In this document: piece by piece, positions 1-64,000 of the stretch | How the letters are laid out: the number at the start of each line of letters is the position of its first letter | Numbering within the stretch: the stretch's first letter is position 1 | Assembly (NCBI RefSeq): GCF_029360705.1 | Contig: NZ_JARKMX010000004.1 | Span: 310,001 to 374,000 of the forward strand | DNA: 64,000 nt | From: Paraflavitalea pollutisoli | GTDB lineage: Bacteria > Bacteroidota > Bacteroidia > Chitinophagales > Chitinophagaceae | Reading direction: 5' to 3' | The notes under the pieces: generated by a model | What the model saw: the letters and a program-made list of their open reading frames with translations, nothing else | Database searches by the model: none | Told to the model about the DNA's origin: nothing | Made by a program: the position numbers and the translations under genes

Positions 1-6
1 TGAGAA

Positions 7-36
7 GGCAGCACCCATGACAAGCCGGGCGCTGCC
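7..36 (-). terminator. Hairpin downstream of the luciferase-like gene
   Basis: An inverted repeat (GGCAGC-A-CCC at 7-16 pairing with GGG-C-GCTGCC at 27-36) lies just past the stop codon of the first minus-strand gene. There is no strong T-run after it, so it is terminator-like rather than a textbook intrinsic terminator. Confidence 0.4.
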
Positions 37-44
37 CTGGCTGC

Positions 45-1067
45 TTACGCCTGTTGCCTGATCAGCGGGATCACTTTGGTACCGATCAGCTCTATCGATT
101 GCATCAGCTGTGCGTGTGTCAAACCTGCATTGTCCATTTGAAACGTAAACCGGTCAACGCCACCCAATGCTTCGCTGTGCCGCAGGATCTTAGCTGCCAC
201 GGTTTCTGGTCCGCCCACGACGAGTACACCTCTTGGCGCAATCAGTCCGTTGAACTGCTGCCTGGTCACCGGTGGCCATCCGCGTTCTCTTCCCAATTTC
301 GTCCATAACTCCGCATAGCCCGGATAGTAATCGGCAATAGCGGCTTCATCGTCGATGCCCACATAGCCAGGTGAGTGTAGACCTACGGAAAGCTGATCGG
401 GGCTAAATCCTGCCTCCTGGCCCGCTTTCCGGTACAGGTCCACCAATGGCCTGAAACGCTCAGGCTCTCCGCCAATGATCGCCACCATCAATGGCAGGCC
501 CAGCTGACCGGCGCGAACAAAGGATGCAGGTGTACCGCCTACGCCGATCCATACAGGTATTTTTTGCTGCAAGGGCCTCGGGTACACCGGCTGGTTGTTG
601 AGCGATGGCCTGAACTTGCCCGACCAGGTTACAAACTCATGCTCCCGGATGCGCAACAGCAACTCGAGTTTCTCTTTGAACAGCGCATCATAATCATCCA
701 GGTTGTACCCAAACAAGGGATACGCTTCGATGGCCGAACCACGTCCCACCACCATTTCTGCCCTTCCTTTCGAAATAATATCGACGGTGGCAAAACTTTG
801 AAACACGCGCACCGGATCTGAAGTGCTGAGCACCGTTACGGCGCTGGTAAGCCGGATCTTTTGGGTGCGGGCAGCTGCTGCCGCCAGTATCACGGCAGGT
901 GCTGCATCCAGGAATTCTTTTTTATGGTGTTCACCGATGCCGTATACGTCGAGTCCGGCTATGTCGGCCGCCACGATCCTTTCCAATAACTGATCCATGG
1001 CTGCCTCGCTGCTAAGGGTGTGGCTGCCATACATGGCCGATGCAAAACTATCTATGCCTATTTCCAT
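45..1067 (-). CDS. LLM-class flavin-dependent oxidoreductase
   Basis: A 340-residue member of the bacterial luciferase-like monooxygenase superfamily, cytosolic and expected to use reduced FMN or F420. The N-terminal MEIGIDSFAS strand, the GIGEHHKKEF motif (about residues 44-53), the central VVGRGSAIEAYPLFGY segment and the IPVWIGVGGTP motif (about 173-183) are the usual core motifs of the TIM-barrel fold. Its length matches one full domain and the ATG at 1067 gives a complete N-terminus. It lies 35 bp downstream of the pirin gene on the same strand, so the two are probably co-transcribed. The substrate cannot be read from the sequence; many such proteins in Bacteroidota are annotated only to family level. 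Confidence 0.88.
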   Translation of the reverse strand: MEIGIDSFASAMYGSHTLSSEAAMDQLLERIVAADIAGLDVYGIGEHHKKEFLDAAPAVILAAAAARTQKIRLTSAVTVLSTSDPVRVFQSFATVDIISKGRAEMVVGRGSAIEAYPLFGYNLDDYDALFKEKLELLLRIREHEFVTWSGKFRPSLNNQPVYPRPLQQKIPVWIGVGGTPASFVRAGQLGLPLMVAIIGGEPERFRPLVDLYRKAGQEAGFSPDQLSVGLHSPGYVGIDDEAAIADYYPGYAELWTKLGRERGWPPVTRQQFNGLIAPRGVLVVGGPETVAAKILRHSEALGGVDRFTFQMDNAGLTHAQLMQSIELIGTKVIPLIRQQA

Positions 1068-1102
1068 ATCTGCGATTGAATAAGTTGAAAAATGCGTGTT
1101 GA

Positions 1103-2017
1103 TCAGGACAGCGCGTTAGGGGGCGGACCTCCGGCAGGCTTCGAATTGCCGGCAGGCAGGGGGATGAATTCCTCGTTATCTGTCGGTGGTAATATGATCC
1201 GTCCCTGCTTCCAGTCTTCCTTGGCCTGTTCGATCCGTTCTTTGCGACTGGATACAAAATTCCACCAGATGTATCGTTCACCCAGGTGCTCTCCGCCCAG
1301 CATCATCAGGGTGGAGGGTTCCGTCGCGATCAGCAGGGGATCGGTATCCTGTTTAAACACCAACAGTTGTCCTGCCTGGTAAGCGGTCCCTTCTACCTGG
1401 AGGCGGCCTTTGGCGATATACACCCCTCTTTCTGCGTAGCCTTGCGGGATGCCGAAACGGGCATCTTTGTCAAGCTCCACATGCACGTAAAATAAGGGGG
1501 AGGTGGTGGTGACGGCACTCTTTTCACCAAAGGCTTCGCCGGCGATCAGGCGCATCCAAACACCTTTATCGGTGAATACAGGCAATTGCTCCGGCTTGAA
1601 ATTGGCAAAAGAAGGATTGGCTTCTTCGTCTTTTTCCGGGAGGGCTACCCAGGTTTGTATCATTTCCAGTTGGCCGCCGGCCCGGATGTTCGGGTCTTCG
1701 AACCGTTCACTGTGGGCAATGCCACTTCCGGCCGTCATCCAGTTGACCTCCCCGGGCTTGATGACCTGTTCTACCCCCAGCGAGTCGCGGTGGGTGATCT
1801 CTCCGCTAAACAAATAACTTACCGTCGATAGGCCAATATGTGGATGTGGCAGCACGTCGAACTGACTGTGGGTGGAGGCCGGTACACTGATCGGTCCGCC
1901 ATGATCCATAAAAATGAAAGGACCCACCATTCTCCGGAGTTGGAAGGGCAATATGCGTTTAACCGAAAACCCGGGCATGATCTGCGCTTCCCGGGAAGAG
2001 ATGACGATGTCAAGCAT
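1103..2017 (-). CDS. Pirin family protein
   Basis: A 304-residue bicupin of the pirin family. The metal-binding cupin motif is visible as HPHIGLSTVSYLFSGEITHR (about residues 57-76) followed by DSLG and, later, GIAHSERFE, giving the usual His/Glu ligand set. Known pirins bind Fe and act as redox-sensing cofactors or quercetinases; the role here is not shown. The C-terminus ends in a Pro/Gly-rich tail. It is the first gene of a probable two-gene operon with the luciferase-like oxidoreductase, which fits a redox function. A minus-strand -7-like box (TAGCTTTG, 2037-2044) lies 20 bp upstream of the start. Confidence 0.9.
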   Translation of the reverse strand: MLDIVISSREAQIMPGFSVKRILPFQLRRMVGPFIFMDHGGPISVPASTHSQFDVLPHPHIGLSTVSYLFSGEITHRDSLGVEQVIKPGEVNWMTAGSGIAHSERFEDPNIRAGGQLEMIQTWVALPEKDEEANPSFANFKPEQLPVFTDKGVWMRLIAGEAFGEKSAVTTTSPLFYVHVELDKDARFGIPQGYAERGVYIAKGRLQVEGTAYQAGQLLVFKQDTDPLLIATEPSTLMMLGGEHLGERYIWWNFVSSRKERIEQAKEDWKQGRIILPPTDNEEFIPLPAGNSKPAGGPPPNALS

Positions 2018-2036
2018 AAGAAAGATCAGTTTGCTG

Positions 2037-2044
2037 CAAAGCTA
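2037..2044 (-). promoter_or_regulatory. Possible -7 box of the pirin promoter
   Basis: Read on the minus strand this is TAGCTTTG, a perfect match to the Bacteroidota -7 consensus TAnnTTTG. A TTTG exists upstream (complement of 2071-2074), but the spacing of 26 bp is longer than the usual 19-21, so the -33 assignment is uncertain. Confidence 0.35.
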
Positions 2045-2165
2045 TACGATGGGGCGGTGAATTATGTTGACAAAAGATAATAAATAAGGCTTTGCAGCTC
2101 CATACGGCCAGGGCGTCGGTGGTGCAGAGACAATATGCCGACATATTTTTTTACCATTTGGTAAA

Positions 2166-2190
2166 TGAACTGCCCCCAATAAGTTGGACA
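2166..2190 (+). mobile_element. Possible IS3-type end (remnant)
   Basis: The 25 bp beginning TGAACTGCCCCCAATAAG and continuing TTGGACA resemble the terminal inverted repeat of IS3/IS150-type insertion sequences (typically TG(A/T)ACTGCCCCC...AAGTTGGAC). No transposase gene and no second end were found nearby, so at most this is a leftover end. The identification is from memory of the family and has not been checked by a search. Confidence 0.25.
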
Positions 2191-2198
2191 TTTAACGT

Positions 2199-2290
2199 AT
2201 GAAAGTGTTTGTGGACTACATTTTACAGTTTGGGAATTTGAACCAGCATGATTTCCTTGAAGGCAACCTATTCAACGGCAAGAAGTGCTG
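2199..2290 (+). pseudogene. Possible N-terminal remnant of a Crp/Fnr-like regulator
   Basis: Starting at ATG 2199 the translation begins MKVFVDYILQFGNLNQ, which resembles the N-terminus of Crp/Fnr-family regulators of Bacteroidota (YILQFGNLNQQQ...). The resemblance stops after about 16 residues and the reading frame runs without homology into the antisense of the next gene. It is best read as a short fragment, possibly left by the event that also left the IS-like end at 2166. Low confidence. Confidence 0.22.
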
Positions 2291-2303
2291 CGTAAAGAAG
2301 TGC

Positions 2304-3842
2304 TCACTTCACCACTTCAAAATCTCCTGGTTTCCACGTTCCGTCAAACGCAGGTCCTTCTGGACCGTAAATCCTGAAATAGGTAAACCACCCCACATGG
2401 GGATTGGTTTTTATCCATACCGCTTCTTTGCCTGCCGGAGCAGCTGGTCCGAAATACAGATCGATAGATGATCCTGTTTTGCCCTTTAATTCGAACATCG
2501 ATCGCAAGGCCGACTTGTTTTGATCGGTTAATATTTCACTTCTTGTTAGCACATCATATATCGTTACTGACCAGAATAATTTCGCTGGAACGGGTAGGGG
2601 AACTGTCAGTTTATAGGTTTTGCTGCCATCGAGGTAATTGCCCTGGTTGTCTTTTGTTCCCAGCCAATATAGTGACCCTGCGTGGGTGGAGCGGTTAAAC
2701 ATGGCGGGTGACTCTATCTGTGCCTGGTAAAACCATTTTTCCCGTGCATACAGGTCGGTATAATGCTGCGTGTCGAATGTTCCGTTGTCGGATCTTAGAG
2801 CTGCCCACTCCCATTGTCGGTCGGGCCAGGCTATGCGATCTGCTCTGCGATCTGCGAATGACTGCACGCGCAAAATGGCGTTACCGGTTTGAGCGGCTTT
2901 TACCAGAATGGTTTTCATTCTTGCATCGGGGTTAAAAGCTTTACCCTTTTCAATGCCTAGTTCAGCCAGTTCACCATACATTGGCCGGTAGGCTTCGTAA
3001 GGTGGTTCTTGATCGATCAGCTCGTGCAGCTCTTCCCAGTACTTAAGATTGTCTTCCCAGCTTACGGGCGTAAAATCCAGACCGGGTTTGTTCAGGTCGA
3101 CCCAGGTAGGTTCGGTCCAGCCGGCTGGTTTTGTTAAAGGATAGACCTTGACCGATTTGATCATGGCCGTGGCTGCTTCCGCCCCGCCCTGCAGAGGGAT
3201 CGCTCTCACCAGCACCAGCACGCGATTGGTGGTGGGCATGCCGCTGTAATATCCCGCAGGGACCTTGCCCTTGTAGCCGGGAGGCAATAAAAGGTGTTTA
3301 CCGCCTTTGCCTTTATCGGGCCCTGGCAATCCCAGATCCATCACATACAACTGGTTCATGTCATTGGCCACTGACATAATGGGCCCCGGAGGCAGTTCAA
3401 CGACCATGGGACCTGACTCCTGGAGATCAATTGCCAATCCGGCGTAACGGGTATCAGAATTAGGCGTAAATACCAATTGTTGGGGCGTTCCATCGAGCAT
3501 GGCAAACACTTTGTTGGGCACAACGCCTCCCGTTAAATTTCCTTTCCAGGTCGCCATGATGGAAACCGAGGGATAAAAAAAGCGGTATGCCATGACCGCG
3601 CGATTCAGGTCGGCTTCATCATAAGCCTGCTGAACGGTTGCCGCAGTGGGATAGCCACCCCGAAATTCGAACCGGCTTTTTGAACCTGCTGTGGAGTCAT
3701 TTACGTCGGGTTTGCCCGTCTGTGGCTGCGAACAAGCGGAAAACAGTTGACAGGATACATATGCAACGATGAATAGGCTACCACTGCAGCAGCTCATCCA
3801 TTTTGGCGTGTGTATACAGTTTTTGAAATGAAACATATTCAT
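2304..3842 (-). CDS. DUF1254/DUF1214 domain lipoprotein
   Basis: About 512 residues from the ATG at 3842 (a TTG at 3872 would add ten). The N-terminus has a hydrophobic stretch ending in a lipobox-like LFSACS, so the mature protein is probably a lipoprotein anchored by Cys. The DUF1254 domain begins around the sequence YPTAATVQQAYDEADLNRAV and the DUF1214 domain covers the C-terminus (AKLFWSVTIYDVLTR ... NPHVGWFTYFRIYGPEGPAF). The family is widespread in soil bacteria and has no settled biochemical role. It stands alone between a pirin gene and a serine hydrolase, with gaps of about 300 bp on both sides, so it is probably a single transcription unit. Confidence 0.85.
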   Translation of the reverse strand: MNMFHFKNCIHTPKWMSCCSGSLFIVAYVSCQLFSACSQPQTGKPDVNDSTAGSKSRFEFRGGYPTAATVQQAYDEADLNRAVMAYRFFYPSVSIMATWKGNLTGGVVPNKVFAMLDGTPQQLVFTPNSDTRYAGLAIDLQESGPMVVELPPGPIMSVANDMNQLYVMDLGLPGPDKGKGGKHLLLPPGYKGKVPAGYYSGMPTTNRVLVLVRAIPLQGGAEAATAMIKSVKVYPLTKPAGWTEPTWVDLNKPGLDFTPVSWEDNLKYWEELHELIDQEPPYEAYRPMYGELAELGIEKGKAFNPDARMKTILVKAAQTGNAILRVQSFADRRADRIAWPDRQWEWAALRSDNGTFDTQHYTDLYAREKWFYQAQIESPAMFNRSTHAGSLYWLGTKDNQGNYLDGSKTYKLTVPLPVPAKLFWSVTIYDVLTRSEILTDQNKSALRSMFELKGKTGSSIDLYFGPAAPAGKEAVWIKTNPHVGWFTYFRIYGPEGPAFDGTWKPGDFEVVK

Positions 3843-4029
3843 TTGCAACAAATTGATAAGTGAAAAATTCAAAACGATCTAGGTGGGAATGTTTTCAGAT
3901 GAGTTGCTGGTTAAAGACACTTCTCCTATTCCTTTTCCGCCAACTGACAGGTGAAAAGCAGCTATAGTAGGGGGTAACTGCCGTCAGAAATAGGAGAGCT
4001 GCATGCGGGGTGGATATAAAGGACAAAAT

Positions 4030-4048
4030 GCGTGCTAGGTAGGCACGC
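4030..4048. repeat. Short inverted repeat in intergenic region
   Basis: GCGTGC at 4030-4035 and GCACGC at 4043-4048 form a perfect 6-bp inverted repeat around a 7-bp centre. It lies between the DUF1254 gene start and the stop of the serine hydrolase on the same strand. It could be a weak terminator stem or an operator; nothing else was seen in 3843-4153. Confidence 0.3.
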
Positions 4049-4153
4049 TAAAGGATACAACCTGATCTATATGCTTTCGAAGCATTTCAACCATAGGTCT
4101 AAGATAGGAATGAGTGCTGCGCCCTCAGTAGGCAAGGTGTCTTTATCTGTGTT

Positions 4154-5338
4154 TTAACGCTGGTTCCAGGGAATATAGTTTTCCCAATACCATGGAGTGT
4201 ACACATCACCAATCGTTAACTGGAGTAAGTCTTTGAAGCTGCTTTCGCCGTTGTCTGAATTGGTCAGTATCACGACGGCAATCTGTTGATCGGGATAACA
4301 AATGGTATAATGGCCCCAACCCTGATCGTTGCCTTCTTTAAAAAAGGCACGGCCATAGGGTGACTGCAACACTACATATCCCAGGCCGTATCCGAGTTGT
4401 ATATTGTCATTGAGGGTAGAATCTTTCCAGGATAAGGGGCCAAACTGCTTAATCGACCTGATCCGAATCTGCGAATGGGTCATGTCATTAAATGACTTTT
4501 TTGACAAGCGCTTACCATTGATCAGCATGGTATAGAATTTATTGAATTCTTCCATGGTAGTCGTGAGCGAGCCGGCTGCATTGGAAACCGGTCGGCGGGG
4601 AAACATTGTGCTGTCGTTATTGACATCATGCCCAACTGCGTAATCGCGCTCATAAACCGGTTGGTACACATAGCTGGACAACGTCATGCCACAGGGTTCA
4701 AAAATGTACTGCCTGGCCAGCTCTTCGAGGGGCTTGCCGGTAATTTCCTGTATGATCACCTGCAGCAGGTAGAGGCCTTCACCCGAATAGCTTACCCGAC
4801 TGCCGGGTTCAAACTTTATACGCAGCTTTTTGTCGGGCTCGAACCACCTGAAATTGGGAAAACCAGTCGTGTGATCGAGGCACATGCGGCCCGTGATCTT
4901 CTTATAGCGGTCATCCCCTTCCAGGTCTTTGTAATTGGAAAGTCGGCCTGGAAAGGTATATGACAGGAGTGGTCGTGGCAGGTAGGTGACCAATGGTTTA
5001 TCCAGGTCGATCTTTTTCTCGTCCACCAGTTGCATTACCAGGTGCGCAAAAACGGCTTTGCTGAGCGAAAGCCCGTACAAGGCGGTTGACGGCGTCATGG
5101 GTTGTTGCGTGGCCGCTTTGGCATATCCGTAGGCTTTTGCAAATACGGCTTTGTTCTTATTGTACACAGTTACACAAAGGCCGGTGACCTTTGCCTGTGT
5201 CATTATTTTCTGTACCTGTTCATCCAGTTGGGCCGCATCGATGCTGCTACCGTCAATACGCCGGATAGGTTGTGCAACAGCATTGGTTAGCAGCGTGGCT
5301 AAGAATAAGATCGATAGCAGGCGGGGAAGTATATACAT
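4154..5338 (-). CDS. Serine hydrolase, beta-lactamase class C / PBP4* type
   Basis: A 394-residue secreted serine hydrolase of the beta-lactamase superfamily. The ATG at 5338 is chosen because it begins a clean signal peptide (MYILPRLLSILFLATLLTNA, then VAQ). The SxxK motif is visible in YGLSLSKAVF with the catalytic Ser and Lys, a YSGEG motif replaces the class C YxN triad, and HTTGFPNF and the C-terminal AVVILTNSDNG motifs are typical of the family. Members are esterases, D-aminopeptidases or beta-lactamase-like enzymes and the substrate cannot be told. It is followed by a 434-bp region and the polysaccharide deacetylase, both on the same strand. Confidence 0.88.
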   Translation of the reverse strand: MYILPRLLSILFLATLLTNAVAQPIRRIDGSSIDAAQLDEQVQKIMTQAKVTGLCVTVYNKNKAVFAKAYGYAKAATQQPMTPSTALYGLSLSKAVFAHLVMQLVDEKKIDLDKPLVTYLPRPLLSYTFPGRLSNYKDLEGDDRYKKITGRMCLDHTTGFPNFRWFEPDKKLRIKFEPGSRVSYSGEGLYLLQVIIQEITGKPLEELARQYIFEPCGMTLSSYVYQPVYERDYAVGHDVNNDSTMFPRRPVSNAAGSLTTTMEEFNKFYTMLINGKRLSKKSFNDMTHSQIRIRSIKQFGPLSWKDSTLNDNIQLGYGLGYVVLQSPYGRAFFKEGNDQGWGHYTICYPDQQIAVVILTNSDNGESSFKDLLQLTIGDVYTPWYWENYIPWNQR

Positions 5339-5772
5339 TGGGTGGTGATAGCATTGGTTTAATACACTAATAATATGAAAAGTTAGGGATAAATCGAAAG
5401 ATGGGTATGGGAAATAGTTTAAGAGCATGACCCAGGCAAACAGGGGTTCGACAGCCTATTAATTAATGGCCCTCCATCTGCCTGCTGTGCATACTTTGTG
5501 TCCCTATTCAGCCATGCGTTCATTGGCGAGGGAGGGTAGCCGTGGTATGGTGATCCGGGCGATCAGGAATAACTCAGTAATGAACGTGCAGTTGTTGCTG
5601 TATTTTTTATATTCCATAATTTCAGGTTTTGTAAAAGTGGACGGAGGTTTACTGCCAGTTTTGAAGTTGCATTTTACCTACGTATACTGCACCGCCGATC
5701 AAAACGAAATCGGCATGCATCAAATGCCCCTCCAGTGATCGTTGGGGTAAATACCGTATCGGACATGAGGAG
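5339..5772. other. Gene-poor region upstream of the serine hydrolase
   Basis: These 434 bases hold the serine hydrolase promoter side and no convincing gene. On the minus strand a short open stretch at about 5659-5720 translates as ADFVLIGGAVYVGKMQLQNW followed by a stop, which looks protein-like, but it has no start or full domain and may be a relic. Confidence 0.4.
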
Positions 5773-6561
5773 TTATCTCTTCGAGCGTATTTCCATGGCT
5801 TCTGAAAAAGTCATCACCTGGTACAGGGAATGGTTATCGCTCAGGTATTTCAGAAAAGCCCGATGGGTTTCGGGAGAAATGGTGAAGAACTCTGCTCCAA
5901 CTCCATGGAACTGGTAAACGCCCATCGTTCCCTGTGATCGTACTTTTTCAGCAAAGGCGATCAGTTGCTTAATGGTGGTGCCTTTCTCCACCAGCCAACT
6001 GGGTACCTGCATAGAATTCATTTCCCGAATATCTTTAACGAACGCATTGCTATCGCCACCACCGCGACCATATTGCACCAACCCTTTTTCTCTGATGGTG
6101 GCCGAATAGTCCTTGCCTTGAACGATCGTATTGTTACAAGGAAATGCGAATGATCGGTGTTTCCTTTTTGGGTCGATCATGCCCAGCATCGCATTGATGG
6201 TGGTGATCTCGGTAATTATTTGCTCAATCGTGTAGGTTTCAATGGATACTGTTTTATCCCAGCCAAGTGCTTCCGGGCAAGGGTGGAACATCGTATGGTT
6301 ACCCAGTTCATGTCCATGCGCTGCCGCTTGCCTCCAGCTTATCAATGCTTCCGGTGCTTGTCCGATTTTGTCGGACGAACCGCGGATGGCGTTCAGGAAA
6401 AAAGTGCCTTTTAACTGGAAACTGTCCAGTTGCGGAATGACGGTGACAAGATGGGAGGGCAGGCCGTCGTCGTAGGTGAGGCAGATAACTGCTTTTTGAG
6501 CCATTACGTTACCAGAAAAGACAGCAACAGCGCTAAGGATCATTACTAGTTTATGTAGCAT
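5773..6561 (-). CDS. Polysaccharide deacetylase family protein (NodB-like)
   Basis: A 262-residue exported NodB-homology protein. The start at ATG 6561 precedes a signal peptide (MLHKLVMILSAVAVFSGNVM, cleavage near AQK). Motif 1 is TYDDG with both Asp residues, and motif 2 is HELGNHTMFHP, supplying the metal-binding HxxxH. These are the residues that bind the divalent metal and activate water in carbohydrate esterase family 4. The later motifs are divergent (QFHGVGAEFF near the C-terminus). The substrate may be an acetylated glycan, chitin or peptidoglycan; the sequence does not decide. It probably forms its own transcription unit. Confidence 0.85.
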   Translation of the reverse strand: MLHKLVMILSAVAVFSGNVMAQKAVICLTYDDGLPSHLVTVIPQLDSFQLKGTFFLNAIRGSSDKIGQAPEALISWRQAAAHGHELGNHTMFHPCPEALGWDKTVSIETYTIEQIITEITTINAMLGMIDPKRKHRSFAFPCNNTIVQGKDYSATIREKGLVQYGRGGGDSNAFVKDIREMNSMQVPSWLVEKGTTIKQLIAFAEKVRSQGTMGVYQFHGVGAEFFTISPETHRAFLKYLSDNHSLYQVMTFSEAMEIRSKR

Positions 6562-6814
6562 TGTGGTCAGTTTGATAATATAAAGGTTATTGCAGACACA
6601 GGTAGATGTTGGATACAGAGAGCCTTTGTGCATGCAGTAGTGAATCTTGAATATCGTTCTTTAAATATAACGAAGTTGTAGAGACTTAAAATGACGGTTG
6701 CTCAGGCATTGCAGCTAACTGATGGATGGCTGGCAGACGGATGATGGGTAAATTGGTGTCAAGCGATTAAAGGTACACCATTGGATAAGTGTGCCATACG
6801 GCACTGAGGAAGGA

Positions 6815-7177
6815 TCAGCCAGCTATAACAAAGCTTTTCCTGGCCGGCGGGGCCACCTGTTCGTTCCAATTGATGGAAAGGATTTTAGCGATAGCTTCTT
6901 TGAGTGCAGGAAAGCTACTGGGTTTGCAGAGGTAGCAGTCGGCTCCCTGGTCGAATGCGCGGTCAATGTCTTCCCTTTCTAACGAGGATGAAAATATTAC
7001 CACTGGCACTTCCTTCAGGCTGTCATATTTTCGTATTTCCACAAGGCATTCAAAGCCCGATTTGCGCGGCATGAACCTGAACGGTAAGGTGGTAGGGGGA
7101 TGGAACATGTAAGCGCGGAACAATACCGGTTGTGGCAACGGTATAGCTGTCATTTTTTCAGGGCGGTCGTCTGGCAT
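6815..7177 (-). pseudogene. Response regulator remnant lacking the phosphoacceptor Asp
   Basis: The reading frame of about 120 codons carries the C-terminal half of a CheY-like receiver: MPRKSGFECLVEIRKYDSLK, PVVIFSSS and CYLCKPSSF (Lys of the KP motif). Before it, the frame reads HPPTTLPFRFMPRKSG, where an intact family member would have about HPTTLPDLIFLDLNMPRKSG, so the beta-3 strand with the phosphorylatable Asp has been deleted. The N-terminal acidic pair survives only as MPDDRPEK, and the region between is also too short. This is most simply a decayed single-domain response regulator. It is divergent from the small gene at 7219. A functional phosphate-independent receiver is possible but less likely. 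Confidence 0.6.
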
Positions 7178-7218
7178 TGAAGTTGAACGGCAGTTTTTTG
7201 CCAATAACGACTATTGAT

Positions 7219-7509
7219 ATGGAAAGCATTTTTTACATCCGGTTCAATGTTAAGACCGCAGAGGGGCTGCACTGTTATGGCCGCTTCGATATTGGGAATG
7301 AACGTACTGTGGCGGAAAAGATATTCCGGCAGTTGAAGGGGCGCCACGATGTACATGAAAATACGATTTTGTCGGTCGAGTTAATGGAGACGATCGCCGG
7401 TCTTCCGGTAAACCTGCAACTGCTCAGCTGTACCCTCGATGAACTGGCCAATAATTGCCGCATCATCAGTAAGGAGATATTCAACCAGGCCAATCTGAAA
7501 ATAAGATGA
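7219..7509 (+). CDS. Small conserved-looking hypothetical protein
   Basis: A 96-residue protein starting at ATG 7219 (MESIFYIRFNVKTAEG). It is mixed alpha/beta, acidic-neutral, with no signal peptide and no membrane segment. The sequence includes LKGRHDVHENTILSVELMET, and ends with a helix rich in Asn and Ile. I do not recognise a named family, though the codon pattern and composition look like a real gene. It is divergent from the receiver remnant and ends 13 bp before the convergent antiporter gene. Confidence 0.6.
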   Translation: MESIFYIRFNVKTAEGLHCYGRFDIGNERTVAEKIFRQLKGRHDVHENTILSVELMETIAGLPVNLQLLSCTLDELANNCRIISKEIFNQANLKIR

Positions 7510-7522
7510 TCCGTAAGTGCGG

Positions 7523-8677
7523 TCATCTCGCTGTTTGATGCGTGTAGCGTCTTACGATACCCATCCAAAGGGTCGAGAGCAGCAGGGAAAGGCCAGTGAT
7601 GGCCAGGCTGGCCTTTAATACCTCCGGGCTAATGATCTGCATGCTGCCAGCCAGCGAACACGCGAGCAACCCGAACTCACCCGTCTGTGAAAGCAGGGCG
7701 CCTGCGTACAGGCTTTTTCGCCACGGTAATTTGAAAGTTCTGAATACAGCTACCGATAGCAAGGTATTGATGAGCATGATCAACAACGTGATACTGATCA
7801 GTAACCAGCCATGCTGTAACAGGTAATGCAGGTCGAGGATGATGCCTATGGAAACGAAAAACAGCGCTGTAAAGAATACTTTGAATGGCTGCAGCACTTC
7901 ACCCAACCAGTGGAAAGCTTTAGTACGGCCAATGAAGATACCAGCGGCAAAGCTGCCAATGGCACTGGTAAGGCCCATCAGCGACGCCAAGCCTCCAAAA
8001 CCCAGGCAGATACAGGCTGCTGCGAATACCTGCCAGTCATGGTCCTGCTCCAGTTCCTTAACTAGCGGCAGTTGCAGCAGGTTGCGGTTGCGGATAGCCC
8101 GCAGCAGGAGAAAGATGAGCACCGAACCACCGGCCGCGCTAAGCACTCTCACGACATCAACAGGTTGCCCCCCGAGCAATTGAAATACAGTTAGCGCAGG
8201 TGCCAGCAAGATGTCTTGCAGGAGCAGGATATTGAGCACCATTTTACCGTGGTCTGTCTGTAATTCTCCTTGCTTTTTCAGGAACTCACTTACCACCGCA
8301 GTACTGTTGAAGGAAAGTAATACAATAAGGAGCACGATCGCGGGCAGCGTCCATCCGAGCAGGTGGCCAGCTATCGCGGCCACCACGGCGCCCAGCAGTG
8401 TGCGCACCACCTGTGCCGCTATGGGCGTAAGTAATTCGCTCCGTTTGTCCGGCACATCGATCTCCATCCCTAAAAAGAACATCAGGAGCATGACGCCCAG
8501 CTCGCCGACGCTTTCTACCGGACCCGGTTCCGCAAATACCCCAAGCACATGAGGGCCAATGATGATGCCTGCCATGATGTAGGCTACCAGGTAGGGTTGA
8601 TGAAACCTTTTGAGCAGGGGCACCAACAACAGGATCGTAAAACACAAAGCGATCAAGGGAAACAGCAAGCCGTGCAT
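7523..8677 (-). CDS. Kef-type cation:proton antiporter (CPA2)
   Basis: A 384-residue inner-membrane protein with about 11-12 hydrophobic helices, matching the Na+/H+ exchanger domain of the CPA2 (KefB/KefC) group. Typical features are PYLVAYIMAGIIIGPHVLG near the N-terminus, LLMFFLGMEIDV, LSFNSTAVVSEFLKKQGE in the core and ALLSQTGEFGLLACS near the C-terminus. It lacks the cytosolic RCK/TrkA-N domain that gates KefC, so regulation by NAD(H) or glutathione adducts is not expected. It probably exports K+ or Na+ in exchange for protons. It is flanked by remnants and is likely monocistronic. Confidence 0.9.
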   Translation of the reverse strand: MHGLLFPLIALCFTILLLVPLLKRFHQPYLVAYIMAGIIIGPHVLGVFAEPGPVESVGELGVMLLMFFLGMEIDVPDKRSELLTPIAAQVVRTLLGAVVAAIAGHLLGWTLPAIVLLIVLLSFNSTAVVSEFLKKQGELQTDHGKMVLNILLLQDILLAPALTVFQLLGGQPVDVVRVLSAAGGSVLIFLLLRAIRNRNLLQLPLVKELEQDHDWQVFAAACICLGFGGLASLMGLTSAIGSFAAGIFIGRTKAFHWLGEVLQPFKVFFTALFFVSIGIILDLHYLLQHGWLLISITLLIMLINTLLSVAVFRTFKLPWRKSLYAGALLSQTGEFGLLACSLAGSMQIISPEVLKASLAITGLSLLLSTLWMGIVRRYTHQTAR

Positions 8678-9055
8678 CGGTAATCGTGTTTTTCAGGTGC
8701 CGATCAAGCGGCGTGCCAATGCGAAGCGTAATGAAAAAGTGACAACCGGCGACAGGAAGAGGCTGTCATTTTTTCCCCCTAAGTTGATACGTAGAAACGC
8801 CGGGCTGGCCGGCGTTTCATTTTCAAAGCTTATGCCAGCGCGTGTTTACCCTTATTGACAAGGCATTCTTTACCAATTGTGGCGATAGTGGTGGAACATT
8901 ATTGTGTAATTGTGGCGCAGCTGTTGGCAGGGGGAATGCCGGTTGTGGTATGTGTATTATGCTGCTGGTATGCTTTTCGTAAAGGGATTGCTTGTCAACT
9001 ATCACCAGCTAGCCGCCGGAAGCTTGGGGTGTGTAGTTGAAAAAACTACGGAAAC
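8678..9055. other. Gene-free stretch with orphan terminator-like hairpins
   Basis: No convincing gene is present in these 378 bases. A TGACA...TGTCA stem ending in a run of six T (about 8741-8776), a perfect 10-bp stem (8794-8818) and a 6-bp stem with GAAAA loop (9033-9049) lie here, although no plus-strand gene ends upstream. A hydrophobic open stretch at 8855-9040 exists only with a TTG start and is not called. Confidence 0.5.
8794..8824 (+). terminator. Orphan intrinsic terminator
   Basis: GAAACGCCGG (8794-8803), loop GCTGG, and CCGGCGTTTC (8809-8818) form a perfect 10-bp GC-rich stem followed by ATTTT. It is oriented as a plus-strand terminator, but no plus-strand gene ends before it. 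It may be all that remains of a lost gene. Confidence 0.65.
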
Positions 9056-9429
9056 ATGATGAACCATAAGTTGTACGTTATTGCACAATGCTTGTTATCG
9101 CTGCAGGGGTATGCCCAGGATGGAAAGATCGAAACAGACCAGCCCGATCAGTCGATCGGCGCGGGGGCGGTTGATAAGCGGTGCCTGCAGGTAGAATCAT
9201 CTTTATCGACCGCCGATCTCAAATATGATGTGTCCAGATCCATTACGGTCTTTGGCGAATACTTTGCACAATTTCAGGTACACGAACATCCTCTTCATAA
9301 TGTAGACGCTGGAATATTATATGCCCTTTCGAGACATATACAGCTGCATGTAGCTGCGGGGAGCAGCATCTTTTCACCCTGGGCAACTATTTTGTCAATA
9401 CGGGCTTAGCCTTTAACCTTAACCTGTAA
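9056..9429 (+). pseudogene. Frameshifted, shortened outer-membrane transporter-like gene
   Basis: From ATG 9056 a signal-peptide-like start is followed by ETDQPDQSI, resembling the ETDRPDQTE start of the putative phenol-pathway MetA-like outer-membrane beta-barrel family (PF13557). The body continues as ITVFGEYFAQFQVHEHPLHN and HIQLHVAAGSSIFSPW, then the frame meets a stop at 9407-9409. Shifting the frame near 9375 gives TLGNYFVNTGLAFNLNL and a stop at 9427-9429, a typical barrel C-terminus. The total of about 124 codons is half or less of the usual length, so internal sequence has also been lost. It is best called a pseudogene. Confidence 0.6.
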
Positions 9430-9657
9430 CCTATGGCAGCCAGTCCTGGTGTACGTTTGCAGCATGCCGTCGCGATGAGCTGCGGTACTACACCCAGGGA
9501 AAAACCGGGAAAGGGTACTACCTTTCTGTCCACTTCTGGAGTTGGCAGTACGTGGCTATTGGGAGTGAGTAAAATTGACAAAGGATGAGGCCTCTCCGAT
9601 GGATAACATTAATTGCTGTACCATCCTCAGAAAACAATTTTTCTGGTGCCCGGTTGA

Positions 9658-10449
9658 TTAAAGCCCAATTTGGTCCAGGATGGGTTTTATCGTATTCAAT
9701 TGTTCTACCGTTGTGGCTGTTGATTCGGTGATACAAAACCCAACGACATGATGAGTAGCTTTTATTTTTCTGATCAGATCGGCAACGCTAGACACGTAGG
9801 TGCCAGTGTTGGCTGGAAACATGGAAAATGCGTATTCGGATTTATCTAAAACGTCCAGGTCGAGGTGAATGTATACATTTTTGAAATGCTTAATCTTATC
9901 CTTGACTGATTCGAACTCGCAATCAGTAACGGTTGACATATTGTGCTGCCGGATATATTGACTTTCAGGTTCGTCCAGGTCCCGTAATCCCACATAACAT
10001 ATTTGTTCCGGTTTCAGTCTCGAAAAGAGCAGGTCGATGAATGCTTCGTTGCCCTCACCCAGGAGCATTCGCAGGGGCATGCCGTGAAATGCCTTGCTGG
10101 GGGAGCTTTCTGGTGTATTCAGATCGGCGTGGGCATCTATATAAACAACACCCAGATCTTCCTGGTACAGCTTGTTGAGATAGGAAATGGGTATGATCTC
10201 AATGCCACAGTCGCCACCAAGGGTCACTATTTTGTCAAGGTTGCTGTTAGCAATGATCTCTTTGAAAAGAATTGTTTGCTCAAGAATTGGTTCAAAGCAT
10301 TGAATATTGGCAATCGTTGTCAACGGTTTTGTTGAAAGTGGGATAACGGTCGTTTCGCTATCCTTGAAATAAGATAGGAAGGTCCCTGCGCCCCATTTCA
10401 GGTCCTCGGTAAGGCCTGAGCCTTGCCACTGCGGATGTATGAAAATCAT
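9658..10449 (-). CDS. Arginase family protein
   Basis: A 263-residue member of the ureohydrolase superfamily (arginase, agmatinase, formiminoglutamase). The three metal-binding motifs can be seen: GGDCGIE (about residues 78-84, where most members have GGDHS), VVYIDAHADLNTP (DAHAD) and YIHLDLDVLD (DxD). The Cys in the first motif in place of His removes one classical Mn ligand, so activity on arginine or agmatine is uncertain. No signal peptide is present, so the protein is cytosolic. It is divergent from the lipoprotein at 10632 and flanked by remnants. Confidence 0.85.
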   Translation of the reverse strand: MIFIHPQWQGSGLTEDLKWGAGTFLSYFKDSETTVIPLSTKPLTTIANIQCFEPILEQTILFKEIIANSNLDKIVTLGGDCGIEIIPISYLNKLYQEDLGVVYIDAHADLNTPESSPSKAFHGMPLRMLLGEGNEAFIDLLFSRLKPEQICYVGLRDLDEPESQYIRQHNMSTVTDCEFESVKDKIKHFKNVYIHLDLDVLDKSEYAFSMFPANTGTYVSSVADLIRKIKATHHVVGFCITESTATTVEQLNTIKPILDQIGL

Positions 10450-10564
10450 AAGCGTACTTTTTAGCTACTTGTTTATTTGTGTATAAGGATACCTGTGCCC
10501 GTTGGAGTAATAGAAGGTACAGTTTTAATAGCAGTAATACCGAAATAACTTGTCGGACAATTGT

Positions 10565-10594
10565 TTTGAATTATAAAAAGGGCTGTTTATTTTG
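10565..10594 (+). promoter_or_regulatory. Candidate promoter of the 10632 lipoprotein gene
   Basis: TTTG at 10565-10568, a 19-bp spacer and TATTTTG at 10588-10594 resemble a Bacteroidota -33/-7 promoter. The predicted transcript would begin near 10600, about 30 nt before the GTG start at 10632. This argues against any start further upstream, because such starts would lie inside or before the promoter. Confidence 0.5.
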
Positions 10595-10631
10595 TAGCGA
10601 TTATATTGATATCCAAAAAAAAATATCCTAC

Positions 10632-11216
10632 GTGAAAAAAATCCTTCTGCCCGCGATTGTATGTGTTGCAGCCAGCTGTCAAAGTAAGAAAGAGTCGACA
10701 TTTCAACTACAGTTATTGGAGCTGGAGCAGGGTTACACCAACTACCGCGCTACACAAACGGAGTATGATAAATACAAGCCACGCCATGATAGTATTTTAT
10801 GGCAGGCGAGGAGGGTGGCCTGCAACAAGAAGTTCGACACCGTAACTATGAAAGTGGTGGATATTATCGATTTTGGTGGAGACGGTTCCTATGAGATAAA
10901 ATGCGAGAGCAAGTCGTTTGTCTACGTGGCACGCATCCGGTTCAAAGAGAATATGGACACAAAGGCATCGCCCTTTTCCGCTTTCAGGAGATCGATCGAT
11001 AAGGGCGATGTGATAACGAGTCCTATGTACTTGTATGAAGTTTCTGGTATGGGTTTGGAAAAGCCCGGCTTCGAAATATATTTCTGGCCAATACCTGATG
11101 GTGTCACAGATATTAAAGCCCAGTTTAAAAAAGACCTGTACAACACCTGGGGTGGGGCGGTGGCCGATCAATTCGAATCGAATGATTGCAATCGCTTTAA
11201 ACAGCCAACGCCTTGA
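10632..11216 (+). CDS. Small hypothetical lipoprotein
   Basis: A 194-residue protein from a GTG start at 10632, chosen because it gives a classic lipoprotein signal (MKKILLPAIVCVAAS then CQSKK) and because a promoter-like element lies just upstream. The mature part begins with a charged helix (LQLLELEQGYTNYRATQTEY) followed by beta-rich sequence with MKVVDIIDFGGDGSYEIKCE and a cysteine near the C-terminus. I do not recognise a family. It is most likely periplasmic and membrane-anchored. It stands alone between an arginase-family gene and an Old Yellow Enzyme remnant. Confidence 0.6.
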   Translation: MKKILLPAIVCVAASCQSKKESTFQLQLLELEQGYTNYRATQTEYDKYKPRHDSILWQARRVACNKKFDTVTMKVVDIIDFGGDGSYEIKCESKSFVYVARIRFKENMDTKASPFSAFRRSIDKGDVITSPMYLYEVSGMGLEKPGFEIYFWPIPDGVTDIKAQFKKDLYNTWGGAVADQFESNDCNRFKQPTP

Positions 11217-11344
11217 AACAAATCTTACCCTTTGTTTTCCGTCATGATGATAGATTGTAAGTATACTTGATCGATGAATATAAATAGTCCTGTAAAGTTA
11301 AGGCATGTCGGGTTTTTACTGCACCAGCCTGTGTTGTCCATTTA

Positions 11345-11605
11345 ATGTTCTACCCTCAAGACGTGTTTGAGACATTTGGCAAACTGACCCATCATACGAT
11401 CATAGCCAACGGAGGTTATGATGGTGATTCCGGAGAGGCTGAGTTGACAAGAGGCATCGCCACTATCATTTCTTACGGTAGTTTATTTCTGGCTAATCCC
11501 GACCTGCCCAAACGGTTTGCGTTGCGTGCTGCATTGAATCAGCCCGACCGGGCGACAATGTTTGGAGGTGGCGTGAAGGGATACACCGATTATGCTTTTT
11601 TATAG
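11345..11605 (+). pseudogene. C-terminal fragment of an Old Yellow Enzyme (alkene reductase)
   Basis: The 86 codons match only the last quarter of an Old Yellow Enzyme: TIIANGGYDGDSGEAELTRG, ISYGSLFLANPDLPKRFALR and the terminal NQPDRATMFGGGVKGYTDY. An intact enzyme has about 360 residues and needs the N-terminal flavin-binding and catalytic segments, which are absent upstream. It is therefore a truncated relic. It belongs to a different subgroup from the complete Old Yellow Enzyme at 40074, whose C-terminus reads FIGNPDLVDRLQHNWPLTKS. Confidence 0.78.
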
Positions 11606-11820
11606 GATGAAAAAGGCTATGCATAAAATGCTGTGCTATAGGGCTGATAGGTTTTTTTCCGGTAATCGGCGGTAAAGAGAACGTCGTTCTATAAAGAAAT
11701 GTCAATAGCTGTATAAAGCTCCTGATTTGATCAAAAATTGCCGAAATTTGCGGTGCGCGGACAAATAGACTGTGCGCCATAAGCAGCTAAAAGCTTGGAA
11801 ACTGCTGAAAAACGTACGCA

Positions 11821-12435
11821 ATGAAGAAACTGATCACCTGGATCGTAGTAGTATTGACCATCGTATTGGTATTCTGGCTGGGACAATGGTCGGGTTCCCG
11901 GAAAGTGCATGATCAAACCCTCTCTTATAGCCTGATCGTGCGCGAGATCGCAGAACTCGCCAGTCTCGAAGTGCAGGGGAACGCTTCTTTGAAGCGCACT
12001 AACCTGGCCAACGATGGCAGCTGGACCGACAACCTGCGCAAGATCTTCAATGAAAACACTATCTGGGTAACTGTACCCTATACCGCTAAGTTTGGCGTGA
12101 ATGTAGATGATAAGAATTTCCATGTACTCGTACACGATAAAGAAGTGCTGGTATCACTGCCTGCGACCCAACTACTGAGCTACGAACTACGCCTCGATCA
12201 AATGGAAACCTCCAGCCGAAAAGGCATGTTCATGTCTTCGGACGATGAAACCTATATTGGTGTACAAAAGAAACTGTACACCGCCACCCGCCAGCAGGTA
12301 GAACAGAACAACGTTTACCGCGAGCAAAGTAAGGACAAGATCCGCAAGCTCCTCGCCAAATATTACGCGCCTTTCAACGTGACCGTCAAGGTGCAGTTTG
12401 GTGATGAAGCACCCAAGGCATTGCCGCTGAATTAA
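11821..12435 (+). CDS. DUF4230 domain protein
   Basis: A 204-residue membrane-anchored protein. Residues 5-22 form one transmembrane helix (ITWIVVVLTIVLVFWLGQWS) and the rest is the DUF4230 domain, with the family's early VREIAELASLEVQG motif and a later IWVTVPYTAKFGVNVDD segment. The topology suggests an inner-membrane anchor with a periplasmic domain. The function of the family is unknown. It is monocistronic and ends at a strong bidirectional terminator. Confidence 0.85.
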   Translation: MKKLITWIVVVLTIVLVFWLGQWSGSRKVHDQTLSYSLIVREIAELASLEVQGNASLKRTNLANDGSWTDNLRKIFNENTIWVTVPYTAKFGVNVDDKNFHVLVHDKEVLVSLPATQLLSYELRLDQMETSSRKGMFMSSDDETYIGVQKKLYTATRQQVEQNNVYREQSKDKIRKLLAKYYAPFNVTVKVQFGDEAPKALPLN

Positions 12436-12450
12436 ACCGCCATAATAATA

Positions 12451-12474
12451 ACTGCCCCGGACGACCGGGGCAGT
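12451..12474. terminator. Bidirectional terminator
   Basis: ACTGCCCCGG (12451-12460), loop ACGA and CCGGGGCAGT (12465-12474) form a perfect 10-bp stem between the convergent DUF4230 gene and the beta-barrel gene. The flanks are AT-rich on the left only, so it probably works best for the minus-strand gene. Confidence 0.7.
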
Positions 12475-12499
12475 GCCGCTTTATAGGATATTGGCAGGT

Positions 12500-13108
12500 T
12501 TATCGCAGGAGCCAGCTGATGCCGGCATTAAAGTTGACAGACTGAATGTTGTTGATGTGGTAGTCGTCTACCGAGTTCGTGGCATAGCGATACTGCACGC
12601 CGGCATTGAAAGCCCAGGGGCTCGTTTTTCGGGTTTTGATGCGAACGCCTATTTCGGGTATCACCGTGAATCCCCAGTTGTGATTGTCTTCTTCGTAGAT
12701 ATTGTAGTACACCCGCTGCTCGCTGTACAAGGTACCAACACCCAGTTTGCCATAAGGGATGAGGGTACGGCCTGGAAAGATGTCTTTGGTGACGGTGGCC
12801 GTGATCGGCAGGGTAAACAGCGACTTATATTTGTCTGTGGTCACGGCGCCATCCTTGGTATAATCCGTCATGCGGTCGTAGTACTTATTTCGCGTATTCC
12901 AGCCCAGTTCAAGGCCTACAGTAAGCCCTTTGGCAATGCCCTGGTTATAGCCCACCGTGGCGCCATAGGGGGATAAACCCTGTACAAAATCACTGGATAT
13001 GGGTACTGCCAGGTTGTAATTGATCACGAAATTGGACGCAGCCCGTTTTTGGCTATAGCCTGCCAGCACCGATGCCAGCACTAGTATGAGTAAAACGATC
13101 TTTTTCAT
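12500..13108 (-). CDS. Outer-membrane beta-barrel protein
   Basis: A 202-residue protein with a signal peptide (MKKIVLLILVLASVLAGYSQ) and alternating beta strands ending in the aromatic-terminated strand SVNFNAGISWLLR, typical of small 8-stranded barrels of Bacteroidota. The strands alternate with glycine-rich turns (VGYNQGIAKGLTVGLELGWN). It starts 21 bp after the stop of the DUF4136 gene on the same strand, so the two are very probably an operon. The role (porin, adhesin or structural) cannot be told. Confidence 0.8.
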   Translation of the reverse strand: MKKIVLLILVLASVLAGYSQKRAASNFVINYNLAVPISSDFVQGLSPYGATVGYNQGIAKGLTVGLELGWNTRNKYYDRMTDYTKDGAVTTDKYKSLFTLPITATVTKDIFPGRTLIPYGKLGVGTLYSEQRVYYNIYEEDNHNWGFTVIPEIGVRIKTRKTSPWAFNAGVQYRYATNSVDDYHINNIQSVNFNAGISWLLR

Positions 13109-13129
13109 AATAATGTGTTGAAATGTTCT

Positions 13130-13777
13130 TTACTGTTTGAGATAAGGAGACTGGGCGAATGCCTGGTCTACGCTTTTAATACACTGATCTACCAGGAAGG
13201 CCTGTGCGTTGCCGATCTGGCCGCTGCCGATGCCTGTCCAAACAATGTTGAGCTTCTGGTTGGTCTTCGCATCTTTCAAATCCACTATTTCAACAGCGAG
13301 GGTACCGGTCTTGATGCTGTAACTGTAGTAATACGGTGTGTAGTAGTACCAGTCATAATAATCGCCCCAATACCAGGGATCGCCATAGCCAGGGTAGCCC
13401 CACCAGTAACCAGGTGTTACATTGTACATCGTTTTGTTGCGGATGGCAACCAATTGAACACCGAGATCGGCTTTGCCCGCAGCGCCCGGCGCCACCCGGG
13501 TGTAACCGTAAGCTGTGAGCTGCTTTATCACTTCACTGATGATGGATTGCGCGTCTTTGTCGTACCACACAGAATCCTTCGGATTGTCGGTCGACAGGGC
13601 AATGGTGTCGCGGATAGCGAAGGTCTTGAACTCCTTAAAATTGACGGTGTTGTCGTATTTGGTTTCTACCACGAAATCACTGGAAAGTTTGTCTAGAGAG
13701 GGCGTCTTCCTGCACGAGGTCGTGACTGCCAGGCATAGCAGTACAATAGCTGCCAGGCCACAATGGATCTTTTGCAT
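13130..13777 (-). CDS. DUF4136 domain lipoprotein
   Basis: A 215-residue lipoprotein with the signal MQKIHCGLAAIVLLCLAVTT followed by SCRK. The DUF4136 domain is recognisable by TVNFKEFKTFAIRDT near residue 45, then a conserved region ending in LNIVWTGIGSG. A tyrosine- and tryptophan-rich stretch (WWGYPGYGDPWYWGDYYDWY) lies in the middle, as in many members of this family. The function is unknown. It is the first gene of a two-gene operon with the beta-barrel protein. Confidence 0.85.
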   Translation of the reverse strand: MQKIHCGLAAIVLLCLAVTTSCRKTPSLDKLSSDFVVETKYDNTVNFKEFKTFAIRDTIALSTDNPKDSVWYDKDAQSIISEVIKQLTAYGYTRVAPGAAGKADLGVQLVAIRNKTMYNVTPGYWWGYPGYGDPWYWGDYYDWYYYTPYYYSYSIKTGTLAVEIVDLKDAKTNQKLNIVWTGIGSGQIGNAQAFLVDQCIKSVDQAFAQSPYLKQ

Positions 13778-13971
13778 TTGCGGATATTTTGTTTTTGATG
13801 ACTAATCAGCATGGGTGCTGAAGTGGCGGACGATACAACTGCGCAGGTGTAACCGACCCTACAAAGGTGCGTGAGAAGCCTATAATGGACACTATACTAC
13901 TTAGGCCAATGACTATCAAAATCGTTGCGGGTGTGGTATTTTATGGTTGCAGTGAAAATGGTCGCAGCGTG

Positions 13972-16635
13972 TCAGGCAATGGCCGTAGACCGGGGGAAGA
14001 TGACGCGGATCTTCGTTCCCTGTGTGCCGGAGATCTCGTTGCGGGCGTTGAAATCGGAGCAGAGGCCCTTCATGAGGCTCATGCCCAGTGAACCTTTTCG
14101 CTTGACAGATGAGTCGGTACCCAGGCCGACGCCGTCATCCTGTATGTCAAGGATCATCTCCTGTTCATTCAGTGGCTGCAAGGCGATGGACACATGGCCG
14201 TTCTGTTGCTGCGGAAAAGCATGTTTGAAGGCATTGGTGACTGCTTCATTGATGATCAGTCCAAGGGGAATGGCCTGTTTTACATCGAGGGTGGTAGGAG
14301 AGATATTCAGTATAAACCGGATATGTGCGGTAGCGGCGAAGCTCTCCTGCAGGTAATTGACCAACTCCGGAATATAGGTATCCATATTGATGGAGGCGAT
14401 ATTGTCCGATTGGTACAGCTTCTGGTGAATCAGGGACATGGCCTGTACCCGGTGCTGGCTATTGTGTACAGCTTCGAGAGCTTCATCCTGCAAATAGGCC
14501 GATTGTGATTGCAGCAGGCTGAGTACTACCTGCAGGTTATTTTTTACACGGTGGTGCACCTCTTTCAGCAGCCACTCTTTATCTTCTACCAGTTGTTGCA
14601 GTTCGTCGTTCTTTTTACTGATCGCCTTGCTGGTCTTTTTACGGGTATGGTAACGGCTGTACAGCAATACGACGATGATGAACAACAAGATGATACCGCC
14701 GATGGTCAGTTGCTTGATAAAATCGGATTGCCGTATACGGGCTTCCTGCATTTGTTCGCGACTTTGCAGCAGGTCGATGTTCTCCTGTTTCTGTCGCAGG
14801 TCTTTTTGCTGTTGTTGCACCACCAGCTGTTGCTTGTCGGCCATCAGTTCCTGCAGGGACGCTTCCTGGGTGAGCAGGTCGATGCTCTGTTGTTTGAGCA
14901 GGGCGTCTTTCCGGGTTTGCTCTGCCAGGGATTGTTGCAACAACTTTTCTTTCATCAGCAAACGGATGTCGATACCGCGGAGTTGCAGTTCGCGGTCCTT
15001 TTCATCGAGATCAAACCGGCTGCGGAGGGTTTCAAGGGCCTGTTCTTGTTTTGATCTGTAGATAGAATCGTTGATGGTTCGGTATTGGAGGTAATAGTGG
15101 AGCGCCGATTGGTATTGCTGGCGGGTAGAGTCGATGCGGTATAACATCAGGTAGATATCGCCAATCACAAAGCTGGGTACAAAGGTGGGGGGCATTTGCA
15201 GGCATTGTTTCATATAGGGAATAGCCCGGTCATACTGACCACGTTCATAATAGAACTTCCCCCATACGATGGGACAGATGGCTGCCTGTATTTTGGGTAC
15301 CCGGGGAATGTAATTGCCCATCTGGCGGTAGTGTTTTTCTGCCAGGTCGTAGTTCCGCAAGCCATGGTAGCTGATGCCATAGGCCTCCTCGAGCAGCATG
15401 GAATCGGCGGAGGTAAATGATAAAAAGGTTTGCTGTGCCTCCTGCACCATTTTCAGGGCGGCTGCCGGCCGACCCATCGCCACCATGGATTTCGCCAGGC
15501 GTTTGATCAATACACCACTTACTTTTTTATCAGTTTCCATGGCGGTGGCGATGCCTTTTTCATAATATTCGATGCTCTTGGCTACCTGTCCCAATTCGAA
15601 ACAGTTGTTGCCGATGTAGAGATAGACCTGGTGCAGGTTGCGATAGCCCGCCGCATGTGCGCCTTTCAAAGCCTCCAGGGCATAGGAGAGTGCTTTGTCG
15701 AAATTGCCCCGGTAATAGTATTTGTCGTGCAGGCGCATTTGCACAGTAAATGTGTTGATGTGTTTGATCGGGGCTAACAGCTCCAGCGCCTTCATCATGC
15801 ACACCATGGACATGGAATCCTGGCCGGTGTATTCATAAATGTCACTAAGAGAGATCAGGTTTAGTCCTGTCAGTGACTGCGACGGCAGGGAATTGCTTTC
15901 TTTCCGTAGCGTGACCAGTTCCATCGATCGCAGGTAGGCTGCTTTTTTAAAGGCAAAGAACGGTTCTATTAAAGGGGCGTTGATGCCTATTTCATACCAC
16001 ATCGCGGCGATCAGGTCATCCTCTTTTCCCAGAAAGGTCATTACATGGGCGGCAATCTTTTTGGCCGCCACCGTGTCTTTTTTGCGGCAATACACATTGG
16101 CTATATTCATTTGCGCTCGGGCAATGAGTTGTTTTTGATGTAAGGCTTCGCTGATGGCCAGGGCTTTTTGAAACAGGTAGAGGGCCGAGTCGAGGTTCCT
16201 GGTATAGTCAAAGCTGGAGCCCGCGTAGAAGCGTCCCCAGGAACTGAGGATCTGCACCGTGTTGGTGTCGCGAATCCGGTCCCAGCCGGCAATAGCTTTG
16301 TCGTGTTGTCCCAGTGCAAACGACATATTGAGCTCAAGTCGCCGTGCCCGGTACTGAAAAGTAGAGAGTTTTTTTCTTTCGCTCAGGGCTGCACTGAGTT
16401 TGTTGTACTTCATAGCACTGTCGTGCCAGTGTGGTGTAATGTGGCGGTAGAAATAATACCATCGCGCGATCTCTGCCCAGTAATAGGCGCGGAGACTGTC
16501 GGAAGAGGCTGTGGCGACCGAGTCATGCAAGTAAACGATGTAGCGTTGGGGAATGGGTGCCTGGTTGGGTTGTGCCTTCGCCCGGGAGGCCAACAAGAGG
16601 GTGGTCACCAGCAATATGAATATCGGGCAGTGCAT
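13972..16635 (-). CDS. TPR-containing sensor histidine kinase (HisKA_2)
   Basis: An 887-residue sensor kinase. It has a signal peptide (MHCPIFILLVTTLLLASRAK), a large periplasmic region of tetratricopeptide-like repeats (about 60-520), a long coiled coil rich in Gln, one transmembrane helix (LTIGGIILLFIIVVLLYSRY, about 640-660), then the HisKA_2 phosphotransfer motif EVHHRVKNNLQ with its His near residue 695, and a HATPase domain with the N-box IINEAVTNAFKHAF and the G-box DIQDDGVGLG. The architecture matches that of the kinase at 46914, but no response regulator gene is adjacent, so its partner is elsewhere. Confidence 0.9.
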   Translation of the reverse strand: MHCPIFILLVTTLLLASRAKAQPNQAPIPQRYIVYLHDSVATASSDSLRAYYWAEIARWYYFYRHITPHWHDSAMKYNKLSAALSERKKLSTFQYRARRLELNMSFALGQHDKAIAGWDRIRDTNTVQILSSWGRFYAGSSFDYTRNLDSALYLFQKALAISEALHQKQLIARAQMNIANVYCRKKDTVAAKKIAAHVMTFLGKEDDLIAAMWYEIGINAPLIEPFFAFKKAAYLRSMELVTLRKESNSLPSQSLTGLNLISLSDIYEYTGQDSMSMVCMMKALELLAPIKHINTFTVQMRLHDKYYYRGNFDKALSYALEALKGAHAAGYRNLHQVYLYIGNNCFELGQVAKSIEYYEKGIATAMETDKKVSGVLIKRLAKSMVAMGRPAAALKMVQEAQQTFLSFTSADSMLLEEAYGISYHGLRNYDLAEKHYRQMGNYIPRVPKIQAAICPIVWGKFYYERGQYDRAIPYMKQCLQMPPTFVPSFVIGDIYLMLYRIDSTRQQYQSALHYYLQYRTINDSIYRSKQEQALETLRSRFDLDEKDRELQLRGIDIRLLMKEKLLQQSLAEQTRKDALLKQQSIDLLTQEASLQELMADKQQLVVQQQQKDLRQKQENIDLLQSREQMQEARIRQSDFIKQLTIGGIILLFIIVVLLYSRYHTRKKTSKAISKKNDELQQLVEDKEWLLKEVHHRVKNNLQVVLSLLQSQSAYLQDEALEAVHNSQHRVQAMSLIHQKLYQSDNIASINMDTYIPELVNYLQESFAATAHIRFILNISPTTLDVKQAIPLGLIINEAVTNAFKHAFPQQQNGHVSIALQPLNEQEMILDIQDDGVGLGTDSSVKRKGSLGMSLMKGLCSDFNARNEISGTQGTKIRVIFPRSTAIA

Positions 16636-16748
16636 CTCGGTTTGTGTTCTCCAAAATTACTGCTGCGGAGTAGTTGGTCCATGGTGTTCTCATTGATCGA
16701 TCATCGGATCATTCGTACAATTCATGGTAGGGTGCGCAATAGGAGAAA

Positions 16749-16766
16749 AATACCCATTAATGAGTA
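16749..16766. repeat. Palindrome between divergent kinase and lipoprotein genes
   Basis: ATAC-CC-ATTAAT-GA-GTAT is an interrupted dyad in the 219-bp region between the kinase start (16635, minus) and the lipoprotein start (16855, plus). It could be an operator for either gene. The rest of that region shows no clear promoter. Confidence 0.3.
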
Positions 16767-16854
16767 TTGCGGGCAACGGCAGGTTTTAGCATCTTGGCAG
16801 GGATTACTGCTACTGCCGAAGTAGCTTGCCTCAACCCCTAAATGATTGATCAAC

Positions 16855-18780
16855 ATGAAGATGCTGTACCCGGTCCGACTGGTCCTTTTCCTTTCCCTTT
16901 TTATGCCCGCCGCCTGCGGTAAAAATGAAAAGCCCCTGAGTGCAGAAGAACAACTGTCTCAACAACGACTGGCGGATGCTGCCTTCAACAGCAATATCAC
17001 TCCTGGTGTGGGCAATGTGCTGTTCGAGTCGAACCTGGTTCCGAATGCCCAACACCAACTCGTATTTAAGATTTCCTATAATGGCGATACCTTGGCAGGA
17101 TATGGTAAGATCAATGCTGCCGGTAAATTGCAATACCTGACTGCAACGGCACTGGCCAAAAAAGGCAATACCGAGGTGCTGGTCACGGAAATGTTTCCCG
17201 AAGTCTCTAAGAGCCGGATGTACACCATCCTGAACGGCAAAAAGAGCAGCATCGTGGTAGAGATGAACCACCTCGCTGCCAACCGGGTGAGTATGTCGAC
17301 GATCGACCTGGATTGGACAACGGGTCAATCGACCGTGATCAACCAATCCTACTATACAGATGGAAAGGAGATGGCTGGTTTTACAGCGCTTCGCGAAACA
17401 GGAGAGGGTGGCGACCGGGTATATAATTGCGCCGAACCGCAACCCTCGGACGATGTCAATAAGTCTGTCGACAATACCCTCGATTATTTTCAATGTGGTG
17501 GGCATGCTTATGATACATATCCCGCCCTGGCGGCTATCAAGGCGGCTATTATGAAATCGATTGAAGCTGTTAAGAATGCCGCTAAATACCAAAGCAAACA
17601 GGAGGAAGTAAAAAGCATGGAGCGCAACTACAGCGCGCTCAATGAACTCTTCAAAAGTATCAGTGGCAAGATCTCCGGATATAAATTTGAGAAGTCGATC
17701 CTCGCCGGTTATCTCCGCGATTTGGCTGCAGAGATCAATGAACTGAAGGCTCAATTGCGGCCGGATGTGTTGCTGGTGCCTTTTGCAGAGGCGTCCGATC
17801 TGGACTATGATGAGGTGACTGATGAGGAGGTGAAACTGACCTTCACCCTGATCGATCAGGAAACCAGGCTGCCTTACACCAAAAAGCCCATTGGCATCGA
17901 TATGGCCTTCATGGTACCAGGCACCAACGAGGCCGTGTATATGGAAACAAAGTTTACGTCTACCGTAAACGGCCTCGTGACCTTCAAGGTGGATCCCACG
18001 ACCATTCCCGATCATGAGCTGTATAAGAACCTGACGGCCCGCTATGCCTTTACCCAGGACAACTGGAGCAAGAGTGAGACGCGTAGCCTTAGTTTCCAAT
18101 ACATCAAACCTAAACTGGTGATGAAGACCGGGGCGGCAGTACCTAATTCCACCAGTTGGGAGTCTGGCGAGAAGCGTTCTTTCAAATGGGTGAATGAAGA
18201 TGGCCGGGATATTTCCGTGAGTGCCGGTGACTATACGCTCAATAACAGCAACACCAAAGTACAGTATACGCTGTTGAAAGGCGGGAGTGATTTTGACCTG
18301 ACGCTCAAGCACGATGAGCCAACCGATCAATATACCAGCCTGGAGTTTGTGTACAAGGGAAAAAAGGTGCAGACGGTATCGACGGGTGTTACGCCGCCTT
18401 GTCCGGACGCCCCCGTGATCACCGGAGTTACCCTGGGTTGTGATCCCAAAGGAATTGTGATCAAAGTGGCCTTTACTGCCAAAGGATCAGGTATCCTGGC
18501 TTCGGGTGGCAGTGGGGGGTGTGACATGGCACAGACTTGTTATCCGGTGCGGCTGTATTTTATGAACCCGGGTGCGCCGCAGTTTGAGATCGCTGCCAAT
18601 GGGTATTCGGTGTACCTGATCTCCGGTACCGTGAATGAAGGAGTCGTGGGAATTTATATCGCGGGATGCCTATCCGGCAAAGGTCCGCGCGAAAGTCTGG
18701 AGGCCAGTTATCCCAACTACCGCTGGCAGGTGCAGTTGATGAATAAGTGTAACAAACGAAGCAGTTTGGTTGATTTGTAA
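16855..18780 (+). CDS. Large lipoprotein of unknown function
   Basis: A 641-residue protein from ATG 16855 with a lipoprotein signal (MKMLYPVRLVLFLSLFMPAA then CGKN). Residues 1-200 are beta-rich; a helical, charged region (about 235-310, SIEAVKNAAKYQSKQEEVKS) may form a coiled coil; the C-terminal part resembles one or more Ig-like or beta-sandwich domains (VKLTFTLIDQETRLPYTKKP, SLEFVYKGKKVQTVS). The last 90 residues contain several cysteines (CPDAPVITGVTLGCD, GGCDMAQTCYPVRLYF). No family is recognised. It lies 98 bp upstream of a GH20 gene on the same strand, which suggests a surface or glycan-linked role. Confidence 0.6.
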   Translation: MKMLYPVRLVLFLSLFMPAACGKNEKPLSAEEQLSQQRLADAAFNSNITPGVGNVLFESNLVPNAQHQLVFKISYNGDTLAGYGKINAAGKLQYLTATALAKKGNTEVLVTEMFPEVSKSRMYTILNGKKSSIVVEMNHLAANRVSMSTIDLDWTTGQSTVINQSYYTDGKEMAGFTALRETGEGGDRVYNCAEPQPSDDVNKSVDNTLDYFQCGGHAYDTYPALAAIKAAIMKSIEAVKNAAKYQSKQEEVKSMERNYSALNELFKSISGKISGYKFEKSILAGYLRDLAAEINELKAQLRPDVLLVPFAEASDLDYDEVTDEEVKLTFTLIDQETRLPYTKKPIGIDMAFMVPGTNEAVYMETKFTSTVNGLVTFKVDPTTIPDHELYKNLTARYAFTQDNWSKSETRSLSFQYIKPKLVMKTGAAVPNSTSWESGEKRSFKWVNEDGRDISVSAGDYTLNNSNTKVQYTLLKGGSDFDLTLKHDEPTDQYTSLEFVYKGKKVQTVSTGVTPPCPDAPVITGVTLGCDPKGIVIKVAFTAKGSGILASGGSGGCDMAQTCYPVRLYFMNPGAPQFEIAANGYSVYLISGTVNEGVVGIYIAGCLSGKGPRESLEASYPNYRWQVQLMNKCNKRSSLVDL

Positions 18781-18878
18781 TAGTGTACCGTACAATGGCC
18801 CGCCGGACCTATTGCGCAACCGGTTGCCTGTTGTCGCCCGCTGAAAAGGCGGTAGATTACTGGATTAAAGCAGCTTTT

Positions 18879-20966
18879 ATGACCAGGATCTATCGAAGCA
18901 TTTGGCGGTCAGGACTCGTGTTCTTATTGGGCGCTTATCCAAGTATCGGCAGGGGGCAGGTAGGGTTTGTTAACCCCGCACCCTTCGTGATACCCGCTTT
19001 GCGGGAGTGGGTGGGGAGCAATGGTTACTACCAATTGCCAGGCCAGGCCCGGTTGGTCGTAGCCCCCTCCTCCCGAACCGAGCTGTTGCCTGTAGCGAAA
19101 CTAATGGCGGAGGACATGCGGGTAGCCGGATATGTTACCAAATGTACGGTACTGGTAGGCCAGCCCCGGGCTGGTGACATTTATTTTACTCCACTCACAT
19201 CCGATAGCCTGTTGCCCGCCGAAGGCTACCGGCTGGAGATTGGCGATCTCGTTACTGTTAGGGCCAAAGATGTACCAGGTGCTATCTGGGCCACCCGAAG
19301 TTTGCTGCAGCTGCTGGCGCAGGATACCGGGCATCGGCATATCCCCCGGGGAAAGGCCCTCGACTATCCCCAATATGCCGTACGTGGTTTCGTGCTCGAT
19401 GTAGGGCGGAAATTCTTTACCATCGACTTCCTGCGCAACTATGTAAAGTTCATGTCTTATTACAAGATGAATGATTTTCACATTCACCTCAATGATAACG
19501 GCTTCAAATATTTCTTCAACGACAACTGGGACAGCACCTATGCTGCCTTCCGCCTGGAAAGCGAAACCTATCCGCAGCTGACCGCCCGGGACGGGCATTA
19601 TACCAAAAAAGAGTTCATTGCCTTGCAGGAGCTGGCGCAGCAATATGGCGTCAACATCATACCGGAGATCGATGTGCCGGCGCATGCGCTGGCTTTTAGC
19701 CGCGCGGTGCCAGGTATTGGCAGTGAGCGGTATGGTCAGGATCATCTTGATCTTAACAATCCCATGACCTATACAGTGGTCGATAACGTGTTTAAAGAAT
19801 ACTTGTCGGGCGCCCGGCCGGTGTTCAGGGGGAAAGAGGTACATATCGGTACGGACGAATACGACAAAAAAGAAGCGGAACCGTTCCGCCGGTTTACGGA
19901 TCATTATATCCGCCTGGTGGAAAGTTATGGCAAGCGGGTGCGCCTGTGGGGCGCGCTGACCCATGCCAAGGGAAACACGCCGGTGAAATCGGCTGGCGTG
20001 ACCATGAATTTGTGGTACAATGGATATGCAGAGCCCAGGGACATGTTTGCCCAGGGCTTCCAGGGCATCAGCACCCCTGATGGCTGGCTGTACATTGTGC
20101 CGGCGGCGGGTTATTACTATGATTACCTCAACGTAAAGCGCCTGTACAACGAGTGGACGCCCAGCCGCATCGGTAAAGATTCGTTTCCCGAACCCTATGG
20201 CCCGTTACGGGGTGGCTCCTTTGCCGTGTGGAATGACCATGTGGGCAATGGCATCACCGAAAAAGATGTGCACCACCGGGTGTTTCCGGCCATGCAGGTG
20301 CTGGCGCAAAAGATGTGGGGCGGCAGGGCAACGCGCACAGACTACGCAACTTTCGGGCAATTGGCGCGTGGATTGGGTGAGGGGCCCGGGTTGAATATGC
20401 TGGGCCGGCTGCCGGGTATTGATTCGATGACATTGGATTTCCGCCAGGGCAAACGGCATCGGGCGTTAATAGACCCGGCTGGCGAAACCCTGACGCTTTC
20501 TGGTGGGAATAGCCACCTGGCAACCGGCATTCCGGGAATTGGTTATGACTATACGGTTAGTTTTTACCTGAAGGCGGCCGCAGGCAATGCACCGGATGCG
20601 GTATTGTTTGGCAGTTCCGATGCTACAGTGACCCTCAATCAGCAGGGCAGTGGTTTTCTGGGTTTTTCACGCGAGGGGTACCATGAGCACTTCAATTACT
20701 CGGCGCCTGCTGAGGTGTGGACACATATTGTAATGGTGGGCGATAACAAGGGTACCAGTCTGTATGTGAATGGTCAATTGGTCGAAAAACTCGAAGGTGC
20801 CAGGCGGACTTTTAATAACGGTAAGGAAACGGCCAGGGTGCAAACACTTTTCTTCCCTTTACAAACCATCGGGGATGTACGTCATGCGGCGCGTGCATCG
20901 ATCCGGCAGCTGCAGGTGTTTACGCGGGCGCTGGAGGCCGGTGCGGTGCAGCGGCTAGCGAAATAA
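18879..20966 (+). CDS. GH20 beta-N-acetylhexosaminidase with LamG domain
   Basis: About 695 residues from ATG 18879, chosen because it begins a signal peptide (MTRIYRSIWRSGLVFLLGAY); an in-frame start at 18783 would place 32 extra, non-signal residues in front. Domain order is a GH20b domain (about 45-165), the GH20 catalytic barrel with VRGFVLDVGRKFF, DFHIHLNDNGFKY and the catalytic Asp-Glu pair in VHIGTDEYDKKE, and a C-terminal LamG/concanavalin-like domain (GYDYTVSFYLKA to the end). The enzyme releases terminal GlcNAc or GalNAc through an anchimeric mechanism that uses the substrate acetamido group. It follows the unknown lipoprotein. Confidence 0.9.
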   Translation: MTRIYRSIWRSGLVFLLGAYPSIGRGQVGFVNPAPFVIPALREWVGSNGYYQLPGQARLVVAPSSRTELLPVAKLMAEDMRVAGYVTKCTVLVGQPRAGDIYFTPLTSDSLLPAEGYRLEIGDLVTVRAKDVPGAIWATRSLLQLLAQDTGHRHIPRGKALDYPQYAVRGFVLDVGRKFFTIDFLRNYVKFMSYYKMNDFHIHLNDNGFKYFFNDNWDSTYAAFRLESETYPQLTARDGHYTKKEFIALQELAQQYGVNIIPEIDVPAHALAFSRAVPGIGSERYGQDHLDLNNPMTYTVVDNVFKEYLSGARPVFRGKEVHIGTDEYDKKEAEPFRRFTDHYIRLVESYGKRVRLWGALTHAKGNTPVKSAGVTMNLWYNGYAEPRDMFAQGFQGISTPDGWLYIVPAAGYYYDYLNVKRLYNEWTPSRIGKDSFPEPYGPLRGGSFAVWNDHVGNGITEKDVHHRVFPAMQVLAQKMWGGRATRTDYATFGQLARGLGEGPGLNMLGRLPGIDSMTLDFRQGKRHRALIDPAGETLTLSGGNSHLATGIPGIGYDYTVSFYLKAAAGNAPDAVLFGSSDATVTLNQQGSGFLGFSREGYHEHFNYSAPAEVWTHIVMVGDNKGTSLYVNGQLVEKLEGARRTFNNGKETARVQTLFFPLQTIGDVRHAARASIRQLQVFTRALEAGAVQRLAK

Positions 20967-21020
20967 GACATTATAGTTTTTATTACTTACATTCGATCAC
21001 CTTTCAGCTTTTTGTAGGTT

Positions 21021-21059
21021 AAATGGCTGGTTACGGGCGGCAGTCGCCGCTGGCCATTT
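21021..21059. terminator. Hairpin between the GH20 and mreB-like genes
   Basis: AAATGGC (21021-21027) pairs with GCCATTT (21053-21059), with an inner GGCG/CGCC stem. It lies after the hexosaminidase gene and 30 bp before the mreB-like start, so it could end the first transcript or form part of the second leader. Confidence 0.45.
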
Positions 21060-21088
21060 GTACGAAAACTATTAATGATTGAACAACT

Positions 21089-22114
21089 ATGGGTCTATTT
21101 AACTGGCTTACGCAAGAGATAGCGATGGATCTGGGAACGGCCAATACATTGATCATACACAACGATGAGATAGTTGTCAACGAGCCTTCGATCGTGGCGC
21201 TGCGGCGCAACAACCCCAAGGAAGTGCTGGCCGTCGGCAAAAAGGCGTTGATGATGCATGAGAAGACGCATGAAGATATCAGGACCATCCGGCCGCTGAG
21301 AGACGGTGTGATCGCAGATTTCAATGCCGCGGAATTGATGATACGGGGGCTTATCAAAATGGTGCGCCCTGGCAGGTCTTTATTTGCCCCATCGTGGCGG
21401 ATGATGATCTGTATACCTTCGAGCATTACCGAGGTAGAAAAAAGGGCTGTGCGCGACAGTGCCGAGCAGGCCGGCGCCAAGGAGGTATACCTGGTACATG
21501 AACCCATGGCAGCTGCCCTGGGTATAGGGATCGACGTGGAAGAGCCGGTTGGTAATATGATCATCGATATTGGCGGCGGAACCACTGGTATTACGGTGAT
21601 AGCTCTCGCAGGCATCGTGTGCGACCAATCCATCCGGATTGCGGGTGACGAATTTACGGCCGATATTATGGAGGCTTTGCGCCGCTACCACAGTTTGCTG
21701 ATCGGTGAGCGTACTGCGGAGCAGATCAAAATACAGATCGGCGCTGCTACCAAGGACCTGGACGATCCTCCGGCCGATATTCCGGTCAATGGTCGCGACC
21801 TGGTGACGGGTATTCCCAAGCAGATCTATGTCAGCTACCAGGAAGTGGCTGAGGCTTTGGATAAAAGCGTATTTAAGGTCGAGGAGGCTATTTTGAAGGC
21901 GCTGGAACAAACACCTCCGGAACTGGCCAGCGATATTTACCGCCGCGGCCTGTACCTGACGGGGGGGGGCGCGTTGCTACGTGGGTTGGACAAACGATTG
22001 AGTCAGAAAATCAAGTTGCCGGTGCACATTGCCGATGATCCGCTGAAAAGCGTAGTGCGCGGTACAGGTCTGGCATTGAAGCGGTTTCATGATTATCCTT
22101 TCATTATGCGATAA
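21089..22114 (+). CDS. mreB: MreB-like actin-family protein (orphan)
   Basis: A 341-residue bacterial actin of normal MreB length. The phosphate-1 loop is MDLGTANTLI, the amphipathic N-terminus is MGLFNWLTQEI, the phosphate-2 motif is IIDIGGGTTGITVIAL, and the adenosine-binding segment is LTGGGALLRGLD. It should polymerise at the inner membrane and guide cell-wall synthesis. The usual partners mreC, mreD, pbp2 and rodA are absent from the neighbourhood, so this may be a second copy. A run of nine G residues at 21961-21969 encodes the TGGG of the nucleotide-binding loop and is a possible slippage site. Confidence 0.9.
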   Translation: MGLFNWLTQEIAMDLGTANTLIIHNDEIVVNEPSIVALRRNNPKEVLAVGKKALMMHEKTHEDIRTIRPLRDGVIADFNAAELMIRGLIKMVRPGRSLFAPSWRMMICIPSSITEVEKRAVRDSAEQAGAKEVYLVHEPMAAALGIGIDVEEPVGNMIIDIGGGTTGITVIALAGIVCDQSIRIAGDEFTADIMEALRRYHSLLIGERTAEQIKIQIGAATKDLDDPPADIPVNGRDLVTGIPKQIYVSYQEVAEALDKSVFKVEEAILKALEQTPPELASDIYRRGLYLTGGGALLRGLDKRLSQKIKLPVHIADDPLKSVVRGTGLALKRFHDYPFIMR

Positions 22115-22282
22115 ACGGGGTAACGGGGGGTGGGGCCTGATCCCTTTCCAGGTACTGGGAAGCGGCTGGGGGGGACGCTCTAAAATGCTTGTTATTAAAT
22201 GATTATCAGGTGTTTGAACGTCGTATGTATGCCCGATAGTGATGGAATAATATTTGATGTGATATAACCAAAACCTCGTGAT

Positions 22283-22510
22283 ATGCCGGCAGCACAGAAA
22301 ATAGCCGAATACAAGCAATTTCATTTGTGGGCGATCGAATCGGATGACAACGAGGCTTGTTATATCCGCATCAAAGATAAAAATGCGCCCATTGACGAAA
22401 CAGTCGTGCTGGTTCAAACAATGGATTGCGCCTATACCCGGGGCGATGAGGACAGCATGCTCGATGCCCTGGACCAGGCTAAAAGGTACATTGATGAGCA
22501 CCTTGTGTAG
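22283..22510 (+). CDS. Small hypothetical protein
   Basis: A 75-residue soluble acidic protein (MPAAQKIAEYKQFHLWAIES...). It has a strand-helix pattern with DKNAPIDETVVLVQTMDCAY and ends in DALDQAKRYIDEHL. No family is recognised and no signal peptide or membrane helix is present. It lies in the same direction between the mreB-like gene and the peptidase E-like gene, with gaps of 168 and 94 bp. Confidence 0.5.
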   Translation: MPAAQKIAEYKQFHLWAIESDDNEACYIRIKDKNAPIDETVVLVQTMDCAYTRGDEDSMLDALDQAKRYIDEHLV

Positions 22511-22604
22511 CAGGGGTAGTGCATAACTCCCGGCGTTATTCTACAGTAAACGGCGGTGTACATCCGGCGAACCCATCGCCGCTCTCCCTAAAAAAGCATA
22601 GGTT

Positions 22605-23285
22605 ATGAAATTACTGCTTACTTCGGCAGGCATTAGCAATGAGCGTATTCACCAGGCATTGGTTGATCTCCTTGGGAAACCGGTCAGCGAGGCCAGTGCC
22701 TTGTTTGTCCCTACTGCTATCTATGCCATTCCAAACGGCGGTAATATCGTGCAACGGGTGATCAATGGTACCCTGGGCGATCCCTTTTGCCAGCTGGGCT
22801 GGAAAACCTGGGGCCTATTGGAGTTGACTGCTTTGCCAGGCCTCAAACACGATCTATGGGTTCCACTATTGGAGGAAACGGATGCGCTATTGGTGGGGGG
22901 AGGCGATTGCCAGTTCCTCACCTATTGGATGCAACAGAGTGGATTGGCTGACATGCTGCCTGCCTTGTTGCAAAAGACGGTATACGTAGGCCTGAGTGCA
23001 GGCAGTATGATCATGACCAGCTACGGCACAACCTATGGTCACCATGATCTGCCAGCTGATACGCCCCGGTCGCTGGGTTTCCTGGACTTTGCGCTGCATC
23101 CTCATTTGGATTACCCGGCTTTTCCGGATAACTCCCTGGCCAATTTGTCAGCACTCGCGCAGAGGTTACCCATGCCTTCATATGCGATCGACGATCAAAC
23201 GGCCATCCAGGTCGTGGATGGTGTTGTGGAAGTCGTGTCGAAGGGGCATTGGAAGTTGTTTACCCCAGGTGAGGGCATCTCTTAA
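22605..23285 (+). CDS. Peptidase E-like (S51) protein
   Basis: A 226-residue protein of the class I glutamine-amidotransferase-like fold, related to alpha-aspartyl dipeptidase. The nucleophile Ser lies in VGLSAGSMIM (about residue 128-137). VGGGDCQFLTYWMQ contributes to the oxyanion region, and LHPHLDYPAF holds a likely catalytic His. Dipeptidase E cleaves N-terminal Asp-X dipeptides in the cytosol. The absence of a signal peptide fits this. It ends 5 bp before a convergent NTF2-like gene. Confidence 0.85.
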   Translation: MKLLLTSAGISNERIHQALVDLLGKPVSEASALFVPTAIYAIPNGGNIVQRVINGTLGDPFCQLGWKTWGLLELTALPGLKHDLWVPLLEETDALLVGGGDCQFLTYWMQQSGLADMLPALLQKTVYVGLSAGSMIMTSYGTTYGHHDLPADTPRSLGFLDFALHPHLDYPAFPDNSLANLSALAQRLPMPSYAIDDQTAIQVVDGVVEVVSKGHWKLFTPGEGIS

Positions 23286-23290
23286 TTTTC

Positions 23291-23650
23291 TTATTTTTCA
23301 ACTGTTGATTCGATTACGAATGCTTTCAGGCTGGCCATCTTGCCATCCCGGAACTGCCAGACATCGCAGTAGTCGTACGTGATCATTTTTCCTTCTCCAT
23401 TCTTCATACTGATCTTGCCAATGGCTGTTAGCAGTTCACCTTCTGCCACCAGGTACTCTACCATGAATTGTGGCGGTTCTACATAAGCCTTTGCCATGTA
23501 TTGCCGTACGGCTTGTTTGCCCCGCAGGGTTTGCTCGCCTACGAAAGTCCATTCGGTGTCGTTGGTGCAATAGGAGAGGAAGGTCTCATGATCGCCCCGG
23601 GTGATGGCGGCGTTGGCGGTCTGCAGAATTGACTTGTTGTCTGTGTTCAT
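23291..23650 (-). CDS. NTF2-like / SnoaL-like protein
   Basis: A 119-residue protein with the conical NTF2 fold pattern: an N-terminal helix (TANAAITRGDHETFLSYCTN), DTEWTFVGEQTLRGKQAVRQ, and C-terminal strands ending in CDVWQFRDGKMASLKAFV, which is the usual SnoaL-like ketosteroid-isomerase signature. It may be a small-molecule isomerase or binding protein; no catalytic residue can be fixed. It is the last gene of a minus-strand set with the proteins at 23696, 24310 and 24780. Confidence 0.8.
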   Translation of the reverse strand: MNTDNKSILQTANAAITRGDHETFLSYCTNDTEWTFVGEQTLRGKQAVRQYMAKAYVEPPQFMVEYLVAEGELLTAIGKISMKNGEGKMITYDYCDVWQFRDGKMASLKAFVIESTVEK

Positions 23651-23695
23651 GGATCGGTTTTAGTCGGGTACCGGCAAATAAGATGCCTGGGGCTG

Positions 23696-24259
23696 TTATT
23701 GTATGGTTTCGCCGTTATAGTCGATCTTGTATTGTCGACCATTGAAATCGGTGAGGGCAATATGGTCATCGTATAACTGAAAAGGATTTTCACCTTCCAG
23801 GCGGACGAATATATCTGCTCCGCTAAAGCTCCAGCAAACATTACCGTTCCTGTCAATCCTGGCGATGGATAGTTCGCCATGTGTGATATAGCCATCTTGA
23901 AAAGGATGAATAGAAAAGCAGGTAGCGCAGTCCGCTTCCGTCATCCAGTTTAAGGTAAGCCACGGCAAGGCCAGCGAGAAAACAATGTTGCAGCACCGCG
24001 TGACGAGGTTGCCCTCGTCGATGACGATGGAGTCCCTTGTTGCCGATGTGGCTCCGGCAGCAGCCAGCAGGATCGTACTGGCGATCTTTACATCGTTCCG
24101 ATAAACCACAACGGCTTGTTGAGAAACCGGCATGAATTTCTTGTGCTGGTCCGGTTGGTAGACATGATCATACTGCAAAGCCTGATCGCCCTTGTCGGCA
24201 AACAGGTGATCGTCGAAAACTTCAATGGAGAGGTCATGGTAGTGTAGGGGGATGTTCAT
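23696..24259 (-). CDS. Hypothetical protein
   Basis: A 187-residue cytosolic protein; the ATG at 24259 (MNIPLHYHDLSIEVFDDHLF) is preferred over an earlier codon at 24295. It is mostly beta strand, contains the hydrophobic cysteine-bearing segment NIVFSLALPWLTLNWMTEAD, and ends with a series of strands (IFVRLEGENPFQLYDDHIAL) that resemble a repeat-type beta fold. No known domain is recognised. It lies between two NTF2-like genes on the same strand. Confidence 0.6.
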   Translation of the reverse strand: MNIPLHYHDLSIEVFDDHLFADKGDQALQYDHVYQPDQHKKFMPVSQQAVVVYRNDVKIASTILLAAAGATSATRDSIVIDEGNLVTRCCNIVFSLALPWLTLNWMTEADCATCFSIHPFQDGYITHGELSIARIDRNGNVCWSFSGADIFVRLEGENPFQLYDDHIALTDFNGRQYKIDYNGETIQ

Positions 24260-24309
24260 TACCCCAAATATACTTGCCAGATTCTGCATCCCCAATCCCC
24301 CCGGTCCTA

Positions 24310-24672
24310 TTACGCCTCCAAAAACAAATGCAGCGATTTGATCTTTCCGTCTTCGATGAGGGCTATGTCCATGCCAGAGGCTGCGGGCAGTTGACCGGGT
24401 ATGCCGAGGTGCCAGGCGATCTGTTGTACCTGGTGGTTGGCTTTGGCGGGTCTATTCAGTTGGAAGGTGAATTCCAGTGGCCATTTCGACTGCAGGCCGG
24501 CGATCACTTCGTTGATGGCCTGGTAACCGATGATAGCCGGTCCTTCCTGTGATTCATAAAAGTGAATATCAGGGGCGTAGATTTTTTCCATGGCTGCTAA
24601 CCGGTTGTCGGCGTTGCGGTCGTTCCAGATCACGAGTAAACTGTCTTCGAGCTGTTGGGCTTTGCTATTCAT
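24310..24672 (-). CDS. NTF2-like / SnoaL-like protein
   Basis: A 120-residue NTF2-fold protein; ATG 24672 begins MNSKAQQLEDSLLVIWNDRN. The pattern of an N-terminal helix, IYAPDIHFYESQEGPAIIGY and a closing strand pair (MDIALIEDGKIKSLHLFLEA) fits SnoaL-like proteins. The catalytic identity is not evident. A 14-bp palindrome and a -7-type TAGCTTTG box lie just upstream (24683-24700), so it probably has its own promoter. Confidence 0.78.
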   Translation of the reverse strand: MNSKAQQLEDSLLVIWNDRNADNRLAAMEKIYAPDIHFYESQEGPAIIGYQAINEVIAGLQSKWPLEFTFQLNRPAKANHQVQQIAWHLGIPGQLPAASGMDIALIEDGKIKSLHLFLEA

Positions 24673-24682
24673 GTAGCGTATT

Positions 24683-24700
24683 TTTGATGCATCAAAGCTA
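24683..24700 (-). promoter_or_regulatory. Palindrome overlapping a -7 box
   Basis: TTTGATGCATCAAA (24683-24696) is a perfect 14-bp palindrome. Its right arm overlaps the complement of TAGCTTTG (24693-24700), a perfect -7 box for the minus-strand NTF2-like gene starting at 24672. A repressor bound to the palindrome would block this promoter. Confidence 0.45.
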
Positions 24701-24779
24701 CACATGGCATTGCTCCTGGCCGTTGATGTATGTCAATAAATGGAGAAGGCGAAGCACCATATGGCAGGCTGCCGTTGAT

Positions 24780-25448
24780 CTAAGCGTTTGGGGTATCCTT
24801 TGCCGCCAGTGCGTCGATGTCTTTAACGTGGATGATGTTGTTGGGGTAACCGTGTTTTGATACGTAAATCATTGATAGGGCCACCTGGTGGATGGTATTG
24901 GACATGCGTGGGAATAAGGTCTTGAGTACGGGGTAGAGAAATGTCACTGCCTTGAAGAGGGTGTTCATTCGCTTTTGTCCGTTGGTTGCCTTCATAAAAC
25001 CTACGCGGTAGCCGAAAGCTTGTTTGAAGGGAAGGCGCATCAGGTCGTTTTCCGTTTTGCCTTTGATGCGGGCCCAGGCCAGGCGTCCCTTTTCAGAGCT
25101 GTCCGTACCGCTGCCGCTAACGTAGATAAATGAAAGTTGTGGGTTGGGAGAAAGGCATTTGGCAAAATGAAGGGTCGTATCGTACGTGATACGTTTGTAC
25201 TCCGCTTCTTTGATACCCACGCTGCTGATGCCGGCGCAGAAGAAGCAGGCATCGTAGCCTTTTAGTTTGGGGTCGTCCAGTGACAGGGCCAGGAAGTCGG
25301 GCACCAGGTATTCTTCCAGTTTGGCGTGGGATATACCAGTTGGTTTGCGGCTCACGCTTATTACCTGGCTGATGGCAGGATGCTGCAAACATTCGAGTAA
25401 AACGCCTTCACCTACAAAGCCGGTGGTGCCGGTGATCACGATTTTCAT
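24780..25448 (-). CDS. NAD(P)-binding SDR-like protein
   Basis: A 222-residue Rossmann-fold protein with the dinucleotide-binding motif ITGTTGFVGEGVLLECL near the N-terminus, and SFIYVSGSGTDSSEKG in the place of the usual catalytic Ser region. It belongs to the atypical/extended SDR group that includes many epimerase-like and oxidoreductase-like proteins of Bacteroidota. The YxxxK motif is not clear, so catalysis is uncertain. It is related in type to the protein at 63275. It heads the minus-strand NTF2 cluster. Confidence 0.83.
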   Translation of the reverse strand: MKIVITGTTGFVGEGVLLECLQHPAISQVISVSRKPTGISHAKLEEYLVPDFLALSLDDPKLKGYDACFFCAGISSVGIKEAEYKRITYDTTLHFAKCLSPNPQLSFIYVSGSGTDSSEKGRLAWARIKGKTENDLMRLPFKQAFGYRVGFMKATNGQKRMNTLFKAVTFLYPVLKTLFPRMSNTIHQVALSMIYVSKHGYPNNIIHVKDIDALAAKDTPNA

Positions 25449-25830
25449 GGTGCTGTTGATTTAATGCCCGTGGATCTTCAAAAGTATAAAAATAATGCCT
25501 CTGCGGCAGACGCCAGTGGCTTTCCGCAACATGAATCAATAACAACTAAATTTTACCCGACTCGGCAAACCTCGGTAGAATTCCCTTACCGTTTAACCCA
25601 GATTTGTGTTATCAAAATTGATAAATATGATAACAGCTACCAACATGACAACTTCCAACTTTAGCGCGATCATGCAGCTGCTGACAGGCATCTGCCCACT
25701 GCTTGCCTGGATACTGTCTACACATGGCCTACACCCCTTAGAGAAATTGCCGCCCTACCAGAGAGCGTTCAGGCAATGTGTAGAGCATGTGCAGGCCATG
25801 GTTACGCTGTATGAAGAAGCGCTGGATCGA
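25449..25830. other. Divergent/convergent gap with no firm gene
   Basis: These 382 bases separate the SDR-like gene start from the GH3 stop. A minus-strand TACTTTTG (25479-25486) is a possible -7 box for the SDR-like gene. A plus-strand open frame starting at 25627 (MITATNMTTSNFSAIMQLLT) runs on into the antisense of the GH3 gene; it has no recognisable domain and is not called. Confidence 0.4.
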
Positions 25831-28428
25831 TTAGTGTATTGTGGCAACTGTGACCGCCCCCACCTTCACCGCCTCTGCCCCCGGCTGCCTGCCACCAACA
25901 GCCATGTTAACAGGCCCTTTAACAGGGATGGGCTTGCCCTGGTTATCGATGACGGCCAGGTCTTCCCGGGTCAGGTTGAATTGAACGGTCCTGCTTTCGC
26001 CTTTCTTCAGGAAGATACGCTGAAAGCCTTTGAGGGACCGGATAGGGGCATTCTGGCCGGTCGTGGATACATAGAGCTGCACCACTTCTTCGCCATCGCG
26101 AGAGCCCGTATTGGTCACCGTAGCCGTCACGTTGATCTTAGACTGACCACTGATCTTGATATTCTGGTAACGGAACGTTGTATAGCTTAAGCCATAGCCA
26201 AATTCATACAAGGGCTTTCCTTTGAAATACCGGTAGGTGCGATTCTTCATGTCGTAATCGCCGAAGGCCGGCAGGTCACTATCGCTGGCATAGAAGGTAA
26301 CCGGTAAGCGCCCCGCCGGATTGTAGTCGCCAAACAATACATCCGCGATCGCCGTACCGGCAGACTGTCCACCATACCAGGTGTTGAGTATCGCTGGAAT
26401 ATTGGCTGCCTCCCAGGGCGTCGCGATCGCACTGCCCGTCATCATCGCAAACACAACCGGTTTGCCCGTTGATTTCAGTGTTTTCAATAACGCCGTTTGC
26501 ACTGCCGGCAATTGAATCGTTGTACGGTCACCCCCATTAAAACCCGGATAGTCCACCCGCATCTCTTCGCCTTCCAACTGCGGGGAAATGCCGCCCGCAA
26601 ATATGATGACGTCGATATCTCCGAGCCGCGCAGCCAGTGCATCGAAATCGGTCTTTGCCAATCGACCTGCCCTCAATTGCACATTCGCTTTGCCTTCTGC
26701 CTGTACGTATTCGACAACCAACTTATACGTGGTGTTGGCTTTGGTAAACAGCTTATAGGTGCGCGCGCCCCACCGATTGCGGGTCCACGCATCGATCACC
26801 GGCTTTCCATCGATCAGGAAACGGTAACCATCATCGGCCGACAATTCAAAAGTAATATCGCCATTTTCCGTGGCCGTAAACTCAGTGGAATACCGGGCCG
26901 AAAAATTGTACGCCTTCAAGGTGTCTACGACGATCTGCCCTTCCTGCCAACTGTTGTCCAGGCGGGATTCCATACGCTGTACAAGCGGTGTTCCCTTCAG
27001 CTCCTTATTGTTATAGTATTCTGCATAAAAGCCGTTTTGTCCCTGGTACTTATACTGGCCATCCATATTCCGATACTGCAATAAGGTGTCATTCGTAAAA
27101 TTGATGGCTTTCTCATATACGACTTCCGTTCCACTGCCCAGCTTATTCCGGATACCCTGCAGCAAGGTGACCGATTCGGAGGGGATACCGTTATAATTGC
27201 CCAGAATGGCTATGGCATTGTCTGCATTCGGGCCTACCACAGCGATCTTCTTCAACTTTTTGGAAAGCGGTAGCAGGTTGCGCTCGTTCTTCAAAAGAAC
27301 AATGGATTGCTGTGCCATCTTCAGCGCATGCGCCTTGTGCGGCGTGCTCTCCAGCACCGAAGAAGGTGTCTGCGCGTATTTAACCATCGAAGCCGGGTCA
27401 AACATGCCCAGCCGAAAACGGATCATAAACAGTCTTTTGACCGACTGATTTATCTGCTCTTCCCCGAGCTTACCTTCCTTCACCGCCAGTACCAGCGATT
27501 TGTATACATCCGTACCGCACTCCACATCGGTACCGTGGAAAACCGCGTCTGCGGAAGCATCCACGGCGTTTTTATGCGTCTTGTGGTTCTTGAAGAAATC
27601 ATCGATTGCCCAGCAATCAGATGTCACATACCCGGTAAACTTCCATTGGTTGCGCAAGATGTCGATCATCAACTGATCGCTGCCGCAACAGGGTTGCGAC
27701 TTGAAGGCATTGTACGCACACATTACGCCGGCCACGCCGGTCTTCGTGATCAATTGCTTGAAGGCCGGCAGATAGGTATTCCAAAGATCATAGTCGTTGG
27801 GAGAGAAATTATCGACATGGCGGGACGGCTCCGGTCCGCTATGAACCGCATAGTGCTTGGCGCAGGCCGCTGCTTTTAGGTACTTTGGGTCATTGCCCTG
27901 CAGTCCGTGTACAAAGGCGGTGCCCATCATGGCCGTCAGGAAAGGGTCTTCGCCATAGGTTTCCTGGCCGCGGCCCCAACGTGGATCGCGGAAGATATTG
28001 ATATTGGGCGTCCAGTAGGTGAGGCCCACATACCGTTGCCCGGTTTGTCCTTTTTCATTGGCCAGGTTGAACACGGCCCTGCCTTCATCTGCTGAATAAC
28101 TGGCCATCTGTTTCAGGGAACTGCTATCAAATGTAGCTGCCATCGCAATGGCCTGTGGATACACCGTCACCCGGAAGGGCGTTCGCGCCACGCCGTGTAA
28201 TACTTCATTCCACCAATCATAAGCCGGAATGCCAAGTCGTGGTATGGCAGGCGCTGCATTGAGCATTTGGCCCACCTTTTCCTCGAGTGACATTCGGCTC
28301 ACGAGATCGTCAACCCGTTGCTCAAAAGTGAGCCCTGTATTTTGAAAGGGGTAGTTGGTTTGTGCGGAGCTTCCTATTGAAAATAGGGTAGTGACAGCGA
28401 ACAAAGCAGTCGTTATCAGTGGTCTCAT
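25831..28428 (-). CDS. Glycoside hydrolase family 3 with PA14 domain
   Basis: An 865-residue secreted GH3 enzyme from ATG 28428 (MRPLITTALFAVTTLFSIGS, then SAQ). The N-terminal barrel carries the catalytic nucleophile Asp in FTGYVTSDCWAIDD, and KHYAVHSGPEPSRH, which binds the sugar. The alpha/beta sandwich domain is interrupted by a PA14 domain (about 470-600, GFYAEYYNNKELKGTPLVQR to TTYKLVVEYVQAEG), which can extend over the active site and shape specificity. A C-terminal fibronectin-like domain (INVTATVTNTGSRDGEEVVQ) follows. Expected activity is beta-glucosidase or beta-xylosidase type. It is monocistronic. Confidence 0.93.
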   Translation of the reverse strand: MRPLITTALFAVTTLFSIGSSAQTNYPFQNTGLTFEQRVDDLVSRMSLEEKVGQMLNAAPAIPRLGIPAYDWWNEVLHGVARTPFRVTVYPQAIAMAATFDSSSLKQMASYSADEGRAVFNLANEKGQTGQRYVGLTYWTPNINIFRDPRWGRGQETYGEDPFLTAMMGTAFVHGLQGNDPKYLKAAACAKHYAVHSGPEPSRHVDNFSPNDYDLWNTYLPAFKQLITKTGVAGVMCAYNAFKSQPCCGSDQLMIDILRNQWKFTGYVTSDCWAIDDFFKNHKTHKNAVDASADAVFHGTDVECGTDVYKSLVLAVKEGKLGEEQINQSVKRLFMIRFRLGMFDPASMVKYAQTPSSVLESTPHKAHALKMAQQSIVLLKNERNLLPLSKKLKKIAVVGPNADNAIAILGNYNGIPSESVTLLQGIRNKLGSGTEVVYEKAINFTNDTLLQYRNMDGQYKYQGQNGFYAEYYNNKELKGTPLVQRMESRLDNSWQEGQIVVDTLKAYNFSARYSTEFTATENGDITFELSADDGYRFLIDGKPVIDAWTRNRWGARTYKLFTKANTTYKLVVEYVQAEGKANVQLRAGRLAKTDFDALAARLGDIDVIIFAGGISPQLEGEEMRVDYPGFNGGDRTTIQLPAVQTALLKTLKSTGKPVVFAMMTGSAIATPWEAANIPAILNTWYGGQSAGTAIADVLFGDYNPAGRLPVTFYASDSDLPAFGDYDMKNRTYRYFKGKPLYEFGYGLSYTTFRYQNIKISGQSKINVTATVTNTGSRDGEEVVQLYVSTTGQNAPIRSLKGFQRIFLKKGESRTVQFNLTREDLAVIDNQGKPIPVKGPVNMAVGGRQPGAEAVKVGAVTVATIH

Positions 28429-28677
28429 CTGGTCTTTTTTGCAGTAGCGCCGGTCATCCATGCTATCGATGCCAGGCCGTTGGGGAATATGGTTTTACAA
28501 TCCCTATAAATATAGGCAAAATGGGCTGGAGACTGTCCTGTACCAGCTGCTCCCTGGCGAGAATGATACGGAGCGGACAGGCGGGGTGATGTCATGCGAT
28601 GGAAGGGACAGGCATGAACCGCCTTTGTAGTGGCCGTAATTGCCTGTACGTCGATTCCCTGACCCTTCCGCTGCCGG

Positions 28678-29856
28678 TTACAAGTATCGCTGTATCCATT
28701 GAATTTTACGCATCAAAGCTACCAGGCCCCAACTCAGTGCCAAAGACAGGACGAAAGATACGAGGCATTTTATAATCGCTGGCAGGTCCAGGGGTAGCAA
28801 CAGATATTGTGTCCAGGTGATGAATACATAATGGACCAGGTAAATGCCGTATGCATTGGCAGAGAGCGATTGTAAGAACGGACGTGGCGTACGCACCAGC
28901 GCTTTGTAGGCAAATAGGAAGGCAAGGCAACTGGCTGTGCAGGAAGCAACATACAGTACATAATAGATCATCCAACCCGTTGTGGAAGCCATAACTTCCT
29001 GCTTTACCCAATGCTCTAATTGTGGTGGAATAATAGTGAGTATTGCATATGAAAGCAGGCAGAGGCCCACCATATAGGGCCACCGTCGATTAACGCTTGT
29101 GTTATTGGCCAATAGTCCGCTGGCTTCCTGCGCACTATTACTGGCCACACCCAGCGTAAAGTAACCGAAATACAGGAGTATACGGCTCAATTGAAAATCG
29201 AAGGGGCCCCAGCCAGTCCATCGGTAGGGGCCCAGCCAGAGCGCCAGGGGGACCAGTAGTATCCAGGTTAGTGCGAACCACAGCAGCCACAGGCCGATTG
29301 GTCGGTTTTGTAGCCTGGCCACCCAGCCACCAAACTTGTGTAAGGGTACCATGACCAACGGATATAATAGTGCCATGACCAGGTTGAAGGTAAACAGGAG
29401 CCAGATAAACCAGGGCGGTCCTACAGGCCATTGTTCCGTCGTGAAAAAATCGATGATATAGTGGCGAAGGTCATGCCGGTGATAGGCCTGCAGGTAGGCT
29501 GGGTAATAAGCAATGAGCATCAACAACGATACAGCGATGGCAAAAGGTATCAAAAGGCGGTAAAACCTGTCACGAATGAATAGCCATACACCTTTCTTTT
29601 GCAATGAGGGAAGCACGAATATGCCACTTATAAAAAACATAAGCGACATGAAGAAAACATCATTGAAATTCTCGAAGATGTCGAGTCCGATCCAGCGGTG
29701 TGTGTCTACTACGGGTGCTGTGCTTAAAATATACGCTTCCGGACGAAATGCTGCGAAGGTGGTATAGGCCAATGAAGCGTGGTGAGCTACGACCAACACT
29801 GTTAAGGTAGTGCGGAGATAATCCAGCCATAAGGTTCTGTTGTGCGTGATGCCCAT
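28678..29856 (-). CDS. Acyltransferase family 3 membrane protein
   Basis: A 392-residue inner-membrane protein with about ten hydrophobic helices, typical of the acyltransferase 3 family. The catalytic-type motif is LRTTLTVLVVAHHASLAYTT near the N-terminus, with the His characteristic of the family, and IFENFNDVFFMSLMFFISGI follows. Family members O-acetylate or otherwise acylate surface glycans. It is oriented with the GH3 gene but 249 bp away. The ATG at 29856 is used; a TTG codon at 29859 also opens the frame. Confidence 0.88.
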   Translation of the reverse strand: MGITHNRTLWLDYLRTTLTVLVVAHHASLAYTTFAAFRPEAYILSTAPVVDTHRWIGLDIFENFNDVFFMSLMFFISGIFVLPSLQKKGVWLFIRDRFYRLLIPFAIAVSLLMLIAYYPAYLQAYHRHDLRHYIIDFFTTEQWPVGPPWFIWLLFTFNLVMALLYPLVMVPLHKFGGWVARLQNRPIGLWLLWFALTWILLVPLALWLGPYRWTGWGPFDFQLSRILLYFGYFTLGVASNSAQEASGLLANNTSVNRRWPYMVGLCLLSYAILTIIPPQLEHWVKQEVMASTTGWMIYYVLYVASCTASCLAFLFAYKALVRTPRPFLQSLSANAYGIYLVHYVFITWTQYLLLPLDLPAIIKCLVSFVLSLALSWGLVALMRKIQWIQRYL

Positions 29857-29979
29857 CAACGTAGTTTCCTTTGAAACGTATTGGCATACTGTAATGTTAC
29901 AGTCGGAATTTATCGATAACTTGATAAGCTTTTTGCTATGGTATGATTATAAGGCAATAGAATTGTAAAGTTTGGCTTT

Positions 29980-30552
29980 CTAGTCTGTCACCTGGTGTTG
30001 GAGGGCTGTAAATGCGTTGATGATCTGGTTACGGATGGCCTGAGGTAATGTGCTGTTGGCATGAATACGCAAATCAAGCCTTTTTTTTGTTTCCAGAAGC
30101 CACACGTGGTTAAAGATCCTGTCTGGTATCTGTTTATTAAAATAAGAGGGCTTTTGGCTGAAAAAATCTTTGTGATCCTGTTCAATCTCCAGTAACATCA
30201 ATTCCATCTTATCCAATAGCTCGTCCTTTTTTATCTTGAAAGAATCGAGGGGGTATTTTCGCATCCCCGGTGTGGTAAATGATTGGCGGCACTTTTGGTA
30301 AAAGAACAGTTCCAGTGCATCAATGGCACGCCCCCTGAAATGCAAAAACAAGTCGGTACTCCCACCTACGGGCATAGTTCGTAGTATTTCTTGCAGTTGT
30401 GCAGTTGTGTCAACGACCCGCCGCTGTTGAGGGCTAAATCCTCTTAGATCGGTGGTAACTACAGATAGTGCCCACTTAATCATTTTTTTAAGTTCAGATA
30501 GGTCCGACTGACACGGCAATGCGGATAGTTTTTCAATGGTGTAATAGATCAT
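29980..30552 (-). CDS. Hypothetical helical protein
   Basis: A 190-residue protein; ATG 30552 (MIYYTIEKLSALPCQSDLSE) is preferred because sequence further upstream belongs to the sigma-factor promoter side. It is predicted to be all-alpha with several charged helices (KKDELLDKMELMLLEIEQDH is a likely coiled coil) and a hydrophobic LFLHFRGRAIDALELFF segment. It has no signal peptide. I do not recognise a family. It is divergent from the ECF sigma gene, with 152 bp between the starts. Confidence 0.55.
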   Translation of the reverse strand: MIYYTIEKLSALPCQSDLSELKKMIKWALSVVTTDLRGFSPQQRRVVDTTAQLQEILRTMPVGGSTDLFLHFRGRAIDALELFFYQKCRQSFTTPGMRKYPLDSFKIKKDELLDKMELMLLEIEQDHKDFFSQKPSYFNKQIPDRIFNHVWLLETKKRLDLRIHANSTLPQAIRNQIINAFTALQHQVTD

Positions 30553-30665
30553 GGCGCGCCCTCCCATTCTAAATATACAATTAGCTAATAATGTAATCGG
30601 GATTCTGCCGTTTACAGTGGGTAATGACTTATTTTTTGCCAATCCCCGCCCGTTTCAATTTGCGC

Positions 30666-30681
30666 CCCCGGATTTCCGGGG
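30666..30681. repeat. Perfect hairpin in sigma-gene leader
   Basis: CCCCGG-ATTT-CCGGGG is a perfect 6-bp GC stem with a four-base loop, ending 24 bp before the sigma-factor ATG (30705). It could shape translation of the sigma mRNA; no function is shown. Confidence 0.35.
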
Positions 30682-30704
30682 TTTCCTTATTTTCGTCGCC
30701 AGCG

Positions 30705-31310
30705 ATGGAATCTTATTCTACTTATTCTTTGGGGGAACTGGTGAGGCTGGTGGCAGCCGGCGATGAAATGGCATTTACGTTGCTTGTAAACCGCTTGTGG
30801 CGCAACTGCTACTTCCATGCCCTGACCTACACCCACAGTCCCCAACGCGCCGAAGAGATCACGCAGGACATCTTCCTCCAGGTCTGGAAGCACCGGGCCA
30901 AACTGCAGGAGGTGGCTGACTTCGAAAGCTGGTTCAAGGTTGTCGCCCGCAACAAGATCATTTCTGCCCTTCGCGGCAAACTGCAAGCGATTGCCGGCCT
31001 CGATAGTGTAGGGGAAGCCACTTCCATCGAGCCCCAACTCGTTCCCGACCTCCAGGCCGAATACCGCGAATCGTACCAGATATTGCTGAAGGGTATCGAG
31101 CTCATGCCCGAGAAACGCCGGGAAGTGTTCAAGCTGAGCCGGCTGGAAGGCAAATCCAACCAGGAAATCGCAGCGCAACTCAATATACATCCCGTCACGG
31201 TATCCCAATACCTCGCCAAATCGCTTGCCTTCCTCAAGTCCTATCTCCAGGAACAGGAAGTAAGTCTCCTGTTTTGCCTGCTTTTCCTGGGCAGCTATTT
31301 GTTTCACTAA
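30705..31310 (+). CDS. ECF sigma-70 factor of a glycan-uptake locus
   Basis: A 201-residue extracytoplasmic-function sigma factor. ATG 30705 (MESYSTYSLGELVRLVAAGD) fits the family start. Region 2 is RAEEITQDIFLQVWKHRAKL, and region 4 is KLSRLEGKSNQEIAAQLNIH, followed by VSQYLAKSLAFLKSYL. In Bacteroidota such factors are held inactive by a FecR-type anti-sigma factor and switch on the susC/susD pair when the matching glycan reaches the receptor. The next gene is that FecR protein, 88 bp away. The C-terminus has a hydrophobic tail (VSLLFCLLFLGSYLFH), seen in many members. Confidence 0.92.
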   Translation: MESYSTYSLGELVRLVAAGDEMAFTLLVNRLWRNCYFHALTYTHSPQRAEEITQDIFLQVWKHRAKLQEVADFESWFKVVARNKIISALRGKLQAIAGLDSVGEATSIEPQLVPDLQAEYRESYQILLKGIELMPEKRREVFKLSRLEGKSNQEIAAQLNIHPVTVSQYLAKSLAFLKSYLQEQEVSLLFCLLFLGSYLFH

Positions 31311-31398
31311 CTTTATTGTAACATTTTCTGGTTACGCTACTTATCCGCGTCACATTTTCTGCGTCTTTGTTTCCGGGCCACCCTATTGCCCCTGCCAT

Positions 31399-32592
31399 AT
31401 GGACCATCAACGCCTTAACTACCTGCTGGAGGAATATATCCTCGGCCGCCTCGATAAAATACAGGCCGCCGAACTGTTGAGCCTGCTTGACGAGCAGTCC
31501 AACGCCAACCAGCTCGACGCCCTCATCGACCAGCAACTGGCCGATAAAACCTACGACCAGGAGGTAGACCTGCCGCTTACCCGCCAACGTATTCTCGACA
31601 ACCTCGCCGCTGCAATGGCCGGTGCGCCAACCCCGACCAAGGCCCCTGTGCATCACCTGTCTATACTGCGCCGTTGGCGCTGGGCTGCCGCCGCTATCTT
31701 ACTTTTAGTGGCTGCCGGCACGTTTTGGTTATTACTGCCCGGCAAACGGGATTCCGCTGCCCCTGGTGATATGGCTGTGCAGGACATCGATCCTGGTCAC
31801 GAGGGCGCTCGCCTCAAGCTTTCAGACAACCGCATCATACTCGTCGATTCCGTTAAAGACGGTCTCATCGCCATGGATGGACAGGTAGCCATATATAAAG
31901 AGAACGGCAATATCCTGTACAAAGGGGCCAATGATGCCGTGATCTATAATGAAATGGTGACCGACAAGGGCCGCCAGTATGCCGCTGTATTACCCGATGG
32001 ATCGACGGTACGCCTCAATGCTATGTCTTCCCTCCGGTACCCCCTGCAGTTTACCGGCAAAGAAAGAGCGGTAACACTGACCGGCGAAGCGATCTTCCAG
32101 GTAAAACATGAGGCAAGCATGCCCTTCCGCGTATATATCCATAAAGCCGGCACTGAAGCCGGTATGGTGGAAGACCTGGGCACCGAATTCAACATCAACG
32201 CCTATAACGATGAGCAGCTCATCTTGACCAGTGTATCGGAAGGCAGTGTAGCGGTACGCACTGCCGCTGCGAAAACAGACAATACGGTAAAAGCCGGTCA
32301 GCAGGCGCAGATAGATGCTCAGGTGGTGAAGGTGGTCAATGATGCGGATATAGACCAGGCCATGGCCTGGTCCAAGGGCATATTCTCCTTCAACGGGGAA
32401 ACGCTGCAAGGAGTGATGCGTCAACTCGCCCGCTGGTATGATGTGGACGTCGTGTATGAAGGACAGCCGGGTAAAATGCTGTTTGCCGGTGAGATCGCGA
32501 TGAACCAAACCCTATCCCAGGTACTGAAAGGCCTGGAGTCCATGAAGATCAAGTTTCGTATCGAACATAAACGCATTGTTGTAATGCCGTAG
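31399..32592 (+). CDS. FecR family anti-sigma factor
   Basis: A 397-residue inner-membrane anti-sigma factor. Its N-terminal cytosolic domain (about 1-85, LNYLLEEYILGRLDKIQAAE) binds the sigma factor; a transmembrane helix follows (WRWAAAAILLLVAAGTFWLL, about 93-112). The periplasmic FecR domain includes GRQYAAVLPDGSTVRLNAMS and LTGEAIFQVKHEASMPFRVY. The C-terminal DUF4974 domain (GETLQGVMRQLARWYDVDVV) contacts the SusC signalling domain. It is the regulatory partner of the sigma gene upstream and the SusC protein downstream. Confidence 0.93.
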   Translation: MDHQRLNYLLEEYILGRLDKIQAAELLSLLDEQSNANQLDALIDQQLADKTYDQEVDLPLTRQRILDNLAAAMAGAPTPTKAPVHHLSILRRWRWAAAAILLLVAAGTFWLLLPGKRDSAAPGDMAVQDIDPGHEGARLKLSDNRIILVDSVKDGLIAMDGQVAIYKENGNILYKGANDAVIYNEMVTDKGRQYAAVLPDGSTVRLNAMSSLRYPLQFTGKERAVTLTGEAIFQVKHEASMPFRVYIHKAGTEAGMVEDLGTEFNINAYNDEQLILTSVSEGSVAVRTAAAKTDNTVKAGQQAQIDAQVVKVVNDADIDQAMAWSKGIFSFNGETLQGVMRQLARWYDVDVVYEGQPGKMLFAGEIAMNQTLSQVLKGLESMKIKFRIEHKRIVVMP

Positions 32593-32596
32593 AAAA

Positions 32597-32626
32597 ATAT
32601 CGCCCCGGGTGGAGCCGGAGCGATAT
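32597..32626 (+). terminator. Hairpin between fecR-like and susC-like genes
   Basis: ATATCGC (32597-32603) pairs with GCGATAT (32620-32626), with CCCGG/GCCGG pairing inside. It lies after the anti-sigma gene and 75 bp before susC, and could end the regulatory transcript so that the transport genes respond only to the sigma factor. Confidence 0.5.
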
Positions 32627-32701
32627 ATAATGCCGGAGTTACGCAATGACCAATCTGACTAAGGATTTAATTATTGTCATTAACCCAAGCGCTGCAAAAG
32701 T

Positions 32702-35700
32702 ATGAAAATTAACGATTGCAGGTCTTGCACACGCGCTGTGCATCCACCTGTTCAATTTCACCAAAGCCCCCACCAAATCTGGCTGGCTATGAAATTAACT
32801 GCTGTATTTCTCCTTGCCGGTCTGCTCACCGCGAGTGCCAACGGGATCGCCCAACAGGTGACCCTACGGGCACAGCAACAGTCCGTAAAACAAGTTTTGA
32901 AAGAGATCCGTAAACAAACCGGTTATGTGTTCTTCTACAAGGTCAATGAGGTAGAACAACTGAAACCCGTGAGCGTATCCTGGAAACAAACGCCCCTGCT
33001 AACCGCCCTCGATGAGGTGTTTCGCGATCAGTCGGTGTCGTACAATATCCAGGGTACCACGATCTACCTCACTCCCCGAACACCGGCGACTAACAAACCA
33101 AAAGCTGACCTGGTGGTACCCCTTGCTATGGACGTTACCGTATTGGTACAGGACAGTTCCGGCCTGCCCCTCGAAGGTGCCTCCGTGCGTGTGAAAGGCA
33201 CGCAGCAGGGCAAAACTACCAATTCGATCGGTTATGCGGTACTGAACGGCCTCGAGCCCAATACCGTGCTTGTCATTTCTTTTACCGGCTATACCAGCCG
33301 GGAAGTAGTGGCCAACAATCCATCGATCACCGTGCGGTTGTCGCCCACGCCCAAAGACATGGAAGAGATCGTGGTAATCGGGTATGGCACGCAAAAGCGT
33401 ATCAGTGTATCGGGCGCCATTGCTACCGTCAACTCTACCGAACTGAAGCAAAGCCCGGTGGCCAACCTGTCCAATGCACTGGCCGGCCGCCTGCCAGGCC
33501 TCATCTCACTGCAAAGAAGCGGTGAGCCGGGTGCCGACGCCAGCGCCATTTATATACGTGGTCTCGAAACCTATTCCGGTTCGCAGGGGCCGTTAATCCT
33601 CGTGGATGGCGTAGAACGTTCTTTCGATGGCATCGATGCCAATGAGGTCGATAATATCACCATCCTGAAAGATGCCTCGTCTACTGCCGTATATGGTGTG
33701 CGGGGCGCTAATGGCGTAGTACTGGTTACTACCCGCCGCGGTACCAACTCCAAACCACGTGTAAGTGTCACCGCCCAAACCGGTATCCAGCAACCTACCC
33801 GGTTGCCCGAATACCTCAACAGCTTTGAAACACTAACGCTTTACCGCGAAGGCCTGCTCAACGATGGGCTCAACGCTTCCGTATACACCGATGAATACCT
33901 GGCCAAATATCGTGACCGCAACTATCCGGCCTACCAATACCTGTACCCCGATGTGAACTGGCTCGAAACCTTGCTGAAGGACCAATCCATGATGAGCCAG
34001 GCCAACCTCAATGTATCCGGCGGTACCGACAAAGCGCGTTATTTTGTATCGCTCTCGTACCTGCAACAGGATGGGCTGTATCGCTTCGATGATGTGAATC
34101 TGTACAGTACGCAGGCAAGAACCCGCAAATACAATTTCCGGTCCAATATCGACCTCAATATCACCAAAGACCTGGTGCTGCAACTAAACCTCGGCGATAT
34201 CATCACCGACCGCAACTACCCCGGTGCCAATGCCAGTACGATCTTCAGCGGCATGAAGCAGATCGGCCCACATTGGTATCCCGTCACCAATCCCAATGGC
34301 TCGATCTCGGCGCTGCAAAGCCGGTTGATCGATAATCCATACGGTCAGCTGACACAAAGCGGTTACCAGAAATTGTTCAGCAATAACCTGACTGCCACAG
34401 CCGGGTTTAACCTGAATATGCACTTCATCACCAAGGGGCTCAGTGGCCGTGCCCGCCTTTCCTTCGATGTCAACAACTACCGCAATGTGGCACGCAGAAG
34501 GGCCTACGACAGCTACGTGTATTCCATCAGTGATACGGTAGCGGACCTTACCAAGGGTACTTATTACCGCATCACTACCGGCAACAGTGTATTGGACTAT
34601 AACGTAACCGCCAATGGCAACCGGCGTACCCTGGGTGAATTGTACCTGAACTACGACCGGACTTTCGGCGACCATACGGTGAAAGGTTTGTTCCTCTATA
34701 ACCAACAATCTTACTCGGCAGACGTCAGTAGCGGCAATGTGATGGGGTCACTGCCCTTTAAATACCAGGGTTGGGTTGGCCGTGTGGAATATGGCTACCA
34801 GAACAAGTTGTTTGCAGAGTTTAACTTTGGCTATAATGGTTCGGAAAATTTCCCCGCTGGCAATCGTTTCGGATTTTTTCCCGCCGTATCGGGCAGCTAT
34901 GTGATCTCGCAGGAAGATTTCTTCGATCCCATCAGCGCAACCATCAATCTCTTGAAATTCCGCGCTTCTTATGGCATCGTGGGTAACGACAATGTAGGTG
35001 GTGGTCGCTTCCTGTACCAAAGTACCTGGTCTACCAGTACCACCGGATACCAGTTTGGGGTGAACCGCGATGGCAACGGCTATAGCGGAGCCGGCGAACA
35101 GGCGACGGGCAACGAGTTCGTTACCTGGGAAAAAGCGAAGAAGCTGAACATTGGTCTCGATCTGGGCCTGTTCAACAATGCTTTCACCCTGACAGCCGAT
35201 GTGTTCTTCAACCAGCGCAGCGATATCCTGCAACAGCCACTGTTTGCCCCCGAATACCTGGGCATCAGCAGCCTGCCTTATATCAATGCCGGCCTGGTAC
35301 GCAACCGTGGTTTCGAGCTCGTGGCCGAATACAAACAGCAAACAAAGAATTTCGGGTATTTTGTCAAGGGTAATTTCTCCTTTGCCCGCAATAAAATATT
35401 GGATCAGCGAGAACCGGTACTGGTGAACCGTCAATGGAAGCAGGCCGTTACCCGCCGCATTGGTGAAATGGGAGGCCTTACCTCGCTGGGCCTCTTTAAG
35501 GATTGGGAAGACATCGCCAACAGCGCGCGGCAAACATTTGGTGCTGTGCAGCCTGGTGATGTAAAGTATGCAGACCTCAACAGTGATGGCGTGATCGATC
35601 AGCTCGATGAAGGTTTCCTTAATAAATCGAGTGTGCCGGAAGCATTTGGCGGCGCTTCGTTTGGCATCAATTATAAAGGGTTTGACCTGAGCGTATTATT

Positions 35701-36115
35701 TCAGGGCGCCTGGGGGGGCAACGTATACTTCACCGGTGACGCGGTATGGGCTTTTGGCAACCGCAGCGGTACGGTGTTGTCTGAGATCAAAGACAATCAT
35801 TGGGTAGCCGGTAAAGAAGGGCAGTCCTTCTTGTATCCGCGTATGAGTTCGAACCAGAACGTGAACAATTTCCGCGCTTCCAGTTTCTGGATCCGGTCGT
35901 CGGACTATGTGCGGTTGAAGAACGTAGAACTGGGCTACACCATTCCGCGGCTGGCGCTAAAACGAATTGGCATCGAGTCTGCCCGGGTATTCATCAATGG
36001 TATCAATCTGCTGACCTGGTCGGAGATCAAAGCTTTTGACCCGGAAATACCCGATGGTACGGGCAACTATCCCCAACAGAAAGTGATCAATGCCGGATTA
36101 ACCTTCAGCTTTTAA
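32702..36115 (+). CDS. SusC/RagA TonB-dependent outer-membrane transporter
   Basis: A 1137-residue TonB-linked transporter. A long N-terminus precedes the signal helix MKLTAVFLLAGLLTASANGI (from about residue 30). The order is: STN signalling domain (about 50-125), which receives the FecR contact; carboxypeptidase-regulatory-like domain (about 145-235, GASVRVKGTQQGKTTNSIGY); TonB-plug domain with VVIGYGTQKRISVSGAI and GLETYSGSQGPLILVDGVER; and the 22-stranded barrel ending in VINAGLTFSF. It imports an oligosaccharide (or another ligand) with its SusD partner. The STN domain shows it is of the sigma/anti-sigma controlled class. Confidence 0.95.
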   Translation: MKINDCRSCTRAVHPPVQFHQSPHQIWLAMKLTAVFLLAGLLTASANGIAQQVTLRAQQQSVKQVLKEIRKQTGYVFFYKVNEVEQLKPVSVSWKQTPLLTALDEVFRDQSVSYNIQGTTIYLTPRTPATNKPKADLVVPLAMDVTVLVQDSSGLPLEGASVRVKGTQQGKTTNSIGYAVLNGLEPNTVLVISFTGYTSREVVANNPSITVRLSPTPKDMEEIVVIGYGTQKRISVSGAIATVNSTELKQSPVANLSNALAGRLPGLISLQRSGEPGADASAIYIRGLETYSGSQGPLILVDGVERSFDGIDANEVDNITILKDASSTAVYGVRGANGVVLVTTRRGTNSKPRVSVTAQTGIQQPTRLPEYLNSFETLTLYREGLLNDGLNASVYTDEYLAKYRDRNYPAYQYLYPDVNWLETLLKDQSMMSQANLNVSGGTDKARYFVSLSYLQQDGLYRFDDVNLYSTQARTRKYNFRSNIDLNITKDLVLQLNLGDIITDRNYPGANASTIFSGMKQIGPHWYPVTNPNGSISALQSRLIDNPYGQLTQSGYQKLFSNNLTATAGFNLNMHFITKGLSGRARLSFDVNNYRNVARRRAYDSYVYSISDTVADLTKGTYYRITTGNSVLDYNVTANGNRRTLGELYLNYDRTFGDHTVKGLFLYNQQSYSADVSSGNVMGSLPFKYQGWVGRVEYGYQNKLFAEFNFGYNGSENFPAGNRFGFFPAVSGSYVISQEDFFDPISATINLLKFRASYGIVGNDNVGGGRFLYQSTWSTSTTGYQFGVNRDGNGYSGAGEQATGNEFVTWEKAKKLNIGLDLGLFNNAFTLTADVFFNQRSDILQQPLFAPEYLGISSLPYINAGLVRNRGFELVAEYKQQTKNFGYFVKGNFSFARNKILDQREPVLVNRQWKQAVTRRIGEMGGLTSLGLFKDWEDIANSARQTFGAVQPGDVKYADLNSDGVIDQLDEGFLNKSSVPEAFGGASFGINYKGFDLSVLFQGAWGGNVYFTGDAVWAFGNRSGTVLSEIKDNHWVAGKEGQSFLYPRMSSNQNVNNFRASSFWIRSSDYVRLKNVELGYTIPRLALKRIGIESARVFINGINLLTWSEIKAFDPEIPDGTGNYPQQKVINAGLTFSF

Positions 36116-36127
36116 ACCCGAACAATC

Positions 36128-37969
36128 ATGAAGTCTACCTATATAGCTGCTCTTTTCCTGTGCAGTACGCTGCTCACGGTCTCGTGTAAAAAGTTTCTCG
36201 ATGTAGTGCCTACGGAGATCACTACCTCGAAAGATGTATGGTCCAATATTGAAAATGCCGACAAAGCGCTGGCTGCCCTGTACAATGCCATGCCCAATAA
36301 CGGATTTTACGGTACGATGCTATGGGCCAGCAGCGATGAGTCGATGAACCATTGGGAATCGCCTGCCGAGCTCTTGTTCAATTACGGTGCCTGGGGGCCG
36401 GGCAATAACCCGCTGGATGAATGGCGTAGCCGGTTTGGTAATATCCGGGCTGCTAATTTTTATATCGAGCATGTGGAAAAAGTGCCGTTGACCGCCAACC
36501 AGGTCCAGTTTTACGGGCCTATCATTCCGCGGTTGAAGTCGGAAGCCCGCTTCCTGCGTGCCTTTTACTATTTTGAGTTGTTCAAACGATATGGCGCCAT
36601 GCCGCTGATCACGGAAGCGCTGGACCTCAACGACCCTAAGAATGCAGAGTTGGCCAGGACACCGTCGGATTCGATCGTGCACTTTATTGTAACAGAGCTG
36701 GATGCCATTGCGCCTTTGCTGCCGACGGATTATTCAACGGCCGATGTGGGTCGTATAACGCGTGGTGCTGCACTGGCACTGAAATCAAGGACTTTGTTGT
36801 ACGCCGCCAGTCCACTGTTCAACGGCAACAGCCTGTATACGGAGATCAAGAACCGTGACGGCAAAGCACTCTTCAATACGACGTACAGTGCCGACAAATG
36901 GAAGCGGGCGGCCGATGCCGCCAAAGCGGTGCTGGATATGAACTTGTATACATTGTATAATCCAACGCCCACCAACCCGGTCAATACCTACGCGCAGTTG
37001 TTCTATACGCGCGAGTACAATGAGAATATCCTGGCGTATTCTATGCCCAATACCACCGATCTGGAACAGACCTTTCTGCCCAATGGCGCAGCCTTTAAAG
37101 GCAATGGCAAACTGAGCCTGCTGCAGGAGTTTGTGGATGCCTACGAAATGAAAAATGGGTTCCCTATCAACGAACCAGGTTCCGGCTATACCACCCAGGG
37201 TTTCTGGAGCGGTCAGATGTGGGATGGTCTGCGCCAGAGCAATGTGTCGAACATCTCCAATATGTACAAAGACCGTGATCCGCGCTTTTATGCTACCGTA
37301 TTCTTCCAGTATTCAGCCTGGCGCCTGCAATCGGTGGGCCGCCCGGTGAAGCTGGCCTGGTGGGGTAATAACAAAAGCGATGGCGATGGCTGGCCAAAGA
37401 CCGGTACCAATTGCGTGAGCGGTTATAACCTGCGGAAGTATAGTTCGCCCAATGTAGACCGCGTGAATGGCCAGGGACAGGGGCAGCGCAATGCGCCCAT
37501 CTTCCGCCTGGCGGAGATCTACCTCAACTATGCCGAGGCGATGAATGAATATTTATCGGCACCGGATGCCAACGTGTATGCGGCAGTGAATGCTGTGCGG
37601 GCGCGGGTTGGCATGCCAGCATTGCCCATCATCCCGTCTGACAATACCAAAGAAGGTATGCGCCAGCGTATCCGCAACGAGCGTAGGGTTGAGTTGGCTT
37701 TTGAAGGCCACCGGTTCTGGGATGTGCGTCGCTGGCTGATCGGCACGCAGGTCGACAATACGGATGTACACGGCATGAACGCGAGGCCTACAACGGCCGA
37801 ACTGGCGGCCACTGGTTTGGACGTGAACAGCGAAGCCGCCGGTGTGGCTGTGTTTTACAAACAGGTGGTCATCCAATCCCGGAGTTTCCAAAGCAAACAT
37901 TACCTGATGCCCATTCCCCCCACGGAGATCGACAAAGACAAGAACCTCGTGCAAAACTTCGGCTGGTAA
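36128..37969 (+). CDS. SusD/RagB surface glycan-binding lipoprotein
   Basis: A 613-residue lipoprotein beginning MKSTYIAALFLCSTLLTVS then CKKFLDVVPTE, the classical SusD start. TPR-like helices form the core (LKSEARFLRAFYYFELFKRY), and the C-terminus carries the family motifs RNERRVELAFEGHRFWDVRR and LMPIPPTEIDKDKNLVQNFG. It caps the SusC barrel and delivers the ligand. It begins 12 bp after susC, as part of one operon. Confidence 0.95.
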   Translation: MKSTYIAALFLCSTLLTVSCKKFLDVVPTEITTSKDVWSNIENADKALAALYNAMPNNGFYGTMLWASSDESMNHWESPAELLFNYGAWGPGNNPLDEWRSRFGNIRAANFYIEHVEKVPLTANQVQFYGPIIPRLKSEARFLRAFYYFELFKRYGAMPLITEALDLNDPKNAELARTPSDSIVHFIVTELDAIAPLLPTDYSTADVGRITRGAALALKSRTLLYAASPLFNGNSLYTEIKNRDGKALFNTTYSADKWKRAADAAKAVLDMNLYTLYNPTPTNPVNTYAQLFYTREYNENILAYSMPNTTDLEQTFLPNGAAFKGNGKLSLLQEFVDAYEMKNGFPINEPGSGYTTQGFWSGQMWDGLRQSNVSNISNMYKDRDPRFYATVFFQYSAWRLQSVGRPVKLAWWGNNKSDGDGWPKTGTNCVSGYNLRKYSSPNVDRVNGQGQGQRNAPIFRLAEIYLNYAEAMNEYLSAPDANVYAAVNAVRARVGMPALPIIPSDNTKEGMRQRIRNERRVELAFEGHRFWDVRRWLIGTQVDNTDVHGMNARPTTAELAATGLDVNSEAAGVAVFYKQVVIQSRSFQSKHYLMPIPPTEIDKDKNLVQNFGW

Positions 37970-37999
37970 TAACATGCGTTCACTTCTAAACACGATACA

Positions 38000-39121
38000 G
38001 TGAAAAATATATTTCTGGCCATGATAGCCTGTATGGCTGTCTTTGCCTGTCAAAAACCTTCTTTCGAGTATGATATCATTATGAAGTCGCCCGTGCTGAC
38101 GGCTTCTACCGACTCTATCACCTTGCTCAAAGGCAATAGTGCCAACAATGCGGCGACCTTTACCTGGACGAATGGGTCCAATTATGGCACGAGTGCCTCC
38201 ATCACGTATACGCTGAAGATCGGTAAGCGGGGGAGTGACTTTGCCAATGCGGTCAGTGTGCCGATGGGGCAGAGTTATTCCAAATCTTTCAGTGTGTTGC
38301 AACTGAATGCGCTGTTGCTCGACAGTCTTCACCTGACCGTGAATACCCTCAGCGAGATCCAGGTGCGGATCGTAGACACGATCCATGCCAAACCGGTGAA
38401 GCTGGATTCGAGCAATGTGGTGTATTTGAAAGTGGTACCTTTTATACCGCCGGTAACGGCCCTGTTTATTACGGGTGATGCCATAGCTGGTGGATGGAAC
38501 TACGACAACCCGGTGGCGATGACGCTGAATGCGAAAAATCCCAACCAGTTCCTGTATTATGAAGTGCTGCAGGCGGGAGAGTTTGAGATACCCGTGGCGA
38601 AGGGCAAGCCCGATGGTGATTTCTACCGACCATTGACCCATCATCCGGATATAGTGGATGGTAAATCCGTGTACGTTTCCGGCGGCAGCACACCAGCGAA
38701 TACCAACCGTTGGTTGATCAGCACGCCCGGCGCTTATAAAATTACGATGGATGTCAGCGATCCTGCTTATATCACCATCAAGCCATTTACACCTTATGCC
38801 AAATTGTGGATCGTGGGGGATGCAACGCCAGCGGGATGGAATATCAATAATCCAACCCCTATGGTGCAAACGCCGGGTAATCCTTATGAGTTTTCTTATA
38901 CGGGTGAGTTGAAAGCGGGCGAGTTCAAGATCCCGGTGGGGCTGGGCAACTGGGGAGGCGATTACTATATGCCACCCACCAATTTTCCGGACATCAGTAA
39001 AACGGAGGTAGTATTTATTCCGGGCGGCAATCCCGATAACAAATGGAAAATCACGGCTCCGGGCAATTACAAGGTCACCATCAACCAATTGAAAGAGACG
39101 ATCTTCATTGTAAAACAATAA
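38000..39121 (+). CDS. SusE/SusF-like glycan-binding lipoprotein
   Basis: A 373-residue protein from a GTG start at 38000 with a lipoprotein signal (MKNIFLAMIACMAVFA then CQKP). An N-terminal SusE-type domain (TASTDSITLLKGNSANNAAT) is followed by two homologous modules, ALFITGDAIAGGWNYDNPVA and KLWIVGDATPAGWNINNPTP, each with a GEFxIPV strand and a WxxxxPG core; the second also has NWGGDYYMP, where Trp and Tyr probably stack on sugar. Such repeats in SusF bind starch. It is the last gene of the operon and is followed by a strong terminator. No glycosidase is encoded in the locus. Confidence 0.88.
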   Translation: MKNIFLAMIACMAVFACQKPSFEYDIIMKSPVLTASTDSITLLKGNSANNAATFTWTNGSNYGTSASITYTLKIGKRGSDFANAVSVPMGQSYSKSFSVLQLNALLLDSLHLTVNTLSEIQVRIVDTIHAKPVKLDSSNVVYLKVVPFIPPVTALFITGDAIAGGWNYDNPVAMTLNAKNPNQFLYYEVLQAGEFEIPVAKGKPDGDFYRPLTHHPDIVDGKSVYVSGGSTPANTNRWLISTPGAYKITMDVSDPAYITIKPFTPYAKLWIVGDATPAGWNINNPTPMVQTPGNPYEFSYTGELKAGEFKIPVGLGNWGGDYYMPPTNFPDISKTEVVFIPGGNPDNKWKITAPGNYKVTINQLKETIFIVKQ

Positions 39122-39174
39122 AGTCATGCTGTTGGCCCTTATGCAGTGGGGACCAATAGGAGTATTCGAGTCGC

Positions 39175-39213
39175 AAACCTATGGCCCGGAAGGGCTGTAG
39201 GTTTTTGTGTTTG
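39175..39213 (+). terminator. Terminator of the SusCD operon
   Basis: AAACCTA-TG-GCCC, loop GGAA, GGGC-TG-TAGGTTT followed by TTTTGTGTTTG (39175-39213). This is a strong intrinsic terminator 53 bp after the SusE/F-like stop codon. Confidence 0.82.
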
Positions 39214-39332
39214 TTGAGTGGATTGCAGGAATCAACGAGCGGGTGACGCGTAATGCGCCACGCCAAATAAATAATAATGATTTGTCCTCCCGGCCTTTCG
39301 TCATTCGTCGTACTGGAAATAATACCAGCATC

Positions 39333-39923
39333 ATGAAAAAGCTATTGCATGTTACCTCGAGCGCCAGGGGCGCTCAGTCGTACAGCAGAAGACTGAGTCA
39401 GGCCATTGTGCAGAAATTAATGGAGCGGCAGGATATCGATACCGTGGTAGAACGGGATCTTGTTAAAACCCCTCCGCCCTATTTAGATGAGTCGTTGATC
39501 GGGGAGTTTTATAAATATGTTACTGATATACAGGCCGATGATCAAGTGCTGACTTATGCCAATGCGGCGTTGGGAGAACTGAAACAGGCTGATATTATTG
39601 TATTGAGCACCCCCATGTACAACCTGGGTGTTTCTGCATTGCTGAAAGCCTGGATCGATCAGCTGGTGCGTGTGGGGCTTACTTACCGGTTCAATGCAGA
39701 CGGAACCAGAACGGGTTTGCTGGCCGATAAAACAGTGTACCTGGCTATCGCATCGGGCGGAAGAGCAGCCTATATGCCCGATGGGTACGAATTTATTGAA
39801 TCCTATATTAAAGCCGTATTCAGCACCTACCTGGGCATTACGGATGTATATACCTACCGGGTAGAAGGCACAGCCGAAAAGGATTGTACGGTCAACTACG
39901 CTGCCATCATTCAGGGTATATAA
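39333..39923 (+). CDS. azoR: FMN-dependent NADH-azoreductase
   Basis: A 196-residue flavodoxin-fold enzyme; ATG 39333 begins MKKLLHVTSSARGAQSYSRR, the phosphate-binding start of AzoR. The STPMYNLGVSALLKAWIDQL segment contacts the flavin and forms the dimer interface, and VYLAIASGGRAAYMP follows. AzoR reduces azo compounds and quinones at the expense of NADH and protects against thiol-reactive electrophiles. Upstream codons that extend the frame have no such homology. It opens the redox and detoxification region of the window. Confidence 0.9.
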   Translation: MKKLLHVTSSARGAQSYSRRLSQAIVQKLMERQDIDTVVERDLVKTPPPYLDESLIGEFYKYVTDIQADDQVLTYANAALGELKQADIIVLSTPMYNLGVSALLKAWIDQLVRVGLTYRFNADGTRTGLLADKTVYLAIASGGRAAYMPDGYEFIESYIKAVFSTYLGITDVYTYRVEGTAEKDCTVNYAAIIQGI

Positions 39924-40073
39924 ATAGTCCTCCTGTTGAAGCGCATAAGCGGGTCATCGGCCGGATGGATCTGACCTGAAGCTCTATAATATTTCTGATA
40001 GAAGACTATTAGTCATGTTATTTTATTTATAGGTAAATAGCCGTGAACTTTGCCTTCGTAAATATTATGAAGT

Positions 40074-41189
40074 ATGGCTATCAACATTTTTAAGCCGGCC
40101 GCGGTCGGCCAATTGAACGTTCAGAACCGTATCGCCATGGCGCCGCTGACGCGTGCGCGCAACAAAGATGGCGTACCCAAGGCATACAATGTCAATTATT
40201 ATGAACAGCGTGCCGGTGCCGGCTTGATCGTCACGGAGGGAACGGCGATATCGCCCACCGCTAAAGGGGTACTACACATTCCTGGGTTGTACACCCAGGA
40301 GCAGGTAGCTGGCTGGAAGGCCGTGACGGAGGCCGTACACGCCAAGGGCGGTAAGATCTTTACGCAGTTATGGCATGTGGGCCGTGTATCGCATACCTCC
40401 ATTCAACCCAATGGGGGGGCACCGGTAGGCCCGTCTGCCATCGGCGCCACGAACTCTTTTGCCTGGGGATATGATGAAGATGGTAAAGAGGGATTTGTAC
40501 CCTGTTCCGTGCCCCGGGCATTGCCTGTCGAGGAGATCAAAGGAGTCGTAAAGGATTTTAAGAACGCTGCGATCAACGCCATCGCTGCTGGTTTTGACGG
40601 TGTAGAGTTGCACGGCGCCAATGGCTACCTGATCGAACAGTTCCTGAACCCGGCTGTCAACAACCGGACTGATGATTATGGCGGAAATATAGAGAACAGA
40701 AGCCGTTTCCTGTTGGAGGCGATCGACGCGGTGGTGGCTGCTATTGGCGCTGATAAAACAGCCATTCGTCTGACGCCTTATGGTGGACTGCATGAAATGC
40801 CCCATTATGCGGAGATCGATGCTACTTACCAATACCTCGCTACTGAACTGGGTAAACGCGGTATCGCTTATATCCATTTGATGGATCAACAATCCCGGGG
40901 AAGTTATGCTATACCTGCTGTGTTCTTACAACAATTCAGGAGTTGGTACAGCGGCACGCTCCTCCTGGCCGGCGGCATGACCCGAGCGAAGGCGGAAGAA
41001 TTGATCAATGCAGGAACCATTGACCTGGCGGCATTCGGTGAGCCCTTTATTGGTAATCCCGACCTGGTCGACAGGTTGCAGCACAACTGGCCATTGACCA
41101 AATCGAATCCTGCTTTGCATTATGGACTCACGATGGAAGGGTATCTCGATTGGCAGCCGTATCAACAACCTGTGGCGACCGTAGCGTAG
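40074..41189 (+). CDS. Old Yellow Enzyme family alkene reductase
   Basis: A 371-residue TIM-barrel flavoprotein of complete length. RIAMAPLTRARNKDGVPKAY, QLWHVGRVSHTSIQPNGGAP (flavin contacts) and GFDGVELHGANGYLIEQFL are classical Old Yellow Enzyme motifs, with NNRTDDYGGNIENRSRF and, near the C-terminus, FGEPFIGNPDLVDRLQH. It reduces activated C=C bonds in enals, enones, nitro-olefins and quinones with NADPH. It is followed by a perfect terminator and lies between the azoreductase and an alpha/beta hydrolase, so it shares their electrophile-related context. Confidence 0.93.
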   Translation: MAINIFKPAAVGQLNVQNRIAMAPLTRARNKDGVPKAYNVNYYEQRAGAGLIVTEGTAISPTAKGVLHIPGLYTQEQVAGWKAVTEAVHAKGGKIFTQLWHVGRVSHTSIQPNGGAPVGPSAIGATNSFAWGYDEDGKEGFVPCSVPRALPVEEIKGVVKDFKNAAINAIAAGFDGVELHGANGYLIEQFLNPAVNNRTDDYGGNIENRSRFLLEAIDAVVAAIGADKTAIRLTPYGGLHEMPHYAEIDATYQYLATELGKRGIAYIHLMDQQSRGSYAIPAVFLQQFRSWYSGTLLLAGGMTRAKAEELINAGTIDLAAFGEPFIGNPDLVDRLQHNWPLTKSNPALHYGLTMEGYLDWQPYQQPVATVA

Positions 41190-41213
41190 ATCACTTTGTG
41201 TATTCATAAGAAA

Positions 41214-41252
41214 AACAGCCGGCTCACAGGTGGAGACCGGCTGTTCCTTTTT
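41214..41252 (+). terminator. Terminator after the Old Yellow Enzyme gene
   Basis: AACAGCCGG (41214-41222) pairs with CCGGCTGTT (41237-41245), followed by CCTTTTT. It is located between two convergent genes and can serve the plus-strand gene. Confidence 0.82.
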
Positions 41253-41261
41253 AGGTATCGC

Positions 41262-42179
41262 TTAAAATGATGGTGGGGGTGCTTTCAGATCTCCATCCAG
41301 GAAGTCGATGACCATCGGCATCCATACTTTTGTATTTACCATCATACCGATATGGGTAGTGCCGGGCAGGATGGCCAGGCGTGACTCGGGCAGGCCACCC
41401 ATATCACCCATTTTACCGCCGCCCTTGGCTTTGAACAGTTCGATCGCATGTTCGTACCGAACACCATCCGCATCACCGATAAGCTGGAATATGGGTGCTT
41501 TGATTTGCTTAGCGGCAGCTGTCCAGTCATAGGTGCCTATGTCGGCACTCATAACCTTTTTGATAAAGTCGCCGAAATGGGTGGTGTCATTATTATTGTA
41601 CAACTTAAATTGGTCTTCGATGGGAGTGCCTTTGAACATGTCCGGGGTAAAGGTGGCGAAACTGGCTTCCACTTCTGGCCACCAGCCGTCGTGTGCATAA
41701 GTGCTGGACAATATCACGAGTCTGCGCAGTTGTTGCGGATGCCGGATGGCAAACTGATAGGCTATACCACCACCCATACTATAACCCAGTACATCGGCGC
41801 TGTCGATCTTCAGGTGTGTTAATAGTCCCGATACATCATCAGCCATGTTTTCGTAACGGAAGGCGCGGGGAATGTCTTTGGTGCGTCCATGCGCTTGCAT
41901 TTCTGCGACGATCACCTGGCGGCCTTCGGCGAATTGAGGGATGATGGAAGCCCAGTTTGTGTTAATGTTCATGAAGGAGCCATGCAGCAGGACCAGTGGT
42001 TTACCGGAACCATACACCTCATAATACATCTTAAGGCCGTTAACGTCTGCATAGCCACTATCGGTGGCTTTTAAAGCAGTGTCTTTCACTGCGGGTGTGG
42101 TGGTGGGTGTTGTTGTTGGACTCGTTTGGCAGGAGGCGATAACTGCCATTATCAGCAGCCATGGTAAGGTCGCTTTCAT
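41262..42179 (-). CDS. Alpha/beta hydrolase lipoprotein
   Basis: A 305-residue hydrolase with a lipoprotein signal (MKATLPWLLIMAVIAS then CQTS) and a Thr-rich linker. The oxyanion motif is LVLLHGSFMN; the nucleophile Ser lies in VLGYSMGGGIAYQFA; Asp is in QLIGDADGVRYEHAI; and the His is in PGTTHIGMM. This is a complete catalytic triad. It likely acts in the periplasm on an ester or other small substrate. It lies on the minus strand with the AraC and SDR genes upstream. Confidence 0.88.
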   Translation of the reverse strand: MKATLPWLLIMAVIASCQTSPTTTPTTTPAVKDTALKATDSGYADVNGLKMYYEVYGSGKPLVLLHGSFMNINTNWASIIPQFAEGRQVIVAEMQAHGRTKDIPRAFRYENMADDVSGLLTHLKIDSADVLGYSMGGGIAYQFAIRHPQQLRRLVILSSTYAHDGWWPEVEASFATFTPDMFKGTPIEDQFKLYNNNDTTHFGDFIKKVMSADIGTYDWTAAAKQIKAPIFQLIGDADGVRYEHAIELFKAKGGGKMGDMGGLPESRLAILPGTTHIGMMVNTKVWMPMVIDFLDGDLKAPPPSF

Positions 42180-42310
42180 GTACTATACGTTTTGTTAGAA
42201 TACAAATGTCGTTGCACCGGGGGAAACCAAGGTGGTGTGTAAGCGACAAGGATAGGGCGGAAAACGACTTTCAAAGAGTCGGGCTGCTGCCGGTTGCCGG
42301 GCGAAAAGCA

Positions 42311-43198
42311 TCAATTCTCCTGCTGCTTCAGGAATTGGGTAGGTGTAAAGCCGGTTTCTTTACGGAACAGGCGCGAGAAGTAAGGCGGATTTTCAAAGCC
42401 CAACCGGTAAGCCACTTCTGCAATAGTGTAGCGGCCACTATTGAGCAGGTTCTTGGCTTCCGATACCAGGAAATGCTGTATCAGGTCCATGGCGGTTTTG
42501 CCGGTTTCCTGCTTGAGCAGGTCGCTGAGGTAACGGGGTGATACATGCAATTCACTGGCAAACATCGCTACGGTAGGCAGGCCTTTTTCTTGTAGTAGTC
42601 CCTGTTCGAAATAAGCCGACAAAGCATCCTGGAATTTTGTGACAGTACCGCCCGATAGCATGCTGCGGTTCATGAACTGCCGCTTGTAGTAACGTTGCGC
42701 GTATTTCAGGATCGATTCGATATGGCCGATGATGATCTCACGGGTAAACTCGTCCTGGTTGTTCTTGTATTCCAGGTCGATCTTGTCAAACAGTTCCCAC
42801 ATGGTCTGTTCTTCCCTGGGCGAAGTATGCAGCGCTTCATTTAATTCGTAATTAAAGAAACTGTATTTTTTGATCTGTGTATGCAGGGGATGCCCATGCA
42901 GGTAATCTTCGTGGAACCAGATCTCGAAGCCATCACCTTCCAGGGCAATGTCTTTCATTTGAATCACCTGTTGAGGTTTCATGAAATACATAGAGCCGCT
43001 TTCGTGGTCATACTTTGTTTTGCCATAGCGGATCTCCCCGGTCTGTATTTTTTTCAACGAGATGATGTAGAAATCGGCCGTGACTTCATAGCTGGCCACA
43101 TTGCGGAGGGGATTGCACCGGAATAGCGTCAGCAGCGGATGCTCCGGGTCCGGGTAATGATTGCAGCGGTGTACATCACTCAGTCTTTTGAAATGCAT
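42311..43198 (-). CDS. AraC family transcriptional regulator
   Basis: A 295-residue regulator. The N-terminal half (about 1-180) is a cupin-like effector domain (LTLFRCNPLRNVASYEVTAD, IWFHEDYLHGHPLHTQIKKY); the C-terminal AraC DNA-binding domain holds two helix-turn-helix units, FASELHVSPRYLSDLLKQET and TIAEVAYRLGFENPPYFSRL, closing with FRKETGFTPTQFLKQ. Because the SDR gene lies directly upstream in the same direction, this regulator may control the SDR or the hydrolase. It is preceded by a hairpin (43215-43246). Confidence 0.92.
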   Translation of the reverse strand: MHFKRLSDVHRCNHYPDPEHPLLTLFRCNPLRNVASYEVTADFYIISLKKIQTGEIRYGKTKYDHESGSMYFMKPQQVIQMKDIALEGDGFEIWFHEDYLHGHPLHTQIKKYSFFNYELNEALHTSPREEQTMWELFDKIDLEYKNNQDEFTREIIIGHIESILKYAQRYYKRQFMNRSMLSGGTVTKFQDALSAYFEQGLLQEKGLPTVAMFASELHVSPRYLSDLLKQETGKTAMDLIQHFLVSEAKNLLNSGRYTIAEVAYRLGFENPPYFSRLFRKETGFTPTQFLKQQEN

Positions 43199-43214
43199 AA
43201 GGCGATGTATTAGG

Positions 43215-43246
43215 GTGGCCAGCCTATGTTGTCACAGACTGGCCAC
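43215..43246 (-). terminator. Hairpin between SDR and AraC genes
   Basis: GTGGCCAG (43215-43222) pairs with CTGGCCAC (43239-43246) between the SDR stop (43256) and the AraC start (43198). It probably ends the SDR transcript, so that the regulator is expressed separately. Confidence 0.6.
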
Positions 43247-43255
43247 GGTATAAAG

Positions 43256-44098
43256 TTACGCATTCTCCAGGGCCTGCAGGCCATGGGCTTTGCTCGATAC
43301 ATCTTGCCAGGTTTCCCACTCGGCCAGTCGTTCTGCATAAGCCAGCTTTGCCAGTGGCAGGGCATTTTTGCCGAGGATGAACCGCAGGGGAGGCGTTGGG
43401 CTATCTACCAGTTGCAGGATGGCCGCTGCGGTCGCCTGCGGGTCGCCATAGGCGTCGGGCCCGGCGACATTCGGATCGGCATAAAGTTTAGCCCGCACCG
43501 CATCATAAGCGGTGTTAGGTTGACTATTGATCGTGGTACTGCCGAAACTGGTGGCAAAGCCATTGGGCTGAACGATGGTCACGTGTATACCAAGATCTTT
43601 TACTTCCAGCGCCAATGCCTCACTGAGTCCTTCTACGGCAAACTTGCTGGCGCTATAGATGCCGAGGGTGGGGAAGGTGTAGATACCCAGCGCGCTGGAC
43701 AGTTGCAGGATATGGCCATGCCCCTGTGCCCGCAGGATGGGTAGGGCAGCTTGTGTCATCCAGAGTGTCCCGAAGAAATTAGTGTCCATCAGGTTTTTGG
43801 CATCCTGCTCACTGAGTTCTTCCACAGCTCCCACCACACCGGAACCGGCATTGTTGATCACGACATCGATGGTGCCAAAATGAGCTTTGGCCTTTTCGAT
43901 GGCCTGGAAGGAAGCAGCCCGGTTGGTGACATCCAGTTCGAGGGCCAGTACTGCGCTGCCATATTTGTCGACCAGATCTTGGGTACCCGATAGTTTGCGG
44001 GAAGTAACCACGACGTTATCACCCCGTTGCAGGAATGCCTCGGCCCATATTTTCCCCAATCCGCGGGAAGCTCCTGTAATAAATATTGTCTTTGCCAT
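43256..44098 (-). CDS. Short-chain dehydrogenase/reductase
   Basis: A 280-residue classical SDR with the Rossmann motif ITGASRGLGKIWAEAFLQRG, the NNAG motif in VVINNAGSGVVGAVEELSEQ, the catalytic Ser in ILQLSSALGIYTFPTLG, and the YxxxK pair in GIYSASKFAVEGLSEALA. It shares its architecture and even its GKxWAEAFL start with the SDR at 51244, showing a local duplication. A TAGCTTTG box (44119-44126, minus) lies upstream. The substrate is unknown; an aldehyde or ketone is likely. Confidence 0.93.
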   Translation of the reverse strand: MAKTIFITGASRGLGKIWAEAFLQRGDNVVVTSRKLSGTQDLVDKYGSAVLALELDVTNRAASFQAIEKAKAHFGTIDVVINNAGSGVVGAVEELSEQDAKNLMDTNFFGTLWMTQAALPILRAQGHGHILQLSSALGIYTFPTLGIYSASKFAVEGLSEALALEVKDLGIHVTIVQPNGFATSFGSTTINSQPNTAYDAVRAKLYADPNVAGPDAYGDPQATAAAILQLVDSPTPPLRFILGKNALPLAKLAYAERLAEWETWQDVSSKAHGLQALENA

Positions 44099-44118
44099 GT
44101 TTGTCTATTTTAATAACA

Positions 44119-44126
44119 CAAAGCTA
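44119..44126 (-). promoter_or_regulatory. -7 box of the SDR gene
   Basis: On the minus strand the sequence is TAGCTTTG, a full match to TAnnTTTG, and lies 21 bp upstream of the SDR start at 44098. No -33 TTTG occurs at the usual 19-21 bp distance; the nearest is 26 bp away. Confidence 0.45.
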
Positions 44127-44191
44127 GACATCCCCCCGCCCTGGCACTGATACAAAACAGCACAATACGGATACAGAATTACGGAATACAC

Positions 44192-44231
44192 CGCAAAGGG
44201 GCCGCCCGTACACCGGTGCAGCCCCTTTGCG
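44192..44231 (-). terminator. Terminator of the beta-barrel gene
   Basis: CGCAAAGGGGC (44192-44202) pairs with GCCCCTTTGCG (44221-44231), an 11-bp perfect stem. It is 17 bp past the stop of the minus-strand beta-barrel gene that ends at 44248. Confidence 0.75.
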
Positions 44232-44247
44232 ATGGTAGTGATGACGC

Positions 44248-44811
44248 TTACAGCGAAAAGCCATAGGCCACCCGCAGACCAAAATAAGAGGGATTGTGTT
44301 GCCCGTCCACGATCCTGGACACACGCTCATAACGGAAACCTGCATCGATGCTGCTGCTGCCACCGAGGGGTACAGTAACACCTACCTGCGGAGCGTACAC
44401 AAAAGCAGCAGTTTTGTCAGCTTTTACTTTTGTTTTGTTGGTAATAAAAGCGGCACCCGCATCTGCCTGCACATACAGCAGTTTAATGGGATAATACTTA
44501 ACGCCCACTTTTACCGGCAAAAAGCTGAGGTTCTCTCCCTGTTTATTCTTGTCGTCATCATTGAAGAAGTTCAGGAAGCCGGCATTCGCTACCAGGTGCA
44601 GCACCTGGGGTACAACCGGAAATTCAGCCTGTATGGAGCCACCGATGCCCCAGTTGTAGCCATCGGAAAAGTTGCCCACCGGAAGCGCCGCATCGGGACC
44701 AACACTGAACCTGATCCTGGAAGAGGGAGATTGTTTGTCCTGTGCCTCACTGTTCATAAATGCTGTCGTCAATAAACCGAGCAATAGGGTAGATCTGAAT
44801 ACATGTTTCAT
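44248..44811 (-). CDS. Porin-like outer-membrane beta-barrel protein
   Basis: A 187-residue outer-membrane protein with a signal peptide (MKHVFRSTLLLGLLTTAFMN, then SEAQ) and alternating strands (FSVGPDAALPVGNFSDGYNW, VKVGVKYYPIKLLYVQADAG) ending in YFGLRVAYGFSL, an aromatic C-terminal strand for assembly. It is a typical porin_2/OMP_b-brl type. It is divergent from the first epoxide hydrolase; a pair of direct repeats 22 bp apart (44869-44903) sits between them. Confidence 0.82.
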   Translation of the reverse strand: MKHVFRSTLLLGLLTTAFMNSEAQDKQSPSSRIRFSVGPDAALPVGNFSDGYNWGIGGSIQAEFPVVPQVLHLVANAGFLNFFNDDDKNKQGENLSFLPVKVGVKYYPIKLLYVQADAGAAFITNKTKVKADKTAAFVYAPQVGVTVPLGGSSSIDAGFRYERVSRIVDGQHNPSYFGLRVAYGFSL

Positions 44812-44868
44812 AATAATGCTATTGGTGAATAAAATGCAAAACTCATTCGTCGCGGATTGTGATTGATT

Positions 44869-44903
44869 GCATTTTCGGTCAAAGGAATTGGCATTTTCGT
44901 TCA
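44869..44903. promoter_or_regulatory. Direct repeats 22 bp apart, upstream of beta-barrel gene
   Basis: GCATTTTCGGTCA (44869-44881) and GCATTTTCGTTCA (44891-44903) are near-identical 13-bp direct repeats whose starts are 22 bp apart, about two helical turns. Such spacing is characteristic of LytTR-type regulators, and two such proteins are encoded at 49426 and 52099. The repeats lie 58-92 bp upstream of the beta-barrel start (44811). Confidence 0.5.
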
Positions 44904-44959
44904 GATTGACAATAGTTATCTATGCGATCAAGGTGGTGGTGTTAGTCCGCATAAAGGAA

Positions 44960-45035
44960 TGTCCGGTTCACCCGGGTCTTTGTCCCGTTGGCGGGTTGGG
45001 TGCTTGACCCCGGAGGCTTTTCACCGCTATTTTTA
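44960..45035 (+). promoter_or_regulatory. Composite promoter of the first epoxide hydrolase
   Basis: Two direct repeats TGTCCGGTT (44960) and TGTCCCGTT (44981) lie 21 bp apart. A CTTG box (45003-45006) follows 22 bp after the second repeat start, then a 21-bp spacer and TATTTTTA (45028-45035) as a -7 box. The same arrangement is found upstream of 52737 and, in weaker form, 57667. The stretch TGGCGGGTTGGGTGCTTG (44989-45006) also fits a sigma54 -24/-12 pattern (GG-N10-GC), so both readings are possible. Confidence 0.6.
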
Positions 45036-45067
45036 CGGGTAATTATTTAACAGCAAAAAGTATAGCG

Positions 45068-46345
45068 ATGAAAAAAGCAAAGCAAATCATAGCCTCTACA
45101 ATGCTGAGTGGTGCGATGGCACTGCAAGGTACGGTGGCTCATGCGCAGGCGGCCAAGCCCGATGAAAGCATTCGCCCCTTCAAAGTACAGGTGTCCGATG
45201 CGGAACTGGCCAATCTGAAGAAACGTATCCTCGCCACCAAATGGCCAAAGAAAGAGCTGGTTGGGGATGCCACTCAGGGTGTACAACAGGGAACGATGGA
45301 AAAGCTGGCCGACTATTGGGCTAAGCACTATGATTGGCGTAAGGTGGAGAAGCGATTAAATGCGTTACCCCAGTTCGTTACCAATATCGATGGCCTCGAT
45401 ATCAACTTCATTCATGTGCGGTCGAAGCATAAGAATGCGTTGCCGGTGATCATTACGCATGGCTGGCCAGGATCGATCATCGAGCAGATGAAGGTGATCG
45501 GGCCGCTGACAGACCCTACTGCCCATGGCGGTACTGCGGAGGATGCATTCGATGTCGTGATCCCTTCTTTGCCTGGCCATGGTTTTTCTGCGCAGCCTGC
45601 CGTGCTGGGTTGGAACCCTGAAAAGATTGCCAACGCCTGGATCACGCTGATGCGCAGGTTGGGATACAAGCAATTTGTAGCACAAGGTGGCGACTGGGGC
45701 AATGCCGTATCGGAAACCATGGCGCTGATTGCGCCGCCCGAATTGCTGGGTATTCATACCAATATGGCCGCCACCGTGCCGGCATCGATTTCGGCGGCGC
45801 TGGCAGCTGGTAAGGAACCGGACGGACTGAGCGCCGATGAAAAGAAAGCCTACCAGCAGTTGGACTTCTTCAACAAAAAAGGCTTGGGCTATGCCCAGGA
45901 GATGGGGCTGCGGCCACAGACCTTGTATGGTCTCGAAGATTCACCCATCGGATTGGCAGCGTGGATGCTGGACCACGACGCGAAAAGTTATGAGCTCATC
46001 ACGCGGGTATTTGATGGGGTGGAAGAAGGTTTGTCGCGGGAAGATATCCTGGAGAATATTACCTTGTACTGGTTGACGAATACGGCGGTGTCTTCAGCGC
46101 GGTTGTACTGGGAGGCCTTCCAGGTAGCCAAGGGTGGTTTCTTCGATCCGCGTCAGGTGCAGATACCGGTCGCCGTGAGTGCTTTTCCGGATGAGATCTA
46201 TACGGCGCCGGAAAACTGGGCAAAGGCAGCCTATCCCAAGCTCATCTATTATAACAAGTTGAATAAGGGTGGACACTTTGCGGCCTGGGAACAGCCGGCA
46301 GCGTTCACCAATGAATTACGGGCGGCGTTCAGGTCGTTGCGATAA
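45068..46345 (+). CDS. Epoxide hydrolase (EHN/microsomal type)
   Basis: A 425-residue secreted alpha/beta hydrolase with a signal peptide ending at AHAQ. It carries the EHN N-terminal meander (IRPFKVQVSDAELANLKKRI), the oxyanion motif THGWPGSI, the nucleophile Asp in FVAQGGDWGNAVS, and the His in LNKGGHFAAWEQP. These are the hallmarks of the microsomal and juvenile-hormone epoxide hydrolase family, which opens epoxides to diols. Full length is present. It is paralogous to the gene at 52737, and the two share upstream elements. It is followed by the Ohr/OsmC gene 63 bp later. Confidence 0.92.
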   Translation: MKKAKQIIASTMLSGAMALQGTVAHAQAAKPDESIRPFKVQVSDAELANLKKRILATKWPKKELVGDATQGVQQGTMEKLADYWAKHYDWRKVEKRLNALPQFVTNIDGLDINFIHVRSKHKNALPVIITHGWPGSIIEQMKVIGPLTDPTAHGGTAEDAFDVVIPSLPGHGFSAQPAVLGWNPEKIANAWITLMRRLGYKQFVAQGGDWGNAVSETMALIAPPELLGIHTNMAATVPASISAALAAGKEPDGLSADEKKAYQQLDFFNKKGLGYAQEMGLRPQTLYGLEDSPIGLAAWMLDHDAKSYELITRVFDGVEEGLSREDILENITLYWLTNTAVSSARLYWEAFQVAKGGFFDPRQVQIPVAVSAFPDEIYTAPENWAKAAYPKLIYYNKLNKGGHFAAWEQPAAFTNELRAAFRSLR

Positions 46346-46408
46346 GGTTACTGGTTACTGTGTAATAAATTGGATCATTCATTACCTAACATGTTCAATC
46401 ATTCAATC

Positions 46409-46837
46409 ATGGGAACGATAACAAGACCTGCCAGGGTGCTGTATACCGCGAAGACGCATACCACAGGTGGCCGCGAACACGGGTTGTCGAAGAGTTCAGA
46501 CGGTCGCCTCGAAGTGCACCTCGCTTCGCCGGCCAGCACCAACCAGGGCACGAATCCGGAACAATTGTTTGCTGCCGGTTGGTCGGCCTGTTTTGAAGGC
46601 GCTATGCAGTTGGCGGCGCAGCAGCGAAAAGTGACGCTGCCGGACACTGCTTCCATCGACGCTGAGGTTGACCTGCGTTTCGATAACGGACAATTCTCCC
46701 TGGAAGCACGCATGAACATCACCATCCCCGAACTGAGCCGGGACCTGGCAAAGGAGATCGTTGAAGCGGCGGAAAGCATTTGTCCCTATTCGAAAGCGGT
46801 GAAAGGCAATATTGTAGTTGAGTACAATCTGGTATAG
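46409..46837 (+). CDS. Organic hydroperoxide resistance protein (Ohr/OsmC)
   Basis: A 142-residue Ohr/OsmC family peroxidase from ATG 46409 (MGTITRPARVLYTAKTHTTG). The two redox cysteines lie in GWSACFEGAMQLAA and ESICPYSKAV, and the conserved Arg in GGREHGLS is present. Ohr reduces organic hydroperoxides, with lipoyl proteins as reductant. Its place directly after an epoxide hydrolase suggests shared use against oxidised lipids. It ends at a strong bidirectional terminator. Confidence 0.92.
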   Translation: MGTITRPARVLYTAKTHTTGGREHGLSKSSDGRLEVHLASPASTNQGTNPEQLFAAGWSACFEGAMQLAAQQRKVTLPDTASIDAEVDLRFDNGQFSLEARMNITIPELSRDLAKEIVEAAESICPYSKAVKGNIVVEYNLV

Positions 46838-46870
46838 ACGGTTTGCATTTTGAGTTGGTTTTAGCTGTTA

Positions 46871-46910
46871 AACCGGGCTGGTTGGTACAACCAGTCCCGG
46901 TTTTTTGTTT
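46871..46910. terminator. Bidirectional terminator between Ohr and kinase genes
   Basis: AACCGGG-CTGGTT (46871-46883), loop GGTAC, AACCAG-T-CCCGGTT (46889-46902) and then TTTTGTTT. The T-rich tract gives a strong plus-strand terminator; the same stem also serves the convergent kinase gene ending at 46914. Confidence 0.85.
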
Positions 46911-46913
46911 TGT

Positions 46914-49181
46914 TTAGGCATAGGCCGCGTGGTCGGCCATGGTAGGTACCGGCTCGTAAGGAAAGCTGATGGTGATTGTTGTACCGTTGCTGCCAGACAG
47001 GGTAAAACTACCACTGATCTCCCGTACCAGGCCACGCATGAGGTTAATACCCATGGATTCCAATCGCTGGATATCGAAGCCGGGTGGCAGGCCAATACCA
47101 TTGTCCTGGATGGTGAGTTGGTAGTGGTTGCCCGTGGTATTTGCCAGTGTGATCGAGATCAATCCTGCCCGTTTGTCCGGAAAGGCATATTTATAGGCAT
47201 TGGTGATGGCCTCGTTGAGAATAAGTCCGAGGGGAATACAATGTGCCAGGTCGAACTCTACGGGCGCGATCTGTAATTGAAAACGCACATCGCTGTCGGC
47301 ATAGCTTTCGCTCAGCGATTCGACCAGCTCATGCAAATAATCCTGTATCCTGACGGACGAGAGGTTGTTGGATTTGTACAACCGTTGGTGAATGAGGAGC
47401 ATCGCTTGGATGCGCTGCTGACTATCGTTGATGGCGCTGATCGCGACATCGTTCTTCAGGTAGGCCGATTGGGTACCGAGCAGGCTCATGACCGTTTGAA
47501 AGTTGTTCTTGACACGATGGTGGATCTCCTTGAGCAGCCATTCTTTTTCGATCACCAGCCCCTCCAGTTGCTCATTCTTTTGCGAGATGATGGCATTGCT
47601 GCGCTGTTTGTTGCGGTATTGCCGGTAAAGCAGCGCGATGATCAGCAAGGCTGCCAGGATGCCTGCAATGGTAAGATAAGTGAGCAGGTTAGCCTGACGA
47701 AGATCAGCTTTCTGCAGGTCGTTGGCAAGCTGAAGATTGATGATATTCTTGTCTTTGAGTTTGATCGAGTCTTCTTTTTGCGCGACTTCGTACTCGATAC
47801 CTGCCACTTGTAGTTGCCGCAAATTGTTTTCAGAAAATATGGAATCTGTTACCTCCTTATAGCGGGACAGGCTATGGAAGGCCGCCTGGTAATCGCGGCG
47901 TGCCGAATCTAATTTGTAATGCAACTGAAGATTACGCGACATCTCACATTTCGTGCAAACACGCCGTTCCCATTCGTCACTTATGTCGAGGTAGTGTTGG
48001 GCTTTCGCGTTTTGACCGGTGTACAAGTAGAAGGTCGCAATATAGCGGTTTAGAGAGCCTCGGTTGATGGCTGGAAATGCTGCCTCTTTATCCAGTGCCA
48101 ACAACTGGTTGCAAGCCTGCTGGGCCTTTTCGCGCTGTTGCAGGCGCAAGTTACTGACGAGTACAATCCTGTAATACGCGTATTTAATTGTATAACTATC
48201 TTTTTCCTTTAGTAGGTGCAGGGGGTAGTCCCGAAGTATCTGCAAGGCCATCACCGGTTGGTTTTCGCAATAAATGTAGGCTGCATTACAGACCGTTAAA
48301 GCTATCGAAAAACTTTCATCAACCTTTTTTGCGTATGTCAGTGCTTGTTTATAATAGCTGGCTGCCAATTCGTTGCGGCCTATTTTATGGTAGATCATGG
48401 CTAAGCCGTGGTGGATCTTATACATTTGAATAGAGCTATCACCGGTCAAGGTTGCAGCTCTGAGTGACCTGAAGTAATAGTGTATGGAGAGTACGTATTC
48501 GTCTAACTGAAAATACAATTCCCCAATCAATAACCCAACATCCTGCACTTTGGGGTAACCTATCGAATCATATAGAGCGAGCGACTGCAGCAGCAATTGG
48601 AGGCTTTGATGACGGTTACGGTTTACGAATGTCAGATCCCCCAGCATTTCCAGTGAACGTGCCATCCTGAGTGTATCGCCAGCCAATTGAAATGCTTCGA
48701 CGGCTTGACTAACCAGGTTCATCTTTACTGCCCGCTGTATTGAATCCTGATATGAGTAATACATGGATAACTCATACAAGGCACGCCCCAGCAGCCCTTT
48801 CAGTTGGCTGTTTCGGAGTAGTCTCACAGCTTCTCCTGCTTTATTAAAACCGGTTTCACGAGCGCCTCTTTCGCGCTCTAAGTACGATTGGTTGACCAGG
48901 ATATAGGCAGCAGCGTCGGCTGATTTGTTTTTTTTATTAAGTGCAATGGCCTGGTCGATGTAGGTCTGGCCACTATCGAGGTCGATCTTGTTCTCGCCTG
49001 CCTTAAAGATGTGGAATTGTGCCAGGTTTAATAGCGTTTCTATTTGAGTGGCAGCTTTTGTGTTGGGCAGGAGGGCGAGCATCGAGTCTGCTTCATGGCG
49101 GGAGATGGCATCAATCTGTGCCTGTACAGAAGATGTTAATAAGGTGGCGGTCATCAATACAACCATAAATCGCATAGTCAT
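46914..49181 (-). CDS. TPR-containing sensor histidine kinase (HisKA_2)
   Basis: About 755 residues from ATG 49181 (MTMRFMVVLMTATLLTSSVQ). A periplasmic part rich in TPR-like repeats (about 40-430) leads to a coiled coil, one transmembrane helix (TYLTIAGILAALLIIALLYR), the HisKA_2 motif EIHHRVKNNFQTVMSLLG with the phospho-His, and the HATPase domain (LILNEAITNAYKYAFPDKRA, TIQDNGIGLPPG). It is a paralogue of the kinase at 13972. It is divergent from a receiver-less LytTR gene, with a long inverted repeat between them, so the pair may form a signalling unit of unusual type. Confidence 0.92.
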   Translation of the reverse strand: MTMRFMVVLMTATLLTSSVQAQIDAISRHEADSMLALLPNTKAATQIETLLNLAQFHIFKAGENKIDLDSGQTYIDQAIALNKKNKSADAAAYILVNQSYLERERGARETGFNKAGEAVRLLRNSQLKGLLGRALYELSMYYSYQDSIQRAVKMNLVSQAVEAFQLAGDTLRMARSLEMLGDLTFVNRNRHQSLQLLLQSLALYDSIGYPKVQDVGLLIGELYFQLDEYVLSIHYYFRSLRAATLTGDSSIQMYKIHHGLAMIYHKIGRNELAASYYKQALTYAKKVDESFSIALTVCNAAYIYCENQPVMALQILRDYPLHLLKEKDSYTIKYAYYRIVLVSNLRLQQREKAQQACNQLLALDKEAAFPAINRGSLNRYIATFYLYTGQNAKAQHYLDISDEWERRVCTKCEMSRNLQLHYKLDSARRDYQAAFHSLSRYKEVTDSIFSENNLRQLQVAGIEYEVAQKEDSIKLKDKNIINLQLANDLQKADLRQANLLTYLTIAGILAALLIIALLYRQYRNKQRSNAIISQKNEQLEGLVIEKEWLLKEIHHRVKNNFQTVMSLLGTQSAYLKNDVAISAINDSQQRIQAMLLIHQRLYKSNNLSSVRIQDYLHELVESLSESYADSDVRFQLQIAPVEFDLAHCIPLGLILNEAITNAYKYAFPDKRAGLISITLANTTGNHYQLTIQDNGIGLPPGFDIQRLESMGINLMRGLVREISGSFTLSGSNGTTITISFPYEPVPTMADHAAYA

Positions 49182-49234
49182 GTGAGATATTTTTGAAGCC
49201 TTGAAGATAGGATGGCGTGTACACAATTTTCGCC

Positions 49235-49285
49235 CACAACGAAATCTCAGTGACTACCATGGCTACACCACGATATTTCGTTGTG
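49235..49285. repeat. 11-bp inverted repeat between kinase and LytTR genes
   Basis: CACAACGAAAT (49235-49245) and ATTTCGTTGTG (49275-49285) form a perfect inverted repeat around a 29-bp centre in the divergent region between the kinase and the LytTR gene. It may be an operator or a cruciform/hairpin. Confidence 0.55.
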
Positions 49286-49425
49286 GTTGAGCGTGTGTTT
49301 TATGCTATCTGGTTGAAAAGCAGTGCATTGCTGATCTGGCACAGTCTTCGTTCTCTTATGGCAGCGATGAGTCTTACAGCATCCGTCGTCCTGTCCGATT
49401 AACCATTCATTATAAAAATAGTTAC

Positions 49426-49947
49426 ATGAAACCGTGTACCATCTCCAGTCAGCCGGGGGCCAATCAGCCTATGCCTATCCTGGCCAACGCAACAACAACG
49501 GCCTCGATCCTGCAGGCCTTTTCTGCCAGCAACCTGCAACAGTTGCTCCAGCTGATGAAATTCCCGGCCTGTCATCAATTGATGTCTCATCTACTGGCTG
49601 GTGACAGCAAAAAGAGTTTTCTGGTAATGAAAGACAATAAGTACCGTAGTGTTCCGACGCAAGATATTGCGTTGTTCTTTATCACTGAAAGTGCGCCGTC
49701 ACTCCAATGTTTCAATGCCGCCGTGTTTTCACTACAGCAATCGCTTGATATAGTGCAGCACCGTTTGCCCGCCCGGCAGTTTTTCCGGATCAACCGGCAA
49801 TGCCTGATCAATTTCAAGCTGGTGAAAGATGTTGATACCTATTTCGGCAGGAAACTGCTGGTGAACCCGGTCATCCCGGTGCCACAGCCTTTGGTGGTTC
49901 CCCGCGAAAAGGTGAGTGCCTTCCTGGAATGGCTGGATAATCGCTAG
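49426..49947 (+). CDS. Receiver-less LytTR DNA-binding regulator
   Basis: A 173-residue protein whose C-terminal half is a LytTR domain: KSFLVMKDNKYRSVPTQDIA, then LDIVQHRLPARQFFRINRQC (the FxRxxRxxLIN motif) and FGRKLLVNPVIPV. The N-terminal 60 residues (STISSQPGANQPMPILANAT region) hold no receiver domain. LytTR domains bind pairs of direct repeats. It is paralogous to the regulator at 52099 and probably acts with the divergent histidine kinase or by its own expression level. Confidence 0.88.
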   Translation: MKPCTISSQPGANQPMPILANATTTASILQAFSASNLQQLLQLMKFPACHQLMSHLLAGDSKKSFLVMKDNKYRSVPTQDIALFFITESAPSLQCFNAAVFSLQQSLDIVQHRLPARQFFRINRQCLINFKLVKDVDTYFGRKLLVNPVIPVPQPLVVPREKVSAFLEWLDNR

Positions 49948-49956
49948 AGCCTCGGA

Positions 49957-49998
49957 TGTGATGTAGATCACATTTGACTGAATGTGATCCATGTCACG
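49957..49998 (+). promoter_or_regulatory. Two tandem CRP/FNR-type palindromes
   Basis: TGTGATGTAGATCACA (49957-49972) is a perfect TGTGA-N6-TCACA dyad, and TGTGATCCATGTCACG (49983-49998) is a second with one mismatch. Their centres are 26 bp apart. They lie 53-94 bp before the YceI start (50051), indicating control of the YceI operon by a CRP/FNR-family regulator. An upstream codon at 49991 that opens the YceI frame would lie inside site 2, which supports 50051 as the true start. Confidence 0.75.
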
Positions 49999-50050
49999 CA
50001 ATCACGCTATGAATTCGTCGCAAATTTGTATTCAAATAAATCTTACAACA

Positions 50051-50569
50051 ATGAGCAATCAAACATTCAACATCGTTCCCGCACAAAGCAAGATCGATTG
50101 GGTAGGCAGAAAAGTAACCGGTACACACTTTGGCACCATCGCGATCAAATCGGGCATCCTGTATGCAGAAGCAGAAAAACTGGTAGGTGGCGAAGTAGTG
50201 GTAGATACTGCCTCCATCAAGATCGATGATGTGACCGATCCGGCACTCAATGCGCAGTTTGCCGGTCACCTGGCTTCCGATGATTTCTTTTCTACTGCGC
50301 AGTATCCAGAAGCAGTGCTGTTGATCACGGCGGTAAGCGGCAATTTCATCAAAGGCGATCTGACGATCAAAGGCATCACCCATTCGGTAGAGTTCGCGGC
50401 TGACCTGAACGTGGCTGGCGATACGCTGAAGGCTACCGGTACCATCGTGATCGACCGCACCAAATACGGCATCAAATTCCGTTCGGGCAATTTCTTCCAG
50501 AACCTGGGAGACAACCTGATCTACAATGATTTTTCACTCACCATTAACCTGACCGCGCAGGCTGCTTAA
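50051..50569 (+). CDS. YceI family protein
   Basis: A 172-residue YceI-like lipocalin-type barrel. It begins MSNQTFNIVPAQSKIDWVGR without a signal peptide, so it is cytosolic, unlike E. coli YceI. Conserved elements are GKVTGTHFGTIAIKSG-type strands, TASIKIDDVTDPALNAQFAG and FFSTAQYPEAVLLITAVSG, closing with a strand ending in FSLTINLTAQ. Members bind isoprenoid or other amphipathic chains. It heads an operon of five genes (YceI, tautomerase, NTF2-like, SDR, LytTR) under CRP/FNR-type sites. Confidence 0.9.
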   Translation: MSNQTFNIVPAQSKIDWVGRKVTGTHFGTIAIKSGILYAEAEKLVGGEVVVDTASIKIDDVTDPALNAQFAGHLASDDFFSTAQYPEAVLLITAVSGNFIKGDLTIKGITHSVEFAADLNVAGDTLKATGTIVIDRTKYGIKFRSGNFFQNLGDNLIYNDFSLTINLTAQAA

Positions 50570-50597
50570 GCAGCCTGGCGGCCATAAAAAAAACGTT

Positions 50598-50822
50598 ATG
50601 CCATACATTAAAATTGAGCTCACACGCGAAGACGTGACCCGCGAAAAGAAACAACAACTCATCAAAGGCGTCACCAACCTGATCATGGAGGTGCTGAACA
50701 AAGATCCCCTGCTGACACACGTCGTCATTCAGGAGATCGATACCGACAACTGGGGCTACAACAACGAGCAGGTATCCGTGATGCGCGAACAAGGTATTTC
50801 TTCTGACATCAAAAAAGCGTAA
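50598..50822 (+). CDS. 4-oxalocrotonate tautomerase-like protein
   Basis: A 74-residue tautomerase-superfamily protein; after removal of the initial Met, Pro becomes the catalytic N-terminus (PYIKIELTREDVTREKKQQL). The beta-alpha-beta unit and the VVIQEIDTDNWGYN segment are typical. Family members isomerise enol and keto forms of unsaturated acids or hydrolyse activated olefins. It is second in the YceI operon, 4 bp before the next gene, so translation may be coupled. Confidence 0.9.
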   Translation: MPYIKIELTREDVTREKKQQLIKGVTNLIMEVLNKDPLLTHVVIQEIDTDNWGYNNEQVSVMREQGISSDIKKA

Positions 50823-50826
50823 TGTT

Positions 50827-51204
50827 ATGAGCAACCTAACAGCTGAAGCAGCAATCCGGCTGGCGCTGGAAAACCTGTACTTCAAAGGCATCTTCGAAGG
50901 CGATCTGCACCTGCTGGAGCAGGTGTATGTACCAGGCTCCCTGGTCGTGGGAGACGTAAAAGGGGTTCCCTATTTTAAAACCCTGGAGCAATACCTCGAT
51001 GGGGTAGGTAACCGCAAAAGCCCGCGCGAAACAGGTTCCCCTTTCCAGGGGGAAATCCTTTCGGTATCGGTGATCAACTCGATCGCCGTGGCCGAAGTGA
51101 CCGTGAAGATGTATGACTTCGATTACCACGAGTTTCTGTCCTTCCACGAGCTGGACGGACACTGGAAGATCGTGAACAAGATGCTGACCGATACCCGGTC
51201 ATGA
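50827..51204 (+). CDS. NTF2-like protein (lumazine-binding type)
   Basis: A 125-residue NTF2-fold protein: LTAEAAIRLALENLYFKGIF, EQVYVPGSLVVGDVKGVPYF and the closing strands HEFLSFHELDGHWKIVNKML. It resembles the putative lumazine-binding and SnoaL-like families. A small hydrophobic ligand or isomerase substrate is likely. It stands between a tautomerase and an SDR, in line with a short catabolic or biosynthetic route. Confidence 0.83.
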   Translation: MSNLTAEAAIRLALENLYFKGIFEGDLHLLEQVYVPGSLVVGDVKGVPYFKTLEQYLDGVGNRKSPRETGSPFQGEILSVSVINSIAVAEVTVKMYDFDYHEFLSFHELDGHWKIVNKMLTDTRS

Positions 51205-51243
51205 TTCCCTGATCTATTCTTTCAAAGGTTAATACAAACGATC

Positions 51244-52062
51244 ATGTCAAAAGTCATTTTTATAACCGGCGCTTCCCGAGGCTTCGGGAAGTTGTGGGCC
51301 GAGGCATTTTTGCGGCGGGGCGACCGGGTGGTAGCCACCGCCCGGAATCTGGCGCAGCTCGATGAGTTGGTACAGTTATACGGCGATCGCGTATTGCCGT
51401 TGCAGCTGGATGTCACGATTCGGGATGCGGGCATCGCTGCTATTCAGGTAGCACAGCAACATTTTGGTCGCATCGATGTGCTGATCAATAATGCGGGCTA
51501 TGGTTTGTTTGGCCCCATCGAAGAAGCTACCGAACAGGAAGTGCGCGAGCAACTCGAAGTAAATGTATTGGGTCTGGTATGGATGATACAGGCCATCTTG
51601 CCGGTGATGCGTGCTCAAGGCAGCGGGCATATCATCAACGTATCGAGCGTGCTGGGACTGGTGGGCGTGCCTACCCTTGGACTCTACAATGCTTCCAAAT
51701 ATGCCGTTGAAGGCATTTCGGAAGCGTTGGCCAAAGAAGTGAAAGCTTTTGGGATCAATGTAACGTTAGTAGAGCCCAATGCCTACGCCACCGACTGGAG
51801 CGGCGCTTCGGCGATCCATACCACGGCGATGCCGCAATACGATGCCGTAAAGGCGAGTTTCCGGGCAGCGCTGACGGAAGATTTCTTCGGTGATCCTGCT
51901 GCCACCCCCACGGCAGTGCTGCAGCTGGTCGATGCTTCACAGCCGCCCCTGCATTTTTTGCTGGGCAAAAAGGCATACGCCTGGGTGAAAGGGGTATATG
52001 ATCAACGCTGGGCCGATTGGAATGCCTGGCGTGCGGTGTCAGAGGCCGCACACGGTAAATAG
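51244..52062 (+). CDS. Short-chain dehydrogenase/reductase
   Basis: A 272-residue classical SDR: ITGASRGFGKLWAEAFLRRG for NAD(P), VLINNAGYGLFGPIEEATEQ, the Ser in IINVSSVLGLVGVPTLG and YxxxK in GLYNASKYAVEGISEALA. It is close to the SDR at 43256 through the entire length, so one arose from the other by duplication. It is fourth in the YceI operon. Confidence 0.93.
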   Translation: MSKVIFITGASRGFGKLWAEAFLRRGDRVVATARNLAQLDELVQLYGDRVLPLQLDVTIRDAGIAAIQVAQQHFGRIDVLINNAGYGLFGPIEEATEQEVREQLEVNVLGLVWMIQAILPVMRAQGSGHIINVSSVLGLVGVPTLGLYNASKYAVEGISEALAKEVKAFGINVTLVEPNAYATDWSGASAIHTTAMPQYDAVKASFRAALTEDFFGDPAATPTAVLQLVDASQPPLHFLLGKKAYAWVKGVYDQRWADWNAWRAVSEAAHGK

Positions 52063-52098
52063 GCAGATTTCTTTTCTTCAACTTTCAATCCACCAATC

Positions 52099-52614
52099 AT
52101 GTTACGGCCAACCCTTGCATATCCGGCAGCGGATGATGATACTGCTTTGCCGGATCTATCGCTCCATGAAACATTCCAGGAAACGATACAGGCGCCTGCT
52201 TTGCAGGAACTGGTCCAATCACCCTACCTGCGCGAGCTGGCGGATCTGCTGAGCAGGATAGGCCAGCCCACCGGCAAGACCAATTTCCTGGTGCACAAGA
52301 ACAACAAGTACATCAATGTAACGACAGAGAGCATCGCCTATTTCTATGTGAAATACGATACCACGATCATCGTCACCTTTGGCAAGCAGGAATATTTTGT
52401 CGATCATTCGCTGGAAGAAATCGAGCAGTTGCTGCAAAAAGACCAGTTCTTCCGCCTGAACCGGCAATACCTGGTGCATTTCTCTTCCATCCGGGAAGTG
52501 GAGCATTATTTTGCCCGCAAACTGCTGGTCAACCTGACCGTACCCACCAAAGAAAAGCTACTCGTCTCCAAGCGTAAAGCCGCCACCTTTCTGCATTGGC
52601 TCGATAACCGGTAA
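52099..52614 (+). CDS. Receiver-less LytTR DNA-binding regulator
   Basis: A 171-residue protein with a C-terminal LytTR domain (KTNFLVHKNNKYINVTTESI, IEQLLQKDQFFRLNRQYLVH and YFARKLLVNLTVPT) and an N-terminal tail without a receiver domain. It ends with FLHWLDNR, like its paralogue at 49426 (FLEWLDNR). As the last gene of the YceI operon it is placed directly before an epoxide hydrolase whose promoter contains direct repeats 21 bp apart, so it is the prime candidate to activate that promoter. Confidence 0.88.
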   Translation: MLRPTLAYPAADDDTALPDLSLHETFQETIQAPALQELVQSPYLRELADLLSRIGQPTGKTNFLVHKNNKYINVTTESIAYFYVKYDTTIIVTFGKQEYFVDHSLEEIEQLLQKDQFFRLNRQYLVHFSSIREVEHYFARKLLVNLTVPTKEKLLVSKRKAATFLHWLDNR

Positions 52615-52632
52615 TCATTTGCCGCCTGCTGT

Positions 52633-52708
52633 TGTCTGACTCAACCCTCATCTTGTCCACCTGGCGGGACTGGTGCTTGTACACCAGGCATTGCCAACCT
52701 TATTTTTG
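52633..52708 (+). promoter_or_regulatory. Composite promoter of the second epoxide hydrolase
   Basis: Direct repeats TTGTCTGAC (52632) and TTGTCCACC (52653) are 21 bp apart. A CTTG box (52676-52679) and, after 21 bp, a perfect -7 box TATTTTTG (52701-52708) follow. All spacings equal those at 44960-45035. An inverted repeat CTGGTG/CACCAG spans the CTTG box (52670-52687). TGGCGGGACTGGTGCTTG (52662-52679) can also be read as a sigma54 -24/-12 element. Confidence 0.62.
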
Positions 52709-52736
52709 ATTATTCATCCTTCTAAAAAGTATAGCC

Positions 52737-54026
52737 ATGAACAACAATACATTTTTTTCAAGAAACCTGCTGGTAGCAATGCTCGGCATACTACTCGTAG
52801 CCGGCAGCTGTAAAGAGCGCTCACAAGCGCCGATTGGCGGAGAAGCTACCGCTATCCGTCCTTTTACTGCCAAAGTCGCTGATGAAGCGATCACGGACCT
52901 GAAGCGTCGTATCAAAGACACGCGTTTTCCTGACAAAGAAACTGTGTCGGACCGGTCGCAAGGGGTACGCCTGGAGAAATTCAAAGCACTGATGGGGTAC
53001 TGGGGTGACAGTTATGACTGGCGTAAGGCAGAAGCGAAGCTGAACGCCTTCCCGCAGTTCATTACCAATATCGATGGACTTGATATCCACTTTATTCATG
53101 TGAAGTCGAAACACGCCAATGCGTTGCCTGTTATCGTTACGCATGGCTGGCCTGGCTCTGTTTTTGAGCAGATCAAGATCATTGCACCCCTGACCGATCC
53201 AACTGCTTTTGGCGGTCAGGCACAGGATGCTTTTGATGTGGTGATCCCTTCTATGCCGGGGTATGGCTATTCGGGCAAACCCACCACGCCCGGCTGGGGA
53301 CCCGAGCGGATCGCCAAAGCCTGGGATGTACTGATGAAAAGGCTAGGGTATAGTAAGTACGTGTCGCAAGGTGGCGACTGGGGGGCTGTAGTGGCTGATG
53401 CGATGGGCAGACTGGCGCCCGAAGGGCTTGCCGGTATTCACGTCAACATGCCTGCGACGGTTCCGGCAGATATAGCTAAAGCTTTGCAATGTGGTGAACC
53501 GGCACCGGCAGGTCTCAGTCCAGAAGAAAGGAAAGCGTACGAATCGATGAATGAGTTGTATACCCGGGGTGGTGGTTATGCCGGTATCATGGTCACCAGG
53601 CCACAGACTTTGGCCTATAGCCTGGCTGATTCCCCTTCGGGCCAGGCTGCTTTCTACTACGACAAGTTCGACGACTGGACCTTCAGCGGCGGTGATGCCG
53701 AAAAAGTGTTGTCGAAAGATGATATGCTGGACGATATCACGCTTTATTGGATGACCAATACCGGTGGCAGTTCCGCCAACCTGTATTGGGAGAACAACAA
53801 TAACAATTTCAACGTCGTGCAACAGAAGACGCAGGAGATCAAAGTACCGGTAGCCATCACGGTATTTCCCGGTGAGATCTACCAGGCACCCAAAAGTTGG
53901 GCGGAGAAGGCATATCCCAAGCTGTCGTATTACCACCAGGTGGATAAAGGCGGTCATTTTGCCGCCTGGGAGCAGCCTCAGTTGTTTGCCGAAGAACTCC
54001 GCGCCGCTTTCAAAACTGTACGTTAA
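52737..54026 (+). CDS. Epoxide hydrolase (EHN/microsomal type), lipoprotein
   Basis: A 429-residue paralogue of the epoxide hydrolase at 45068. It differs in having a lipoprotein signal (LLVAMLGILLVAGS then CKERS), so it is membrane-anchored. The EHN domain (IRPFTAKVADEAITDLKRRI), THGWPGSV, the nucleophile Asp in YVSQGGDWGAVVA and the His in VDKGGHFAAWEQP are all present. It is followed 26 bp later by another hydrolase gene, with which it likely forms an operon. Confidence 0.92.
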   Translation: MNNNTFFSRNLLVAMLGILLVAGSCKERSQAPIGGEATAIRPFTAKVADEAITDLKRRIKDTRFPDKETVSDRSQGVRLEKFKALMGYWGDSYDWRKAEAKLNAFPQFITNIDGLDIHFIHVKSKHANALPVIVTHGWPGSVFEQIKIIAPLTDPTAFGGQAQDAFDVVIPSMPGYGYSGKPTTPGWGPERIAKAWDVLMKRLGYSKYVSQGGDWGAVVADAMGRLAPEGLAGIHVNMPATVPADIAKALQCGEPAPAGLSPEERKAYESMNELYTRGGGYAGIMVTRPQTLAYSLADSPSGQAAFYYDKFDDWTFSGGDAEKVLSKDDMLDDITLYWMTNTGGSSANLYWENNNNNFNVVQQKTQEIKVPVAITVFPGEIYQAPKSWAEKAYPKLSYYHQVDKGGHFAAWEQPQLFAEELRAAFKTVR

Positions 54027-54067
54027 TCATCTATTACCAATAAACGCATTGTATGAAATTCATTAGT

Positions 54068-55102
54068 ATGCACAATCGTCGTTCCTTTATTCAATCAGCT
54101 GCCAAAGTGATCGCATTAGGTCCGCTGGCAGCAGCGACGCCCCACCTGGTATCCTCCATTGTTACGCCCGCTGCAAGCGCTCCTGCGACTTCCGGTAATG
54201 CTTTTGCCGGTAAGATCAAACAGATCAAAGCAGGAGAATTGAATGTAGGGTATGTCGACGAAGGGCCACGTGATGGGCAGACGGTATTGTTGTTGCATGG
54301 CTGGCCTTACGACATCAATAGTTTTGCTGAAGTAGTGCCCATCCTTAACAAGAAAGGTTATCGCACCGTTGTGCCTTACCTGCGTGGATATGGAACTACG
54401 GAGTTTCTGTCCGAGCAAACTTTCCACAATGGACAGCAGTCTGTCTTTGCAGTAGATGCCATAGCATTGCTGGACGCCTTGCAGATCGATCAGGCGATTG
54501 TCGCAGGTTTCGACTGGGGTGCCCGAACTGCCTGCATCCTGGCAGCCTTGTGGCCCAAACGTTTCAAAGCGCTGGTGTCCGTGAGCGGTTACCTGGTAGG
54601 TAATCAGATTGTCGGCAAGCAGCCCTTGCCACCTGCCGCCGAATTGCAGTGGTGGTATCAGTTCTACTTTGCCACGGAACGTGGCAAGGTGGGGTATACG
54701 AAGAACACCGCGGCCTTCGCCAAACTGATCTGGCAGCAGGCATCGCCTACCTGGAAGTTTGATGATGCCACCTTTGGTATCACAGCGGCCGCACTGAACA
54801 ACCCGGCACATGTCGATATCGTGGTGCACAATTACCGGTGGCGGATGGGCATAGCAGACGGAGACACCAAGTACAATGACCTGGAACAACAGCTGGCTGC
54901 CGCACCTGCGATCACGATACCGACGATCACGATCGAAGGTGACAACAATGGTGCACCACATCCGGATGCCACTGCCTACGCTGCGAAGTTTACGGGAAAG
55001 TATAGCCATAAGGTTTTCAAAAACACAGGTCATAATCCACCACAGGAGTCACCGGCCGCTTTTGCAGCCGCCGTGATCGAAGTGGCTGGTTATGTGGCTT
55101 AA
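54068..55102 (+). CDS. Alpha/beta hydrolase with Asp nucleophile, Tat-exported
   Basis: About 344 residues from ATG 54068 (an ATG at 54053 would add five). The N-terminus MHNRRSFIQSAAKVIALGPL has a twin-Arg motif followed by a weakly hydrophobic segment, indicating Tat export. Oxyanion motif LHGWPYDINS, nucleophile GFDWGARTA with Asp in the nucleophile elbow, and His in NTGHNPPQES place it with epoxide hydrolases and haloalkane dehalogenases rather than esterases. This makes three such enzymes within 10 kb. It overlaps the frame of the following NTF2-like gene only if that gene starts at 55092. Confidence 0.88.
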   Translation: MHNRRSFIQSAAKVIALGPLAAATPHLVSSIVTPAASAPATSGNAFAGKIKQIKAGELNVGYVDEGPRDGQTVLLLHGWPYDINSFAEVVPILNKKGYRTVVPYLRGYGTTEFLSEQTFHNGQQSVFAVDAIALLDALQIDQAIVAGFDWGARTACILAALWPKRFKALVSVSGYLVGNQIVGKQPLPPAAELQWWYQFYFATERGKVGYTKNTAAFAKLIWQQASPTWKFDDATFGITAAALNNPAHVDIVVHNYRWRMGIADGDTKYNDLEQQLAAAPAITIPTITIEGDNNGAPHPDATAYAAKFTGKYSHKVFKNTGHNPPQESPAAFAAAVIEVAGYVA

Positions 55103-55112
55103 AACGAAAAGT

Positions 55113-55610
55113 ATGCTGGACACAAAAAAACTGGAGCAGGCATTCGGACAGGGTGCAAGGTCCAGAAAGGCCGAGGCGGCGCATCGCGGATTCGCGGGCG
55201 CCGTTGCGGCTTTGGAAACATTCTATTATGCCTTCAATAACCGGGATATCGATGCCATGCATGATGTGTGGGACGAAGTCGATCAGATTCAACTCAACAA
55301 CCCGGTGGGCGGTATTATCAGGGGCCGCGAGGAAGTGATGGCTTTATATACGAGGATCTTTTATGGCCATGCCCGGGTATGGGTGGAGCTGTCGGATATC
55401 TTTTACTATGCGTCGGAGGAGATGGTGGTCTTTGCCGGTACGGAACACGGTGCATTTACACGTGAGGGTATTACCATCCCCTTAAAGATCAGAACGACCC
55501 GCTTGTTTACCTACCGTGATCACCATCCACACCAATGGGTGCAGGTACACCACCATGGCTCTATCGACGATGCCGATGTACTGCAACGGTACCAGGCCGC
55601 TGTGTTGTGA
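55113..55610 (+). CDS. SnoaL/DUF4440-like NTF2-fold protein
   Basis: A 165-residue NTF2-fold protein; ATG 55113 (MLDTKKLEQAFGQGARSRKA) is preferred to 55092, which would overlap the preceding gene by 11 bp. The core is ALETFYYAFNNRDIDAMHDV, HARVWVELSDIFYYAS and WVQVHHHGSID, matching the SnoaL-like_3 group. It is likely the last gene of the epoxide hydrolase operon and stops directly against the convergent sigma54 regulator. Confidence 0.83.
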   Translation: MLDTKKLEQAFGQGARSRKAEAAHRGFAGAVAALETFYYAFNNRDIDAMHDVWDEVDQIQLNNPVGGIIRGREEVMALYTRIFYGHARVWVELSDIFYYASEEMVVFAGTEHGAFTREGITIPLKIRTTRLFTYRDHHPHQWVQVHHHGSIDDADVLQRYQAAVL

Positions 55611-57485
55611 TTACTGGATATCAGACTTCCTGATGCCTAATTTTTTCATGCGGGAGGCCAGGGTAGTAGGTGGCAGGTTGAGTATTTCCGCAGCTCCACC
55701 GACGCCCCACACCCTTCCTTTGCATTTCTGGAGGATGTGGATGATGTGATCGCGCTCATTTTCGTGAATAGTCTTGAGCCGAAGATCTTCCTGTTCTGGC
55801 TGTAATTTACGGGCAGGGGCATCGGGTAGGGTACTGTCTTCGATCATATTGTTACGGGCCATCAGCACGCCCCGCTCGATGAAGTTTTCCAACTCGCGGA
55901 TATTGCCAGGCCAGTGATAGGCAGCCATGGAGTTGGCCACGCGGTCCGACACTCCAACGATCGAGCGTCCTGTCTTTTCGCCAAACAGCTTGATGAAATG
56001 GCGGGTCAGCAAGGGGATGTCTTCCACCCGTTGCCGCAATGGTGGCAGTTCAATTGGGAATACATTCAGCCGATAATATAAGTCGAGCCGGAAGCGACCT
56101 TCCGCGACTTCTTTTTCCAGGTTGCGGTTGGTGGCGGCGATGACACGCACATTCACTTTGGTGGGTTCTTTCGCGCCAATACGCTCTATGTATTTTTCCT
56201 GCAGTACGCGCAGCAGTTTGACTTGTAGCTCCAGGGGCATTTCGCCGATCTCGTCGAGGAAGATGGTGCCCTGATCGGCTTTTTCAAATTTACCAATACG
56301 TTTATCGGTGGCGCCTGTAAAGGCGCCTTTTTCATGGCCAAACAGTTCAGACTCGATGAGGGTTGGTGGCAGGGCCGCGCAATTCACTTTGATGAATGGT
56401 TTGCCTTTGCGGGGCGACCCGTTGTGAATGCAGTCGGCGATCCTTTCCTTACCCGTACCACTTTCGCCAAGTATCAGCACCGACGTATCGGAACTGGCCA
56501 CGCGGGTGATCAGGTCAAATACATTCAGGATCAGCGGGCTCTGGCCAACGATGCCTTCAAATTGATTACTGGTAGTCAGGACGTCTGTTTTGGGCCTGAG
56601 CGGCTGGTTGAGCTGCACGCTGGCCGGTGGCTTAGTCATGGAATTTGCCACGACGGCAGTGAGTGTGGACTGCAGTTGTTTGTACAGGTTGACGACTTCG
56701 TCGGTATAGGTGCCCTGTTGACGGGAATAGACCGAAAGGTGGAAGCGGAAGTCTGGGGCGATGTCGAGGTAGAGTGACGTGCAGGACCGCAGGCTGAAAG
56801 TATCATTCAGCATATCGTAGAGAGAGGTCGTATTGACCAAAGGAAGTAATTCCTGCATGGTCAATCCGGCGATGGTCAGCAATTCGGACAGCCCGATCTG
56901 TTGGTATTCATCAAATCCGATACGCAAACAGCTGTAGCTGTACTGTGGGTCATCGGCAATGCGATTGAAGCCGGCCGTGAGATAGTCGAAAGGTATACAG
57001 GTCTGCAAGGCACGCGCAATAGCCTGCAGTTTAACAGGCCAGCTATCGTTGCTGTTGCCGATGTTCTTCAGTTGTTGTTGTACTTTCTCCAGTTTGCGTA
57101 AAGTGGCTTCGCGGCTGTATTCGTGGCGGTAGCGCGCAATGTCGAGCATCACGAGCAGGTCCCTTTCGCGATAGGGTTTGATGAGAAAGCCGTAGGGTTG
57201 GGTGGCTTTGGCTGCATTGAGTACCTCTTCATTGGAATTGGCGGAGAGATACACAAAAGCAATGTGTTCATTGTTGAGTTCCCTGGCCAGGTCGATACCT
57301 GTTTGTTTGCCTTTTACGAATATATCGAGCAAAACGATATCAGGCCGCTCTTGTGCGATCAGCTCTTTGGCTTCCGCAACGGAGTGGGCAATACCCGTAA
57401 CGTCGTATCCCGCTCGCTTCAGCAGGATACGCAGATAGTCAGCTTCGATGAACTGATCTTCTACGATTAAAATTTTCTCCCTCAT
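55611..57485 (-). CDS. Sigma54-dependent response regulator (receiver-GAF-AAA+-HTH)
   Basis: A 624-residue enhancer-binding protein. The receiver domain (1-125) has the acidic pair VEDQ and the phosphoacceptor Asp54 in [11 protein letters not shown], with the Lys in [14 protein letters not shown]-like region (about 150-300) follows, then the AAA+ domain with Walker A GESGTGKE, the sigma54 contact loop GAFTGA, Walker [11 protein letters not shown], and a Fis-type helix-turn-helix ([20 protein letters not shown]). No kinase gene is adjacent. It is divergent from the isochorismatase-like gene, which has a sigma54-like sequence in front of it. Confidence 0.93.
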
Positions 57486-57573
57486 GTCGGCAGTTGTTTG
57501 AGCAGCAATCCCTTACGAGGCGTCAAGTTACTGATTCCCGGAGAATTACAGGGCGCTTTTTTTTACCTCCGAT

Positions 57574-57651
57574 ATGGGCTGCCTCATGAATGGAATGGGC
57601 CGCCTCACCGGCGTGGTACTTGACCCGCACCCTGAACCATTGGTAACTTCA
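57574..57651 (+). promoter_or_regulatory. Promoter and direct repeats of the isochorismatase gene
   Basis: ATGGGCTGCCTCA (57574-57586) and ATGGGCCGCCTCA (57595-57607) are 13-bp direct repeats 21 bp apart with one mismatch. They sit at the same distances (43 and 22 bp, counting from the second base of each) from CTTG (57619-57622) as the repeats before the epoxide hydrolases, and TAACTTCA (57644-57651) follows after exactly 21 bp. TGGTACTTGACCCGCA (57614-57629) also fits a sigma54 GG-N10-GC pattern. Confidence 0.5.
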
Positions 57652-57666
57652 TGCAAACGAATTCAA

Positions 57667-58338
57667 ATGGACAAGCATACAGAGAATGGATTTGGCCGCT
57701 ATGGCACCTATGAATCCAAACGTACGGGTATCCTGCTGGTGGACCCCTACAATGACTTTCTGCACCCCAATGGGAAGTCTTATTTCAAGTCGCGGGAAGT
57801 GATCGAGGGGGTGCACCTGCTCGACAATATGCGCAAGGTGATCCGGACCGCCCGCGACCTCGGCATCCAGGTATTTTATGTGCCGCATCACCGCTCCGAA
57901 CCCAATGATTTCAACAACTGGAAATACCCCACCAGTGGTCAGTTGTCGACCAAAGAGCGACAGGTTTTTGCGAAAGATTCCTGGGGTGGCACTTTTCACG
58001 AAGACTTTCAGCCGCAGACCAACGACGTGATCATCAAAGAGCATTGGGCGCAGAATGGTTTTGCGAACACCGACCTCGATCAGCAGTTGAAGCAACACAA
58101 TATAGACCGCGTGATCCTGATCGGCATGCTCGCGAATACCTGTATTGAAGCCACAGGCCGCATGGCCATGGAACTGGGTTACCACGTTACCCTGGTACGC
58201 AATGCCACTGCCACTTATTCGTGGGAGCATATGCATGCGGCGCATGAACTGAACGGCCCCACGTTTGCCCATGCCTTGTTGGAGACCGACGAATTAGTGT
58301 CCATCCTGCTCGGTAATACAGTTGTACAACAAGCCTAA
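57667..58338 (+). CDS. Isochorismatase-like cysteine hydrolase
   Basis: A 223-residue protein from ATG 57667 (MDKHTENGFGRYGTYESKRT); an earlier ATG at 57574 lies within the promoter repeats. The catalytic triad of the family is visible: Asp in ILLVDPYNDFLHP, Lys in VIIKEHWAQNGF and Cys in GMLANTCIEATGRMA. Family members hydrolyse amides, nicotinamide or carbamoyl substrates. Its stop overlaps the frame start of the enoyl-CoA hydratase region, and the true starts are 10 bp apart, so the two genes are co-transcribed. Confidence 0.9.
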   Translation: MDKHTENGFGRYGTYESKRTGILLVDPYNDFLHPNGKSYFKSREVIEGVHLLDNMRKVIRTARDLGIQVFYVPHHRSEPNDFNNWKYPTSGQLSTKERQVFAKDSWGGTFHEDFQPQTNDVIIKEHWAQNGFANTDLDQQLKQHNIDRVILIGMLANTCIEATGRMAMELGYHVTLVRNATATYSWEHMHAAHELNGPTFAHALLETDELVSILLGNTVVQQA

Positions 58339-58348
58339 ATCCAATATT

Positions 58349-59206
58349 ATGAGCTATACAGAAGAAATGATCCCGGGCAGCCCGTTACGGCTACGTAAAC
58401 ACAATCCGGGTTTCTGGCAGGTAACCATCGATGCACCGCCCCTCAACCTATTTGGCCCGGATATGCTCGACGGACTGGAACAACTGGCCAATCAAATGCA
58501 ACGTACACCGGAGTTGCGGGTGATCGTATTTGACAGCGCAGTGGAAGAATTTTTTATCGCACACTTCGACGTCAACCGGGGCGGCGAGGTGCTGCAACGC
58601 AAAACGGCCTCCGGCGTACCGCCCTGGTTGAATATCGCGATGCTGCTGCACGAATCGCCCGTGATCAGCATTGCCTGTATCCGCGGGCGAACGCGCGGTG
58701 TGGGTGTCGAGTTTTCGGCAGCCTGTGATCTGCGGTTTGCGAGCGAGCTGGCAGTCTTTGGCCAGATCGAAGTGGGACTTAGCACCATTCCAGGAGGCGG
58801 CAGTATGGAGTTCCTGCCCTTGCTGATCGGCCGGGCACGGGCCTTGGAGCTCATCGTCGGGTCGGAGGATATCGATGCAGCCACGGCCGAGAAATATGGT
58901 CTGATTAACCGGCTGGTGCCCGATGCGCAGTTGAATGAATTTGTATACAACCTGGCCATGCGGATCAGTCAGTTTGACCCGGTCATCACCGGACAGGCAA
59001 AAACCATGATCAACAAACGGTCGCCCAAGCCGTCGCTGGATGATATGGTGTTTTCGCGCACTGCCTTTATCCAGGCCAATCTGCGGCCCGAGCGTAAGCG
59101 GGTGGCGCAACGCATGCAGGACTGGGGGATTCAGCAATACAGCGATTTCGAATTGAATATGGGCGCCTACCTGAATCATATCGGGAAAGACGAGCATAGT
59201 TTATAA
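58349..59206 (+). CDS. Enoyl-CoA hydratase/isomerase family protein
   Basis: A 285-residue crotonase-fold protein; ATG 58349 begins MSYTEEMIPGSPLRLRKHNP. Recognisable parts are DSAVEEFFIAHFDVNRGG (first oxyanion strand), IRGRTRGVGVEFSAACDLRF (second) and EVGLSTIPGGGSMEFLPLLI, followed by the helical tail VITGQAKTMINKRSPKP. The CoA-binding residues fit, but whether it hydrates, isomerises or hydrolyses is open. It lies between an isochorismatase and an SRPBCC-like protein, in one operon. Confidence 0.9.
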   Translation: MSYTEEMIPGSPLRLRKHNPGFWQVTIDAPPLNLFGPDMLDGLEQLANQMQRTPELRVIVFDSAVEEFFIAHFDVNRGGEVLQRKTASGVPPWLNIAMLLHESPVISIACIRGRTRGVGVEFSAACDLRFASELAVFGQIEVGLSTIPGGGSMEFLPLLIGRARALELIVGSEDIDAATAEKYGLINRLVPDAQLNEFVYNLAMRISQFDPVITGQAKTMINKRSPKPSLDDMVFSRTAFIQANLRPERKRVAQRMQDWGIQQYSDFELNMGAYLNHIGKDEHSL

Positions 59207-59223
59207 CAATAAAACAGACGTTT

Positions 59224-59751
59224 ATGCAATTAGCAGATCAACTGGTAGATTCCAGTTACAGCGCAGTCATCAATGCACCGATCGAAAAGATCAATATACC
59301 TGATTGGGTATTCAGTTTGCCGGAAAAAGAATACCAGGCCTGTTCACCGGCGCATGTGTCGGCTGCTACAACCGTTGGTGCCGATGGACGCCGTATGTCT
59401 ATCAATGTGGAAGTGATCGGTGGCAGTCCGATGGTGCAGCATTACCAGGAGGAAGTGTCGGAACCGCATCATTTGGTGCTGACCTCTTTTTCAGATGTGT
59501 TTTCGCCCACGGGCCGTATCGTGATCCATGTGCGTTGGGAACTCAGTGTGAAAAAGATCAGTGATACGCAAACCGAATTTACAAACCGGGTCACTACACA
59601 TGCAACCGAAGACATGATCGTGAGCCTGGAAAAGTCGGGCATTCCCTATTCGGTGTTCAAGGCGCAACGGCAGCCAGCTTCCACCTATCACAACCAGATG
59701 GAAACGCCGTTGTTTGCGGCCAGCATCGAGCGGGCTGCGATGCGCGCGTAG
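59224..59751 (+). CDS. SRPBCC (START-like) protein
   Basis: A 175-residue protein with a probable helix-grip fold: ADQLVDSSYSAVINAPIEKI is the usual start of SRPBCC domains, then VGADGRRMSINVEVIGGSPM, HHLVLTSFSDVFSPTGRIVI and a long C-terminal helix. Such proteins bind hydrophobic ligands, act as cyclases or help aromatase steps. It is the third gene of the operon and ends at a strong terminator. Confidence 0.7.
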   Translation: MQLADQLVDSSYSAVINAPIEKINIPDWVFSLPEKEYQACSPAHVSAATTVGADGRRMSINVEVIGGSPMVQHYQEEVSEPHHLVLTSFSDVFSPTGRIVIHVRWELSVKKISDTQTEFTNRVTTHATEDMIVSLEKSGIPYSVFKAQRQPASTYHNQMETPLFAASIERAAMRA

Positions 59752-59757
59752 ATTTCA

Positions 59758-59810
59758 ACTGTACAGCCAGGTCATGTCCTCGGACGGGGACCAGGCTGTA
59801 CAGTGTTTTT
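59758..59810 (+). terminator. Terminator after the SRPBCC gene
   Basis: ACTGTACAGCC (59758-59768) pairs perfectly with GGCTGTACAGT (59794-59804), with GGTC/GACC extending the stem inward, followed by GTTTTT. This is a strong intrinsic terminator that ends the cluster. Confidence 0.88.
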
Positions 59811-59950
59811 GCTGGCAGTGTTACAGAGGTTGCCTACCTCCATCCATCCGTCTGGTGTCGAAACCATTGACCACCTGTATCGACGCTCCTCCCTATGGCA
59901 TCATTTTGGTAGTTGTGCAGCAAACCTATTGCTGTACCAACCACCCACAC

Positions 59951-61327
59951 ATGTTACACAAAACCTGCCCTCCTTTTGTCGCGATGATACTCGGTTGTTG
60001 TTTATTGGGTCTCACCAGCGCCTGCCAGCAGGCACCGGTCCAAGGGGTCTATGCCGGCGTAGAATTGAGCCTGAGTACCATGATGGGGGGCATGAACCGC
60101 ACAGATCATGTCATTCTCTTTCGCAATGATGGCACCTTCACCGATGAGTTGGAAGAAGCCGACTGGCAAACGGCCGTAAAAGGAATCTTTGTCAAAAAGG
60201 GCAATGAACTGTTGCTGACCTACCACAAAAAAAAGCGGAACGGGGAGACCCGGGTCGTAGATTATACGATCAACAAGAGCGGCACGTTGTCGAGAGGCAC
60301 CTACGTACTGTTTGAGATGGAAGAGGCCAACAAGATACAGCCCGGCGGTTACCGTTTTTCCCATATGCGGGGAACGGGCGGTATCGGTACCCCTACAGCC
60401 TATGTGGGGTCGAGCTCCAATGCCTACCTGCATTTCGATGGAAAAGGGCGATTCTCCAATGAATCTACGACTTATACCTCCGTGATTGGTGATAACATCA
60501 GCGGTGGCTCCGGTAGCAGTAAGGAAGGCAAGGGAGCCTACACCCTGAAAGACGGGTTACTGACACTTACGCATGATGATGGCAAGGTTACGAAGCATAG
60601 TTTCTTCTCGAGCCCCGGTGGTGGCAAAGATGGGCCGATGGCTGTAGTAGATGGCCGGTTTTATTTCATGAAAGACGAGGCGGACGCTAACAAGAAAAAA
60701 GGAGCCAGTACCGATAACAAACTGCCGGTTGCTGCTGAGTTGCTGACGGCGGTACGCAACCAGCACGGTGGTGATAAGATCGATGGCGTCCAAACGATCG
60801 GCGCAGAAGCGGGATTCAGTGGTATTACTGTAAAATCGTTTATCGACCTCACCCGCAAACGGGTCCGGCATGAATCTTACCAAAAAGGCCAATTGCTGGT
60901 CGTAGAGCAGATCACCCCCGATAGCAGTTGGCAATGGGTCAGAGGAAAGACGACGGCCCTGACCAAACAACGACTGCAGGAGTCAGCCTATAGCTTGTAT
61001 ACTGGTATCACAGGCCTGAACAAAAGCAGAAACGCCGCCTTTGCTGCCGGAACGGTCAAGGCGGATGGTGGTGGCTACGAAGTGGCCTTTGCCGTCGATG
61101 GCCATCCCATCGTATACCAGATCGACAGCAAAAACCAGGTGGTGGGCGATATCATCACCATTGGCTCCGCCAAACATACCGCCCGCTACAGCGACTTTCG
61201 GAACATCGATGGTTTGCTCATCCCTTTCAAAGCAAAAGCCAGCGATGGCAAGAACAACGTTACCATACAATATACTTCCTACAAGGTCAATGGCCCATTG
61301 GATACAGATTGGGAATTGCCGCGCTAG
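59951..61327 (+). CDS. Lipoprotein with LolA-like C-terminal domain
   Basis: A 458-residue lipoprotein from ATG 59951 with the signal MLHKTCPPFVAMILGCCLLG to SACQ. The first half is beta-rich with repeated extended strands (FRNDGTFTDELEEADWQTAV, HFDGKGRFSNESTTYTSVIG), resembling a lipocalin-like module. The second half (about 255-458) has QHGGDKIDGVQTIGAEAGFS, GKTTALTKQRLQESAYSLYT and FRNIDGLLIPFKAKASDGKN, a pattern seen in LolA-like domains that follow many M16 peptidases and outer-membrane lipoproteins of Bacteroidota. No enzyme activity can be assigned. Upstream codons to 59714 extend the frame but overlap the previous gene and terminator. Its stop shares CTAG with the convergent GNAT gene. 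Confidence 0.68.
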   Translation: MLHKTCPPFVAMILGCCLLGLTSACQQAPVQGVYAGVELSLSTMMGGMNRTDHVILFRNDGTFTDELEEADWQTAVKGIFVKKGNELLLTYHKKKRNGETRVVDYTINKSGTLSRGTYVLFEMEEANKIQPGGYRFSHMRGTGGIGTPTAYVGSSSNAYLHFDGKGRFSNESTTYTSVIGDNISGGSGSSKEGKGAYTLKDGLLTLTHDDGKVTKHSFFSSPGGGKDGPMAVVDGRFYFMKDEADANKKKGASTDNKLPVAAELLTAVRNQHGGDKIDGVQTIGAEAGFSGITVKSFIDLTRKRVRHESYQKGQLLVVEQITPDSSWQWVRGKTTALTKQRLQESAYSLYTGITGLNKSRNAAFAAGTVKADGGGYEVAFAVDGHPIVYQIDSKNQVVGDIITIGSAKHTARYSDFRNIDGLLIPFKAKASDGKNNVTIQYTSYKVNGPLDTDWELPR

Positions 61328-61782
61328 TGCGTATAGCTTTCGGGTAAGTCGTCTGCGTATTGCAGATGAATACCAGGCCGGGATATTTCCAGGGCGAAAG
61401 CTGGATTGGCCAGGTCTTTAAAGTCAAACTGGCGGTACAGGCTATGGGCATCACGGGTATTGAGCATGATCCTGCGCAAACGTTTTGCCCAGTCCTGTTT
61501 CAGTATATGTGCTAGTATTTGCTTCGCTACGCCCTGACCCTGGTGCTCGGGTAGTACCATAAAATCGGCAAACCAGGCAAAGGTGTAGTAATCGGTGACA
61601 ACGCGGCCAAATCCCACCTGCTTGTCATCCAGAAAAGCCCCCACACAATACGAATGTGTCATGGACCGCTCCACGAAAGCATAGGAGATGCCCTTCGCCC
61701 AATAGGAATGCTCACTCAGGAAGGCATGTACGGTTTTAATATCCATATTGTCCTTTCCCGTTCTGATGGTGATTGATTGCAT
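61324..61782 (-). CDS. GNAT family N-acetyltransferase
   Basis: A 152-residue acetyl-CoA-dependent acyltransferase. The CoA-binding signature is VLPEHQGQGVAKQILAHILK (Q/RxxGxG/A), and motif B is LRRIMLNTRDAHSLYRQFDF. An N-terminal region (HAFLSEHSYWAKGISYAFVE) is typical of small GNATs of this type. The acceptor is unknown. It is divergent from the MocR-type regulator at 61876, which probably controls it, and its stop overlaps the stop of the lipoprotein gene by four bases. Confidence 0.92.
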   Translation of the reverse strand: MQSITIRTGKDNMDIKTVHAFLSEHSYWAKGISYAFVERSMTHSYCVGAFLDDKQVGFGRVVTDYYTFAWFADFMVLPEHQGQGVAKQILAHILKQDWAKRLRRIMLNTRDAHSLYRQFDFKDLANPAFALEISRPGIHLQYADDLPESYTH

Positions 61783-61825
61783 GTGCGTTCATTTATACGG
61801 CAAAGTTATCAGCGGGGCAAGGATA

Positions 61826-61871
61826 AACACAGTCCCAGTTTTGTGTTATTTGATGGACACAGTTAGCTTTG
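61826..61871 (+). promoter_or_regulatory. Divergent promoter with repeats, MocR operator candidate
   Basis: ACACAGT occurs at 61827 and 61857, exactly 30 bp apart, each followed within 4-5 bp by TTTGTG. AACACA/TGTGTT (61826-61847) forms an inverted repeat. A TTTG box (61840-61843), a 20-bp spacer and TAGCTTTG (61864-61871), a perfect -7 box, form the plus-strand promoter. The ATG at 61876 is only four bases past the -7 box, so the mRNA would be leaderless. Confidence 0.65.
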
Positions 61872-61875
61872 TGCC

Positions 61876-63306
61876 ATGAAGCGTGATTTTCTCTACATCG
61901 ATATCTCGAATAAGCTGGCAGCGCTGATCCGGGATAAGGTATTGCAGCCCGGCGACCGTTTGCCTTCCGTACGGATGCTGTGCCAGGAGCACGGTATTGG
62001 TATGAATACGGCCAAGCGCGTGTTCCTGGAGCTGGAAGCGCAGTCACTCATCGAGTCCAAACCACAGGCGGGGTATTTTGTCAGCCAGTTGCCTTACCAG
62101 CGCTTACCCTTGCCGGCAACCAGCAGTCCGTCTGCCGTCGGCAGCCTGGCAGCACCAGTAGAACTGTTCAGTAGGGTGTATGCCACTCGTGGGCGCAAAA
62201 ACCTCACATTATTTTCCATGGGTGTACCATCATCATCACTTTTACCCCTGGCGATGCTGAATAAGGCTATCGTGCAGGCTACCCGCGACTTGCCAGGCGG
62301 CGGAACGGAATATGAGCCCACCCAGGGCAACGAATCATTGCGCCGCATGATCGCTTTGCGGGCAATCAACTGGGGCGGCAAGCTGCGGGAAAGCGATGTG
62401 ATCACGACAGCGGGCGGCATGAATGCCCTGGCGTTTAGCCTGATGGCGGTAACAAAGCCGGGCGATACCCTAGCGATAGAGAGCCCCTGTTACCCCGGCA
62501 GTTTGCAGCTGGCTATCAGCCTGGGATTGAAAGTGCTGGAGTTGCCTACGCATCCTTCCACCGGCGTAGAGATAGAGGCGTTGAAAAAGGTAATCCGGAA
62601 GATCGATTGCTGCCTGTTGGTACCCAATTTCAATACGCCATTGGGCAGCTGCATGCCGGATGCGCATAAGCAGGAAGTGGTCAACCTGCTGGCGCAACAG
62701 GATATACCACTCATCGAAGATGATATTTATGGCGACTTGTATTTTGGCGCACAGCGACCGAAGTGCTGCAAGACCTATGATGCGGCCGATAATGTATTGT
62801 TGTGCAGTTCCTTTTCAAAAACACTCGCGCCGGGTTACAGGGTCGGCTGGGTAGCGCCAGGCAGGTATAAAGACCGGTTGCTGACCTTGAAATATGCGCA
62901 CGCGATCTCATCCTCTACCATCACGCAGGCAGCGGTAGCCAGCTTTTTACAATCCGGCCGGTACGACCTGCACTTGCGCAAGATGCGCACCACGCTGCAG
63001 CAAAACTATCTGCAGTATGTACAGGCGATCGGTGACTACTTTCCAGCCGATACCAAAGTGAGCAGGCCCCAAGGTGGTTTGGCGATGTGGGTCGAGTTCA
63101 ATCGCCAGGTAGATACGGGCGGGCTGTTTGACGCGGCGCTGAAACAAAAGATCAGTATCTCGCCAGGCCGCATCTTCACCTTGCAAGATCAGTTTAATCA
63201 CTGTATGCGGCTGTCGCTGGGCCTGGTTATCACGCCGGAAGTGCGGCAAAAATTAAAGGTATTGGGCAGGCTGGTTAAAAACGAAATACCTGGTCCAGCT
63301 CGATGA
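61876..63306 (+). CDS. MocR-type regulator (GntR + aminotransferase domain)
   Basis: A 476-residue PLP-dependent regulator. The GntR winged helix (about 1-70, MKRDFLYIDISNKLAALIRD, SVRMLCQEHGIGMNTAKRVF) is joined by a linker to a fold-type I aminotransferase domain: TTAGGMNALAFSLMAV, NFNTPLGSCMPD, the PLP-holding Asp in LIEDDIYGDLYFG and the Schiff-base Lys in CSSFSKTLAPGYRVGW. MocR proteins sense amines, amino acids or PLP. It is divergent from a GNAT acetyltransferase and overlaps the convergent NAD(P)-binding gene by 32 bp. Confidence 0.93.
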   Translation: MKRDFLYIDISNKLAALIRDKVLQPGDRLPSVRMLCQEHGIGMNTAKRVFLELEAQSLIESKPQAGYFVSQLPYQRLPLPATSSPSAVGSLAAPVELFSRVYATRGRKNLTLFSMGVPSSSLLPLAMLNKAIVQATRDLPGGGTEYEPTQGNESLRRMIALRAINWGGKLRESDVITTAGGMNALAFSLMAVTKPGDTLAIESPCYPGSLQLAISLGLKVLELPTHPSTGVEIEALKKVIRKIDCCLLVPNFNTPLGSCMPDAHKQEVVNLLAQQDIPLIEDDIYGDLYFGAQRPKCCKTYDAADNVLLCSSFSKTLAPGYRVGWVAPGRYKDRLLTLKYAHAISSSTITQAAVASFLQSGRYDLHLRKMRTTLQQNYLQYVQAIGDYFPADTKVSRPQGGLAMWVEFNRQVDTGGLFDAALKQKISISPGRIFTLQDQFNHCMRLSLGLVITPEVRQKLKVLGRLVKNEIPGPAR

Positions 63307-63913
63307 GGTGTTTGCCGGTCGAAAGTTGCGTAGGTGCCTTCGCCATTTTTTCGGCCAGCAAGGCCGTAGGCAGCGGACGAAACTTCCTGACCAATCCGAT
63401 ACCATTGAGGAATCGGAGGAGGCCGGCTGAGATACGTTCTCCCAGGCGGTCCGTGTCTTTTCGTAACAACAAGCCGGGTCTGAAAACAATGTATTGATCA
63501 AAATGAAGGGCAGCCATCGCCTCTTCGAGCTTACCTTTCATGCGGGAGTAAAATACCCTGCTGGCGGATGAAGCGCCGTAGGCCGACAGCAAGACCATCG
63601 AAGGAACCTGGTTGGCTTTTGCAATGGTGGCAAATTGAACAGGGATCTCATAGTCGATATGCCATTGGTTGGCTTGCGAGCCGGCGGTCTTGAGCGTGGT
63701 GCCCAGGCAGGAAAACCATACATCGCCCTGGATATGATGAGCGACGGTCTCCAGGTGGTCAAAGTCTGTAACGATCTCTACCAGTTTGGGGTGATGGATG
63801 TTTCGAGCACGGCGTACGAACGCCACCACGCTGGTATAGGCCGGATCCTGCAGCAGTAAGTTGACAAGGTCTTTTCCGGTAGCCCCGGTGGCGCCGATGA
63901 TCAGTGCTTTCAT
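63275..63913 (-). CDS. NAD(P)-binding Rossmann-fold protein
   Basis: A 212-residue atypical SDR/NAD(P)H-binding protein: MKALIIGATGATGKDLVNLL is the dinucleotide motif, VWFSCLGTTLKTAGSQANQW holds the CLGTT motif found in this group, and SMVLLSAYGASSASRVFYSR precedes a Y/S region and FRPGLLLRKDTD. Homologues are often annotated as oxidoreductases or HTATIP2/TIP30-like proteins. The type is shared with the protein at 24780. It overlaps the MocR gene end by 32 bp, and a hairpin lies upstream. Confidence 0.87.
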   Translation of the reverse strand: MKALIIGATGATGKDLVNLLLQDPAYTSVVAFVRRARNIHHPKLVEIVTDFDHLETVAHHIQGDVWFSCLGTTLKTAGSQANQWHIDYEIPVQFATIAKANQVPSMVLLSAYGASSASRVFYSRMKGKLEEAMAALHFDQYIVFRPGLLLRKDTDRLGERISAGLLRFLNGIGLVRKFRPLPTALLAEKMAKAPTQLSTGKHLIELDQVFRF

Positions 63914-63944
63914 ACGATGATGCGTGTTTGTAGTGATAAAACAC

Positions 63945-63966
63945 AGGACCAGGTAATCCTGGTCCT
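63945..63966 (-). terminator. Hairpin at the right edge
   Basis: AGGACCAGG (63945-63953), loop TAAT, CCTGGTCCT (63958-63966) form a perfect 9-bp stem. It follows the stop codon at 63980 of the partial minus-strand gene; on that strand TGTGTTTTATC comes next, giving an intrinsic terminator. Confidence 0.75.
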
Positions 63967-63979
63967 GCTCAAAGCTAGC

Positions 63980-64000
63980 TTATTTTTTAAGCAACCAACT
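63980..64000 (-). CDS. C-terminal end of a gene cut by the window edge
   Basis: On the minus strand the last bases read S-W-L-L-K-K followed by TAA (stop at 63980-63982). The end resembles the ISWLL C-terminus of the outer-membrane beta-barrel at 12500, so this may be another barrel protein. Only six codons are visible, so the call rests on the position of a terminator just downstream. Confidence 0.4.
   Translation of the reverse strand, partial: SWLLKK

Follow-up and report, generated by a model that had tools for sequence, protein, structure and literature searches.

Within the window, the 64,000-nucleotide stretch of DNA analysed here, a cluster of hydrolase genes also encodes two LytTR proteins, and three promoter regions of this cluster (P1, P2 and P3) carry pairs of direct repeats. 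This raised the question of which regulator would read these repeats. P1 is followed on the plus strand by a gene for an epoxide-hydrolase-like EHN/alpha-beta hydrolase (45068..46345; Pfam PF06441, 1.7e-37) and by an OsmC-like gene (46409..46837, plus strand; PF02566, 4.6e-18), which, judging from the spacing, is probably the second gene of the P1 operon. Next come a minus-strand gene for a TPR and HisKA_2 histidine kinase (46914..49226, start codon provisional) and the plus-strand genes of the LytTR proteins A (49426..49947, 173 aa) and B (52099..52614, 171 aa); the latter, LytB, is the reference of what we call the LytB group. P2 precedes a second EHN/alpha-beta hydrolase gene (52737..54026, plus strand), behind which lie an alpha/beta hydrolase gene (54053-55102) and a SnoaL-like gene (55092-55610). 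The minus-strand gene at 55611..57485 encodes an NtrC-type response regulator with a receiver, a sigma54-activating AAA+ domain with GAFTGA, and a Fis HTH. The gene start at 57667 behind P3, named in the earlier note, opens a frame for a 223-aa isochorismatase-domain protein (57667..58338, plus strand), followed by an enoyl-CoA hydratase-like gene (58322-59206). The LytTR domain (PF04397) scored above the cut-off of 22.6 bits in both A (40.1 bits, 4.4e-10) and B (67 bits, 1.7e-18). No Pfam receiver match was found in either protein, which agrees with the earlier description of both as receiver-less, and their N-terminal parts had no Pfam match. AgrA, by contrast, has a receiver.

The three repeat pairs and the core promoters behind them are all on the plus strand. 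The predicted P1 operator (44960..44991) consists of TGTCCGGTTCA (44960-44970) and TGTCCCGTTGG (44981-44991) at a lag of 21, and its core promoter (45003..45035) of CTTG (45003-45006), a 21-bp spacer and TATTTTTA (45028-45035). At P2, the predicted operator (52633..52664; TGTCTGACTCA at 52633-52643, TGTCCACCTGG at 52654-52664) precedes a core (52676..52708) with CTTG at 52676, a 21-bp spacer and TATTTTTG (52701-52708). At P3, the predicted operator (57576..57607; GGGCTGCCTCA at 57576-57586, GGGCCGCCTCA at 57597-57607) precedes a core (57619..57651) with CTTG at 57619, a 21-bp spacer and TAACTTCA (57644-57651). The CTTG and TAnnTT boxes described before, with 21 bp between them, are thus present in all three. 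The claimed 21-bp period held as well: in an ungapped self-match, lag 21 beat all other lags from 15 to 29 in each region, with 8 (P1), 7 (P2) and 9 (P3) matches in the best 10-nt stretch. The repeat starts, given as 43 and 22 bp before CTTG, fit all three regions in one common 11-nt register, but the repeats as originally printed start at -44/-23 in P2 and -45/-24 in P3. Counted from where repeat 2 begins, the TAnnTT box follows at 47 bp in all three, and the layout of 11+10 nt (or 9+12) matches the 9-11 nt repeats and 10-13 nt spacers of LytTR sites.

Counting both strands, CTTG-N21-TAnnTT occurred four times in the window; two of these cores (P1 and P3) carried repeats of at least 7/9 at lag 21, and none did at other lags from 15 to 30. 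A repeat-bearing core appeared in 0 of 200 first-order Markov resamplings of the window. The P2 repeat is weak by itself (6/9 letters as printed) and falls under the 7/9 cut, so that the window statistics do no more than suggest an operator; what supports it strongly comes from other genomes.

A matrix built from the six window repeats only was run against 27 LytTR loci from other genomes and against 73 control loci. In the LytTR loci, lag 21 gave 39 repeat pairs, whereas the other lags between 12 and 35 gave 1-10; with the TAnnTTT box added, 18 pairs remained at lag 21 and 0-1 elsewhere. The lag-21 peak was absent in the 73 control loci. Across 147 genomes, sites were found in 18 of the 19 whose LytB homologue reached E<=1e-32, a cut picked after the LytB search results were seen, versus 5 of the 128 others (Fisher 1e-17; the LytB search and the site search were treated as covering the same 147 genomes, their handles agreeing). 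Leaving out seven known training genomes gave 11 of 12 versus 5 of 128, and the genome of the training site L109 may be among the 147. Of 46 sites, 31 had a listed LytTR homologue no more than 10 kb away and 15 did not, as judged on a partial list of 52 places. A hand-picked set of 20 genomes had sites at E<=0.01 in 14/14 genomes with LytB-group genes; of the six without, G055 had one at 8.5e-5, G020 and G094 had sites only above 0.25, and G005, G008 and G010 had none at E<=0.5. Two genomes speak against the linkage: G018 has the LytB group but yielded no site at E<=0.001 under stricter filters, and G055 has no LytB match at E<=1e-32, although its site precedes genes for an alpha/beta hydrolase and OsmC.

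The comparison of hydrolase orthologues proposed in the earlier note pointed the same way, with the operator upstream of epoxide-hydrolase-like orthologues where the LytTR gene was kept (L110, L113, L092 and L098). When 80 loci were fetched by their hydrolase, both of those with a LytB match carried a site ahead of the hydrolase, at a distance of 109-110 nt; the remaining 78 contained a single site, which lies 6.5 kb beyond the hydrolase of L109. The full site was not found in six Bacteroidota hydrolase loci lacking a LytB match (L103, L104, L111, L112, L114 and L160). There were exceptions of two kinds: L102, L105 and L268 have a site and no LytTR gene in their 20-kb stretch, their LytTR genes lying elsewhere in the genome, and L093 and L095-L097 have LytTR genes but no full site in the stretch scanned. 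In 5 of 12 loci with sites far from LytTR genes, the site precedes a hydrolase or OsmC gene. In 35 of 38 sites, the -7 box follows the first base of repeat 2 at a distance of 44-47 bp. CTTG, which had been taken as a defining element, was weakly conserved in 18 held-out sites and does not deserve that rank. Sites also showed a possible third half-site 21 bp further upstream, with T at -13 in 17/18 held-out and 13/20 training sites; we make no such claim for P1, P2 and P3, because they read TCCG, TTGC and TTTA there.

Within the 8.76-Mb genome of the window itself, we searched with profile R1, which was trained elsewhere and without the window sites and whose E-values are rough owing to a shortened calibration. 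Ten sites fell below E 0.04, three of them training sites, and P1 (4.4e-5), P2 (7.5e-5) and P3 (5.6e-3) were among the ten, although their scores (26.4, 25.7 and 19.8 bits) are below many sites elsewhere. Eight of the ten, or six of the seven non-training sites, had one of the four LytB-group genes within 10 kb, in a genome with 66 LytTR domains. The idea of a LytTR regulon gained from the orthologue comparison and from linkage to LytTR genes, which make the repeats a putative operator, and lost the word "local", since own-genome sites also occur on C1 and C15. Downstream of sites we found genes for EHN hydrolases, OsmC, alpha/beta hydrolases, DoxX, DUF1223, isochorismatase, cupin-like and haem-binding proteins and, at two loci, a LytS-type kinase gene adjoining the LytTR gene. 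The names DoxX, DUF1223, cupin (below cut-off), haem-binding, kinase, alpha/beta hydrolase, 3HCDH and HbpS each rest on a Pfam search with a single protein; the other downstream proteins were named by eye.

Taken as a whole, the best explanation, in which we place high confidence on the strength of sequence comparison, is that the repeat pairs are predicted operators of one LytTR protein group. The arrangement recurs beside one LytTR gene group in relatives and is therefore very probably where those regulators bind, which would join the hydrolase and stress genes behind it into one common set. The evidence consists of operator conservation, spacing and linkage to the LytTR group, and from these we infer binding, activation and a role in detoxification. 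The half-site would be about TGTCYRNYTCR with a 21-bp period, just upstream of sigmaA-type promoters, so placed that two LytTR monomers on the same DNA face could activate RNA polymerase. Predicted targets would be the hydrolases (EHN, alpha/beta, isochorismatase) and stress or redox genes (OsmC, DoxX, DUF1223, cupin-like, haem-binding). Operator specificity may be broader, because four sites adjoin LytTRs only 40-44% identical to LytB.

Among known systems, BtsR and YpdB have motif letters that differ from the window operator; unlike them, the two window LytTR proteins are receiver-less, and their targets would be hydrolase and stress operons. The window and AgrA systems differ in phylum and targets. 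PMC4847170 and PMC11347149 give known LytTR sites as 9-11 nt repeats with 10-13 nt spacers, mostly upstream of -35. PMC5552118 and PMC4847170 describe for BtsR and YpdB, LytS/LytTR systems of gamma-proteobacteria, repeat-pair sites of the same general layout as P1-P3 and target motifs conserved across species. AgrA of Staphylococcus aureus likewise binds as a dimer to two direct repeats immediately upstream of promoters (PMC4227749). The LytTR regulators RcoM1 and CoxC resemble the window system in their evenly spaced direct repeats and in not being classical response regulators (PMC11347149). CoxC senses CO via a fused MHYT domain, whereas the N-terminal part of A and B is without a Pfam match. 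Flavobacterial sigmaA promoters have the TAnnTTTG -7 box seen at P1-P3 and related sites (PMC9723704); the latter differ from them by the LytTR-type repeats upstream. A LytTR operator described for Bacteroidota was not found in the literature searched. The predicted operator, with its genome-wide match list, makes the targets of one LytTR group testable in a genome with so many LytTR domains, and links epoxide-hydrolase-like and OsmC genes that are still uncharacterised to a common signal.

Which protein binds could still differ in a way compatible with a LytTR operator. Receiver-bearing paralogues also have the operators, and one of them (C1:568910) might bind P1-P3 instead of the local A or B: it is flanked by the same operator type (C1:566910, 569380 and 570977), and by its LytTR domain it clusters with the receiver-less proteins. 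We nevertheless consider this unlikely, as in several genera the hydrolase operons that carry the site have receiver-less genes linked to them and P2 begins 21 bp past the LytB match. Binding by the NtrC-type regulator at 55611-57485 is very improbable. A homologue of this sigma54 activator is present in 10 of the 14 loci with a receiver-less LytTR gene (including L093 and L095, where its N-terminus is different) versus 0 of 16 receiver-bearing loci by tblastn, part of the latter judged among matches listed, over 60 bits; "receiver-less" here means Pfam for A and B and an open frame of at most 225 aa for the others, and the receiver-less loci are not independent because G086 and G048 supply three each. 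R1 or matrix sites nevertheless occur in or near all 16 receiver-bearing loci, eight of which were fetched because of a site (weakest L209, E 0.023), and the geometry is that of direct repeats at a sigmaA promoter. That the boxes themselves are sigma54 promoters (GG-N10-GC) looked attractive at P1 (TTGGCGGGTTGGGTGCT) and P2 (CTGGCGGGACTGGTGCT), which score 0.81 and 0.83 of a sigma54 consensus, values reached by a fraction of 0.02 and 0 of 300 shuffles. P3, however, fits only in another register (0.72, with 0.12 of shuffles as high), and in the 18 held-out sites the GG-N10-GC columns carry little information, unlike the TTT of the -7 box; we dropped this extremely improbable reading because the -24/-12 elements are not conserved across sites. 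The AraC-type regulator (42311-43198) lies about 2 kb from P1, and AraC sites can also be direct repeats at 21-bp spacing, but its chance is close to nil and we rejected it as not conserved, strong homologues occurring in only two of 25 related loci (L093, 40%; L215, 34% identity), weak ones in five others, and the remaining 18 having no homologue at E<=1e-4.

Under the preferred reading, with the receiver-less LytTR proteins as binders, the presence of sigma54 activators in their loci is a new observation that suggests a two-tier cascade. The activity of these proteins would probably be set by their amount, via the neighbouring kinase and the sigma54-type activator, a tier that we infer. An imperfect palindrome between the kinase and LytTR genes (ACCACGATATTTCGTTGT, 49267..49284), with better copies in L094, L097 and L110, is a candidate binding site of the activator. 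A strict criterion picked out only L093, L094, L097 and L099 among 21 records, missing the window copy and L110, against a background of 14 in 1.32 Mb. Palindromes of these kinds were not found in L205 or L206, so we treat the palindrome and the sigma54 tier as secondary. A putative sigma54-like element, TGGCACAGTCTTCG (49337..49350, plus strand), precedes the LytTR gene, its -12 C not being conserved; similar TGGCAY-N4-TTYG elements, with the -12 C absent, occur in 6 of 12 records scanned upstream of receiver-less LytTR genes, and the canonical pattern TGGC[AC][CT]..TTGC matched four times in 16 records, never before a LytTR gene. In a tentative proposal, the kinase and the sigma54 activator would turn on a LytTR protein without its former receiver, and this protein would in turn activate the hydrolase and stress operons via the shared 21-bp operator; we give it somewhat less than an even chance, because of L205 and L206 and the 6 of 12 count. 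In such a circuit, the receiver-bearing paralogue of the same genome would retain the same operator. On the LytTR tree, the receiver state must have changed at least twice, and the receiver-less forms of both places sit in sigma54-activator loci; as part of the two-tier proposal, the output domain would thus have been repeatedly re-plugged under another two-component system, which suggests how a response-regulator output domain can move between signalling systems.

The repeat-promoter architecture proposed in the earlier note is real. Upstream of the genes at 45068, 52737 and 57667 (promoters P1, P2 and P3), the boxes and spacings were found where they had been described. Read as 11-nt repeats in one common register, all three promoters have the claimed repeat starts, 43 and 22 bp ahead of CTTG, and the TAnnTT box begins 47 bp downstream of where repeat 2 begins. 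The claimed 21-bp distance between the repeats also held, lag 21 being the top self-match among lags 15-29 in each promoter. Counting both strands, the window has four instances of CTTG-N21-TAnnTT. Two of them are accompanied by repeats matching at 7/9 or better at lag 21, none by such repeats at any other lag between 15 and 30, and a repeat-bearing core arose in 0 of 200 Markov resamplings of the window. Since P2 falls below the 7/9 cut, the window by itself is suggestive, not conclusive.

The genes behind P1 and P2 encode EHN-type hydrolases (45068 and 52737), and that behind P3 an isochorismatase-domain protein (57667). The cluster also encodes an OsmC-like protein (46409), YceI, a lumazine-binding-like protein, an SDR, and further alpha/beta hydrolase and SnoaL proteins. 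The two LytTR proteins without receivers, predicted from the sequence alone, are present at 49426 and 52099, together with a TPR/HisKA_2 kinase (46914-49226, minus strand) and an NtrC-type regulator of receiver-AAA+-Fis architecture with GAFTGA (55611-57485, minus strand). The window corresponds to 310001-374000 of contig C12 in a genome of 8.76 Mb with 66 LytTR matches.

Receiver-less LytTR homologues of other genera share loci with the same hydrolases, kinase and NtrC-type regulator. The comparison of orthologous upstream regions that the earlier note called for supported the LytTR reading, with exceptions: in many LytTR loci the architecture recurred before hydrolase orthologues or before other genes, but no full site was found in L093 or L095-L097. 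The most discriminating test was a weight matrix built from the six window repeats alone (threshold 14; lags 12-35 compared). Applied to 27 LytTR loci from other genomes, 456 kb in all, it yielded 39 pairs at lag 21, while every other lag gave 1-10; 8 of the 27 had been fetched because R1, our profile of operator-promoter sites, gave a site there or nearby. Requiring a correctly placed TAnnTTT box left 18 pairs at lag 21 and 0-1 at other lags; several of the 27 loci supplied training sites for R1, and the six-repeat matrix drew on none. The controls, 73 hydrolase loci whose titles place them outside Bacteroidota (1.32 Mb), had 58 pairs at lag 21 and 22-66 at other lags, and none of the pairs had the box. 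The hydrolase sample was the best 80 of at least 585 loci, 7 of them Bacteroidota by title. Among these best 80, tblastn found a homologue of LytB, the LytTR protein at 52099, in L110 (Paraflavitalea sp. CAU 1676) and L113 only, and in both a full promoter precedes the hydrolase match by 109-110 nt. The sole further full site in this sample lies 6.5 kb past the hydrolase match in L109 (Flavihumibacter), a 21-kb locus with a sigma54-activator match and no LytB match.

R1 is a sequence-only profile from 20 sites, none taken from the window. It gave 10 matches below E 0.04 in the window's own genome: the three window sites (4.4e-5, 7.5e-5 and 5.6e-3), three from its training set and four that were new. 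One of the four LytB-group genes (C12:359504, C12:362099, C1:568910 and C15:289264) is at most 10 kb away from eight of the 10, and from six of the seven outside training. Across the family, 23 of 147 genomes have sites at E<=0.001, comprising 18 of 19 genomes in which a LytB homologue reaches E<=1e-32 versus 5 of 128 others (11/12 versus 5/128 without the seven genomes known as training sources). A listed LytTR homologue lies within 10 kb of 31 of 46 sites, and of 17 of 24 in the 16 genomes without a known training site. Among those five others, the site of G039, G099 and G107 is within 2.5 kb of a more distant LytTR; that of G055 and G116 is not. In 18 held-out sites, the conserved columns read T-G-n-C-Y-R-n-Y-T-S-R in repeat 1 and n-G-Y-C-Y-R-C-Y-T in repeat 2, the TTT of the -7 box was conserved, and the CTTG position was weakly T-rich. 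Of 38 sites, 20 from training and 18 held out, 35 have a -7 box that begins 44-47 bp downstream of the first base of repeat 2. The held-out sites also have a partial third half-site 21 bp upstream, with T at -13 in 17/18; it is not clearly present in the window sites.

Judged from sequence, the best interpretation of these putative operators is that LytTR proteins bind them. Described LytTR sites have 9-11 nt repeats and 10-13 nt spacers, mostly upstream of -35 (PMC4847170 and PMC11347149); the candidate operators agree with them in spacing and position, including those of AgrA (PMC4227749). The -7 box is of the flavobacterial sigmaA type (PMC9723704). The NtrC-type regulator, a companion of the hydrolases in several genera, could also be proposed as the binder, but receiver-bearing LytTR loci carry sites and tblastn found an NtrC homologue in 0 of 16 of them (8 fetched because of a site), which is evidence against it. 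An AraC-type regulator was rejected because its gene is not conserved, as was a sigma54 promoter, which suits P1 and P2 but is not conserved. With LytTR as the preferred binder, this would be a new regulon with a new predicted operator sequence, on a principle already known; searches of an open-access collection listed no paper describing this operator or LytTR control of epoxide hydrolases.

The first open frame following each site served to name the downstream gene, with Pfam run on representatives. EHN hydrolases, OsmC, alpha/beta hydrolases, DoxX, DUF1223 and cupin-like proteins recur, while isochorismatase (P3), haem-binding/cytochrome P460, 3-hydroxyacyl-CoA dehydrogenase and HbpS-like genes appear once or twice. 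Five of 12 loci around sites far from a listed LytTR (L263, L266, L268, L269 and L272 among L263-L274) have a window-type hydrolase or OsmC gene less than about 600 nt downstream. In L236 and L242, a site precedes a LytS-type kinase gene, itself upstream of a receiver-bearing LytTR (by Pfam in L236, by eye in L242), which suggests possible autoregulation. A regulon-type site (E 6e-5) at C15:1332-1402 of the window's genome precedes an HbpS-like gene; the LytTR closest to this site is 17.7 kb away.

A sigma54 activator is present in 10 of 14 receiver-less LytTR loci versus 0 of 16 receiver-bearing ones (Fisher 3e-5, loci not independent), and the four receiver-less loci lacking it are on contigs of 6.4-17 kb. 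Palindromes resembling ACCACGATATTTCGTGGT gave 58 matches with at most three arm mismatches in 99 records (1.8 Mb). Only four of the 58 have no more than one mismatch, and each of these is located between a kinase operon and a divergent LytTR operon (window 49267-49284, L094, L097 and L110). In the last three a weaker copy is present about 30 bp off, giving pairs at L094 9763 and 9793, L097 5998 and 6027, and L110 17047 and 17077. The sigma54 activator may bind these palindromes. L093, L095 and L099 have related palindromes ahead of the LytTR gene; no such palindrome was found in L205 and L206. Of 12 records scanned, 6 (window, L092, L093, L095, L099 and L110) have GGCAY-N4-TTYG, a pattern fixed after some of its instances had been seen, ahead of the LytTR gene or its operon. 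It is absent there from L091, L097, L098, L205 and L206, and from L094, where one letter differs; its background is 4.2e-5 per position and strand, with six more matches elsewhere in the window. The genome has two rpoN genes (C1:70838-71311 and C15:2988722-2989195; Sigma54_DBD E 1.5e-52 and 4.3e-49). The LytTR-domain tree implies at least two changes of receiver state (midpoint root), with a 14-row receiver-less clade and receiver-less L099 nested in a receiver-bearing clade; it does not settle the position of the LytTR protein at 49426-49947. Together, locus sharing, the palindromes, GGCAY-N4-TTYG, the rpoN pair and the tree suggest a putative cascade, in which the kinase and sigma54 activator would set the amount of LytTR, which would in turn control the hydrolase operons. 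The surprising part would be receiver loss under a sigma54 activator.

Sigma54 activators also lie beside LytTR at L093 7045-8142 and L095 4864-5961 (genome G086), with a long N-terminus unlike the receiver of the window's protein. Two further palindromes in the window, TGTGATGTAGATCACA and TGTGATCCATGTCACG (49957-49998), resemble Crp/Fnr sites and are found upstream of YceI, whose start is probably near 50051. A similar pair precedes YceI in L091, from another genus.
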